The notes under the pieces were generated by a model, which ran no database searches, was not told where the DNA came from, and saw only the letters and a program-made list of their open reading frames with translations. DNA of 64,000 nt. It comes from Diphasiastrum complanatum. Taxonomy: Eukaryota; Streptophyta; Lycopodiopsida; Lycopodiales; Lycopodiaceae. Each line of letters begins with the position of its first letter. Within the stretch, counting starts at the first letter, position 1. The stretch spans positions 15,772,270-15,836,269 of the forward strand of contig CM055114.1 in the NCBI GenBank assembly GCA_029204225.1, written 5' to 3'. Below are positions 1 to 64,000 of the stretch, piece by piece. A program made the translations under genes and the position numbers.

Positions 1-149
1 AGTCTGTCAACTATCTATACATTCAATTGAAGTTGAAATTAATTTAGGGCTACGTTGAAGCAGCTAGTCATAATGCATATTAAAAAATAAAAGCATATAA
101 AATCAAAGATAAACTATAAGAGTAGTGTAAGTTCACTTACCATGCTTGC

Positions 150-747
150 TTACAATCCCACCTTTTCGCTCGAGCCCAACCTAGGGTTGCCTATCCCATG
201 CATCCTAGCGGCCGCATCATCTTTCTGAATCTTGTAATTATCTGGTGTTCGTTCATCCGCTTTTACACGGTTCCAATCATTTCTTGAACACAAGGATGGC
301 TTGGATGGCCCGTCCCTATAAGCTCGTCGTGCCATATCACGACGATGCCTAATCCATAAGCTCATATGCTTATGAATTTCCTTCTCGTCAAATTCCTCTT
401 CTTGTTGGAATTCGTCACGAAGAATACCAATAACCTGTCGTTTATTGGCGGCAGGTTGTTCGGACCATTTATTAAATAATCTGTCGCCAAAATGGCATTG
501 GCATAAAGAATGGAGTCGGTCCAAAACCACCATTCCTTTTCTATTGGCAATTATATTGCCTTGAGAATCCACGTCATAATAAGGATTTGTGGATGACACC
601 GAAGGCGGGAGCCCCGGCCTCTTGTGAGGGACCACCCTCATTTTGGCTAAGCATATTTTGCAGTTGTGTTCTTTGCTTGAGAGTTAGTGATTCATATAAA
701 TTTTTTACAAAGTCTCCCGAGCTTTCACCACTGCCTGACCCCGACAT
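150..747 (-). pseudogene. CACTA-element accessory gene (plant TNPA/Transposase_24-like), broken
   Basis: The reading frame starts at the ATG at 747-745 with a Gly/Ser-rich N-terminus and runs to about 590. There the coding signal moves to another frame and continues to a stop at 150. The second part holds a basic, Trp-containing block (SLWIRHRRDMARRAYR) and a WNRVKADER segment, which recall the DNA-binding/transposase-associated protein of plant En/Spm elements. This assignment is by resemblance only. It lies head-to-head with the TNP2-type gene that begins about 300 bp away, a layout that fits a divergent two-gene CACTA element. The frame change near 590-641 is a disabling indel unless an unrecognised intron exists. 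The 3' exons probably lie left of the window. Confidence 0.5.
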
Positions 748-1049
748 GATTACTACATTCATAAACATACAATACATTACAATAAACCCTAATATATTGA
801 AATGAAGTAGAAAATAAAATCGATTACAGAACTTTAATGCATATTGGAGTGGGACTTTCATACCTGTATTAACAAAAGGAGAGAGATATGCGTGTAGAAC
901 TCGAACTTGCACCAAGATTGGCATAAGAATCATGTAAGCGACAATGTATTAGAATAGGTATATCTAAAAATTAAAATATTAGAATCATACAATAGTTTTA
1001 TGTTATTTGTGTTTTGTACTTGTGCATATATGCAGTTTATCACAACAAG

Positions 1050-3524
1050 ATGATACATTCAGATCAGTCTAGCGATGAAGACAGTATTCAAGTTAACAGG
1101 GTAAGTAATAAACATGCATGTGTTCTTGTTCATAAAAACTTTGTTATTATAAGTTAAAATATTGTGCTAAAGTGACATGTACTTGATTTTTGTTTCTCAT
1201 AGAAAAATTATTTTCAAAATAAAATATGGTGCACATGCCTCAAGTGTGATGGACAAAAGATGCGTGAAAGACGCATTGTTGAAAATCATTTGTGGAAGTT
1301 TGGACGAAAAGAAGAAGGTCAACCATCGAATTTGGAAGATGTTGAGGTTTGTTAATTTTATATGATTGTTTTTTATTATAATCTTCGTTAATCTATGTAT
1401 GTCACTTATGAAATTTGTTTAATGTGTGTAGCCAATACATCGAATGCCATTTCACGGAGTTGGTCCATCCGTGTTTAGTTACAACCAACATCAAGTTTTG
1501 ATAGACATGAGAAAACAAAGAATGAAACAAATTGAAGAGGCAAACACAATTGGAAAAGAGAAAAATCACTTTGATTCTAATGATTATGATGATGAGGTGC
1601 AACACGATGAAGCAATGCACAACATGTTTGAATCTTACTTTGAAACAAATGAGAATGATGATATGCATGCATCTTCTAATGAAAACGGAGATCACGAACA
1701 ATTTGAGATGGATGAAGACGAGATTCTATTGCGCAAGGAGGCAGACACTCCTCTATATCCTGGAACATCCATTTCGAGACTAGCTACGTCAATTCTTATT
1801 CTAAACCTTCACATGGAGTGATAGCGTGACATCTTTATTCGGGTACTTAACACATAACACAACTATTTTATACTTTATAGCATATTTACATTAAGTTAAT
1901 TTTTTTTCTTTTCTAACAACTCACATTGCTCTTTTTTTAGGTTGTTGCATCGAATACTTCCGAAAGAAAATGTGATACCTAAAACACGAAAAGAAGCACA
2001 AAAGATGATGACCATGCTTGGAATGAATTATGACACAATACATGCATGTCCAGAAGACCATGTTCTATATAGAGCTGAGCATTCAGAAAAGCTTCAATGT
2101 CCAGTGTGTGACGCTTCATGTTTTCGAGATGACGTACAAGGGGATAAAGTGCCACGAAAAGTGTTACGACATTTTTCAATCATCCCACGATTGCAACGTT
2201 TATTTCGATGTAAATCTTTGGCACAACTAATGGATTGGCATGTCAAAAATCGATTTACGGATGATGTGATGCGAGTACCAAGTGATTCACCTGCATGGAA
2301 ACATATTGAAGACCAATGGCCCGAGTTTAAAAACGAACCTCGTAATTTGAGATTTGGCCTTGCTATGGATGGCGTAAATCCTTTTAGCATTCAAGCGTCA
2401 ACTTGGTCCACATGGCCAGTTGTGCTCGTTAATTACAACATACCTCCATGGTTGAGCATTAAAACGAGACACTTGTTATTGGCTTTATTGATTCCAGAAA
2501 AGTACAAGGCCAAGAACATGGATGTGTATCTTGCACCTTTGATGGATGAATTGTGCATTCTTTGGAATGGTATTCACGCTTATGACATCTCGAGACCTTT
2601 ACAACAACGAAACTTCGTTGTTCGTGGAATTTTAATGTGGACGATGCATGACTACCTTGGTTTAAGCGAATGTTCAGGTATCTATATAATGAATCTAATC
2701 CGTTTTAGGGTTTAACGTTTGAGTATATTTAACTGAGCTTATGTTTAATTTGGTTTATAAACTATGTAGGTTTAACCACATCGGGTTACAACGCATGTTA
2801 TATTTGTGGACCCCTTTTGGAGGGTTGACATAGCACAAATATGTTAAAAAAAGTGGTGTACGAAAATCATCGCAAATACTTGCCACTTGATCATCCTTTT
2901 CGAAGGTTGAATAGGCGATTTTTTGGAAGGCGAGGAGATAATTCTCTAACTACACCACCACCCCCACGCATGAGAGTAGCGGAATGGCATGGTGAATGGC
3001 TTAAACATCACGATGTTAATTCTTCATGGAATGAATCCAGTGATGGTATGAAACGGTTGTCTATTTTTCATAGATTACCCTAATGGAGGAATTTATTGAT
3101 AAACTATCTATTGGATCTTATGCACATATTCAAAAACGTCGGTGAATCCTTATGGAACCACATCATTGGCATAAAAGACAACTCCGCAGCTCGTAAAGAT
3201 CTACAAGAGACCAATGTGAAAAAACCCTATTGGATTCAATACGCCGAAGGTGGAGATGAAATTCTACCTAGCGTGCCGTGGATTCTTACAAAAGAGCAAC
3301 TCTCATATGTTAAACATGTCATCCAAACTCTAAATGATGTCGAAATGATGGGAGAAGAAAGTACGAATAAAAATGATGAGATTCCTACAATCGTACAAGA
3401 CCAAATTGGGGGTAATTTGAGGCCCCCACGTTTGGATGGGATAGAATTAGAAGAAGAGGAGATTGAATATGAGGGTAACTCACATCATGAAAGAGACAGA
3501 TCGAAAATTTACGATTATACCTAG
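1050..3524 (+). pseudogene. CACTA (En/Spm) TNP2-type transposase, five-exon pseudogene
   Basis: Exons can be read at 1050-1100, 1203-1346, 1432-1842, 1941-2677 and 2770-3524, all with GT..AG borders and consistent phases. Exon 2 encodes a transposase-associated domain with the CTCLKC pair and a following ENHLW segment. Exons 4 and 5 encode the TNP2 (Transposase_21) core, including the block FGLAMDGVNPF and, downstream, the DLMHIFKNV block typical of the family. Three lesions are visible: a 1-nt frameshift near 1810-1814, an in-frame TGA at 2826-2828 and an in-frame TAA at 3081-3083, where relatives have Tyr in an LPYW motif. The product is the catalytic transposase of CACTA elements. This copy cannot make it, and it also lacks the usual longer C-terminus. 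Confidence 0.85.
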
Positions 3525-4200
3525 ACCTAGATTCAGATGAGTGTCAAGACATGTGTGATGACGAAAATGATGTAAATGATGAGAATGATCTATGATTATC
3601 TATCATTATTTTTTTTATATTCATCGTAATATTTTTTATGTATATTTTTATAGATAGAGTTGAATGTGATAATTATAATACCCGAACCTTGCGATTATGT
3701 CCTATTTCAGGATGTCACCACATATTCCCTCCCTGCGGCGTGTAGGTTTTTCCATGCAAGTTGAAAAGATTAGAACCTCGTCTTTAACGGGAGAAAAGTA
3801 AGGCTACACACATTCCTAGGATTGGAGATTTTAATTATCTACATTTCACCTTTGCATATTAATTAATTGCTAGTGTATGTGATAAAATACGATATTGCTT
3901 TGAACAAAATGAAAATTATGAATTACATTTAATTTCTTACTATGTTAGATAACGTATTCTAATAATAAAACAAATTGAAATAACACAAACTCACCAGTAA
4001 ACTCACTCGAAGCTTAAGTGCAAACGTGCAATTGCTCGCTCTTTAAATGCTTGCTCTCTTTTTTTTGAATATTTTTGTCACATGCACAAGAATTTAAAAA
4101 ATAACATTATATTACACAATTGAACCATTATTATAAGCAAATTCAAACATACAATTACCATCAAACATTATCTAGTCATCCACTACTATAAATCTTAATC
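3525..4200. other. Non-coding, AT-rich; contains one copy of a microsatellite-linked repeat
   Basis: No coding signal is seen. At about 3769-3830 there is a segment (core gtctttaacgg, then ggctacacac, then ttcctag) that recurs at about 24704-24770 and, inverted, at about 51018-51105. This may be the decayed 3' flank of the CACTA element, but no clear CACTA terminal inverted repeat was found. Confidence 0.5.
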
Positions 4201-4204
4201 AAAG

Positions 4205-5740
<1,536 letters not shown>

Positions 5741-5769
5741 AAGAGAAGGCACTGGATCGCGCGAATTGG

Positions 5770-6160
5770 AAGATTGAAACAGACGTCGGAATTCGACGGC
5801 CTGCAAACACGTTGAAATCTGACGTCTATGCCCATTCAGGCCCGGACAGATTCCGTGGCCAGGCTTTTGGCATGCTGACGTGGACGTCGGAATGCGACAA
5901 ACGTTGAATTCCGACGTCCACGTCGGATTACACGTATTTTTGTTTTAAAAAAATGTGTGACAGATCATATCCACGTCTGCATGTCGAAATCCGACATGTC
6001 GGACTCTAACGTGCCTTTGAAAAATTGGTTACCGCCCATATTTCCCAATCGCTGGACTATGAATTTTGGATTTTTTACTGGGACGTCGGAACTCAACGTG
6101 TCGGATTGCAACGAATTATGAAATTTTCGATTATACGTCGGACGCGGACGTCGAAATTTG
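5770..6160. repeat. Cluster of GACGTCGGA-type motifs with a perfect 14-bp inverted repeat
   Basis: Direct and inverted copies of a gacgtcgga/tccgacgtc motif occur near 5782, 5820, 5880, 5908, 5920, 5985, 6082, 6100 and 6136-6155. Arms at 5880-5893 and 5908-5921 are exact reverse complements (14 bp) around a 14-nt spacer. The arrangement resembles the subterminal repeat zone of a CACTA-type transposon, where the accessory transposon protein binds. No terminal inverted repeat was found to confirm this. Confidence 0.6.
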
Positions 6161-6292
6161 CGCCATATGTTATTGTGATAGAGATCTATCAGGACTTGAT
6201 TTCCTACTTTCTACAATTCTGTTTCAGATTGATTCTTGATTGTTTACAGATTATAGATTATTATTAATCTAATCTACAGAAACATCAGGGAA

Positions 6293-6600
6293 TCTCAGAA
6301 CCTACAAAGTGCTTCTTACAACTATCACTGAACAATTATCAGAAGAACTCCTTAGGGAGCCATAAACTGGGAAACATTGGACATCAATGGTATAGTAGAT
6401 CAATCTCTAAGTCCTGCACATCTACCTAATGCTAACACAAATGGGAATCCTACAAAGTGCTTGTTACAACTGTCACTCAACAGTTGTAAAAAGAACTCCT
6501 CAAGGAGCCGATAACTAGGAAGCATCTGAACTGAGTGAAAAAGGTGGATAAGCTTCCAAGCCCTACACATCTACCTGATACTAATCACAAACAAATCCTT
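6293..6600. repeat. Imperfect tandem duplication of about 155 bp
   Basis: Two adjacent copies begin near 6293 and 6447. Shared blocks include ctacaaagtgctt, agaactcct, aggagcc and cctacacatctacct. No coding signal is seen. Confidence 0.75.
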
Positions 6601-7260
6601 AAGAGAGAATTAATAGCAACAAACACATTCATACATCAGTACCCAAAGTATATGCATGAAGATGGAGCATGAAAAGAAATGCAAGTAGTAGAATCTTCAA
6701 TTCAAGGAGCAACAACATTTTAGTACATAACACATGCTATGAAACTCGTGGTAGAGGCCTCTATCTATACCCACGAGCTATAGAACTCAATTGTATCTTA
6801 TTTTGGAGTCCACCTCTTGCAACTAAGTGAACCCCAATCTATAATTATTTGAGTTCCACCTCTTACTTGATAATAGGAGGCCTCTTTATTAGAAACCTAA
6901 CTCAAGTTGAGAGAGTCTAAATTACTAGCACCCACATGGCTTCCATCTTTCGGGAATTACCATGGGGCTCACAAAATTTTCATTTAGCCTAGCACTAATA
7001 ATTCTCGTGGTCTCAAACTCGGCTTTCAACTGCATCTCTGATGGAAACTCTTTTTGGGTGATGAGACACTGCATTGACACGTTAGGGGCATGGCACCAGC
7101 TGACATTATTCTCCCTCTATAGTGTTGCAAATCCCTCTACAATGCCTCAGCTTTGATGCTTGATTCTTGGAAAGGCATGGATCAGCATTTGCCTGCGTAA
7201 AACCAAGAAATTTTATCATTATAACGTCACGCTTATCGACAACACTTCAAAGTCACAACA
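6601..7260. other. Unassigned sequence
   Basis: No supported gene. The segment near 6745-6890 carries related direct and inverted blocks (aggcctct, gagtccacctcttgc/gagttccacctcttac), which suggests an old short repeat. The small ORF near 6962-7156 has no recognisable product. Confidence 0.4.
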
Positions 7261-7270
7261 GATTATTAGA

Positions 7271-7368
7271 ATAGCCCTGCATAACTGAGAGTCTCCTGCT
7301 TGTTCTTTTCAGCTTTCTTTTTGTCAAGAGACTTCTCGTAGCTTATCTCCTTTCCGATGGCTTCAAAC
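7271..7368 (-). other. Possible terminal exon of an unidentified gene
   Basis: On the minus strand an acceptor-like ...ttgtatag precedes about 33 codons. They read as a Lys/Glu-rich peptide (KEISYEKSLDKKKAEKNK) followed by tandem stop codons. The composition is more protein-like than the surroundings, but no upstream exon was found and I do not recognise the product. It could equally be chance. Confidence 0.2.
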
Positions 7369-8510
7369 CTATACAAGAATGAACATAATTAGTGAAAGTG
7401 CCGACTAGGAAAAAATGAACACTTCCTAGTTTCTACATCTAGGAAATCCGCTCTCATATTTCTTATATAGGAAATATATCTGGCTTAAATTTCCTATACA
7501 ACAATGAACATAATTAGGGAAAGTGTTGAGGTGAAAATGAATGATGAGTGCAAATAAGAAGTTGCAGAAGTACAAATAGTAGCACTGTTTGCAGGAGGCA
7601 CTTGCCTAAAAAACGTTGGCATTGCTTTCACTGGTTATCTCGTGATCGGATACAAAAATCTGATACAAACATCTGGAACTGCCAGAACAGATTGGATGTG
7701 AATCCACTAGTGCTGCTATGTCCTTGAGATTCCAAGAAGTGCTCATCCGGGTGTGCTATCGAAGTGCTCGTCCGGATGTGTTATGTCAAGAAATCAGATG
7801 CCTATTTAGCGAAAACAAAAGATGTCATGGATATCGATATCATAGGCAATCGTGCTGATAATGCCACCACTCCGAGGCTGAACGAAGACGTGCTAGAAGA
7901 AACAAAGCAAATGGCATTTATTCAAATACCAAGGCCCGCAGATCAAAGGTTCGTAAGGAGGCAGTTATTCGGTAAGCCGCAGATAAACAAAAGAGTATCT
8001 CCAGAGACACGGACTGCAACCAACGGAAAGCCGCACATGATGGCCACTCCTCAACTGTGACTCTTATGAAAATGTCTTTATACTACTACTTCTCTATAAT
8101 TTGCACTTAGGAGCATGATCTCAAGACCACCACATTGTGGCTAGGCCACTCTCAAGGAGTAAATGCGGATCAATTACATTATAATGAAGATATTGCTCTG
8201 GTCATGTAGTAGTGATCGGAATCAAACGAAACAGAGCTGGAAAGAATGGCCTCATCGTATCAGAACTATACGGGGTAAGAAGAGAAGAAAAATTACATTC
8301 TTCATTTAGGACTGTGGTAGACATGAGAAATCATCATGTGAAGCTAAAATATATAGAGAGAAAAGTCTTGATTACCATGCTCATCATGTACATAGCAAAA
8401 CAGAAAATGTTTAACAAAGCTTGGAAAATGATCATTTGCTAAGGCTGTGTAGAGGCAGAATGTTAACCTCTCTTCCGCATCCTATAATCGTAGATTGAAT
8501 GTGCCCCTAC
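7369..8510. other. Unassigned sequence with two short ORFs of no recognised family
   Basis: ORFs at 7764-8060 (98 codons) and 8212-8442 (76 codons), both plus strand, show no domain or motif that I recognise and no nearby regulatory signal that would support them. A short direct duplication (gtgctcatccgggtgtgctat/gtgctcgtccggatgtgttat) lies at about 7740-7785. Confidence 0.35.
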
Positions 8511-8516
8511 TCATCC

Positions 8517-8581
8517 ATCGCTACAAAAACTGATCATTAGTTGATTATTTGTTTAGAATCATTAGTTTCTATAGCAATGGA
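8517..8581. repeat. Short imperfect inverted repeat (MITE-relic-like hairpin)
   Basis: A left arm beginning ccatcgctacaaaaact and a right arm ending agtttctatagcaatgg are imperfect reverse complements flanking a short AT-rich centre. The size and symmetry resemble a remnant of a small inverted-repeat transposon. No clear target duplication was identified. Confidence 0.45.
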
Positions 8582-8732
8582 TAGTTATCTGCTAGAAACT
8601 ATGCTAGCTTTTTTGGTCGAAATGAATTGACGTTATCCAACATAATATAGCATAATCTAGAATTCATAAGATTAACACCACATTTTTTTTGGTCAGCGAT
8701 ATTCAATTTAGCATAGTGTAATCTAGAATGCA

Positions 8733-8735
<3 letters not shown>

Positions 8736-8821
<86 letters not shown>
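8736..8821. repeat. (GA)n microsatellite
   Basis: Uninterrupted GA dinucleotide run of about 86 bp. Confidence 0.98.
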
Positions 8822-8824
<3 letters not shown>

Positions 8825-8854
8825 TCCAGCGGCCAGTCAGATTCTGATTACCAG

Positions 8855-9286
8855 ATGCGAATGTCAGATTTTAGATGCCAATGCAACGCTTTCAGACCAA
8901 CGGGATCCTTATCTATACGTTACTGTAAAGGAAATCAAAATACTCTAGCGGATGCTTTGAGCAGGTTACCGGTTATTAATCAGTTGAGCTTTACTGTTAT
9001 AGAACCGGGGTTGTTTCAGTCTCTTCAAGGACTTTATGAGTCCGATCCTTATTTTGAAAAGTATTGGCAACAAGTACTTTCAGGGTTCAATTCAAGTTTG
9101 CAAGATTCCTTGAATCAGGGAAAGACTGAAACGGATTACCTAATTCGAAACAGGATTTTGTTTCGTAAGGGAAAGGTGTGTGTACCGAAGAATGACACAG
9201 GAAGGGCCCAAATCTTGCATGAGTCTCACGATAGTCCATGCATAGGACATCCAGGTATACAAAGAACACTTGCAAGGAGGTTCTAG
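8855..9286 (+). pseudogene. Ty3/gypsy pol fragment: end of RNase H and start of integrase
   Basis: The frame encodes the RNase H tail motif YCKGNQNTLADALSRLP, then a linker, then an H2C2-type integrase zinc finger of which the two His (HESHDSPCIGHPG) and the following GIQRTLARRF are visible. The Cys pair and the integrase catalytic core are missing because the frame ends at 9286 and unrelated sequence follows. The left side is cut by the (GA)n run. This is a both-ends-truncated remnant that is not clearly assignable to the other gypsy copies in the window. Confidence 0.85.
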
Positions 9287-11398
9287 ATTGGAGCTTGGAT
9301 CTAGTTATGACTGGGTGGTGAATACTCGAGGCCAACATGTTATCTTCCTTTGTGTTTAAGAGTAGGAACACAGGTGGAGGAGAGATCCTTGGAGGCTTGC
9401 AGATCCTTACTTGTAGGTGGAGGCATCTTAGCTTGGAGTTGGAAAAGCATCTTGGAGCTTGCAGGTTGCTTGGAGGACATTTGGAGGCACTACCTTGGAT
9501 TTGGAGGACTTTCTCCTTTATACCCCAATGCACATGTTGTAAAGAAATCAACACACACTAATGAGACTACTAGAAATGCATGGTCACTCGACCCCAATTT
9601 TTTTTCAAATTTAAAATTATCATGTTGTTATCTAAGGTTCCATTTATTGTTCATTTTAAATCTCTCGAGTCATTGTCTTATGAGATTGTCTCAAGCGATT
9701 GCTACGTTAAAAGAAGACTTTGTTGATCCGTCGTTCACCAAATCCGAATCGCCGCCTTGCAAGCAGATTTGAAAATCATGTTTTTCCTCAGAATTAGCTT
9801 GTAGATTACTAAAACAGCAAAAACTCTATAAAAACCACATAATGGGGGCTGTATTTTCACCAATTTTTGTCTGAAACCTACCGAAAACCATCTAAAAGTT
9901 TTTTGGGACAGGTCGCAGCAGGGCTGTGGGGTTTTTTGCCAACTTGCAAGCCCTAAGAACAAGCAATAAAAGTAGTAATTATGATAAACCTACAGCTACC
10001 ACAAGCACACTCCTATGAAGGGTGATTCCACACAAATATCCTATCGTGTAGTGAGCTTCGGAACGCGGATTCTCAGCCTCTTGATGATATGCTTTACTAT
10101 CCCATAAATTTAAACTTTTTCATAATTTTCATCAACAACTAACCCCTATGGAATAACTAAATAATTAGATTGCTTGATTGGAATAAGTGACGAAACAACC
10201 TGAAACTAATATTCATTCAGTTTAACGCATATTGTCTTCAATAACGTTTCTTCTATTTAGTAGTATCTTTACTGACGAATGTTCCTATTTCCCATAATCT
10301 TGATTAACGATTCTTCTATTTGGCGGTATTTTCATTCACATATGTTTCTATTTTCTCCCATCTGCATGATTGCTTCTTCTATCTATCAATATCTTCAGTG
10401 ACATTTCACGATCAGATGCAAGATTGATTGTGATGTATTGAATGATTACGCATAAACGAATAATAACAAAAAAAAACTTAAATGTCTAATGAGAGAAATA
10501 GGCTGAATTCATACTGAAGCACAAGAAGAATGTACTAGCAACAAAGCTTTGCAATACAGGTTATCTTCCAACATTTCCCATGAACTCAAATCAGTCGGGA
10601 TTCTAAAAATAAATACATGTCATGAATAAAAGATCAACAAATGAACAAATGGACAATTAGGAACATTTCAAAGCTAGACCAATCACAGAAAAGGCAAAGA
10701 AATGTTCACCTGTCCTTATCAGGCCGCGAACGACAAGTAATGCCTTCAAAAGCGGATGTGTACTGCTAGAATGATGCACGATCCAAGCTTTAGACTTTGA
10801 GGAAAATGTGCACACAGTGTATAAGCGCAGGTCAGAGGTACAAGCTTGAGCACAACTGCTGCTTGAACACGACCCCTGGAGCCAAAATTGCCGAATCTTG
10901 TGGAGCTATTGGTGTGCTGCCTCTGCCTCTGCCTGCACCACCTCTGCCTGCACCAGAATGCAATAAATGCTAATTGTTCATGATCTGAGCACTCTGAGCT
11001 AGCGAGAGAGAGAATGCTGCTATCTTAACGAAGCTACAGAAGCCACTAAGGTGCGTTCAATGCATGAATCTTATGCTAATGAGGCCAGCACATAATGTGC
11101 CATCACTGTCTGCATGATCAATCACGAAGCTTTACATCTAGCTGCTATTGAGGCCAGTGCACAATGCGGCAGACTGTCATGAAAAGTCACAAAGTTCTAC
11201 ACCTGTGCGAGAGATTAGTGACTGACTATTCAAGGGACTTCTCGGCCCACAAAGCAATCAGAAAAATGCCTGCCAGGCAGTGCTAGGGGATACAAGAAGG
11301 GTTGATACTTGCACAAGAGGGAAAGGCGACTAGGCAAGGTAGATGAGGAAAGGCGACTATGCAAGGTAGATAATAGTACGTGCAGGTATCTAGGTATA
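9287..11398. other. Unassigned sequence
   Basis: No supported gene. At 9370-9510 there is a GGA/CTTGGAG-rich degenerate minisatellite (repeats of cttggagcttgcag and ttggagga). At 10910-10950 a short duplication of ctctgcctgcacca occurs. The rest shows nothing that I recognise. Confidence 0.4.
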
Positions 11399-12583
11399 TG
11401 TTGTAAAGCTACCTTTACAAGTTTTACTTCCGGCGTCATTAGCGCTAGCTATGTCATTGGCGCTAGCTATGTCCCCAGCGCCAACAGCGCCCCTGTTGCT
11501 CCCGGCGCCGGCGTCGCTCCCGGCGCCACTGTGACCAGAATTCAGCCGGCGCCAAGTTTCTATGGCTGAAAATCTTTGATCGGTTCTAGCGGAGTCCAAA
11601 GAGCTCAGATCGATGTGCAATCACCTCACACGATCTAGGCATGATTAAAGGAAGCCTGGGGATCAATAAAATCTAGAGAGAGAAAATGACTTTCTAGAAA
11701 GAGAAAATCCTAGAGAGAGAAAAACGTGCTTTACCAGCTTGGGTAGAGTGCTTTGTATGAGGGGGGGTGCCGAATCACACCAATACTATAGGGGAGTGCG
11801 GGTTGCGACTCAGGGCGAGCTCCAACCAAGTCTCAGCCTCCCTTGCTGGAATGTTGTCATGGCTCTCGCCTTGGCATGCTAGCGCCCCAGAGACCAGGGT
11901 CGGTCACACACTTGAAATGTAACCTTCTCAGATTTATCAATAAAGTGGGATTTTCCTCAAACTGACTCTGATTACCTTCTGGGTTTCAGTGTTCGGTAAA
12001 AGCGCCAGTTGTAAGGCCGCTTTCAAAATCTTTAACTTGGCACATAGCTGAGGGTCGTATCCCGGGACGCCAGCGGTATGCCGTCGGGACCATTCGGTCC
12101 GTGGCGTCAGCGGCATGCTGTCGGGACCATTTGGTCCAGGAACTGGTTGTTTCCATATCTGTCGCGGCTTGTGGTTCTGAGTGTTCCTTGCATGAACGTG
12201 AATGGGTTAAGCTCTTGGGGAACGGGCTCTAACCTGTCGGCTGAGTTGGATGGCTTGCTTGGGTGGATGTTACATGTTTATGGCTGTCCAGTCTGGCGTG
12301 GCGCCAGGTTGGCTTCCAGCACTCGTGACGAAGCTTTCAGTTGATTAAGTCTGATGTAAGTCAGACCGCTTGCTTGGAATGGATGTTACTCGTTTGTAAC
12401 GAAGCTTCGAGTTGGTTAAGTTTGATGTATGTCAGGAGGCTTGCTTGGAGGGGAGTCACCCACATCGGGACCCCCGATCTGGCATGGCACCAGGTTGGAT
12501 CTCAATGTTGGTTTTCGGAACTCCAAGTTGGTTAAGTCTGATCGTTGTTGGCGAGTTGGCTGCTTGTATGTCAAGTGGGTTTG
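11399..12583 (+). repeat. Element B 5' LTR, first part
   Basis: Matches the 3' LTR at 19000 onward with substitutions and small indels. One is an extra run with gcgctagctatgtc repeats near 11440-11490. The remaining ~70 bp lies beyond A at 16895-16963. The direct target repeat of A is GTTTG at 12579-12583. Confidence 0.9.
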
Positions 12584-13297
12584 TGTTGTAAAGCTGACTC
12601 GGGTGCACCCAACGTGCCCTGTAAGACTCAAAGGGGTGACACTCCCTAAGGTCCCAGAGCAAGTTAGAACGTCAAGGACTGAGCCTCCGACCTGTGGTGA
12701 GCCAGTCAAGTAGTCACAAAGTCATGAGCTAGCTCTGGAGCTCGAGTCATGGCCTAGTCAGGAAAGCAAGTTGATTCGGCCGCCGGGACGGCTCTCGGGA
12801 CCCATGTCCGGGAGCCAGACTGATTCTGCCAGGCTTGCCAGACTTAATCAGCAAAATAAAAACTAAGTCCTAAAAAGCGTGCTTTACCAGAAAGCACTAT
12901 GTTTCAAACCAGAGGGGGTGCGCCGAATCACAGCAGAACTATAGGGGGAGTCTGGCAGACAGAAACTTGGGCAGTTCAACCAGCGCCAGGAATCCAGTCG
13001 CCAGGTCTCAGCTCCCTCTACCAGCACGAGCCAGGCACAATGCCCAGCACGTGTTGGTGGCCCCGAGACCGGTCAGTCTATGTATGAATGTAACCTCTTC
13101 CAAATCTACTAAAGTTGATCCTTGGGGATGATTACCATTTCGGTTTCGCCTCCGGGACTGGTCCAAGTGGAAGGACCCTTACTACAACCTTTTTGCGTCG
13201 CTGGCGCCTAAGGGTCCCTGTCATCGACATGGGGCTTGCCGCTATGCCAATTGGTCAGTTTGGCGACCACTATGCCTTGGGTTTCATGTGTGGCTTG
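12584..13297 (+). repeat. Element A 5' LTR, 3'-truncated
   Basis: Collinear with 15970-16686 up to the shared gtgtggcttgtc. After that point the 3' LTR continues ~200 bp more, whereas this copy passes directly into the gag leader. The end of the LTR and the primer-binding site have therefore been lost in one deletion. Confidence 0.88.
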
Positions 13298-13388
13298 TCG
13301 AGCTGTGGGGCCCGGTTGACAGAAGGGAGAGCTTCAAATATAAAAAGGATTGAGGCGATAATCTGTTGGAAGTACACCTCTGACTATA

Positions 13389-15602
13389 ATGGAGGACCAT
13401 CTTGAAGAGTTACGAGCACTGACGGACGGAGAAGAGCTGACTCGAGAATACAGCTCTCGCATGCATCGAGATGGCACCAGGTCCAAGTCGAGAAAGAAAG
13501 AGCGTATGCACTCCACAGTGGCGCCCCTCCATGAAGAGATGGGTGGCCCTTCTGAACCTACACCAAGAGATGAACCCTTGCCAGAGGCGCAATAGGACCT
13601 CTTTGAAGTGAAGATGCGGCAATACTTATCAAGCGCAATGACGGCTATGCTTAGCGAGGTGAAGAAGGATAGAGAAACCGAAAGGAAAGAATGGCAAACA
13701 TCCTTGCGAGCCATGAATCTTACTCAAATTAACCTTGCTAGAGAAATGAGAGACGGGCTAACACAGCTCGAGGCCAGGTTTGAAGAGTTGGAAGCAACTA
13801 GGGGGAATGCAGTGGCGCCTCCTCCACAGATACCAAGAGAACCACGAGCGCGAAACACGGAGGGCCCAAGAAAGACTGCCAAAGTGAAAGCACCACCTAC
13901 TTTCAAAGGAGAGCGTGACATTCGAGTTGTGGAAGATTGGTTGTTTCACATGGACCATTACTTCCATCTGATGAACACTTCTGAGGAAGAAAGAACTGAT
14001 TTGGCATTAGCATATTTTGAGGGCTACACTACAAATTGGTACCGGATGGCAGGAATGCATTTTCAAACATGGGACGCATTCAAAGCCGCGTTACGAGAGG
14101 AGTTCATACCGAAGGATTCACACATGAGATTGAGGACAGAATTATCGGGGCTCAAACAGAAAGGGTCATTGCGAGAGTACCTCAATAGATTCAGACAGAG
14201 TGTATGGGTTATTGAAGATATGTCCGAGGCGAACAAAACTCATTACCTATTGTCTGGAATGCAACCCTGGACCCGGCGTGCGATAGATAGCTACATGCCC
14301 CATGATTTCAATTCAACTATTCGAGCGGCTGAAATGGTTTGTGATTATGAGAGCACATTGGCACCAGCTGCTCCCGCAACCTCAACAAGAGTATTTAGTG
14401 GATCCAGACCGAGTCCGAGCTTCTTTTCAAGGGGGGACTCAGCTCCAAATGGCAACCAAGCCTCGAGTAGCGTGGACAAATTCCCAACAAAAACAGGGTT
14501 TGGCAACCAAGGCAACAATGGAGGGAACATGTTCCAGAGAAGAAACAATGTTGGACCTTCAGCTAGTCACAGCAACAGCTCACCAATAGTGGGCAGTTCC
14601 ATGCGTTGCTTCAACTGTCATCAGCAAGGTCACTCTTGGAGGTCATGTCCCAAACCATTGAATAAGCAAATCATGGCTGCCATTGAAGGATTTGATAGGA
14701 TGGAGAGAGAGGCATTTGATCAAGAAGATGGTGAACAAGATGATGAAGAGGACCCAGAAATGGATTTGACGGAGTCTGACCTGAATGCCTTGCAACAGAT
14801 AGGGGCACTTGCGGCATATCGTGAACATCTTATGGCGACTCCTGCGAGAGGATCCAAGTTATTGTACCTGAAAGGCTGTATTCAAGGCAGGATCATTTAC
14901 TTCATGGTAGACCTGGGGGCGTCACATAACTACTTGTCAGAAAAACTGACAGGAGAATTGGACATCCAATGTGAAGAAAATGTGACTCCTATTTGTGTGG
15001 AGACCGCGAAAGGTACAATGACCACTTGTAGATTGGCAACCAACTTACCAATCTCTCTTGGAGCCTGGAAGAATCGACTAACGTTCACAATCTTGAAGAT
15101 GGATGCCTTCGACGCTATTTTGGGATTAAGCTGGTTTAACGAACATGTGGTGGCCTTCTTGGCAAAAGGGGTTAACCTTGTGTTATTATATAATGGCAGG
15201 AGACCTTGTGTCGTCAGAGCTGTGCCAGGGGACCAACTAGAAAAGAACGACACAAATGAACCTGAGCCAACCATTCCTCCCAATCTCATTCACCTATTTA
15301 ACGAAGGACAGCCAACAGTGACAGACCAGCTGACACGGGAACAAATGGAGCCAACATTGCCTATAGTCTCTACATCAAAGGTGAATTCAAGTGCCGATAC
15401 AGAGCTCAAGGAGCTCACCTTGTGTGACCAAGCGAAAGCTCACTTTTTTAACGAAAGACATCCAACAGTGACAAACCAGCTGACGCGAGGTCAAATGGAA
15501 CCAACATTGCCTGCAGTTTCTACGTCAAAGGTGAATCTAAGTGCCAATGCAGAGCTCAAGGAGCTCAACCTGGACGACCAAACGAAATATCTAGAGTCCT
15601 AG
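13389..15602 (+). pseudogene. Element A Gag-protease polyprotein with one early in-frame TAG
   Basis: The frame probably starts at the ATG at 13389, meets an in-frame TAG at 13593-13595 and is then open for 664 codons from the ATG at 13608 to 15602. Counting from 13608: Retrotrans_gag-type domain at about residues 105-255 (WLFHMDHYF, WDAFKAALREEFIP, LREYLNRFRQ), a CCHC zinc knuckle at 334-347 (CFNCHQQGHSWRSC), and a pepsin-like protease domain around 430-510. Its active-site motif reads D-L-G-A-S rather than D-S/T-G, and ILGLSWF follows. The C-terminal ~100 residues contain two copies of a ~55-residue repeat. Gag forms the particle and protease matures it. The DLG change predicts a weak or dead protease. 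No pol follows. Confidence 0.88.
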
Positions 15603-15954
15603 GGGACTCATCCAGATGTGCGACGACAACGACATATCTGAGGCTTAAGGGAGCCGCGAGTACCTTTTTCTTTCATGCTAATAAAGTAAGCCGCATTTCT
15701 CATTGAGGAGTGAGCTTCAGTTTGATGTTTAAGTGCAGCAGCTTCACACAGGTTTTACGTAAGTGAACTAGATCCACACTTTTCCTGTGCTGGGTGTAAA
15801 ACACAATATCATTACTCCGCTTTACAGTTGGTTTCCTTTGGCCGGTGAATCAAGCCCGTGTCCTTGTATATGTGACTAAAGTCTGGCCGGTGAATTAAGC
15901 CCGTGCCATGAGTCTTAGGTTCTAGTTTGGCCCTGATGAGGACATCAGCTTTCT

Positions 15955-15969
15955 CAAACGAGGGGAGGA
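15955..15969 (+). other. Element A polypurine tract
   Basis: The purine-rich aaacgaggggagga immediately precedes the 3' LTR start at 15970, the expected position for the plus-strand DNA primer. Confidence 0.75.
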
Positions 15970-16889
15970 TGTTGTAAAGCTGACTCGGGTGCACCCAGCG
16001 TGCCCTGTAAGACTCAAAGGGGTGACACTCCCTAAGGTCCCAAAGCAAGTTAGAACGTCAAGGACTGAGCCTCCGACCTGTGGTGAGCCAGTCAAGTAGT
16101 CACAAAGTCATGAGCTAGCTCTGGAGCTCGAGTCATGGCCTAGTCAGAAAAGCAGGTTGATTCGGCCGCCGGGACAGCTCCCGGGACCCATGTCCAGGAG
16201 CCAGACTGATTCTGCCAGGCTTGCCAGGCCTAATCAGCAAAATAAAAACTAAGTCCTAAAAAGCGTGCTTTACCAGAAAGCACTATGTTTCAAACCAGAG
16301 GGGGTGCGCCGAATCACAGCAGAACTATAGGGGGAGTCAGGCAGACAGAAACTTGGGCAGCTCAACCAGCGCCAGGAATCCAGTCGCCTGGTCTCAGCTC
16401 CCTCTACCAGCACGAGCCAGGCACAATGCCCAGCACGTGTTGGTGGCCCCGAGACCGGTCAGTCTATGTATGAATGTAACCTCTTTCAAATCTAATAAAG
16501 TTGATCCTTGGGGATGATTACCATTTCGGTTTTGCCTCCGGGACTGGTCCAAGTGGAAGGACCCTTACTACAACCTTTTTGCGTCGCTGGCGCCTAAGGG
16601 TCCCTGTCATCGACATGGGGCTTGCCGCTATGCCAATTGGTCAGTTTGGCGACCACTTTGCCTTGGGTTTCATGTGTGGCTTGTCTTTGCCTTTGGTTAC
16701 CTTTTGGGGACGGATTCTGAGATGGCTTTTGGGTTGGTTGGGATTCCAGTTTTCTTAAGTCTGAATGGTTAAGCTTGTTACGTTTATGAGTTGGCTTTTA
16801 CGTAAGTGCATGATGGATGAATGTTAGACTTAAGCGCGGGTTGGGGAAACCGCTCAAGTCCCAGCGCCCTTTGAGGCGCCGGCGCAACA
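15970..16889 (+). repeat. Element A 3' LTR (920 bp)
   Basis: Starts TGTTGTAAAGC and ends GGCGCAACA, so the ends form a short TGTTG/CAACA inverted repeat. It is the full-length LTR of the pair. Confidence 0.9.
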
Positions 16890-16894
16890 GTTTG

Positions 16895-16963
16895 TATGGC
16901 AAGAGTTGAAGGTTGGGAAGCTGAGTCGTGGTTCCCAGCTCCCTTTGGGATGCCTGCGCTACA
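16895..16963 (+). repeat. Element B 5' LTR, last part
   Basis: The segment from tatggcaagagttgaagg to gctaca matches the end of the 3' LTR at 20102-20170. It completes the LTR split by A. Confidence 0.88.
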
Positions 16964-16965
16964 TG

Positions 16966-16978
16966 TGGTATCAGAGCC
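16966..16978 (+). other. Element B primer-binding site (tRNA-iMet type)
   Basis: TGGTATCAGAGCC, two bases after the LTR end, is the usual complement of the plant initiator tRNA-Met 3' end. Confidence 0.92.
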
Positions 16979-17052
16979 GCTGGCCGGTCAGCTATGCGGA
17001 TCTCACAGAAATGGCCACGGTTTGGAGTTCATCAAGACAACTATTGTGCAAG

Positions 17053-17440
17053 GTGCTGCCCACAGTGTAAGCACGGGTGTATCCACGGTCGGGGTGGTCG
17101 ACAGAACGGGGGACTTGATGAGTCAAAGTGCTGCCCTCGAGGTGTAAGCACGGTCAGTTCTCGCGGTTCGGGCCTGGCGCTGTCTGCACGTAGGACGGAT
17201 GAGGCAAAGTGCTGCCTAGGGAGGTGAAAGCACGGTCTGTACCTTGTGGGGTGTGGGGCGACATATTGGAATTGTATGGGTTAACCATTGATACAGAGAT
17301 GCTGCTCGAATTTGGGTGTAAAGCACGGGTGGTTAGCTGCCGGTGCGGGATAGCTGCCGATCATTTAGCTATAAGGGCTATTGACCAAAAAGTGGTGGGG
17401 CGTGACTGAGGCAATGTGCTGCTTAATGGTGAAAGCACGG
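17053..17440 (+). repeat. Five spaced GTGCTGC...AGCACGG hairpin motifs downstream of the primer site
   Basis: Copies lie at about 17053-17075, 17128-17153, 17209-17234, 17299-17328 and 17416-17440. Each has GTGCT (GATGCT in copy 4), a 10-19 nt middle, and AAGCACGG or AGCACGG, so the ends can pair as a short stem. Spacing grows from 75 to 117 bp. They lie in the leader of a non-coding element, where packaging or dimerisation signals are expected. Function is inferred only. Confidence 0.8.
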
Positions 17441-17714
17441 ATAGTTGGAGGGGTGTCCTATGTGGGCTGATTCCGTGATCGATTTGTATGGGCGCGGCCA
17501 AGCAAAGGTCTGTTGGCAGGACCATCTCAAAGGGGGACCTTGTCTCTGTTACTTGTTAGTAAACCTGCCTGAGTGTCTTACTTGTATGTATTCGTGGTGA
17601 GTCTTAGTACTCGTGCTTTGTCTGGTTTGCATGATTGCTTGTGATACAAGGAGTTGATGGCTCGAGAAGGAACCTTTTCTTTTGAAGGCTGATACCATCA
17701 AACAAAGAGGACTA

Positions 17715-18118
17715 CAGAATCTGTGGGGTGGATTTGTAGTTAAAGTACTCACACGTGAACGACAACGAAACGACTCAATGTTTGTAAAGGATGGATGACT
17801 AGCCTGTTTCTTGGGTTAGTTTCATTTGCGACAACGCCCACCAGATGCAAGCAGGAAGTCAAAAGTTGTAAAGGGCCATTTCAGGGGGGACTTTCTATGG
17901 AGCAGTTGGTCTTCATTTTGGGACGGCCACCTTCGGAACTGAAAACTCACTGAGCATGGGCGATATCCAGAATCTGTGCGGCGGATTTGCAGTTCAAGTA
18001 CTCGCACATGAACGACAACGAAACGACTCAATGTTTGCAAAGGATGGATGGCTAGCCTGTTTCTTGGGTTAGTTTCATTTGCGACAACGCCCACCAGACG
18101 CAAGCAGGAAGTCAACAG
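17715..18118 (+). repeat. Direct duplication of ~150 bp inside element B
   Basis: Segments at about 17716-17869 and 17969-18118 share long blocks, for example acgacaacgaaacgactcaa and gcctgtttcttgggttagtt. About 100 bp of different sequence separates them. No coding signal is seen. Confidence 0.9.
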
Positions 18119-18985
18119 TTGGGACGGACGCTAAGGGACAGTTCGCGTTGAGATCAGACTAGTGCAAACTCTGGGTGCATGTGTCTGATTCAAAGAGAGC
18201 TACTTGAAGCCAAGCTCGATGTACACATCTTGTTTTGACTGTGAGGCAACTGACCAGTGATGGAATTGTGAAAGTCAAGTTTTGCACGACGGACATGGTG
18301 CTTCAAACAAACGCGAAGAGGTAGTTCGGATGCGGATCAAACTGGTGCGACCCTTTGGCTTTCCACGAGGTCAATGGTTACATTTGGGCTGATTCAAAGA
18401 GCTACTTCAAGCTAAGTGAGAGGTGCATTGCGGAGTACTCAATCTTTGCCTACCTTAAAGAGCCAAGATGGAAAAGTATCAAGATCAGGCTAGGACAAGG
18501 AGAGAAATCAAGGTGCAGAAGCAACAAAGCACGGAGTGGACCATAAAGTGGGCAATCAAACGATAAATCCTTCGGCTCAAGGAGCCTTGATACCTGTGCG
18601 GAACTGAACAAATCTGGAGCTCAAGGAGCTCAACACAAAGTGCATCAAGGACAAATCAGGAGCTCAAAGGAGTTCCAAAGTCGAAAGTCAGAAGCGACAG
18701 AGGCGAACATTTCAAAGAAAGGCCTCTGTCACCAGTTAATAAGGTTCTCGGGTTTTACGAAAGCGATATCAAATCTACGCTTTTCCCAGACAAAGATATA
18801 TTTTCAAGTTATGTAATTTTTCGGTACAAAGAGCTGATTTTTCGACTTGTGGTGTGCCAACTTCAATGTTAATAAAAAGTGGCCAGTAAATTGAGTACTG
18901 TGCCAAGTAGCTTAAATGTACAGTTATTTTAATTGGGAGACACCTTTACTTTAATCTGACATCTGATGAGGACATCAGATTTTAT

Positions 18986-18999
18986 AAAGGTGGGGTGGA
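18986..18999 (+). other. Element B polypurine tract
   Basis: The purine-rich aaaggtggggtgga sits directly before the 3' LTR start at 19000. Confidence 0.75.
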
Positions 19000-20170
19000 T
19001 GTTGTAAAGCTACCTTTACAAGCTTTACTTCCGGCGCCAGCAGCGCCCCTGCTGCTCCCGGCGCCACTGTGACCAGAATCCAGCCGGCGCCAAGTTCCTA
19101 TGGCTGAAAATCTTTGATCGGTTCTAGCGGAGTCCAGAGAGCTCAGATCGATGTGCAATCACCTCACACGATCTAGGCATGATTAAAGGACGCCTGGGGA
19201 TCAATAAAATCTAGAGAGAGAAAATGACTTTCTGAAAAGAGAAAATCCTAGAGAGAGAAAAACGTGCCTTACCAACTTGGGTAGAGTGCTTTGTATGAGG
19301 GGGGTTGCCGAATCACACCAATACTATAGGGGAGTGCGGGTTGCGACTCAGGGCGAGCTCCAACCAAGTCTCAGTCTCACTTGCTGGAATGTTGTCATGG
19401 CTCTCGCCTTGGCATGCTAGCGCCCCGGAGACTAGGGTTGGTCACACACTTGAAATGTAACCTTCTCAGATTTATCAATAAAGTGGGATTTTTCTCAAAC
19501 GGACTCTGATTACCTTCTGGGTTTCAGTGTTCGGTAAAAGCGCCAGTTGTAAGGCCGCTTTCAAAATTTTTAACTTGGCACATAACTGAGGGTCGTATCC
19601 CGGGACGCCAGCGGTATGCCGTCGGGACCATTCGGTCCGTGGCGCCAGCGGTATGCTATCGGGACCATTTGGTCCAGGAACTGGTTGTTTCCATATCTGT
19701 CGCGGCTTGTGGTTCTGAGTGTTCCTTGCATGAATGTGAATGAGTTAAGCTCTTGGGGAACGGGCTCTAACCTGTCGGCTGAGTTGGATGGCTTGCTTGG
19801 GTGGATGTTACCTGTTTATGGCTGTCCAGTCTGGCGTGGCGCCAGGTTGGCTTCCAGCACTCGTGACGAAGCTTTCAGTTGGTTAAGTCTGATGTAAGTC
19901 AGACCGCTTGCTTGGAATGGATGTTACTCGTTTGTAACGAAGCTTCGAGTTGGTTAAGTTTGATGTATGTCAGACGGCTTGCTTGGAGGGGAGTCACCCA
20001 CATCGGGACCCCCGATCTGGCATGGCGCCAGGTTGGATCTCAATGTTGGTTAAGTCTGATCGTTGTTGGCGAGTTGGCTGCTTGTATGTCAAGTGGGTTT
20101 GGATGGCAAGAGTTGAAGGCTGGGAAGCTAAGTCGTGGTTCCTGGCTCCCTTTGGGATGCCTACGCTACA
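19000..20170 (+). repeat. Element B 3' LTR (1171 bp)
   Basis: Starts TGTTGTAAAGC and ends GCCTACGCTACA. It is uninterrupted and serves as the reference for the empty site of A: the junction reads gtcaagtgggtttggatggc, with a single GTTTG. Confidence 0.92.
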
Positions 20171-20175
20171 GTATC

Positions 20176-22480
20176 GCGGAGTGAGGCAGTGAATGTGGGG
20201 TTAATGGGTGGCCAAGATCGGAGAGTCGAATCTCGAATGGAGGTAGCACAGGTTCTAGTCTCTGGCTTCGTGCACCTATGCCACAGAGCTGAAGATGCAT
20301 CCAACCCTTACGATGAAGCAACAAAAATTCTATATGGCTTTTCAAGATTGAATGTTTGTTGATACTTGTTCTTGTGGATCATGAGGACTGCTCACGTTTT
20401 TGTTTTCCAAGTCGGTTGGTAACATGTCTCGTCTCTTGTTGGGACGCATACGATGATGCCCGTCCCAATGCATCAGAAGGGCATGTTCCCACCCTGTCCC
20501 CACCATCTGCCCTCTTGCCATGCACCTACACACCTTCCTGCAAAGCTCATCTTTGTCCCATAAGTTTCCTATGGACTGAGTAACTTTTGTATATATTACA
20601 GAAATTGTTCATTACTACCATGTGTGCATGCTCGATGGGACGCCAGTCACGCCCGGGTCATGCCCGGTGCTCGAGAAAATTTTGGGCTCCAGCTGCCTGG
20701 CGTCGCGTTTGCCCGGCGCCACTCTGGGCCTACGCTCGCCCCCCTGCCTGTGCCCTGCCCGGCACCAGGGCAGGGTGCCTCGAACCGCGAAACGTTGGCA
20801 TCAGGTGCCCGAAACCGCGATAGCATCTCACCAAGAAAATTTTGAGGGCCCGGGCACCCGATCCACGTGTCGCATAGGCACGGGAGCGGACGTTACTCCC
20901 CCTCCCGGGCCAATAAGTGCCAATAAGCGACATCCGGTTATATTATCAAGAATGAGCTAGAATTCAAAGGAGATGAGGAGAGCTCCGTAGCGAACAAAGA
21001 CAGCACCATGGTGGACGAGCAAAGGTAGGGACGAGCGGAGGTGGGGGCACGATGGTGGACGAGGACGAGCTCGAGGAGGAGAATGGCATGATGGTGAGGA
21101 GTAGAATTGTCAGAAATGGCAATTAATTAATGCCATTGAGGCTCCATGAATCGCACTTAATGCCAAGAAATTTCCTAGTACAAAAATAAATGGCCCATCC
21201 CAAGTTGCCAAGTCCCTGTGGGGCACCTCATCCTGGGTAACAATAGCGCCAATCGTGGGTGTGGGGCCAGAAGGGCTACTTGGGTAAGTTTTGAAGGGGG
21301 TGCAGGGTCGCATACTGGTGGCGTGCCCCTCAACTACCAACTCCTGCATCTTCCACGCTTTGATGGACTGCCAACAAATGAACTCCTCTTTGCTGGACCG
21401 GTTGTTGTTGGTTCCTTGCAAAGCTTCATAGGTATGGCTATGAATGCAAGTACCTATAGGGACAGGGATTTGTAGTTTTGTGTGTACAAAATTCTATTAG
21501 ATCAATGAATCAATAAAGCAACCAATAATCACTAGTAAACACAATATGATTCTGCAATGACAACCAAAACAGGTGTGCACCTAAACGGTTTCTTGATCAA
21601 AATATATTATAAAAGTGTATGTATAAAAGTGTGTATAAATATTGGCATACAGACTGTATACAAATTCTCTTTAAAAGAAACTGGCAAATTATGGCATTTA
21701 AAGAGTCCGTTTTAAGCCCGTTATCAGCAGGCCCTGCTAATGATGGGTATAAGTTTGAGCCTCACTCTGGAAACCATAAAGCATATTAGAATTTTCAACT
21801 ACAACGAAGACTACGATGAACGAGTTGGAGCAGACGATGATGGCACTGGGAGACAACGACCCATGTGCATCATCAGGATTGCCTTCACATACCTGCAATG
21901 GCGGGATGAGGGTGACAACAGATTTCTCTTGGCCTCCGATTGATTTTGCCTCAATATACATCTCAGCCATTGATATGTGATTCAATGCCACTGATAGAGA
22001 GTCAAAATGAATCAATCTGAATGTATTGCACTTGATATTAGTTTAATTTGATCACTCAATTAGCCATGCCAAGTGATAGACAATAGTTTCAGCTATCTCA
22101 AGTGATAGCAACCAATTCTATCCCTGAGAGATTGAGCTCGAGTAATTGGAATGTTCTGAAGTTGAGATTGGTTGAGTTTAGTTACTCGATGATCTATGTC
22201 CAATGATAAGGACAAAAATCACAGCATAAGCATCAAACGTGAGCTATTTCGATTGATGTACGTGAATGTCCCTCACTCGAGATACCTCTTATTTAATCAC
22301 TCAATGTCTAGTAATCCCAAGATACTAAATGCAAGACTGGTCATTCCAAACATGATAAAAGGGAGAAGTGCATCCTCCCTCACACTTTTGGAGTATATCC
22401 ATGATAGAAGGAGACTTTGGAAAACGAAATTGAGCCATTGTTTGTGATATGAACTAAAGTCACTGATTGACAAGTGCCAA
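20176..22480. other. Unassigned sequence; GC-rich block at 20630-20930
   Basis: No recognisable protein domain. The 20630-20930 block is unusually GC-rich for the window and contains gcccgggc/gggcacc-type short inverted and direct motifs. It could be part of an old LTR. The minus-strand ORF at 21110-21421 (103 codons) has no recognised family. Confidence 0.4.
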
Positions 22481-23065
22481 AATGGGGCTATTCACATTGT
22501 TAACATCTAGTTTGAGCCATTTTCTAATATTGAAATCAAAAAGTATCTCCATCTCAATAAGGCTAACTACTTGCGTATGGATATAAGTGTCCACTTTGGA
22601 TGCTTCACTTATTCTCATAAGAAGTTTACAATGTGCCTTCTAGACTGAAAATTTACAATTTTCAGCATTATGAATGAACACATCATTTTTGATCTTATTG
22701 AAACCAAAAGAAAATACATTATGAAGACATCTCCATTTCCTTGACTTTATATTCAATGTAAGATTACAAGGAAAACATGCTTTGCTATCTATTAAAGAAT
22801 CACAATCAACTAGTATTGTCTTAATCCACCTTTGAGATACAAAAATCTCTTCAAAGAAAGATAGTTTTTCATAAGATGTCATGAGAGCATAGATGGAACT
22901 ATTTTCATTTTGTGATTTCTCCTCCTTAATCTTTTTTGGTTTCTCTTTGATCATAACAATAACTTTTAACTTATCCAAAGTTCCCAACAAAATGCTTTCC
23001 AAGGACATGAAATATTTCCAAGTGATATTAATGAAAGTGACATCTATCTTTGCATCTTGAACCAA
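22480..23065 (-). pseudogene. Relative of the unknown C-terminal domain of the element C ORF
   Basis: The frame at 23065-22640 (141 codons) and its continuation past a stop to ~22480 align by eye with the last ~130 residues of the element C protein. A QR-W-I motif, a hydrophobic middle (CLHNVFSFGFN here, TLVDHFHLQLV in C) and a SEAS..DT.I....VVS block occur in the same order. The nucleotide block ggatgcttcact is shared at 22598-22609 and 57863-57874. This copy is broken by at least one stop. Function is unknown. Confidence 0.6.
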
Positions 23066-23583
23066 ACAATGTGCTTACAAACAAGAACATTTTAAAGGTT
23101 TGAAATGTGTGGTGATGGACTTTTTAAGACAAATCTTGTAAGTCTTTATGAGATTTGGAATGGACTTGAAATGGTTTGATAACAATCTATGTCAAGAATT
23201 TTTCACCAAGCTTAAAAATTAGACATCTAGATATTCACATAGATCCCAAACATGCATGAACACTCAAATATGGACTCCTCCCTGTTCTAGGAACCCAATG
23301 GGATCAAAAATTGACCCTCACACTCTCAAAAACAAAGCTGAATAGAACTTAATTGAGTTTCATACAGACAATGTCAAATTTTGCTCAAAAAATTGAGCTC
23401 ATTCACCCCTATTGGACTCCACCAAGTACCAATGACTCTACCTCTTTAGATTTGGAATGAAATTCAAATTTTCAAAAATGTGATGCTTCTTTCTCACTAA
23501 GATATGTGCTTACAAAGAGCTAATGCCACTTAGCAGGATTTGATCACCATGAAGAAGACAAATTTTCCACCAAAGTCAAGAAA

Positions 23584-23955
23584 TAAGTTACTAGATCTTG
23601 CCCTCTCCAATGGAAGGAACTCTTAGGATTTTTGGATTAAACACTACACATGTGACTCACACACCTATATTTTTCAAGCCAAACAAAACTCAACTCTTTG
23701 AGTAGGAGTGGAACAATGTGACTTAGATCTCAAAAAATCACTTTTAGAACTCTCCAATAATGCAATCACCCTAAGTTGCTAGATCTTGCCCTCTCCAAAG
23801 GAAGGAACTCTTGGAATTTTTGGATCACACTCTCCACATGTGCTTCACACACTATGACACATTTTCATTAAACACTCAAGAACTATAAGTAGGAGTGAAA
23901 CAATGTGACTAGGATCTCAAAAATCCTATCTAGAACTCTCAAAACCTAGATTGAC
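23584..23955. repeat. Two tandem ~188-bp repeats in element K
   Basis: Copies at about 23584-23771 and 23772-23955 share ctagatcttgccctctcca, ggaaggaactct and aggagtg.aacaatgtgact. No coding signal is seen. Confidence 0.85.
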
Positions 23956-24563
23956 AATGCTATCTTGAAGTTTCTCTCTACAATGGAAATGATTTGGTGC
24001 TCTTTCACAAAAATCACCAGGTTAGGTGCTCTACCTTCCTCAAAATAAATGTCAATAACTCAATCTAGGATCAACCGTTTTGATTGAGATCACTTGCACC
24101 TAAATCCTTACTCAAATAGCTTCCAAAACAGTGCTCACTTGCTTGATTTGGTTCTACCTTGAGATCACAACAAGTACTCAAAATGGATGGATCTCACATG
24201 TGCCTGATAACAATAGTCCGTATTGTACCTATAGTACTTAAACCAAAAAATAGATTTTTGGCCAAGTTAGAACAAAAATCCCATTGGAAACTAGTCGAGA
24301 TCACAAAATCCTCTCAAAACTTGATCTTTCACTCTCACAAACTTGTATGAAGCACAAACTTGAAAAGCACTTAGATATGGTGCAAGACAAGTACATCAAC
24401 CTCTCGAACATGTGGCAAGCACACACTTGAACCTTACGCACTCATTTGTACTTCAAATCTAGAAGTAATCATTTGGTTAGACTCTTCGTCTTTCAAGTTG
24501 ATTTTAACACCAATGCCTTTGACAAAATGGGGAGATCTTAATCATCATCTATGCTCTTAGACT

Positions 24564-24577
24564 TGGCTCTGATACCA
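24564..24577 (-). other. Element K primer-binding site
   Basis: The minus strand reads TGGTATCAGAGCCA, directly followed on the plus-strand side by the LTR-type start TG at 24578. Confidence 0.85.
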
Positions 24578-24703
24578 TGTCAAAAAATCAAAGAATAGAA
24601 CTCAAATAGATCTACAAAAGATCAATAAGAGTAATTGGCAACTTGGTATGTTGATCTATCTCCAAACTAGCATCCTAAACTAGTTTCTACACATTTGAAC
24701 CAT

Positions 24704-24909
<206 letters not shown>

Positions 24910-24950
24910 GTGAATGAGTCTATTATGGGTGATTGAATATGGAAATTCAG

Positions 24951-25115
24951 ATTAATTACATCTAATCATTATATGTGGATTTTTTCTTTTAGAAGCAGGT
25001 GAGAGATTAACTTCATCTAATCATTCTATTTGGATTTTTCCTTTTAGAAGCAAGTGAGAGATTAACTTCATCTAAATATTCTATTTGGATTTTTCCTTTT
25101 AGAAGCAAGTGAGAG
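24951..25115. repeat. Three tandem 55-bp repeats
   Basis: Copies at 24951-25005, 25006-25060 and 25061-25115 each run from atta(a/c)tt to gtgagag. Copies 2 and 3 are almost identical. Confidence 0.95.
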
Positions 25116-25239
25116 ATTAACTTCAAAGTATCGTGGCACTCATCCTATCGCTCAACATTTATTGGCCAAACTATACTCGAAGTGTCATAAAGGTCAAAGA
25201 TTAAAGCATTTCCAAAAAAACACTTTAAAGAGTTTACCT

Positions 25240-25371
25240 CTCGTACTCTTGGATTCTCTGTGTGCACTCCATTGGCCCAAATATGATCGTTGACAATCCT
25301 CCTTGTCCGAATCCTAAGGCCTTTGCATTGTGTGCATGTACATGGTATTCTCTCATCATATTCTGGTTGAA
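25240..25371 (-). pseudogene. CACTA transposase-associated domain exon
   Basis: The segment encodes PCTCTQCKGLRIRTRRIVND followed by HIW, the Cys-pair/HxW pattern of the domain found at the N-terminus of plant TNP2-type transposases. The rest of the transposase is not seen to the left. Confidence 0.75.
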
Positions 25372-27409
25372 ACTAGTCCAATAATCCAATTGCAAATTGC
25401 ACAAATTCTTTCAGTGTCATTTAAGTGAAAATTGATAAATTCTAACATGTGACGAATTGTAACATGTGACAAAAATTGACAAAATAGTCTTTGTACATTT
25501 AGTGCATTTTCAACCTTCATTTGTGATGGAGTGGTGTCTTGGCTTTCCAAAGAGCAATATACTATATCCAAAGAGCAAATCGGATTACATCACTAGTACA
25601 AATAAAAAAATTATGACATAAATCAATATACATACATGTGATGGATCAATAGGCGGTCTACGTCGACTGATGGAAGAGCTTGAAGATGAACCAATCAATA
25701 GTTGTTCATTGTACTTTAGCCTTGATTGCTCCTTTTATCTTTTTTCTTTCTCTAAATAACGTGGAGGTACGATAATTTTCCTAGAATTCATAATTCCAAT
25801 CAAATGTCATTGTAAGAATAAATTTGCAAGAAAAATTATACACTCATATTCAAATAACAAATAAAGTGCAATTGATGTCAATATCAATAACAATATATAC
25901 TTGCTGTTGCGATCATGAGATCGCTATCTGATGATGATGACATCGTCGATGACATATACACACTGTAGCCAGCTACTCTATACCACATCATAAATAATCA
26001 TTATGAGACCGTATGTTTTGGACAAATATAATAAAATTTGTTAAAGACATGCCAATATCTAATCCATGTATATTCTACTTATGCCTAATGTAAATCTAAT
26101 ATTCTAGTAACATTGCTATCAAGAAAATTGCTTGGGTGGGGCAACACATGACGAGCAATCAAAATGAGGTTCATACTGACAGATGTTAGACATCAGTAGA
26201 TAGTGCGTGTAGGCCTATCTCAACTAATCTAAAGACCACATAGCAGTCAATGTTCGAAGCTCTCAGTTTAAACTCTTCTCTAAGATGAGTGATGATCTCA
26301 CTTGATCTTTTTTTCAAGATGGAATGATCAAAATCAAACAATCAGTCATATACTCAATTGATTCATTGCCCACTCAATCACTCATTTGATTACTTAATAC
26401 TTGGCTCGAGTTAGTTAAAGGTAAATCTCTTTGGATTGGCCTAGTGTGCCATGGTATCTCATGACGAGCAATATGCATTCGCCCTTTCTATCTATGGTTG
26501 CTTTGTATGCAAGAAACCATATACTAGATAACACACCAATGATCAACATCTTTATTACAATGCTAAATGATATTTCAACTAATTACTATGATTTCATATA
26601 AGGTTATATAGGTCACACACCAACAATTAAAAAGATTTATCATATAGGTCACATATCACTAAGGTCCTCAATATAACATAAATGCTTTTGATCATGAATC
26701 TAAATGACCCCATGCAACCATTTAAGAGGCCACATGACAAAAGCAAAAAAAAAATATTTGACCATGTAATTATGTCATCAAATTATATCAAATCTATGAC
26801 ACCTAGATTATTAATAAACTAAATGATTTATGACATCACCGATTTGACATAATATTATGTCATAAAATCTTTAAAAACTTGTCAAATTACTTGTTTAATA
26901 ATAATATGTACTATTTCTTATCTCATGATTTTGTCTTGTATGTCAAATCTCAAGAGAAATAAAATTCCTCATATATACTAAATTCAGGTCATAATTTTAC
27001 ATCTTGAAACAACTAATGTTTATAGTGAATCATGACAACAACCCTGATTAGGGCCATAAATAAATTACATTTCAAAAAATTCAGGAAAATGTCGAGTCCA
27101 AATAAATGAATTTCATTCAATAATGAGTCCAAATAAATAAATATTAGCTCCATTATACCACAATAATTACAAATATTGAAATTAAAAGCCATGCGATTCA
27201 AGACATGTGAAAAACACTTTACAAATAACAAAATAAACATACATTTGTGATGCAAGACAAAATATAGTTCAATTACAGAATTATTCAAAGTTCAAAAATA
27301 TACATAAACTGCATCGCTAAAACATTGACAAATGTATCAACCAGAATGATAAAACTAACAACATAAGTATCTATACACATGGATCAACTAGCTATAGAGT
27401 GAAAACACT

Positions 27410-27730
27410 AGCTAGATCCATCTAATCCATCCTCGTCCTGGCCATCAGATGGGGCTTGCCATTCCTGCATGCGCAACAAACATGAATTGGTATTGTGATA
27501 AATGTGGTGGGAGTGAGAGAGACTAGCGAATGTAAAGAAAATAAAATCTATTGGAAGTCATACCTCAAGAGCAGTAGCCCAGTCTATCCGCATGCCTTGC
27601 CTCTCCAATAACTTGAGCAATGCTTGCGTATTGTGACCATACACATACATATATTCCTCGCGTGTGGGAGACCGCCCTACGGCCTGAAAATATCCCTCGT
27701 CGCCACTGCCCAAGTGAGAAGCCCCCGTGG
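27410..27730 (-). pseudogene. C-terminal two-exon fragment of a probable CACTA accessory gene
   Basis: From 27730 the frame encodes Gly/Glu-rich sequence, then GRSPTREEYMYVYG and a helical LLKLLERQGMRIDW stretch. It then reaches a gag|gtatga donor, and the next exon begins after a ...catgcag acceptor near 27465 and ends with an acidic tail and a stop near 27411. The context (CACTA domain to the left) and style suggest a Transposase_24-like protein tail. This family call is an inference. Confidence 0.45.
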
Positions 27731-27733
27731 TCT

Positions 27734-29180
27734 CTAGTTGAGCTCTGGATGTCTCTCGTTGATACTTAAAGCGATCTTTATTTTCTCAAAGTTAATTGCT
27801 TCCTTAGGAAATTGTCTATGCTGTATCGGCAGGGTGATATTCTTTTGTTCACTTTTCCAAGAGGCTCCGACAAGGAGTACTTCATTAGATTCTTCAAATC
27901 CAGCACAAAAAAGTGGCTCTTGATGGACTTCTGGTTCTACTTGAGCTAACTTTTGCGCTAAGACTTCTTTTGCTTTTGGCATTAACTTCAGAAACTCTTC
28001 CAATGAGATATTAATCTTACTAGATAAAATATTCATGAGTAGTTCTGTTTGTGGCACTTCCGGTTCAGTCATCTTGAAGGGTTCTTCATGATGATGCAAC
28101 TGATCATTCATATTTGTACGTGAATTTCTTGGTGGCTACAATTGTGAAGAACTAACTTCGGTTGTTGCTTTAGCAGCTTCAAGCTCTTCTTCTTCTTGCA
28201 GATGTTTAATCCATTGCCTCATATCTTGATATCTTCTTTTTTGTGCATGAAGATTTGGATAGACTCCAGATGTTGTTGGTATGTCGGTTAATGGTATAGA
28301 ATCAACAGATACTGGATTCGCTACTAGTTCTTTCTGCTTCTGTGCTCTGGTGACCACCATCAAGGGTATACTTGATTTATTCTGAGCTACTGGTCTTCGC
28401 TTGATTGTTATCAAATTTACAGGAGCTGTAGCTGGTGGTGGCTTTGGTCTTGCTGGACAGTCTTTATAGCAATGTCCATAACCATAATCATGACAGAATG
28501 GTACAAATTTCTCTTTATTTGGACATTCTGCAACTCTGTGATTTTTTCCACATGCAAAGCATCCAAGCAATGCTCTGGTCCAATTTCTAGATGCCTATTG
28601 TTGCACGACATCATAAATAGCATATTATTCTGAAGATCCACTTTCTTGATCATTACCATAGTTCCATTGCTCAGCACTTCAGTACGGTTCTGGTTCCATC
28701 AAATTGGCAGGAGGAGCGGAGTGCTTTGGTGGGACAGGTAAGGCTAAACGTTCTAGGTATAAGAGTAGATTGTCGAGGTCTAGTTGCTGGATTTTCTCCA
28801 TATTGTGGTTCTCGATATCCCATTTGGGCATATCGTTGTTAAATTATCCGAGGATTGAAGCTGCAAAAGACAGTCTCATGATCAGGCGAATTACACAAAT
28901 GGCATATACTGATTTCCATTCGTTTTTTCAATAGAGGACACTCATTCACTGTGTGATTTCTTGTACAAATAGAACACCAGACATTTTCCCTGGTAGAAAA
29001 AGTCTTTACAAACTTCTCAGATTCCTTTTTGCTTTTTCGTGGAAATCTTCCAATGCTTTGATCTTCTCATCAAATTGTGACTGCAACTTTTTCATCTGTT
29101 TTTGTTGGTTTTTTCCGAGTTTCTCGAACTCATTGAGCATCATTTCTGCAGTAGCATTGACATTTGTTGATGCAATAGTG
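27734..29180 (-). pseudogene. Gypsy-type Gag, C-terminal part with four zinc-knuckle-like motifs (E1)
   Basis: Reading leftward: CSICTRNHTVNEC and CHLCNSPDHETVFC (about 28975-28880), then CFACGKNHRVAEC and CHDYGYGHCYKDC (28570-28450). The last has Tyr in place of the second Cys. After these come a basic Pro-rich linker and a C-terminal segment to 27734. Gag binds genomic RNA through such knuckles. The frame is broken: frames change between the two pairs of knuckles, and a TAG at 28138-28136 replaces a CAG that E2 keeps (56079-56081). Confidence 0.75.
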
Positions 29181-29825
29181 GTGGATGTCGCCCACGCGAA
29201 GATTGGCTCGGTGAAGGTTCAACAATGCTATTTTGAAAAAAAAGTCTCTGATCAACTTTTCAAGATAATTTCTAGAAAAATAACTTTTGCCGAACTCTCA
29301 GATGCAAAATCTGACATAGATAAAGCTATGGTAAACCCGACAAAGGTTTCTGACACAAGAAAATATAGTTTATGTAGTTTGGCGACGGTAAAAATCATGA
29401 TTTTCTATGATCTGGATAGGAAGAATATTTGCCGAACCCAAAAATAGTATTTTACTATAAACAAAATGTTTTGAAAACTCGGCGAAGGATCAAGAGTAAT
29501 ACTGGTATTTTTGCAAAAAAGTGACTTTGTTGACAAAAATATGGCAATATGACAACTGATCTTCTGAAAAACCTTCTATTTTTGGTATTATTCTTCGCCG
29601 ACCTGACAGTAGATAGATCTGAATCAAACCTATGCACAGTGAATCGGACAAAGGTTCTTTTTTGTATTTTTAGGGTTTTGGTAATTTTTTGGTGTTTTTT
29701 GACGATTTTTCTGATTTTTCTGAAAATCTGTTGGGAAGGATTGTTCTCCCTTCAAACTCAAGGTTTTGTGATCAAAACCGAAGGTGTCTGAAACTCGGCA
29801 AAGGTTTCTTGAAAGAGGGCAAAAA
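27734..29825 (-). mobile_element. Gypsy copy E1 (minus): leader and partial gag, internally deleted
   Basis: Collinear in reverse with E2 (53500-56195). It keeps leader sequence (29825-29190) and then jumps at about 29190 from E2 position ~54160 to ~55020, so the gag N-terminus is deleted. The remaining gag (29180-27734) keeps four zinc-knuckle-like motifs. The right edge is fused to the reverse transcriptase of F and the left edge to CACTA J. No LTR or primer site remains. Confidence 0.8.
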
Positions 29826-30465
29826 GAATATCGTTCATCATCTGTTGGAAGGTTGCCGGGGCATTAGTTAGACCAAAGGGTAAAACTAAAAATTCATAAT
29901 GGTCATACCTAGAACGAAAACTAGTTTTGGAAACATCTCCCTCTTGAATTATGATTTGATGGTACCCTGAATTAAGGTCCAATTTGGTGAAATACTTAGC
30001 ACCATTCAATCGGTCCATTAAGTCATCCATCCGAGGTAAGAGATAACAGTTCTTAATAGTCATTTTATTAAGCCTTTTTAATCAACACAAAGATGAATAC
30101 TGCCGTCTTTCTTGCCGGTTAACAAAACATGTTTTTAACAAGGGGATTCACTAGGCCTTATATGGCCCTTAGGTTGACTAGCACCTTCATCTTCTTCCTT
30201 CCGGTTCATTCTATAGGAAAAATGTGATACAGGAGAGCTGTCGGGAAGAAGATCTATGCGATGGTCTAAAACCCGTGAGGGGGGAAGACCCTCAGGCAAC
30301 TGCTTAGGGATATATTGTTATATTCCTCCCTAAGTCTCTTAAATATTTTGCCCTCAGGCAAAGATTCTAGATTATCATCAGAAAAAGACAATGCTTTAGG
30401 GAAAGACGATACATAACATTGAACTTATGAGTACTAAATCCATCTATGTATGATTCATCTTCCAG
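29826..30465 (-). pseudogene. Gypsy element F, reverse transcriptase fragment
   Basis: The minus frame at 30063-29826 encodes the RT palm region with PLPR-like [28 protein letters not shown] and [21 protein letters not shown]. Decayed sequence with stops to 30465 corresponds to the segment between protease and RT. The YxDD box is absent because F is cut at ~29826 by E1. F continues on the other side of element H at 42952. Confidence 0.85.
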
Positions 30466-30470
30466 ATAAC

Positions 30471-31152
30471 TGTTAAAAATTCACAATTCTAGCTTGACTA
30501 GTTTTGGTCATATGACTTGTAAATAGTTAGATGGTCATGATGTGGCTTGTCACACGTGCCAAATAGCATAGGATTCCATTCATAAGGATGTTCTCAAGTA
30601 GACCTAAGTGTTAGAACCTTTGGAATGAGTCCAAATTATGCTTAGATACAAGGGAGAAAAAATAGGAGCTATTTTTGGTAATTTTTGCATTGTTGAGGGA
30701 TCTCCAAGATTCCAACCCTAACTTGGTAGGGATGAAAGATCCACCAAAATTAGCATTAGGGATAGGTTTAGGGCTACTCATACCTGCCCAAAACCGTGAT
30801 GGATCATGTATATATAGGTGATGATATCTCACCAAAATCAATCAAGCAATTTCATGTTTTTTCTCTCATAATGGTGCAATTGCTCTCTATGTTCATAATT
30901 GTTTGAGTACTTGTGATTACTAATGATTATAGGATTGAATGTAGGTCTGGTGTACAGTACTTAGACTGTGGGAGGCCGTACTTTCACACGTGTGAAGCCT
31001 TCTTCAAGGATTTGGGCCATTTAGTGAGGTTCAAGCATAGATTTTTGATGGATTTTGATGGTTCAACTTGTGCTAATCTTATGAAATCATAATCTATTGT
31101 TTCCCTCATCATTTCAAGTGTTTTAGGATCCTTATTTGCTGTAATTTTTACA
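30471..31152 (+). repeat. Element H 5' LTR (682 bp)
   Basis: Starts TGTTAAAAATTC and ends GTAATTTTTACA. A TATA-box-like TATATATAG lies at 30809-30817, and the 14-bp palindrome TTCACACGTGTGAA at 30983-30996. Confidence 0.96.
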
Positions 31153-31165
31153 TGGTATCAGAGCC
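31153..31165 (+). other. Element H primer-binding site (tRNA-iMet type)
   Basis: TGGTATCAGAGCC immediately abuts the 5' LTR. Confidence 0.95.
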
Positions 31166-31633
31166 TAAAGGCTGAAATGAGCTAAATCCTTGGTTTGCAT
31201 TCAATTTTATCACAATTTTTGATCTAAATCTTGTGTAGATTGGATCTTAGCATCTAGTATTGATTCTAGAACTCAAAGTGAGTCAAATACATTGGAGATT
31301 GGTGTTGTGTGACTTCATTTGCAGGTGTTTAGGTGTCTAAAACCAGAGGCAAAGTTGAATTCAATTCACATTACCAAGATAGCAAGTTTTGCTTGCTCCA
31401 AGCATTGATTTCTAAGCGAGTTTTGGAGGTGATTTCATAGAGAAGGCTTTCTAGCATTCAAGGAGAGGGAAGATCAGAGTTTTGGGGACTCTTCAAGGCT
31501 GTTCTAAGGTGTAGTAGGCACCTCCTAAAGTGATTTAGGTTCAGTCCAACCATAGCTTGACTTATGCACCAAATTAGATCAATTTTTCATCAATTTTGAT
31601 CATTTTTTGCTTGTGATTGGATAGTAGATTGTG
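31166..31633 (+). other. Element H untranslated leader, first part
   Basis: No ORF. The leader is split by element I at the target TTGCA and resumes at 37960, reaching the gag ATG at 38285. Confidence 0.85.
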
Positions 31634-31638
31634 TTGCA

Positions 31639-32501
31639 TGATAAATTTTACAGTTTTTAGGACAATAATGATTGTACTTTACAATCATAGAGAGTTATTG
31701 GTTGCTTAATCAATGAATCTATCAAGTTCTACACATTAGATCTTGATCTAGATTCACTACACTTGGATTTAAGCAAGAGCAATGGATCAACACATCATTT
31801 TTTAGTGAGAGCGGCTTCACACGTGTGGAGTACTGTCCACTGTACGGCCTGCACCTGAAACAACAAGTACAATGATACTAGATAGCAATCATGCATAAAA
31901 ATCACAAGACAAATGACTAGAAATCTCACAAAAGTGTAGAGTGCAAAAGTCTCATCAATTTTCTTAGCAAAATGATGATCCTTTTATGGATCAAGTACAT
32001 CCATGAGTCTGGTACAGTCCAGCAGGCCTTCACACGTGTGAAGAGTGCCACATCACTCATATCTATCCATTTGATCCATCCTTGATCCTTATCCAATAGT
32101 TGACCTTCTAGAATATGACTAAAATTCCAAAAAGCTAGTCTCCTAGAATATAGGAATATTCCCTACAAAATAGGATCTAAGAAAAATGGTCAACTCTTAT
32201 CTTCTAGTACTCTATACACACATGTGAACATCCACTTGCCATGTGGGAGCATTTACTCATGCACATGCAAGGAAAAGCTAATTTGTAGGTGACTAGTCAA
32301 CTTGACTAAAAACTAGTCATTTCATGTTCACACTAACTAGAATGATACAAAATCAATTTGGATATATACAAACATGAAAAGTACATCCTTTCACACATGG
32401 GAACATGCTCCACACGTGTGAAATCATATCATCAACATATTCTAATGTTTGATCAATATTTACATGAACCAATGTCAAGTGAGAAGTGACAATTTTCAAC
32501 A
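31639..32501 (-). repeat. Element I 3' LTR (left copy, 863 bp)
   Basis: On the plus strand it starts TGATAAATTTTACAG and ends CAATTTTCAACA. It holds three CACACGTGTG motifs (near 31818, 32031 and 32411). Confidence 0.95.
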
Positions 32502-32512
32502 CTCCTCCTCAC
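32502..32512 (-). other. Element I polypurine tract
   Basis: The minus strand reads gtgaggaggag just before the 3' LTR. The same 11 bases form the tract of element H. Confidence 0.9.
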
Positions 32513-32514
32513 TT

Positions 32515-35500
32515 CTAACTTGGCAAATCTAGTGTACATCTATCTACAATTCCAAGAGCATATCTTAACTTAAAAAATGGATCTTTGGACAATGGTTTGG
32601 TTAAGATATCAGCTATGCATTCGGATGATGGTACATGATGTAGTTGCACTTCCTTGGATTGTACCTTCTCCCTCACAAAGTGGTGAGCTATCTCAATATG
32701 CTTTGTTCTAGCATGGAAGATAGGATTTGAAGCAATTTGTTGAGAAGCTTGATTGTCACAAAATATGTAAGGGATCTCCTCGGCCTCTAGCACATGTAGT
32801 TCCATCAAGAGTCTTCTTAGCCATAAGAGCTCTTTGGTTGTTGAAGTCAATGCCTTGTACTCGGCTTCACAAGAAGATAGTGAGATTGTATCTTGCTTTT
32901 TGGAAAGCCAAGATATCACTCCTCCACAAAGAAATGTTGCAAATGCACTAATGGACTTCCTATCCATCTTGTCACCTGCAAAATCTGAATCCGAGTAGGC
33001 TCTCAAGTGCAAGTTAGATCCTTCATAAAGTATACCAAAAAATCTAGTACTAGAAACATATCTAAGTACTCTCTTGGCACTTTTCCAATGATGAATTAAA
33101 GGAGCTTGCATACTTTGACTCAACTTGCTTACACAAAAACTTAAGTCAGGTCTAGTGATGGTTAAATAGATTAGAGAGCCTATAAGCTTCCTAAAGAGAG
33201 TGATGTCCTCAAAGGATGCTTCATCACCTTCATTAGTTGCTTTCACAACATGCTCCATAGGGGTGTCAATCCCCTTACAATCTTTCATACCAAATCTTTC
33301 AAGAATGGAAGTAGCATACTTAGATTGACTTATGAAAGTACAATTGCTACTTCTAGACACTTCTATCCCAAGTATAAACTTTAGGAAGCCTAGATCTACC
33401 ATCTTGAACTCACTAGATAAGTCAACTTTTACTTTGCCTATGCCATCATCATCATTTCCTGTCATAATGATGTCATCAACATAAAGAACCAAAATGATGA
33501 TCTTTCCTTCATTACATTTGAAATATAAAGAAGGTTCATAAGCACTTAGTACAAAGCCAAGGGAATAGAGAAAATCATGCAACCTAGAGTACCAAGCTCT
33601 AGGTGCTTGCTTCAAGCCATATAGGCTCTTCCTTAAGTAGCACACCTTTTGCTCCTCACCAATCTTGATGAAGCCCTCGGGTTGCATCATGTAGATTTCC
33701 TCTTCTAAGAAGCCATTCAAGAAGGCATTTGTCACATCCATTTGGTAGAGATCCCATTTGAACAAAGTAGCAATGCAAATGATTAATCTAATAGTTACAA
33801 GCTTAGCTACAGGTGCAAATGTTTCTTCATAATCCAATCCTTTTATTTGAAGAAATCCCTTAGCAACAAGCCTAGCTTTGTATTTACTAATAGATCCATC
33901 TTGATTGTACTTAATTCTATAAATCCACTTACATGCAAGTGGTTTCTTTCCTCTTGGAAGATTTACAAGATTCCAAGTATGATTTTCTTCTAATGCATCA
34001 TACTCTACTTGCATTGCATCTCTCCAAACTTTAGATTTACATGCTTCTTCAAAAGATGATGGTTCTTCAATCAATGTAGCTAAAAAAGAGTAAGAGGTAG
34101 AAGATGTAGAGCCTTCCTTTTGCTTTCCCTTGTCCACATAGGTAAGCCTTGAGGGCTCGGCCTTGCTCCTTGATGATCTTCTTGGCCCCTTTTGACTTGG
34201 ATCCAAATCTCCATCCTCGGGTTTGTCATGATCCTCCTCGGGTTTGTCAAGATCCTCCTCGGATTTGTCAAGATCTTCAATGCACAATGGGTTAGATCCA
34301 TTTGACAAGCTCTTAGCAAATTGTGACTCATCAAAAAGTACATCCTTGCTTACCTTTACTTTCTTGGATGTAGGATCATATATCCTATATCCCTTGCTAT
34401 TTTCTCCATAGCCAACAAAGATTCCTTTGAAGGAGGTAGCATCTTCTTTCCTTCTAGTCTCCAAAGGAATGTGTACATAACAAGTACATCCAAAGATCTT
34501 AAAATATTTTACATTGGGTTTCTTATCAAACAAGGCTTGATAAGGTGAGATCCCATCTATAGCACTACTAGGAAGTCTATTACACAAATAATTAGCACAT
34601 GTTATGGCTTCTCCCCAAAATGAGATGGGAAGTGATGCATCAAGCCTCAAGGACTTTGCACACTCACATAGACTCCTATTTTTCCTCTCGGCCACCCCAT
34701 TTTGTTGAGGGGTGTAGGAACAAGTGTATTGTAACTTAATACCATTGATCTCACAAAAGTCTTTCATTTTATTGGAGGTGTACTCTCCTCCATTATCACA
34801 TCTTAGTGCTTTGATAGAAGTACTAAGTTGTTTCTCTACTAGAGACTTGAACTTAATGAAAGCTTCATAAACAAGATTTTTCTTTGATAGTAACTCAATC
34901 CATGTGAATCTAGTACAATCATCTATAAAAGTTACATACATCAAGGCACCTCCATTACTTGCATGTGAAAAACTATGTACATCAGAATGTATGAGATCCA
35001 AGGGAGAGAGAGATCTTGATGAAGATTTCTTGTAAGAAGATTTGTGTGACTTTGCAAGGCCACATGCCTCACACATTTTTCCACACTTCTTGAAAGCTCT
35101 TGGTAGGCCGAGAGCTAGTTCCTTGCTTGCCATTGACTCCATAGATTGAAGATTAGGATGGCCTAATCTCTTATGCCAAAGCTCCACTTGAGTTAGCTCC
35201 TCCCTAGCCAAGTTCACACTTTCACTTGCAACATTAGCATCCAACTTGAAAAGTCTACCTTGCTTAATGCCACTAGCTATGCACTTATCATTTTTCAAGA
35301 TGGAACAAACTCCATTCTTGAAATGTACATCTAGTCCATTGTCCATTAATTGTCCTACACTAAGCAAGTTTCTTGAAATGGTAGGAACATACAAAACATT
35401 ATCTAGATCTATCCTTTTAGATGTGCCTAAACAAAGAGGTATAGATCCTATGCCATCTATCTTGCATGCTTGATCACTAGCAGTGTATATTGACTTCTTA

Positions 35501-36495
35501 GAGTCATTACAAGATAGAAGAGTAGAAAAATAATGCTTGTTAAAGGACATGTGGGAACTAGCCCCACTATCTATCCACCATGTGTCTTGACTTGAAGTTG
35601 GTGTAGATGCAACCATTAAGGATGTGTTGAATCCATCCTCATATTCTTCCTCTTGAGCAATGTTCCCTTGATCTCCTTTGGCTTGTTGATTCTTCTTCAA
35701 GTAGCATTCTGAGGCAAAGTGTCCTTTCTTTCCACAAAAGAAACACTTTAGTTTTGCCTTGTTCTTCACTTTGCCTTTGGAGGTAGATCCTCCATTCTTC
35801 ATCTCGGCCTCCTTGCCTTGATTTTTCTTGAATGGATTTTGCTTTTTCTTGCCTTTAGATGTAAAGTTAGCTTTCTCCTCTCCTCCATTAAGTGACATGC
35901 TATCCATTCTTGTCTTGAGGTGTAGAAGCCTACTCTCCTCGGCCACAAGAACATTGTGCAACTTTTCAATGGATGGAAGAGAGTCTTGAATGGCAAATGA
36001 TTGGACTAAGTTGGTAAACTCATCACTTAGACCATTCAAAATGATTTGTACTAGTTCTTGATCTTGGATCTTCTATCCTATTGCACTTAACTCCTTGTTA
36101 AGAGATTTGATCCTAAGAACATACTCTTGTCCACTCTCTCCACTTCCTTTCATGCTTTGGAAAACTTGATTTCTTAGCATGAGGATTCTTGAAGTATTGT
36201 TGGATTCATAAATGCTCTTTAATGAATCCCAAGCCTCTTTGGATGAGGTACAAGAAGACACCTCTTTCAAGAGGTCATTGCATACATTTAACTTTATGCA
36301 ATGTAGAGCTAATCTTGCTCTCTTCTTGTATTTGGCTTGTTCTTGGGGAGTTTGAGGCTCTTCCTCTACTCCTTGAACTATGTCATATAGATCATGGATC
36401 ACTAGGAGTGATTCCATTCTCACTTTCCAAATGGAATAATTTGTGGAAGTGAGTCTCTCACTTGATTCCATCAAATATCCACCCATGGATGACAT
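32515..36495 (-). pseudogene. Element I Ty1/copia Gag-Pol polyprotein with one in-frame stop
   Basis: From the ATG at 36495 the frame is 1327 codons including the stop, broken only by a TAG at 36075-36073. The related H protein has Glu there, so GAG to TAG is likely. Order: Gag (YSIWKVRMESLL near residue 25), CCHC knuckle ~250-263 (CFFCGKKGHFASEC), aspartic protease WWIDSGASSH ~305, integrase HKRLGHPN zinc finger ~437, and the DDE core with DLIHSDVHS, FIDDCTRF and DNGGEY at ~495-570. Then PQQNGVAERKNR, reverse transcriptase with FLNGFLEEEIYM and YVDD near 1003, and RNase H from AYSDSDFAGDK ~1164. It encodes everything for a copia replication cycle except for the nonsense codon. Confidence 0.95.
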
Positions 36496-37079
36496 TTTAG
36501 AATGAATGCTCTTTTAAAAATCACAAAGATTTTTGAATTTTAAAAGATCTATGAAGTGGCCTAAAGCTTACTAGAATGCCTATAGGCTTGTCTCTATCAA
36601 ACTAACACACAAGCTTGAATGATACTCAAAGATCTTACCAAAAATTTCTAGCTTTCACTCTCACAAAAAAAAAATTGCTTTACACTTTTCTTAGAGATTT
36701 CACTTCAACTAAGGATCTGAACAAATCAGCCTCTTAGATCTGATCTTAGACTCTAAAAAGAAATGCTTCAATGATCCAAAACACTATTTGGTCATAGGCA
36801 TTAGTTAGAATGAATCTAGATCAATACTATGCTTCAAAAAGCACCAAAAATGAACTAGTATTGTGATTTTGGGACCAAAAAACACAAAGTAACTTGAATT
36901 GAAAGTTGCTGTACGGTTTCACACGTGTGAAAAGTACATACACAGCCTCCAAGTCGTTTTGATCCAAATGATTACAAGCTATCACTCTAGAAGAACTCGC
37001 CCTCACTAGTATTGGCCAAAAAACAAATTTTGCCAATGATCTTTACAAGATTTATGATTCAATGATCACTCTCTTACTT
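36496..37079 (-). other. Element I untranslated leader
   Basis: No ORF of note. It contains one full TTCACACGTGTGAA palindrome at 36918-36931, outside the LTRs. Confidence 0.85.
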
Positions 37080-37092
37080 AGCTCTGATACCA
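37080..37092 (-). other. Element I primer-binding site
   Basis: The minus strand reads TGGTATCAGAGCT, abutting the LTR that starts at 37093. Confidence 0.93.
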
Positions 37093-37954
37093 TGATAAAT
37101 TTTACAGTTTTTAGGACAATAATGATTGTACTTTACAATCATAGAGAGTTATTGGTTGCTTAATCAATGAATCTATCAAGTTCTACACATTAGATCTTGA
37201 TCTAGATTCACTACACTTGGATTTAAGCAAGAGCAATGGATCAACACATCATTTTTTAGTGAGAGCGGCTTCACACGTGTGGAGTACTGTCCACTGTACG
37301 GCCTGCACCTGAAACAACAAGTACAATGATACTAGATAGCAATCATGCATAAAAATCACAAGACAAATGACTAGAAATCTCACAAAAGTGTAGAGTGCAA
37401 AAGTCTCATCAATTTTCTTAGCAAAATGATGATCCTTTTATGGATCAAGTACATCCATGAGTCTGGTACAGTCCAGCAGGCATTCACACGTGTGAAGAGT
37501 GCCACATCACTCATATCTATCCATTTGATCCATCCTTGATCCTTATCCAATAGTTGACCTTCTAGAATATGACTAAAATCCAAAAAGCTAGTCTCCTAGA
37601 ATATAGGAATATTCCCTACAAAATAGGATCTAAGGAAAATGGTCAACTCTTATCTTCTAGTACTCTATACACACATGTGAACATCCACTTGCCATGTGGG
37701 AGCATTTACTCATGCACATGCAAGGAAAAGCTAATTTGTAGGTGACTAGTCAACTTGACTAAAAACTAGTCATTTCATGTTCACACTAACTAGAATGATA
37801 CAAAATCAATTTGGATATATACAAACATGAAAAGTACATCCTTTCACACATGGGAACATGCTCCACACGTGTGAAATCATATCATCAACATATTCTAATG
37901 TTTGATCAATATTTACATGAACCAATGTCAAGTGAGAAGTGACAATTTTCAACA
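37093..37954 (-). repeat. Element I 5' LTR (right copy, 862 bp)
   Basis: Nearly identical to 31639-32501. Differences seen: a C/A change in the ccagcagg(c/a)attcacacg region, one 1-nt indel near 37578, and an A/G change near 37635. Confidence 0.95.
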
Positions 37955-38284
37955 TTGCATCCTCATTAAGTTCCATTTAGATCTTTTACAAGTGATTTTG
38001 GAAGTATATTAGGTTGCTGAAATTCACTCTTGATCAGATCATTTGGAAGCTTTAATGTTCTTTATAGAAAGAGGGGCAATTCTACTAGTATTGTCTACTT
38101 CAATCAAGCAAGTGCATTGTTTCTAGTATTCTATGATTTGATTTTGTTAGAGATCATTCTTAGATCTTTATAGGAAGTCTATTACTGATCTTTTCAGGTC
38201 CCTAAGAAGTGGGATAAGGTAGACCTTCAATCAAATCAATAGAAGTAACCTTCATTTGTGTCAAGTCCTTGATTAGGAGACTAG

Positions 38285-41200
38285 ATGGCATCTATAAATG
38301 CATATCTTTTGGATACTAATGAAAGGCTCAACAAAACTAACTATTCCATATGGAAAGTTAGAATGGAATCTATCATGATCATGCAAGATCTGATGGAAAT
38401 TGTAAATGGTAAGGAGGGTGAACCTATTCATCCTCAAGAAAAAGCCAAATACATCAAGAGGTGCAATGTTGCACTACATTGCATAAAAATGAATGTTGCA
38501 AATGAACTCTTAAGAGAGGTAGGAGATTGCACTTCAGCTCAAGATGCTTGGGAGACTTTGCAAAAGGTCTATGAATCCAAGAACCAAACTAGAATGTTAG
38601 CTTTGAAGAATCAAATCTATAGAAGCTATCAAAAGAAAGGAGAGAGTGCCCATACTTTTGTCCTAAGAGTAAAAGAATTGAACAAAGAGCTAGCCTTTAT
38701 AGGTGAACCTATCAAGGATGAAGAGCTTGTTCAACTCATATTGAATGGACTAAGCTTTGAATTTGACAATTTGGTTCAGGGATATGCAATTATGGGTAAG
38801 CTACCCATACTTGAAGAACTCCAAGGCACGCTCATGGCCGAGGAATCAAGAAGGAGCCAAATGCAAGAGAGGATGGATAGGCTTTCCATCCAAGGTGGAG
38901 ATGACCAAGCTCTCTTCACCAAAGGCAAAGGCAAGTCCAAAGGCAAAGGATCAACATTCAAGAAGTCTACAAAGCTTGAGGATCAAGAAGGACCCCCAAA
39001 GGCATCTCCATCAACCACCAAAGTCAAGAAGGACAAATCAAAGGTGAAGTGCTACTATTGTAGCAAGATGGGGCATTATGCCTCGGAATGCTTCAAGAGG
39101 AAGCAAGATCAAAGCCAAGCCAACATGAGCAAAGAGGAGGAGGAGGAGAGTTCACATGAGGACTCTCTCATGATGTCCATATTTTCTTCAACAAGATTCA
39201 AAGGAGAAGATCCTTGGTGGATTGACTCGGGTGCTAGTTCATACATGACTAGTAAAAGGGAGTTTTTCTCTTCTCTCTTATCTTATGATGGACCTACAAA
39301 GTCTATCTATACAGCAAATGATGAAGCTTGTAAGATTGAAGGAGTTGGTAGCATTCCCCTTTGCTTAGGATCTTCCAAAAAGATCAACATAGAAGGTGTT
39401 TTGTACATTCCTACAATAACAAAGAATCTACTAAGTGTTGGCCAAATGGTAGACAATGGTTTCAATGTTGACTTTGCTTCAAATGAATGTTCATCAAGAA
39501 GAAGGGTAAGATAGTGGCTAAGGGCACTAGACTTGGCAAACTTTATAAGCTGGATGCATTTGTGGATACTAATGTTGTCATGTTGGCCGAGAAGAGCAAG
39601 ATATCTACCTTTACTTTATGGCACAAAAGACTTGGACATGTCAACTCGGGTTCCATGGAGGCTATGATCAAGGAGGAGTATGCTTTAGGCCTACCAAGGT
39701 CTATTGGGAAGGAAGACAAGGTTTGTGAAGCTTGTGCCTTATCCAAGGCACATAAGAAGGTGTTTCCTAACTCCATCACAAAGTCATCTCATCCTCTTGA
39801 ACTCATACACTCGGATGTGCACATTGCTAGCACCAAATCTAATGGAGGTTCATCCATGTTTTTAACCTTCATTGATGACTACTCAAGATATTGTTGGGTG
39901 TTCTTACTTTCCTTCAAGTCTCAAGTATTTGATACTTTTGTAAAGTTCAAGTTGTTTGTGGAAAAGCATCATAATCATAGCATCAAGATTCTTAGAAGTG
40001 ACAATGGTGGAGAATTCATCTCCAATGAGTTCAAGGCCTTTTGTGAGGAGGAAGGGATCAAGAAAGAGACTTCTTGTCCTTACACTCCTCAACAAAATGG
40101 AGTTGCTGAAAGAAGGAATAGAACATTATGTGAATGTTCTAAGGCTTTAAGATTAGATGCTTTTTGCCCAAATCCTTTTGAGGTGAGTCTCTTGTATGTG
40201 CAAACTACTTGATGAATAGGGTGTCTTGCAAAGCAATTGAAGGCAAAACTCCATATGAGATGTTGTATGGAAAGAAAACCAATCTTAATCACTTGAAAGT
40301 TTTTGGGTGTATATGTTATGTGCATGTGCCATTGGAAACAAGAACCAAGGAGGATCCATCTTCCACAAGAGGGATCATGCTTGGATATGCAAGCTCAAGC
40401 AAGGGCTACAAAGTCTATCTCCCATCCTTGAACAAATTTGTTGTTTCAAGGGATGTCATCTTTGATGAACGTCATATGCATATGCTTGAAGAAGGCTCAA
40501 GTGCTCCAACAATCAAGAAGAAGATGGCCGAGGAGCAAGATCTTGGTTTTGAGGAGGAGCTCATGGAGGAGCAAGCACCAAACCCACCTATCACACCAAG
40601 GAGATCTTCAAGGGCAAAAGTGGAGCCATCAAGGCTCACATATCAAGGCAAAGGACAGCAAGTCGAGGGTATATCATCCACTTCTTATGCTTTATCTAGT
40701 TTTGAAGAACCGTCTAATGTTGAAGATGCATTGAACTCCAAAGAATGGTATAAAGCTATGTTGGATGAGTATGATGCCTTGATTGAGAATGAAACTTGGT
40801 TGCTTGTTGAGAGACCTCAAAGGAATGTAATAGGATGCAAGTGGGTCTTCAAGCTTAAGTTGAATGCAAATGGGAGTGTTAACAAACATAAAGCAAGATT
40901 AGTTGCAAAAGGTTATGCTCAAGAGAGAGGGATAGACTATGAGGAAACTTTTGCACCCGTGGCCAAGATGGTCACAATAAGACTAATCATTGCACTTGCA
41001 TCACATTTTGGATGGATTCTATGTCAAATGGATGTCTCTAATGCTTTCTTGAATGGTTTTTTGGAAGAGGATATCTATATGGAGCAGCCACAAGGGTTCA
41101 TCAAGCATGGAATGGAGAACAAAGTATGCCATCTCCAAAGAAGCATCTATGGCTTGAAGCAAGCCTCGAGATCTTGGAATTCAAGACTACATTGCTATCT

Positions 41201-42250
41201 TATTTCACTTTCTTTTGTTCAAAGTGAATATGATCCCACTCTTTACATTAAGTTTGATGATGTTGGTATTGTACTTTTACTCATTTATGTAGATGACATC
41301 ATCATTAGTGGAAATAGTGTTGATGGTATTGAAAAAATCAAGATAGATCTATCCTTAGAGTTCAAGATGGTAGATCTAGGGTGTCTTCACTTCATCTTAG
41401 GCATAGAAGTACTTAGAGGGTCTGATTTTATCTTTATAAGTCAAGTAAACTATGCTCAAAGTCTTTTGAAGAAGTTTAAGATGGAAGTATGCAAAAGTGT
41501 TGACACACCAATGGAGCAAGATGTAAAAGTGCCAAATGAAGATGATGAAAGATCCTTCATGGACATCACTTTGTTAGGCAACTTATAGGTTCCTTAATGT
41601 GGATCACTATAACTAGACCAGATCTTAGCTTTAGTGTATGTAGGTTGAGCCAATCCATGCAAAAGCCATTGAATATCCATTGGAAAAAGGCTAAGAGGAT
41701 TCTAAGATACATCTCGGGTACATTGGATTTTGGGATTCTATATAGAGGAGATGTGATTAACCTTCATGCATTTAGTGATTCAGATTTTGTAGGGGACAAG
41801 AGGGATAGGAAATCAACAAGTGCCTATTCAACTTTCATAGGAGAAGGTGTGGTTTCATGGCTTTCAAAAAAGCAAGAAACTATATCTCTATCTTCAACCG
41901 AGGCCGAGTACAAAGCTTTGACAACCACTACAAAGGAGGTACTTTGGATCAAGAGATTATTGGTGGAACTAAAGATCATGGATTCAGAGGAGGCACCAAT
42001 CATCTACAATGACAATATATCAGCCCAACACCTTGCATCTAACCCAATCTTCCATGCAAGATCTAAGCACATTGAGATATGCCATCACTTTGTGAGAGAA
42101 ATGGTGCAAGCCAAGGAGATTGGTTTGGAGCATGTTCCAAGCAATGAATGTGTAGCTGATCTACTTACTAAACCACTTCAAAAGACACCTTTTATGAAGT
42201 TTAGATCATCACTTGGAGTGATTAGTAAAGCAATGATTGAACCAAGCTAG
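38285..42250 (+). pseudogene. Element H Ty1/copia Gag-Pol polyprotein with three frameshifts
   Basis: Segments 38285-39514, 39487-40212, 40209-41588 and 41597-42250 form one polyprotein over three frame changes (near 39495, 40190 and 41575). Domains in order: Gag (YSIWKVRMESI), CCHC knuckle (CYYCSKMGHYASEC), protease WWIDSGASSYMT, integrase HKRLGHVN, FIDDYSRY, DNGGEF and PQQNGVAERRNR. Reverse transcriptase follows (MDVSNAFLNGFLEEDIYM, YVDD), then RNase H (AFSDSDFVGDKRDRKS, HARSKHIEICHHFV). It is closely related to element I. Each break looks like a single-nucleotide indel. The copy cannot make full-length Gag-Pol by normal translation. Confidence 0.94.
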
Positions 42251-42253
42251 ATA

Positions 42254-42264
42254 GTGAGGAGGAG
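42254..42264 (+). other. Element H polypurine tract
   Basis: gtgaggaggag directly precedes the 3' LTR at 42265. Confidence 0.9.
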
Positions 42265-42946
42265 TGTTAAAAATTCACAATTCTAGCTTGACTAGTTTTG
42301 GTCATATGACTTGTAAATAGTTAGATGGTCATGATGTGGCTTGTCACACGTGCCAAATAGCATAGGATTCCATTCATAAGGATGTTCTCTAGTAGACCTA
42401 AGTGTTAGAACCTTTGGAATGAGTCCAAATTATGCTTAGATACAAGGGAGAAAAAATAGGAGCTATTTTTGGTAATTTTTGCATTGTTGAGGGATCTCCA
42501 AGATTCCAACCCTAACTTGGTAGGGATGAAAGATCCACCAAAATTAGCATTAGGGATAGGTTTAGGGCTACTCATACCTGCCCAAAACCGTGATGGATCA
42601 TGTATATATAGGTGATGATATCTCACCAAAATCAATCAAGCAATTTCATGTTTTTTCTCTCATAATGGTGCAATTGCTCTCTATGTTCATAATTGTTTGA
42701 GTACTTGTGATTACTAATGATTATAGGATTGAATGTAGGTCTGGTGTACAGTACTCAGACTGTGGGAGGCCATACTTTCACACGTGTGAAGCCTTCTTCA
42801 AGAATTTGGGCCATTTAGTGAGGTTCAAGCATAGATTTTTGATGGATTTTGATGGTTCAACTTGTGCTAATCTTATGAAATCATAATCTATTGTTTCCCT
42901 CATCATTTCAAGTGTTTTAGGATCCTTATTTGCTGTAATTTTTACA
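42265..42946 (+). repeat. Element H 3' LTR (682 bp)
   Basis: Same length and ends as the 5' LTR. The palindrome TTCACACGTGTGAA is at 42777-42790. Confidence 0.96.
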
Positions 42947-42951
42947 ATAAC

Positions 42952-43447
42952 ATAAGTACGAATAATACTCAGAATCCAAAATACATTGATTAGCTTCATG
43001 AGTAGTTACAAAAGGTAGATTAGGCTCATCACCTTTAAGACAAACCAACGAGTCATTATGCAAGAAATAAATAGCATGAGAAACATAATCTTTCTTTAAG
43101 GACTCATTCCTAGCATAAAACCACTCTTTACCTAGGATTAAATCCACCTTATCAAGATTCATAACATGAAAAGATAAACTATCTACATAGTTTTGAATCC
43201 TCAATGGCATGTGGGGGACAAAGTGGTTCCGGACCTGCTGCTCTCCACCAGCTGCCATCCTAACCACGTACTTGTGGTCACTTGGTGTGGTTGCCAACTG
43301 CAACTTCTGCACCAACTTAGCATAAATAAAATTATGCTTAGAACCATCTTCAAAAAGAACACTCACGGGTTGGCTGCCTACGAACCCACTCATACAAATG
43401 ACGTCGTGAGATCCAAAAATCGTAGTGTTAAAACCTTGCCCATTTAA
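42952..43447 (-). pseudogene. Gypsy element F, protease region
   Basis: The minus frame from 43393 encodes a retropepsin-like domain. The region expected to carry the D-S/T-G active site reads VLFEDGSKHNFIYAKL, so the catalytic Asp appears displaced or replaced. LILGKEWFY follows, matching the second conserved ILG block. It joins the RT fragment at 29826-30465 once H is removed. Confidence 0.75.
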
Positions 43448-44320
43448 TTACTCATCTTCCATATAGTAGCAAAGTACAATACTTGATCTACCATTTGGAA
43501 GACCGACGAGTAATCATCTAATTTTTTGTCCTATTTTTTGTCAACTTTTCCTCTTTATTCGTCTTTCCTACGTTTTTGTTTTCCATAGGCAGCTCGGAGA
43601 ATAATTAGCATTACTCATCAATTACTCGCCCCTCCCTATTACTCGCCATCAGTGAAATTACAAATTTTTTGTGATAGATCTGAGTTGACTGACCATCATA
43701 ATCCATCTGCATTTCCCAATTTTTTCTGATCACATTTCGATTTTTGCAACTGCTTGCTTTCCTTTCCACCTGATTTTCTATTCGATCCCGATCTAATCTT
43801 GATCTGATTTTGATCTCATCTTGATCTGATCTAGACCTTCTTACGTTCTATGATCATCTTATCCCAGAAAAGATATCACAAAAAATATCTGAAAAATAAA
43901 AAACGAACAACACCAAAAATAGCCACACATTTTGTTTTATTGTATGCACCTCAGATCCGGTGCATCTCAGATCCGGTAGGAGATTATCACTCTGAATCTC
44001 CTAGATCTAGAAGAATTTGGTAATGTACCTATTGAAATATCCAACAAAAATATTAACATAGATCCACCTATGATGGATAATCATAAACCATTTATAAAGA
44101 CCTCCACCAAGGATCATAACTAGGATGTTGAATCCAAAGAACAATAGGGAAATGGATGGTGGACAAACCAACCCAATCAAACCTAGATCTTACAGATCTA
44201 GCCCCCAAGCTACGGATCTACTCATCAATGCTGAATAGGAGATAGGTCACATTGGCAACATACTACTACCATTGCACCAACCACACATACACTAATGAGA
44301 GCCCAATGGGTATACGTATT
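43448..44320. other. Non-coding flank of F and G with repeated ATTACTCG motifs
   Basis: attactcat/attactcgcc and the inverse gacgagtaat occur at 43447, 43505, 43610, 43621 and 43638. No gene is seen. The segment 43920-44320 is likely in or near the 3' LTR of element G, but its outer edge was not found. Confidence 0.45.
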
Positions 44321-44810
44321 GTAAGAACCACCAAGTGAAGATCTATAGGATTACAATCACATGCAAACCAAAAGGACCCCTCCTGTGGATCATGAACCAC
44401 CCAACCAAAATGGAGAGGCTAGTCAATACCCTAACCAATCCACCCCCAAGCCACAGTGAAGAACACAAGAGAGGAGAGGAAGAACTGGCTCAAGAATCAC
44501 AATTCACAATAGGAGGATGGCCGAGTTTCCACGAGACTTATTCTCCTCAAGAGAGAGAGAATATTTTCTTTAGGATCTCCATGCAACCTTAATTGAGCTA
44601 TTGATCTCCTAATCTTGCATTAAGGTAGTCTTCACCATGCATGTGCTCCTATATCCAGTTATAGGTCTGGGCCCTCATATGATTATTAGTTATTTAATAC
44701 GACCACATCTGGAATGACGTTGCATAACTAATAACCACATACAACTGGAGTGACCGACTATCCACGTCAAGAAAAGTTCCGATTCGATAGTACAGGACAT
44801 GGACATAACA

Positions 44811-47800
44811 TTCTTCTCCCTTTAAACCATTTCTATCTCTAGAAATGAAAACTAGGGAAATTCTTCTTTATACTCTCGACCCTTTCCCATGAATCATCAT
44901 CCTCAGTCCGTCCCTTCCACCTGATCAAGCACTCAGAGATAGATCAGTTTCTTAATTGTTTATCTCTGATTCTGAGTACCTTTTCAGGCTCCAAAGGAAC
45001 ACTAAGCGATGAGTCCTCCAAATGGGTAAGATCTTCCTCTGAACCAACTACTTCACCTTTATGCAAACTTAATTTCAATCGGCTTACAGAAAACACTGGG
45101 TGAGCTCTAGTCTTGTTCTGAAGATCTAAGTCTTAGAATCCTTAGGTATTCTAAGATATACCCAGTCATCAACTTTAAGATCTCTGGGAGACTTCTTAAG
45201 ATCAGCATAGTGCTTAGCTCTATCCTGAGAACTCCGGATACAATCACGGGCCACTTGCAACATTTCACGCATATCATGCAAGAAATCTGCAACTTTTTGG
45301 ATCTTAACAGACTTTGTCTCCACATTTATCGGAGATCTAGGTTGAAAACAGTACATCAGCATAAGCGGACTATAACCGGTAGATGAATGTTTCCTACTGT
45401 TATAAAGAAACTCAATCAAATAAATGTAATCTTCTCACTGAGACTGCCTGTGAGACACATATGTTCTCAACATATCTTCCATAGTCTGATTAGTTTTCTC
45501 ATTCTGGCCATCTGATTCAGGATGATCAGAAGAACTAAAACTAAGCGAGGTTTCAAGCTTATGGAATACAGCTGACCAAAAGTGACCTATAAACTTAGGG
45601 TCTCTATCACTAACTATATCACTTTGCAGTCCATAAAGCCTAAATAATCTTTCCACAAAGATTTGGGCTAAATCCGAAGCCTTAACAGTTGACTTGATTG
45701 GTATAAAAGTAGCTAGCTTTGTAAACCTGTCCACCACAACCCAAATAGAATCATTTTGGCATTGGGTCCTTGGAAGTCCAACCACAAAATCCATAGGCAT
45801 ACTTTCCCATTGTTTCTGAGGGATATCTAGGAGATGTAACAACCCTCCAGTCTTTAAGCATTCAGCTTTGGCTAACTACCAAGGTCTACACATTACCACA
45901 TAAGACTCGACAAATGGCTTGAGTTTCAGCCAATAAAACTCTCTTCTGACCAAATCCAAAGTCCTGTGTCTACCTGGATGACCTGCACAGGGTACGTCAT
46001 GACATTCATAAAGAATTTTGTTCTTTAACTCATAATCCGCCGGTACACAAATTTTCCCATTCCGAAATAGTAACCCACCTCGGGTAGAGAACTGTTCCGC
46101 TATCTTCTTATCTCTCCTAGGAACCTGAGACCCCTGTGAGTAAATCTCTATTCCATTCTCATTTTTTCTAGTCTCCACCATCTTCTAGATGGGACCAAAA
46201 TGAGAATCTGATTCACATTTTCCTCTCAGTGAAAGATATAGATCAGTGGAAATCTAGGTGAAAGAAAGTTCATTTAATTCACCAATCTGACTAAGTGCAT
46301 CCACAACTTGGTTAGAGCTTCCCTTGACATATCGGATCTCATGATCAAATTCCTGCATAAGCTCAACCCAGTGAGCTTTACGACCCTTTAGATCATTCTG
46401 ATTACAAAAGTACTTCAGAGGTTAGTGATCTGTATACACTATAAACTGACTACCATACAGGTAATGCCTCCAGGTTTTAAGTGCATGTATCACAGCAAAT
46501 AACTCTTCCTTCTGAGTTGTATAACGCAACTGAGGCCCCGTGAGTTTCTTGCTTTGAAATGTTGTCGGCCTATTCTCTTGTAGAAGAACTGCCCCTATCG
46601 CCGAATTACTTGCATCAGTTCTCACGACGTAAGATAAATCAGGATTCACAATCTATAAAACAAGAGCTGAAGCAACCATTTGCTTGAGTTTCTCAAAGCA
46701 TTGGTTCAATTCATCATTCCACTCAATAGGCTCGCTAGGTTGACCTCTCTTTTTCTTTTTATTAACTCTACCTTTAGTTAAATTATTTAAGGGTGTTGCC
46801 ACTTTAGCATAATCCTCAATTGACTTACGAAAGAAAAGTGTAAAACTGAGAAAAGATTTAACTTCTCTAACCGTCTTTGGTATCGGCCAATCAGGCACTA
46901 TCTTGACCTTACTATCATCAATCTCTAACCCACTACGGGTGATCTTATGACCGAGGTACAACAACTCATGCTTAAAGAACTTACATTTATATTCCTTAGC
47001 GTAGAGTTTCTCTCATCTGAGAATATCTAAGATAGTCTTAAGATAACTCAAATGCTCCTTAAGTGTTCTACTGTAGATGAGAATATCATCTAAGAATACA
47101 ACCACAAACTTCCCTAGATATGGATGAAAAAGATCGTTCATCATCTGTTAGAATGTAGCTGGTGCATTCGTTAATCCAAAAGGAAGCACGAGAAATTCAT
47201 AGTGACCAAATCTTGTCCGGAAACCAGTCTTTTGCACGTCATCCGGATGAATTCTAATTTTATGATATTTGGTTCTAAGATCTATCTTTGTGAAGTATTT
47301 AGCTCCACCTAATCGATCTACCAAATCATCCATACGAGGCAAAGGATATTTATTTTTAATAGTTACTTTATTCAATCCTTTGTAGTCCACACACATCCTG
47401 AAGCCTCCATCTTTCTTCGCTTTCAGAAGAACAGGAGCACCCCAAGGTGACTTACTTGGCTGAATATGACCCATCTTCAGGTAATTTTCAATTTGCTTAG
47501 TAATCTCTACCTCTTCTTTCTGAGAAAACCTATAAGGTTGTCTAGAGATAGGGTGACTACCTAGAATTAACTCAATCTTATGGTCTACCGATCTGGACGA
47601 CGGTATTCCATGAGGTCATTCTTCTGAAAATACATCTTTGAATTCAAACAATAACTTATTCTTCTCAATTTGCTCCTGATCTAAGTCTACCGAGTTAAGA
47701 ATTTTTGACAATTCACAACTACTTAGATGCATTTCAGATAAATCCAAAATTGGCTTAGCAAATAAAGAATCAGCTTCATACTATGAATCAAAAATCTCCA

Positions 47801-48996
47801 TTACATTAGCAAATGAACTCATCCTAGATGGATGTACAAAATTGTCTCCAAACAATGTAACTATTTCTTTACCCTCCTGAAAAGAGAGAACATGCTTCTC
47901 AAAATCTATTTCAGGATGCTTATTAAATAACCACTCGTATCCTAGAATAATATCCGTACATGCTAAATCTAAAACATGGAAATCAATTAACTCTCTATAG
48001 TCCTGGATCCAAACAGGGACGTTGGAACTTTCACATCCCACGTCTCCAACTCCGCCCAACTTAAGATTATCTTTACCTAGCATCTCAATCACTTGAGCTG
48101 CGCCTTTCTTTCGTTTCGGACAAAATTTAAAAATGTGTCTAGGCTGACCGCAATGAAAACAAACATTGGTCCTTTTAGTCTTTTTTCGGGACAGCTTTTT
48201 CTTTTGTCTACACTCAGATGCAGCTTGATCCAGCTCGTCGTAATATTTTTTATTCTTATTTTCACGAACTCTTTTCTTCCCTTGTTTTTGGCTGGGTCTA
48301 GATGATTCAGATGGATTAGCTTGTAACTGCTTCCTAGATGCCACAACCATGGAGTTGTATGCTTTCGCGACATGAACTACATCATCAAAGGCTTGAAGCA
48401 CGTTACGCTTACACTCATTATGATAATCTGCAGGCAGACCTAGGATAAACTGCCACAGTGCTAGTTTTGCATCAAATGAGAGGACTTTATTCCATAAATC
48501 CATAAAATCTTGTAAGTACGAATCCAAACTCCGAGTACCCATTTTGCAACTCACAAATCTTTGGTAAAAATCCGAGTCATCCACAACCACAAATGACTTT
48601 CTGAACACCTCCATAAACTCATCCCATGTGGTAGGTTTAGGTTGTAAGTCACGCCACCACGACGAAGCTCTATCACGGAAGAACAGAATAACACTCTATC
48701 TTTTTCTCCTCAGGAATTTCGTGTAGATTAAAATAATCGGTCCACTTGGTTAACCAGTCATCCACGATTTCAGGTTTCTTCTCTTTCTTCTCCCTCGAAA
48801 ATGGTTCGGGTTGAAAGCCCAAATTCGGAGTAGACAAAGTTCTCACTTGATTTAACAGTACTTCCATTTGTTGATCACGTACAGTGTTCCTGTTGTTTAT
48901 CTCATTAAGCGCTTGGCTTAATGACTGACAAATTTGCAGATAGGTAGGCATTGGCACCTGACCATCAAGAGCTGCATTTGCATTATCGTCTGCCAT
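44811..48996 (-). mobile_element. Element G: decayed Ty3/gypsy chromovirus (minus strand)
   Basis: Gag, protease, RT, RNase H, integrase and a chromodomain-like tail are collinear on the minus strand. A purine tract (minus strand aaagggagaagaa) lies at 44811-44823. An LTR whose minus-strand start is TGTTATGTCC ends at 44810 on the plus strand. A 5' LTR was not recognised to the right. A degraded primer-site-like tggctgatatcatt lies at 49083. Confidence 0.85.
44840..48996 (-). pseudogene. Element G Gag-Pol with chromodomain; multiple stops
   Basis: Gag starts at 48996 and has a frameshift near 48690. Its C-terminal part (48614-47781) holds a CCHC knuckle CFHCGQPRHIFKFC and a protease remnant ending DIILGYEWL. 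Pol is one frame with stops: RT at 47474-47148 ([34 protein letters not shown]) and FLDDIL, RNase H (RTDASNSAIGAVLLQ), H2C2 zinc finger (HDVPCAGHPGRHRT), and integrase core (PMDFVVGLP, DRDPKF, SDHPESDGQ.E). Near 44980-44890 a chromodomain-like segment CLIRWKGRTEDDDSWERVES follows. Chromodomains direct integration to marked chromatin. The copy is dead. Confidence 0.88.
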
Positions 48997-50340
48997 ATTG
49001 ATTTCCTGACGTGCAAAATTTGCTTAAATTAGTCGAGATCCAATCATCAACCAATAAGTAAAACGTTCAAAACCTTCATAACTGGCTGATATCATTCAGC
49101 AAGGTCTTTCACTTATGAGCAAACTTTCACAAAATCAATATCAGAACAATTAAGCAACAACAACTTTCTATGACCAACCACTAACTCATACGAAAAATTT
49201 GGGATTTTTTAAATCCGTTTGAAATGGACCAACTGTGAAAATCGATTAATCAGATCAATTTTGCAAAAACACAAGCACTGTCTCAAATCGATATCATTTG
49301 GAAAGATTTCGCATGGAACTAACTCGACATGCACTGACTTTTCAAAAAAAAGTAAATTTTTCTTGTAAATGGCCTAGTTACTAGGAAATCTGCTTTTTGA
49401 TCTAGAATTGCTAAAAATAGTCACATGCAAGAATTCTACTGATCTGGTTGCGCATGCAACATGCATTTAAGCATGCATACAGGTCTATCCATACTTTTTC
49501 ATCACTAGGAAAGCACTATACTGATTTACAAGCATGCATGCCTAAGAACAATTCCGAAATTTTGCAAATTTTAGTTCAAAAATTGCTAAACTTCAGACGG
49601 CCATAACTTTCTCTACAGGACACCAAATTAGTTGCTGTAAATCACAATACAGAGGGAGAGTGGGTCTACAAGGCAGTTGCCATGTCACTCTGCACCTCTG
49701 GCTTCACATGTGCGAGCAATAAATGCTGGAAAATAGGTAGGAGGGTGCACTTTTGTGGAGAGGTATCATCAAAAATCACATCCCAACCCAAGAAGCCTTG
49801 GATCAGAGGCTCCAAGCACTCTACTAAGGTTTGTTAGAGAGGCATAGAAGCTTCTAACAGGTCCAACAAGCAATCATAATCTCAGATCATGCAAAAAATT
49901 CATTTTTGGCCTCCTTCAACAAGCAAAACTTCAATATGTTGGTGTCTAATGCACATCTATCCAAATTGGATGCATGATGGCTCAAATCAGAGGCAATCCA
50001 ACATATCTATCAGCTTGTAACAAGAACCAACAGGTTTAGACCCCCAATTGAGAGGTATTCATGCTCAAACATTATCAAGAATACATTATTTTTGAATGTT
50101 TTGAGCCCTCTAATGGTGTCTAATCCCAACCAAACTTCATGAAAGCTTAGGGACAGCTTCATTACATCTCTGGAAATGTCCACATTGAGGTCTACCCCAA
50201 AATTAGTCCAAAAATCATTAAAAAAAACATGATTTTTGACCAATTTTGACCCAAATTGGGGGAAATCCACAAATTCGTGCCTTCAAATCCAAATCCCTGT
50301 AAATCCATTGCATGCAAGCACTAAAAGTTTCGATTGAAGT
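48997..50340. other. Leader/flank of G, no gene seen
   Basis: AT-rich sequence without domains. It probably includes the G leader and perhaps its 5' LTR, but I found no match to the LTR end at 44810. Confidence 0.45.
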
Positions 50341-50348
50341 CAAACATG

Positions 50349-51345
<997 letters not shown>

Positions 51346-51496
51346 AATTTGTAGGATTTTAATTTAGTCATGTGTGTGTCTATGCATGCACAGTTCCTAT
51401 AGCATAGTCCGAGCTTTTATAGGTATTGAGTCAAAGCTACGAGGGCAATACCAACATATAAATCAATTTTCCATCTCCAATTAACCACAAACCATA

Positions 51497-52470
51497 ACCC
51501 TAACAATTTTAATGATGACAGGAATCCATTGAGGATGCAAGGGGGGCTAACTGGCTCCTCGATTGAGTTGTCTATGCCGATTGGGTGTCTTGCCTAAAAA
51601 TGATGATACAAAAGAGGCATATGGTGTGCAAGTCGTTGACATTCTTGAACCTCATGGTTCACCACATCGAAATGAGAAAAGTGTGTCTGCTACTTTAAAC
51701 TCAATAACTCTAAAAGGTTCATTTGGATTCAAGCAAGTAACCACTTCAAAGTGTTAAGTTTGAAGTAGCAGCATCCTTTTCTCTCTTCGATGCTACCAAC
51801 CGCAAGGTTCAAGGATTGCCATGGGCCTACACATCATTTTTCTCTTTAGTGTCTTCATAGCAGAGACGCCCCCTCGTTACGTACAAGTCACTTGTGGGGC
51901 TAGTGAGCCTCTTATTGATGTCTACTCCTCAATGTGGTTCAATTTGGATCATCATTGTTACTTGGACTTGAAATACCCTAAACCCTAACAATATTGATGA
52001 ACACACGAATCCATTGAGGATGCAAAGGGGGCTAACTGGCTTCGCGATCGAGTTGTCTGTGCCGATTGGGTGTCCTGACTAAAAATGGAGATACCAAAAA
52101 GACATATGGTGTGCAGGTCATGGACGTTCTTGAACCTCATGGTTCACCACATCAAAATGAGGAAAGTGTGTCTGCTACTTCAAACTCAATAACTCTAAAA
52201 GGTTGCATGAGGTTCATTCGGATTCGAACAAGTGTCCACTTGTAACCACTTTGAAGTGTTGAGTTTGAAGTAGCAACATCTTTTTCTCTCTTCGATGCTA
52301 CGAATCGTCAGACTCAAGGACTGCCACCATGTTCCTCTTTGGTCTCTTCATATATAGGATAGACACCCCCTCGTTACGCACGAGTCACTTGCGGGGCCAG
52401 TGAGCCTCCTATTGATGTGTACTCCTCAATGTGGTCTAATTTGGGTCATCATTGTTGTTTGACCTTGAAT
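51497..52470. repeat. Tandem duplication, period about 486 bp
   Basis: Two adjacent copies (51497-51982 and 51983-52470) share many blocks, for example gaatccattgaggatgcaa, atggtgtgca, cttgaacctcatggttcacc and actcctcaatgtgg. No coding signal is recognised. Confidence 0.9.
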
Positions 52471-53182
52471 ATGACAATACATATGTGTTGGTATTGACGT
52501 TGTAGCTATGAGGCAATATACATAAAAATCTTAGTTAATAAGTGAGAGGGATTTGGCACCCTGCGTGTGTAAGTCCAACCCGATGATCACATAGAGATTT
52601 GATTAATTAGTTACAAGTGAATAAAAGGACTTTAGGCCTTTTGGGGGGACTTTTAATGTCGCAGGGCCTAAATGTCAAGTTAGTGAATAAAGTTGGGTTT
52701 CCCTCCAATTTGGACGGTTCCCACTCTTTTTTAAATTTAATATTAGGGAGGCAGAAATGGACCAATAGGATTCAGAGACTAGAGTCCTCCTCTCTACTAT
52801 AAAAAGGGAATGTCCTTGCTCTCTATCACTTTTCCTCCATCTCTCATGCTTTCTTTGGATTTTGCTAATTGTTGGATCTGAATGTTGTTCGGATTGCATG
52901 TTGTATTACTTTTTATGAGAGACAAAGGAAGAGAGAGAAAGAGTAAGCTATCTTGTTGTGGATCATAGTGTTAATGGATTGTAGTGTTAGTGGATGTAGT
53001 GTTAATGGATCTTAGGGTTAATGAATGTTAGAGTAGAATGTGAATCTTCCATTCATGCTGAAATCTGAACTGTACTATCGCTCTCATGGGAACGAATCTA
53101 TGCGTGACAACTAACTTCGTCTCTTGATGCTATATTGATTAGATCTTGGATCCAAGTTAGGCAAGGAAAGAAACCCACTACA
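52471..53182 (+). repeat. E2 5' LTR (left edge approximate)
   Basis: Contains a CCAAT-like box at about 52762 and a TATA box (TATAAAAAG) at 52798-52806. It ends in CA directly before the primer site. Confidence 0.65.
52798..52806 (+). promoter_or_regulatory. TATA box of the E2 LTR promoter
   Basis: TATAAAAAG, about 36 bp downstream of an accaat box, inside the LTR. Confidence 0.6.
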
Positions 53183-53204
53183 ATTTTGGCGTCGTTTCCG
53201 GGGA
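53183..53204 (+). other. E2 primer-binding site (tRNA-Asp type)
   Basis: attttggcgtcgtttccggg resembles the common plant gypsy primer site TGGCGCCGTTGCCGGGGA, with two to three changes. Confidence 0.8.
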
Positions 53205-53499
53205 GCTACGCCAATTTTTCAGTTTGCAGCATGTTTTGTGAATGGTTAGCTTGCATTAGGTATCTTGTCGTGGCATGAATAGTGTTAGATCTACATTTAG
53301 GATTAGTTTGGGAGTGATTTTGCTTGATTTGAGTGGATTTGCTTGTTTGAAATCTAATCTGATTGTAGAACAGGGGAAGCTATTCAGAACACCAATCTTA
53401 AGATCCATTTGGATCTGAGATATCAGAAAAAACAACAAAAATTGGTCAAATCTGCCAGATTTTGGTCAAAAGGAGACAAAAATCGTCATCAAAGTTGAT

Positions 53500-54200
53500 A
53501 ACTTTTTGTTCTATTTCAGAAAACCTTCGCCGAGTTGTAGAATACTTCAATTTTGATCATAGAACCTTTAGTTTGAAGGGCGAACAATCCTTCCCAACAA
53601 ATTTCTAGAAACATCAAAAAAATCGTCAAAAAACACAAAAAAATCACCAAAACCCTAAAAATACAAGAAAAAACACCTTTGTCCGATTCACTGTGCATAG
53701 GTGTGATTCAGATCTATCTACTGCTAGGTCGACAAAGATTAATACCAAAAATCAAAGGTTTTTTAGAGGATCAGTTGTCATATTGCCATATTTTTACCAA
53801 AAAAGTCATTTTTTTGCAAAAATACCAGTATTACTCTTGATCCTTTGCCAAGACCTTCATTGAGTTTCCAGAACATTCTATTTATAGTAGAATACTATTT
53901 CTGAGTTCGTCAAAGATTCTTCTTGTCCAGATCATAGAAAATCTTGATTTTTACCCTCGCCAAACTATAGAAACCATGTTGTTTTGTGTCAGAAACCTTC
54001 GTCGGGTTTACCCTAGCTTTATTTGTGTCAGATCTTGCATCTGAGAGTTCGACAAAGGTTATTTCCATAAAAATTGCCAGAAAAGTTGATTAGAGTATTT
54101 TTTTCTCAAAATAACATTGTTGAACCTTCTCCAAGCCAATCTTCGCCTAGGGAACCTTTGCCAGTACTTTTTTTAGATTCTGATTTTCTAGATCATCTCT
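53500..54200 (+). repeat. E2 leader with recurrent CTTTGCCGAG-type motifs
   Basis: Short related words (accttcgccgag, cctttgccaag, cctcgccaaac, accttcgtcggg and the inverse-like cgacaaag) recur roughly every 40-110 bp. The same array is present in E1 (29190-29825, reversed). No ORF spans it. Confidence 0.7.
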
Positions 54201-54416
54201 GTCAAAATTCAGGTCAAATCTGATACAGTCTGATTTGGATTTTGTGAAAATTTTCATTTTTGAAAAGTATCGATTGATTGAATTTCGAAATCTTTTTCAC
54301 GATATAGCCATCAAATTCTTGAAAAGTGAAATAGATCTACTAGATTTGATCTGAGATAGTTTTGATTAAAAAATCTAGATCCAATCTCATTGTCTGCTTG
54401 ATTTGAATTTCTTAAG

Positions 54417-56195
54417 ATGGCTACTCTTGGAGCTGCCCCTGGAGGTGCTCCTCAGGAAGTCAATCCTATCATTGATAGAGCACCCCATTTGGATCTACCC
54501 AAATACAATGGGTTAACGGATCTAGTTAGATTTCTTTGGATCTATGTTGAATCCTGTGAAGTCTATGGTGAAATTTTCTCTCAAGATAAACTTGAGTTTT
54601 TTCCTATGGCGTTAAAAAGCGCATCACAAGATTGGTACTATAATCAAGATGAAACTGAGCGTACAGATTGGGAGGTTGTTATACGAGCTCTTATCACATG
54701 GTTCAAACCTCAAAAGTTTATGAAAGACCCTTTCCTACTTTTAAGTAAAATTAAAATGGAAAAGTGAGAAATGGTTTGAGATTACATTGAACGGGTGAAA
54801 CGTCTCAGATCTGAGTGCAAACCTGAGTTGATAAACAAAAATGCCATGATTATGTGGTTTTTGTCAGGTTTATCTAGGATCAGATGTGAGCTGAAATGTC
54901 ATAATGAGTATGCCCTCTTGCAAAATGCGATGGATGATGCAATTCGGGAGGAGGATGAAGATTCAGATGATGAGCTGAATATCAGTTTGTTGCCTTATAC
55001 AACAAGACTAACCACTACGACATCCACCAATATTGCATCAACAAATGTCAACACTACTATAGAAATTATGCTCAATGAGCTCGAGAAACTCAGGAAGAAC
55101 CAACAGAAATAGATGAAAAAGTTGCAGTCGCAATTTGATGAGAAGATCAAAGCATTGGAAGATTTCCACGAACAAGCGAACAAGAAACCTGAGAAGTTTG
55201 CGAAGACTTTTCCTACCAGGGAAAATGTCTGGTATTGTATTTGTATAGGAAGTCACACAGTGAACGAGTGTCCTCAATTGAAAAAATGAATGGAAATGAG
55301 TGTTTGCCATTTGTGTAATTCGTCTGATTACGAGACTGCTTTTTGAAACTTCAATCCTTTGATAATTTAGCAACAATATGCCCAAATGAGATATCGAGAA
55401 CCACAATATGGAGAAAATCCAACAGCTAGACCTCGACAATCTGCTCTTGGATACCCGGAATGTTTAGCCTTGCCTGCCCCACCAAAGCACTCTGCTCCTC
55501 CTGCCAATTTGATGAAATCAGAACCGTACATAAGTGTCAAGCAATGGAACTATGGTATGGTAATGATCAAGAAGGTGGATCTTCAGAACAATATGCTATT
55601 TATGCTGTCGCGCAACAACAAGCATCTAGAAACTGGACCAGAGCACCACTTGGATGCTTTGCATGTGGAGAAAATCATAGAGTTGCATAATGTCCAAATA
55701 AAGGAAAATCTGTACCATTGTGTCATGGATTGTGATTATGGGCATTGCTATAAAGATTGTCCAGCGAGACCGAAGCCACCACCAGCTATAGCTCCTATAA
55801 ATTTGATAACAATCAAGCAAAGACCAGTAGCTCAGAATAAATCAAGTGCACCCTTGATGGTGGTCACCAGAGCACAGAAGCAGAAAGAACCAGTAGCGGA
55901 TCTGGTACTTGCTGAATCTATACCATTAATCGATATACCAACAACATCTGGAGTCTATCCAAACCTTCATGTAGAAAAATGAATATATCAGGATATGAGG
56001 CAGTGGATTAAACATCTAGAAGAAGAAGAGCAGCTTGAAGCTGCTAAAGCAACAGCCGAAGTTCATCCTTCACCATTGCAGCCACCAAGAAATTCATGTA
56101 CAGATATGAATGATCAATTGCATCATCATGAAGAACCCATTGGGAGAGTTCTTGAAGTTGATGCCAAAAGCAAAAGAAGTCCTGACTCTTCGTGT
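54417..56195 (+). pseudogene. Gypsy-type Gag of E2, several stops
   Basis: The frame starts with the ATG at 54417 and reads LDLPKYNGLTD, ALKSASQDWYY and a WFKP..FMKDP segment of the Retrotrans_gag type. Knuckle motifs follow but are less well kept than in E1. All the main open segments are in one frame, broken by TGA at 54765-54767, TAG at 55110-55112, TGA at 55287-55289 and others. At two of these sites E1 retains CAG (29097-29095) and CGA (28922-28920). The end carries an internal deletion (about 25 codons relative to E1) and then the junction with D. Confidence 0.8.
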
Positions 56196-57064
56196 CTTTG
56201 ATCAACATCAAGGAATTTCCTATCATCAACAAATCATCCATGAAAATGGTCAGTATCACAAATCCTTTCCTACTCTTTTGATGTAGACATTATAGTCTGA
56301 TTGAGTAGGATTGAAGTCTAGAGACTTCAGAAGACCATCAAGCCTTTTGTACCAGGCTCGTGATGCCTGTTTTAGACCGTAGATGCATCTCTACAATCGA
56401 CAGACATATTGTCTGTTGTTGGAGACTTCATAGCCTTCAGCTTGCTTCATGAAAATTTTCTCCTCTAGGTCTCTATGGAGAAAGGCTATTTTCATGTCAA
56501 TCTGGTGAATTTCTAGATTGTACTGTGTGGCGTATGCAAGGAGCAATCTTATGCTTGTCATCTTGACCATGGGCGAATATGTGTCGAAATAGTCGACACC
56601 ATATCTCTGCATCTAGCCCTTCGCGACAAGCCTTGCTTTGTAGTGGCCAATGGTGCCATCTGATTTTAGCTTCTTCTTGTACACCCATTTGCAGTCGAAT
56701 ACTTTTCTATTTTTTGGCAATGGCTCTAATGTCCATGCCTCGTTTCGCCTCATCGACTCGATCTCTTCTGACATTGCCTGTTTCCAGAATTTTTCCACTA
56801 GACTCTGGATAGCTTCTTGATATGTAGCTGGCTCTTCTGTGAAGCTGCAGTACTCAAAGCACGTGTCTTCACTCCATTGAAGATTGTCAAAATAGCAGTC
56901 TGGAGGTCTTCTTTGTCTTGTTGACCTTCGAGGTTTGTTTCTTGTTCGTGGGGTTGATTCTCTGTCTCCTGCTGCTCTGGAGTCTGGGGTCCTGCATTCT
57001 GATTTGATGACTATCCTCGATCTCCCTATTGAATAGGCAGCAGTGTGAAGATCTCATGGCCTCT
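56196..57064 (-). pseudogene. Copia element D, reverse transcriptase part
   Basis: Reading leftward: NEAWTLEPLP, CKWVYKKKLKSDG, HYKARLVAKG, YSPMVKMTSIRLLLA, IDMKIAFLHRDLEEKIFM and MDDLLMIGN. These are the copia RT blocks, with Met in place of Val/Tyr-side residues at the DD box. Several stops are present. The 3' RT, RNase H and LTR are lost at the junction with E2 at ~56195. The split from the integrase half at 57064 is due to element C. Confidence 0.85.
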
Positions 57065-57711
57065 TGTGAAAAATACAGATCCTAAGTGGATCTAAACTCC
57101 AAGATCATTGGCTTGAATGCTTGCACTCCAAACTACATAAGCTAGGAATTGGCAACACATTCTATGCTACCTAGAATGCAAAGAACTTGATCAAAAAGCA
57201 TTTATCACAAATGGAAACTTCCATAAACATCAAGTGCGGCCCAAAATAGCATTATACAGTCCATAATACATCAGCCTACCACTTTTGGAAAGCACCTAAG
57301 ATCATACACACAAAGCTTGAACTCAATCACTACACAATGCCAACAATGGAAGGAGAACCCAATAGAAAAATCTCTCATTAAGCAAATGAATACAATGGAT
57401 CTGCTCCAACCTGTTTCTCCACGGCCTACCTGCTATATATAGTTGAGAGAGATGACTCTCTCTCCTCTCTCTAGACCCTCCTTACCTAAAATATGCCCTA
57501 TATAGGTAAAATTGGCATATATGTCCAAAATACATGAAAATGGACTCATTTCGAAGGTCTTGAAGTTTGACACTTCTTCATACTGAAAAAATACACTTAC
57601 TAAAAATATCTAGACCTGTTTCACACGTGTGAAAAGTCATATCCTAAACTATGTGCCATTTTTAGCAATTTTGGCCTAAAACTAGACAAGGAAATGTTGA
57701 CAATTTTCACA
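57065..57711 (-). repeat. Element C 3' LTR (left copy, 647 bp)
   Basis: The plus strand starts TGTGAAAAATACAG and ends CAATTTTCACA, so the ends form a TGTGAAAAT/ATTTTCACA inverted repeat. It contains a TATA-like CTATATATAG (57433-57442) and TTCACACGTGTGAA (57620-57633). Confidence 0.96.
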
Positions 57712-57721
57712 CTCCCTCTTC
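57712..57721 (-). other. Element C polypurine tract
   Basis: The minus strand reads gaagagggag, abutting the 3' LTR. Confidence 0.85.
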
Positions 57722-57724
57722 AAC

Positions 57725-60700
57725 TTAACTTGCTAGTTTTACAACACTACTTTGTTCCAACTTAAGAATGATCTCCATCATCAGAATAGATCTCTTCTCA
57801 AGGATCCTAATATGTACAAAATAGGACACAACATAATTGATATAGATAATAGTGTCCATATAGGATGCTTCACTATTTCTTACATCAATTTTACATAGAA
57901 TCATAAAAATGGTACATGTAAAAGAACATAGAATCTCAATTAATGAATTCCTCCATGTATCCATCTCTGGTTTCTCTGTAAAATAGCAGCAAACAAGTTG
58001 TAAATGAAAGTGATCAACAAGTGTTTGCATGCCTCCTCCACATTTCACTATACATATAGTGAATGCAACATGTATCTCCATGAATGAACTTCCATCACCA
58101 CCTTGCCTTTGTAGATCTTCAATCCATGAAAGCCTTTGAGTGAATGAATGCCAAAAAGATGTGTTCCCTACTCCATTTGAATGACCAAAACCTGAACTTG
58201 AAATACTTGAAGTACCTCCACAAGATTTGCACACAACGCTTGATCCTACAATGTCAACAAGTTGCCAATTTGCCAACACTAGAATACTAGATCTTGAACT
58301 TTGTTCAAAAGAAAACATATTGACCACTTCAATACCTTTCAAGATCTGAATGAATTCATGTACTTGATCATACAAACCAGCAATGATAACTATTCCATCT
58401 CCAAGATCCAAAGGATGCAAAACTATGGAACTAGTTTTATTGAAATTTGACAATTTCAACACATTGACATAACAATGTTCATACATGAGATTAGGCAAGT
58501 GAGGTAGAGTAAGAAGACACTTCCTTGCAGCTCCAAAGACCTTACTTGAACCTTCAAGAACCTGTAAAAACAGATCCAAAATGCCTTGACCATTTGTCTC
58601 TTCTTTGATGCTTTTCACTAGCTTCGAATTGCCACTTGTCTCTTGGTGTTGATGAAGCAATCCAAGATCAACCTCTTGATCTTCCAATAAGACATCAAAG
58701 ATCTTGCATATGTGAACATCTTCAGATCTGAAACTCTGAAGATACTCCCTCTCAAACACATGATTAAGATCCCACAAGATCTCATCAATGCTCAAATTTG
58801 ACCCTTCACTATAGTTAGTGAAAACAATGCCACCATCATAAACCAAAAGATAGATTCCAACATTTCCATTTAACATGAAGTAGAGTAGGTGAAGATGAGT
58901 ATCAAACCTAATCAAAACAGCCCTCTTGAGTTCATAACAAACCTCAATAAGCTCACCAATGATATCTCCCTTGCCTTGAAGAAGTTGCCACTTGAGTTGC
59001 TCCATGTAGTCTTCTTCAACCAACCTTTTGCCATTTTGACCATGAATGAACAATCCACCAAAATCATAGAATGCTTTGAGTTGATGAAGAGATGTTAGAT
59101 CCATGCTTTGGATCTTCCCAAGAACCACTCTTCCATTGCCCTTTCCTTCACAAGACTCCCTCTTAATGCTAGCACCACAAAAGTTAGAAACCTCCCTCTT
59201 GATAGTTGCACCATAAGAAGTAGAAGACTCTTGAATATTAGAAGCCAAGAAAAGAATCCTTAGTACCTTCAACATAAGAGTGATTGAAGTACTCTCTCTT
59301 TTCAAACATGAACTTCTACTCAATGATTTAGGTAATGAGTCATATGATAATGATTCTTCCTCACTATCGTTCATAAAAACATCATTCAAAGTACATCCTA
59401 CTTTGAACACTTCACATACTTCTCTTCCTTTTGACTTGTGATCTCCCTCACCAAGTCTCATGATAGAAACCTTTGATCTACTCTTTTTATGAAGAAATGT
59501 GACACCACTTGTTGCACAAATGATTTTATCACAAAAAGATGTAAAAGAACCATTTCCTTCAAGCATGCTCAAAGCACCATCATCTTTTCCCACATGATTA
59601 CATACATCAATATGAAAAGAATTAGAAGAACAACCATCTTCTTGCAAAGAATGACACTTAGCATCTCCATCTTTTTCCATATGAACAAACAAGTCATTAG
59701 CAACAATCACTTCCAAAGAAGAATCTTCATCAACTCCATTGATGAAGTTAGCTCCTTCCTTACCTTTTCCATTTTTGCACTTGCCATCTAGCACCATTGA
59801 AGAACCAACAAGCCTTGGAAGTCCATGAGTAGAAGAGTACAAACATGATGCTAATTTAGCTCCACATGACTCCATATGACTAGTAGGTAACACTAGTGCA
59901 TCTTCAAGATCCAATGGATCCAAAAAATTGACCATAGATTCACCAAAGCTTGCCAAGTTAGCACAACAATTATCATCTCCAAGAAGTACATTAGATCTCA
60001 ACCTAGATCTAGCATTTTGTTTCTTATGGCATTCATTTGCAAAATGTCCTTTTATCCCACAATAAAAGCACTTGAACTTTGACTTATTGTTCTTAGTAGA
60101 AGAGGAAGAGGAAGAGTGATCATCATGATCAAAGTTACCACCTTTGGACCATTTCCCTTTGCCTTTACCTTTGCCCTTGAATTTGCCTTTTGTGAAGAAA
60201 GCCTCTTCACCTCCACCTTGCAAGGATGCACCATCAAGCTTTGATTGCAACCTATGTTCTTCAGCCAATAAGATTTCTTGCAAGTCAACCACACTTGGCA
60301 AGACTCTTTGAATGGCAAAACTTTGCACAAGGTTAGCATGTTCATTTAGCAAACCATTCAACATAACTTGGACTATTTCACCATCTTTTATGTTCTCATC
60401 AATGCATGCTAAATCATCACTTAGGGACTTAACTCTCAAGATAAATGCATGAGCACTTTCACCCTCTCTTTGCCTACTAGAAAATATTTGTCTCCTTAGG
60501 GTCAATACCCTATATGTGGACTTTGATTCAAAGAGCTTCTTTAAGGCATTCCATGCCTCACTTGCACTTTGACACTTTCCAACTTCCTTGAGAAGTTCAT
60601 TTGTAACATTCATTTTAATGATATGAAGAGCCCTTTTGGCCTTCTTATCAAACCTTTGTTGCTCTTGAAGTGTGAGAGGTCTCTCTTCAATTTCTGCAAC

Positions 60701-60817
60701 TATGTCCATGAGTTCATTCAACTCAAGTAAGGACTCCATCCTCACTTTCCAAGTAGAGTAGTTTGATGAACTCAACCTTTCACTAGACTCTAGCATGATC
60801 CCACCATTGGAAGCCAT
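57725..60817 (-). CDS. Element C ORF: copia-type Gag (N-terminus) fused to a ~760-residue domain of unknown function
   Basis: The frame is 1030 codons, uninterrupted, with the ATG at 60817. Residues 1-~240 are a Gag of the copia UBN2 type (LESSERLSSSNYSTWKVRME, close to the starts of the H and I Gags). A basic Gly/Lys stretch follows, then a CCHC knuckle at ~250-263 (CFYCGIKGHFANEC). After that, where copia elements have protease (D-S-G-A-S), none is found, and no integrase, RT or RNase H motif occurs to the end. The unknown part has a Ser/Cys/Gly-rich first half with a small repeat (GATIKRE/GASIKRE), a hydrophobic-rich second half, and a strongly apolar run near 958-977 (IEILCSFTCTIFMILC). 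The C-terminal ~130 residues resemble a frame in element K. The absence of stops fits recent insertion. I cannot assign a function to the unknown part. Confidence 0.92.
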   Translation of the reverse strand: MASNGGIMLESSERLSSSNYSTWKVRMESLLELNELMDIVAEIEERPLTLQEQQRFDKKAKRALHIIKMNVTNELLKEVGKCQSASEAWNALKKLFESKSTYRVLTLRRQIFSSRQREGESAHAFILRVKSLSDDLACIDENIKDGEIVQVMLNGLLNEHANLVQSFAIQRVLPSVVDLQEILLAEEHRLQSKLDGASLQGGGEEAFFTKGKFKGKGKGKGKWSKGGNFDHDDHSSSSSSTKNNKSKFKCFYCGIKGHFANECHKKQNARSRLRSNVLLGDDNCCANLASFGESMVNFLDPLDLEDALVLPTSHMESCGAKLASCLYSSTHGLPRLVGSSMVLDGKCKNGKGKEGANFINGVDEDSSLEVIVANDLFVHMEKDGDAKCHSLQEDGCSSNSFHIDVCNHVGKDDGALSMLEGNGSFTSFCDKIICATSGVTFLHKKSRSKVSIMRLGEGDHKSKGREVCEVFKVGCTLNDVFMNDSEEESLSYDSLPKSLSRSSCLKRESTSITLMLKVLRILFLASNIQESSTSYGATIKREVSNFCGASIKRESCEGKGNGRVVLGKIQSMDLTSLHQLKAFYDFGGLFIHGQNGKRLVEEDYMEQLKWQLLQGKGDIIGELIEVCYELKRAVLIRFDTHLHLLYFMLNGNVGIYLLVYDGGIVFTNYSEGSNLSIDEILWDLNHVFEREYLQSFRSEDVHICKIFDVLLEDQEVDLGLLHQHQETSGNSKLVKSIKEETNGQGILDLFLQVLEGSSKVFGAARKCLLTLPHLPNLMYEHCYVNVLKLSNFNKTSSIVLHPLDLGDGIVIIAGLYDQVHEFIQILKGIEVVNMFSFEQSSRSSILVLANWQLVDIVGSSVVCKSCGGTSSISSSGFGHSNGVGNTSFWHSFTQRLSWIEDLQRQGGDGSSFMEIHVAFTICIVKCGGGMQTLVDHFHLQLVCCYFTEKPEMDTWRNSLIEILCSFTCTIFMILCKIDVRNSEASYMDTIIYINYVVSYFVHIRILEKRSILMMEIILKLEQSSVVKLAS

Positions 60818-61975
60818 GATTCTAATGTTTCTTCAACTTTTAGGTTTTGTCCTAAAGCACTTAGCACTCACTTTTCTCTCAACAAATGATAGATAAAGAG
60901 ATCTATGAAGATTTAGGACCCTAAAACACTTCTATCTTGAACCTAGATGGTTTCCAAGCATAGAAAGGAAGATTGAAACACATGCAACACTTTGCACACA
61001 CTAAGAATGGATTACAAAATCAAACCAACCTGAACACACTCTTGCTTAAGCTCTCAAACTTTCCAGCAAGTGACCAAATCAAGTTATGGTGTGAAGAGTT
61101 ACTTGCATTCTTAGAAAATACCCAAAACTAGGATGCCAAGATTACCTAGTAATGAACAAACTTGATCAACATATGATCAACACACTAAGATATTGATTCA
61201 ACCTATAAAACCACATGTAAACCACACTTCTAAAAGTTTATAAACTCCAGCAAGTGATAAATACAAGATTTAGAGGTGAATGAATGAGCACACTTAGTGA
61301 ATCACAAGACTAGCTTCACTATCTTGTCAAATCTTGGTGTTTAGATGTAGATCTAAGATCACTTCACATGAGAATGTTCCTCAACCTGTTAAGAACCTGA
61401 AAACACACTTGCATAATGGTTAACACCTTCCAGCAAATGCTCCAATCAAATTACATAAGGAGAGTTACTTACATGCTCAACAAAGTACACCAAAAATTAT
61501 GCCAAAATTGATGACAATCTTTACAATATGCTCTTCACAATGGAGCTTGCAATATGTTCACCCAAAAAGGGGATCTTTCATCCAAATGGGAGCTTTGCTC
61601 AGCCTTTAGGAGAATTACAACTCACTCAAAAGAGCATTTGTCATCCACTTAAGGAGAAGTTTCATCCACTTAAGGAGAGTGTTCATCCAAGAATGGAGAT
61701 TGTCAACAATAGGATTGAAAAGAACATTGTTAGTATTGAATATGCACAAGCCTCACAATCACAAATGATTAGGTGTTATGATCTGATCCAAAATAGTTTC
61801 TTTTCAGCCTCTGATCTTCAATAGACCTGAAATATGCTTTTGATCCACAAGTTCAACTCACAAAACAAAGGTTAGTAAGATTTGATCAACAAAGCAATGC
61901 AAAATCATGCTAGAACTTGATCAAACATCCAAATATCACCAAAAATGGAATACTTACTATGAATAGAAGCCAACC
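60818..61975 (-). other. Element C leader with internal repeats
   Basis: Imperfect repeats of ccagcaa(g/a)tg...caaatcaa...agagttactt occur near 61072 and 61432, with a partial one near 61247. A short tandem array of ttcatccacttaaggaga lies at about 61636-61690. The plus-strand ORF there (61528-61824) reads through this repeat and is not considered a gene. Confidence 0.7.
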
Positions 61976-61988
61976 AGCTCTGATACCA
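61976..61988 (-). other. Element C primer-binding site (tRNA-iMet type)
   Basis: The minus strand reads TGGTATCAGAGCT, immediately adjoining the LTR start at 61989. Confidence 0.93.
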
Positions 61989-62635
61989 TGTGAAAAATAC
62001 AGATCCTAAGTGGATCTAAACTCCAAGATCATTGGCTTGAATGCTTGCACTCCAAACTACATAAGCTAGGAATTGGCAACACATTCTATGCTACCTAGAA
62101 TGCAAAGAACTTGATCAAAAAGCATTTATCACAAATGGAAAATTCCATAAACATCAAGTGCGGCCCAAAATAGCATTATACAGTCCATAATACATCAGCC
62201 TACCACTTTTGGAAAGCACCTAAGATCATACACACAAAGCTTGAACTCAATCACTACACAATGCCAACAATGGAAGGAGAACCCAATAGAAAAATCTCTC
62301 ATTAAGCAAATGAATACAATGGATCTGCTCCAACCTGTTTCTCCACGGCCTACCTGCTATATATAGTTGAGAGAGATGACTCTCTCTCCTCTCTCTAGAC
62401 CCTCCTTACCTAAAATATGCCCTATATAGGTAAAATTGGCATATATGTCCAAAATACATGAAAATGGACTCATTTCGAAGGTCTTGAAGTTTGACACTTC
62501 TTCATACTGAAAAAATACACTCACTAAAAATATCTAGACCTGTTTCACACGTGTGAAAAGTCATATCCTAAACTATGTGCCATTTTTAGCAATTTTGGCC
62601 TAAAACTAGACAAGGAAATGTTGACAATTTTCACA
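61989..62635 (-). repeat. Element C 5' LTR (right copy, 647 bp)
   Basis: Same length as the left copy and nearly identical. The palindrome TTCACACGTGTGAA is at 62544-62557. Confidence 0.96.
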
Positions 62636-64000
62636 CCTCTTTCGTCTTTCAGTCTAGGGAATGTGGACTCGTCGAACTTCACATCTCTGATCGAAACAAC
62701 CTTCTTCATGGTTGGATCGTAGAGTCTGTACACATGTGTTCCGTTCGAGTAGACGACCATGATTGTTTGTTCGGATTTGTCGTCGATCTTGCTTCTCTTT
62801 TCTTTTGGAATGTGCTTGTATGTTGCACATCCAAACACTCGTGCGTATGACAGATCAGGCTTTCTACCTGTCCACATCTCGTACGGTGTTTTGTGCTCCA
62901 GCGTTGTCATTGTTGATCTATTCTGCAGATGTACTGCTGCAGCTATTGCTTTGGCCCATAATTGGCCTGACAATTGAGCCTGTGCCATCATGCATCTGGC
63001 TCCTTCGACTAGCGTTCTGTTTTTTCTTTTTGCCACGCCGTTGTATTCTGGTGTGTATGCAGGAGTGAACTGGTGTTCAATCCCCTGTTCTTCGCAGAAT
63101 CTTGAGAATTCTGTGCTTTTGTATTCACCTCCATTGTCAGATCTAAGGATTTGTATCTTTTTTGAAGTGTGTTGCTCTACGAATGCCATGAACTTCTTGA
63201 AAGAATCAAATACTTCGGATTTCGTCTTCAAGTAGGAGATCGTGGTCATTCGACTGTAATCATCTATGAACTTTAGAAAATATTTTGAACCTGAGAGCAA
63301 TCATCGGTCCACACACATGAGAGTGGACAAGCTCAAGAACTTCTTTGGCTCTTTTTCCTTCGTGTGTAAATGGACTCCGATGTTGCTTGCCTTTCTGACA
63401 AGCTTCGCAGAACTCAGCCTCGGGCCTTGATATTTTGAGACCTGTGACAATGTCCTTTGTGCTCATGTCGTACAGGCTCCGCATGTTCAGAGGATACAAT
63501 CTGAAATGCCAGAGCTGATCTTTGTTTTCTGAAGCATTTAATATGCTATCAGAGTTGCTAATTATTTTGGCTTGGTAGAGGTTTCTTTCTCTGCATCCGA
63601 CCGTCAACAACTTGTTTGTTGTTTTCTCGATCATACAACAAGTGCTGCCATCGAACAAAACTCGAATGCCTAGATCTGTCATCTTGGAGACAGACAACAG
63701 ATCTTTTCTGAATGAGGGCACATAGAGTTCTCCTGGTAGCTCTGCTTGGCTTGACAGTGTTCGTAGCTATAGAGAGCCCATGCCTTTGACATCGTGTCTG
63801 CTTCAATCGCCTAGAATCACCGTTCTGTCATTTTTGAGTTTGCAAAAGTTGATCAAGATCTTCTTGTTGCAGGTTATGTGAGATGTTGCTCCTAAATCGA
63901 TGACCACATCGTAATCATGTTTGGAGAAGCCTGTCGAAGCTTCGTCGAGTATCGTGAAAACTTCGTCACCTCTTTCTCCATCTTTAGATGATTCTGCAAC
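62636..64000 (-). pseudogene. Copia element D, protease-integrase part (continues past the window)
   Basis: From right to left: a protease motif VVIDLGATSH near 63900 (Leu in place of Ser/Thr), RKDLLSVSKM, and an integrase zinc finger in which the usual HxRxGHxN is altered to HFRLYPLN, with CEACQKGKQHRSPF. Then the integrase core: FIDDYSRM, RSDNGGEY and YTPEYNGVAKRKNRTL, then YEMWTGRKPDLSYARVFGC. Frame changes occur near 63270-63300 and 63730-63800. The frame runs into element C at 62635 and resumes at 57064. Confidence 0.88.

Follow-up and report, generated by a model that had tools for sequence, protein, structure and literature searches.

How can the reading frame of a retrotransposon continue for hundreds of codons beyond Gag and yet encode none of the enzymes of pol? 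This question is raised by an element, here called X, in a window of 64,000 nucleotides of the Diphasiastrum complanatum genome. X is a complete copia LTR element on the minus strand (window positions 57065-62635; Table 1), with the paired TG...CA LTRs, the 5-bp target-site duplication (TSD), the primer-binding site and the polypurine tract (PPT) of the Ty1/copia group. The primer-binding site is presumably of the initiator-Met tRNA type; following the LTR boundary taken for two other elements, H and I, are GTATCAGAGC and TGGTATCAGAGC, respectively. There are 2 mismatches between the LTRs of X, and AGAGG flanks both sides. The insertion is thus young, as the first-pass annotation of this DNA had proposed.

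Table 1. Features of element X and its insertion site (window coordinates)
Feature	Position	Strand	Basis or remark
Upstream TSD, AGAGG	62636..62640	-	
5′ LTR, 647 bp, TGTGAAAA...TTTTCACA	61989..62635	-	Self-BLAST and direct comparison with 3′ LTR
5′ leader	60818..61988	-	
Primer-binding site, TGGTATCAGAGC	61977..61988	-	Adjoins 5′ LTR
Gag-tail fusion ORF, 1030 codons	57725..60817	-	ATG start, single terminal stop
Gag, residues 1-263	60029..60817	-	Pfam
CCHC knuckle, residues 249-263	60029-60073	-	Pfam zf-CCHC
Tail part 1, residues 264-584	59066..60028	-	Strong coding periodicity
Tail part 2, residues 585-690, RT-derived	58748..59065	-	31-34% identity to P RT
Core of RT relic, residues 643-689	58751..58891	-	Smith-Waterman
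YDGG where the RT active site has YVDD	58829..58840	-	
Tail part 3, residues 691-1030	57728..58747	-	
PPT, GAAGAGGGAG	57712..57721	-	Adjoins 3′ LTR
3′ LTR, 647 bp	57065..57711	-	Self-BLAST and direct comparison
Downstream TSD, AGAGG	57060..57064	-	
Context: frame of another copia element (integrase-SH3), which ends where X inserted	62641..63300	-	Pfam rve, SH3_retrovirus

The ORF had been described as intact, with a copia Gag and a CCHC knuckle in residues 1-263, and both statements hold. It runs uninterrupted on the minus strand and stops 13 nt short of the 3′ LTR. In Pfam, residues 27-192 match Retrotran_gag_2 (9e-23) and residues 249-263 match zf-CCHC (0.0035), the latter with 17.8 bits, slightly under the curated cut-off of 20.8. 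After Gag, 767 further residues (264-1030) follow in the same frame, here called the tail. A Pfam search of the tail gives nothing at E up to 10, while the same library detects Pol_BBD, rve, SH3 and RVT_2 in element H, and Pol_BBD, SH3 and RVT_2 in two scanned pieces of element I. X therefore lacks the protease, integrase, RT and RNase H of an autonomous copia element, apart from the RT relic discussed below.

Nevertheless, the tail has the character of coding sequence. In 300 dinucleotide shuffles of residues 270-1030 (761 codons), about 50 in-frame stops arise and the longest open run is at most 182 codons, so that a chance ORF can be rejected. An antisense gene was likewise rejected: ORFs on the other strand of the tail do not exceed 100 aa, and the five other frames contain 53-118 stops. 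Codon-position base composition is coding-like across the whole tail. Relatives were sought in several collections. A protein search for the tail gave 0 homologues at E ≤ 0.01 among 7990 scored candidates of 0.55-1.75 times 1030 aa, a range that shorter host proteins could escape; a search of GTDB genomes for the tail gave 11 pattern matches, of which 0 were confirmed, and one of IMG/VR gave no match. The 8 weak matches of X to solved structures (E ≤ 10, best 0.043) all fall on Gag. AlphaFold2 reached a mean pLDDT of 31.7 for the tail alone and 32.4 with three rows, too low for a fold search.

X is one copy of a young family. In the 1.74 Gb of the source genome, a 30-mer from the tail is present 579 times, against 0 in the control. 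Of 5660 candidate DNA matches the best 32, X included, were scored; all are full length and 28 have an intact ORF (27 of the 31 others). Among these others, 25 have an exact 5-bp TSD, and the LTR pairs of 30 show 0-4 mismatches over 635-647 bp, one of them with 6 gap positions as well. Polymorphism within the family (40 ORF variants, 20 sequences, L015 being excluded for its length) is too shallow for dN/dS.

The same genome contains a family, P, that could act as a helper. All 104 scored matches to P are 100% identical over the 397 aa of RT-RH, and in 73 the open frame measures exactly 1322 aa; in one copy (L040), where this frame is present, RT-RH lies in the reading frame set by the Gag ATG. 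The reading of P covers Gag and RT-RH. Over residues 1-254, its Gag is identical to that of X at 253 of 254 positions (99.6%), with 1 of 764 nt different, and the final 157 nt of the X leader differ from P at 1 position. A 20-mer spanning the PPT and LTR start is identical in both; it occurs 3689 times genome-wide, and P accounts for 8 of the 20 sites retrieved with it. Beyond this, 37 of 212 positions (17.5%) differ at the LTR start. X is probably mobilised by P.

Comparison with P also reveals what part of the tail is. By alignment, residues 585-690 are homologous to P RT, with a dead active site, as YVDD has become YDGG (YDGD at this position in family Q and in the relatives R58 and L056). 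The score of residues 585-690 is reached by 0 of 500 shuffles, and that of the core by 0 of 2000 (Smith-Waterman 80, shuffle maximum 55); the core as it stands in Q scores less clearly (8 of 2000), and residues 575-614 of X alone are not significant against P RT (313 of 2000). For the X tail against P RT, tblastn gives 1.7e-5 and blastp 5e-5, both with very small subject sets. An hhalign probability of 96% for tail against RT was discounted as partly circular, because the Q row opened with 20 P-type RT residues, and an alignment of tail and P RT at the DNA level, which scored 794 where 40 shuffles reached 608 at most, was set aside because it is gap-ridden. On either side, similarity to pol does not rise above shuffles: the scores are reached by 173 of 500 for residues 264-585, and by 142 of 500 for residues 690-1030, RNase H included. 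A pol origin is consequently shown for about 105 of the 767 residues. The terminus VVKLAS of the tail is collinear with the terminus MLKLAS of P Pol. The absence of a recognisable enzyme claimed for the tail thus stands for profile searches, but not against family P, where an RT relic becomes visible. Nor is the tail simply a different domain, as had been thought, because residues 585-690 are RT-derived.

In a third young family, Q, protease, integrase and the first part of RT (half of it) are of P type and an X-type tail follows; the junction lies at an RT motif common to both, and the sequence is that of the X tail from YMEQ on. In a 1073-codon frame of Q, Pfam finds Pol_BBD, gag_pre-integrs, rve, SH3 and RVT_2, the last at positions 2-101 of 244, and in its tail only TMEM18 at 0.085. 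The 105 scored matches to Q are 99-100% identical, 100 being stop-free within the match, and in 73 the open frame measures 1347, in 4 of these by reading through a stop. Hence the tail is present in two distinct young families, both with long open frames. Among older relatives, R58 is arranged Gag-protease-tail, and the matches of R58, L056, L041, L043 and L052 to X are spread over more than one frame.

The frame of the tail is conserved between X and Q. At about 10% nucleotide divergence, this pair shows 132 substitutions, 0 stops, no frameshift and one 12-bp indel, and neutral simulations give a mean of 4.5 stops (minimum 0, some runs being stop-free too); at the LTR start, X and Q differ by 49 substitutions and two 1-bp indels. 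Constraint on the amino acids is weak, with ω of about 0.5-0.8 against 0.23 in Gag (0.11-0.47; X-R58, residues 106-263). For X-R58, ω is 0.70 (0.47-1.04) in residues 585-1030, and in residues 264-584 it is 0.82 (0.53-1.30). The ω of the X-Q tail is not distinguishable from 1 (2ΔlnL 2.25), nor is that of the functional branches (2.88-3.27), while a single ω over the tree is 0.64-0.75 (2ΔlnL 4.05-5.77 against 1). Old and live lineages gave 0.92 and 0.60 in the first tree fit, but 0.47 and 0.73 against 0.69 and 0.68 in robustness runs, so that old copies are not clearly faster. NG86 values are 0.62 for X-Q (neutral mean 0.67±0.13), 0.98 (0.80±0.19) and 0.60 (0.67±0.12) for residues 264-584 and 585-1030 of X-R58, 0.75 (0.85±0.13) for X-L056 and 0.84 (0.88±0.14) for Q-L056; X-L043 (0.44; 7 of 200), X-L041 (0.42; 13 of 200) and Q-R58 (0.43; 25 of 200) lean below neutral. 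Codon periodicity amounts to 0.054-0.117 bits in the tail, compared with 0.052-0.115 in working pol and 0.02-0.03 when P RT decays neutrally, to an equal loss of identity, in simulations that reject stops.

The first-pass annotation had suggested a retained protein with a speculative role, such as assembly, parasitism or RNA selection, had proposed a test for purifying selection, and had named decayed pol or a dN/dS near 1 as evidence to the contrary. A tail that is open, coding-like, kept in frame and carried by two young families, in X by an element that needs a helper, favours the suggestion, and weak amino-acid constraint does not. Purifying selection is borne out only in so far as ω stays at about 0.5-0.8, with several tests compatible with 1. 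The contrary evidence is itself halved: residues 585-690 align to RT and the remainder does not rise above shuffles, and dN/dS approaches 1 in part, because constraint is weak and several tests do not exclude that value.

We consider it probable that X is a Gag-supplying non-autonomous Ty1/copia element whose tail is at least partly derived from Pol, because of the homology to P RT, the families P and Q, and the weakly constrained open frame. X would have lost protease, integrase and working RT/RNase H, while its reading frame stayed open to the PPT. The middle part of P presumably encodes protease and integrase, and P may provide these, together with RT/RNase H, in trans to common particles that P products would form jointly with the RNA and Gag of X. 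The common Gag and the X/Q/P mosaics could have arisen by template switching when RNAs were packaged together. Least surely, the tail would be translated as an extension of Gag and play a part as a protein under loose constraint, most likely by filling the place of Pol in the polyprotein or particle. A bolder and doubtful proposal makes the tail a neofunctionalised pseudo-Pol: a dead and fast-evolving descendant of RT, retained as an extension of Gag (X) or Gag-PR-IN (Q) for some action in the particle. There it might hold Pol's place, recruit the helper RT or bias packaging; if so, it would be a module that passed from family to family, making a functional copia dependent on the RT of a partner.

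The tail might also be functionless decayed pol, open through the youth of the copies and ancestral luck with the frame. The lost active site, the near-neutral NG86 values of X-Q, X-R58, X-L056 and Q-L056, the older relatives that match in more than one frame, and the lack of a clear difference between old and live branches in robustness runs would all agree with this. It is nevertheless unlikely, as X and Q have accumulated 132 substitutions with 0 frameshifts and 0 stops where 4.5 are expected, three pairs (X-L043, X-L041, Q-R58) lean below neutral, the tree-wide ω is below 1, periodicity equals that of working pol and exceeds that of simulated decay, and two separate young families carry the tail in long open frames. 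Selection could instead act on the open frame from Gag to near the 3′ LTR, with amino acids hardly mattering, for example because a stop after Gag would leave about 2.3 kb of 3′ UTR and expose the RNA to nonsense-mediated decay, which long 3′ UTRs trigger in plants. A conserved frame with nearly free amino acids, ending 13 nt from the LTR, fits this idea; a periodicity above that of a simulation rejecting stops alone and the tree-wide ω below 1 do not, and a literature search over titles and the beginnings of abstracts found no such report among the papers listed. This reading is slightly less likely still. Finally, most of the tail (264-584 and 691-1030) could be a captured coding sequence, of host or foreign origin, to which a short RT relic is fused, as its strong coding periodicity and the lack of pol similarity outside 585-690 would allow. 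This appears improbable, given the 0 homologues among the size-limited candidates, the absence of Pfam matches in the X tail and of any beyond TMEM18 in the Q tail, the absence of confirmed relatives in GTDB genomes or IMG/VR, the RT relic and C-terminal KLAS collinear with P Pol, and a length (about 760 aa) near that of the pol part that it would replace.

Several known systems resemble the reading of X as a Gag-supplying dependent of P. TR-GAG elements are LTR elements that encode Gag without pol enzymes; X does likewise, but Gag is not its sole coding region, as 767 coding-like codons follow in frame. Barley BARE2 is the mirror image: its gag is disrupted, its other genes are intact and it relies on a sister family (PMC9744471), whereas in X gag is intact and pol enzymes are absent. 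Wheat RLG_Sabrina, RLG_WHAM and RLG_Wilma are semi-autonomous Gag-Pro elements in a "cooperative complex" with an autonomous element, and their non-autonomous variants have unique short proteins instead of gag-pro (PMC9744471). These are gypsy elements, while X is copia and has Gag without protease; the old relative R58 is Gag-protease-tail. The nearest precedent is wheat RLG_Quinta, a non-autonomous element with Gag and a domain of unknown function (DUF1), for which autonomous RLG_Cereba provides pol, with recombination around gag (PMC11302176). X similarly joins Gag to such a domain in one ORF without RT or integrase, and has a possible partner in its own genome, P, with an intact 1322-aa frame, a readable RT-RH and, through the identical 20-mer, a common PPT and LTR start. 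However, Quinta is gypsy and centromeric, whereas X has a copia Gag, and the Gags of Quinta and Cereba are strongly divergent, whereas those of X and P are nearly identical. In the portion of the paper drawn on here, its authors give no hint of the function of DUF1 (PMC11302176), while the tail of X, an unknown Gag-fused domain of a non-autonomous LTR element, can be partly traced to RT. Since a candidate helper, two dependent families and older intermediates are contained in one genome, the passage from autonomous to dependent element, and selection on a dead tail as opposed to the frame alone, become directly testable.

Element X is a complete copia element that sits at the end of another copia element's integrase-SH3 reading frame, with the 5-bp target duplication AGAGG on both flanks. 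Its LTRs are 647 bp long, start with TGTGAAAA, end with TTTTCACA and differ from each other at two positions. Immediately 3′ of the 5′ LTR lies TGGTATCAGAGC, which likewise adjoins the 5′ LTR of element I, and that of element H once its LTR boundary is shifted two bases later; GAAGAGGGAG is found directly upstream of the 3′ LTR of X. H and I are copia relatives in the window, and their Gag is 46-50% identical to that of X. Against database proteins, X Gag reaches 27% identity at best, and the H pol, aligned along almost all of its length, about 41% at best, low values that point to poor coverage of this plant in the databases.

Positions of the elements and reading frames discussed here
Feature	Window position	Strand	Remarks
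Complete LTR element X	57065-62635	minus	paired LTRs, TSD, PBS, PPT
Sole long ORF of X	57725-60817	minus	1030 codons
LTRs of H	31637-32511, 37091-37965	minus	H nested within front part of I
LTRs of I	30471-31152, 42265-42946		
H/I complex	30471-42946		
257-aa ORF	1942-2715	plus	presumably resembles a fragment of a plant CACTA-type transposase

The first-pass annotation had described an intact ORF in which Gag is fused to a long tail (residues 264-1030), and this description holds. Pfam assigns residues 27-192 to copia Gag, and a CCHC knuckle at 249-263 scores slightly under the cut-off. The tail is open far beyond what shuffled sequence allows: in dinucleotide-preserving shuffles of residues 270-1030 (761 codons), about 50 stops are expected and the longest open run in 300 trials was 182 codons. 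Thus, the open frame is real. Codon-position composition gives 0.117 net bits per codon for residues 264-584, 0.072 for 585-1030 and 0.054 for 690-1030, beside only 0.034 for X Gag, 0.000 for the LTR and 0.008 for the leader. The same measure is 0.056 in the tail of Q, a young family described below, 0.115 in its protease-integrase part, 0.061 in the RT-RH of family P and 0.052 in H pol.

X is young and abundant. A search of the source genome (1.7447 Gb, 5176 contigs) for further copies, as had been proposed, recovered many that are full length and young, and a tail-specific 30-mer occurs 579 times, with 0 occurrences in the reversed control. The best 32 of 5660 candidate DNA matches, X included, are all full length, and the best 59 of 19174 candidate protein matches of the tail are all 99-100% identical, two of them with one stop. 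In 31 other copies, picked by closeness to X and hence biased to young insertions, the LTR pairs, compared in 30 of them, show 0-4 mismatches over 635-647 bp (one with 6 additional gap positions). An exact 5-bp duplication was measured in 25 of the 31 (not in L016, L018, L022, L030, L036 and L038), and the ORF is intact in 27, with premature stops in L020, L033, L035 and L037. Paired copies occur 4925 bp apart for X (C7:54199575/54204500; C3:80790134/80795059) and 5868 bp apart for Q (C12:1664619/1670487; C19:19455962/19461830), a spacing that suggests LTR-internal-LTR-internal-LTR tandems formed by unequal recombination.

Family P, a copia family of the same genome, is a candidate helper. Its best 104 of 162741 candidate matches are all 100% identical over 397 aa, and in 73 of them the frame is open for exactly 1322 codons. 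Pfam finds RVT_2 in P, and one copy (L040) carries Gag and RT-RH in a single 1322-codon frame. Judged by sequence, P looks autonomous; protease and integrase would be present, given the frame length and the content of Q. P and X differ at 1 of 764 nt in Gag and at one position in the last 157 nt of the leader, whereas the first 212 bp of their LTRs show 37 differences. Consequently, X and P are mosaics that came to share their Gag very recently. There are 3689 occurrences of a 20-mer spanning the PPT and the LTR start (0 in the control). When 1.4 kb was taken at its first 20 sites on contig C1, the region upstream of the PPT held an X-like tail at nine (one being Q), P RT-RH at eight, fragmentary or diverged P relatives at two (L047, L051) and neither at one. 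This last site (L054, C1:13381307-13382726) shares the PPT and LTR start, its 1.2 kb upstream has no similarity to the X tail or pol, and it is possibly a further non-autonomous type.

It had also been claimed that the tail contains no recognisable enzyme. Pfam indeed gives no match after the CCHC knuckle at E up to 10, in a search that recovered protease-, integrase- and RT-type domains from those portions of H and I that were scanned, but residues 585-690 align in frame to P RT at 31-34% identity and are, by sequence, an RT relic. The tblastn and blastp E-values are 1.7e-5 and 5e-5, from very small subject sets, and the Smith-Waterman score is 90 (maximum 49 in 500 shuffles). In the core, 643-689, HLLYFMLNGNVGIYLLVYDGGIVF...IDEI...FE of X faces HSLYFRLNENDITLLLIYVDDIIL...IDEI...FE of P (score 80; maximum 55 in 2000 shuffles); the Q version is weaker, with 8 of 2000 shuffles as high. 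hhalign gives 96%, but is partly circular, as one alignment row opened with 20 P-type residues, and it carries no weight here. In place of the active-site YVDD, X has YDGG, and Q, L056 and R58, an old relative, have YDGD; the ORF terminus VVKLAS lines up collinearly with the MLKLAS of P. Compared with pol, residues 264-585 and 690-1030 score no better than shuffled sequence (173 and 142 of 500 shuffles score as high), and 575-614 alone is not significant (313 of 2000).

Q (L060+L042) is a recombinant family. Its uninterrupted 1073 codons contain Pol_BBD, gag_pre-integrs, rve, SH3 and RVT_2 positions 2-101 of 244, followed by the X tail at 76% identity; the junction falls on YMEQ, a shared RT motif, before which the RT differs from P at 2 of 426 nt. 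The best 105 of 16574 candidate Q matches are all 99-100% identical (five with one stop), and 73 have an open frame of 1347, four of these including a read-through stop. Q is itself young, and the same tail therefore stands behind two unlike front parts in two amplified families. R58 (L058+L061, C1:17361981-17365450) has Gag and protease and then, starting at residue 269, X-like sequence; a deletion may thus have removed the protease segment from X.

As for the proposed test for purifying selection on the tail, its frame has been kept, and its amino acids show weak constraint. Between X and Q, the tail has 132 substitutions, one 12-bp indel, no frameshift and 0 stops (neutral simulations: mean 4.5, minimum 0); in the LTR start there are 49 substitutions and two indels of 1 bp, few indels from a single pair. 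NG86 omega (in brackets, how many of 200 neutral simulations were as low) for X-R58 is 0.19 (2) in Gag, 0.98 (173) in 264-584 and 0.60 (54) in 585-1030; it is 0.62 (78) for X-Q, 0.75 (48) for X-L056, 0.84 (86) for Q-L056, 0.44 (7) for X-L043 and 0.42 (13) for X-L041, and for Q-R58 0.43 (25) in the tail and 0.32 (0) in the protease. By maximum likelihood, the X-R58 values are 0.23 (0.11-0.47), 0.82 (0.53-1.30) and 0.70 (0.47-1.04), with 0.72 (0.53-1.04) for X-Q, 0.76 (0.59-1.04) for X-L056, 0.53 (0.30-0.93) for the Q-R58 tail and 0.32 for P-L051 RT-RH. The Q-R58 protease gives 0.08, and therefore a Gag-protease-tail ancestor probably existed. A four-taxon fit of the tail yields one omega of 0.75 (2dlnL against 1, 4.05), or 0.60 on functional branches (5.83) and 0.92 in old copies. 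With poorly aligned parts masked or L056 left out, the values are 0.64-0.70 (4.62-5.77) for one omega, 0.68-0.69 (2.88-3.27) on functional branches and 0.47-0.73 in old copies, so live branches do not differ robustly from dead ones.

Thus, the frame is conserved and amino-acid constraint is weak and borderline. Besides the reading favoured below, two explanations are live: selection may act on the open frame alone, through evasion of NMD, or the tail may be a functionless ghost. On the other side, when neutral decay of P RT is simulated and nothing but stops is rejected, a periodicity of 0.02-0.03 is left at present identity, in a model that assumes a P-like ancestor and with a measure that varies by region; the codon periodicity of the tail lies above this and argues for past coding constraint. 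The tail itself probably stands in for Pol under loose constraint. Taken as a whole, a Gag-supplying non-autonomous copia element with a partly Pol-derived tail is the explanation that we favour and consider reasonably probable. X would supply RNA and Gag, as the Gag-tail protein or shorter forms; its Gag would co-assemble with the near-identical P Gag, and P enzymes would process, reverse transcribe and integrate X. Template switching in mixed particles could then have produced the shared Gag and Q.

In a limited literature search, mostly of titles and the starts of abstracts, no copia element with the make-up of X was found, and the general type is known from gypsy elements. The closest published precedent found there for Gag with an extra domain is RLG_Quinta/RLG_Cereba, gypsy elements described as carrying Gag and DUF1, whose function is unknown (PMC11302176); RLG_Sabrina and RLG_WHAM come next (PMC9744471).
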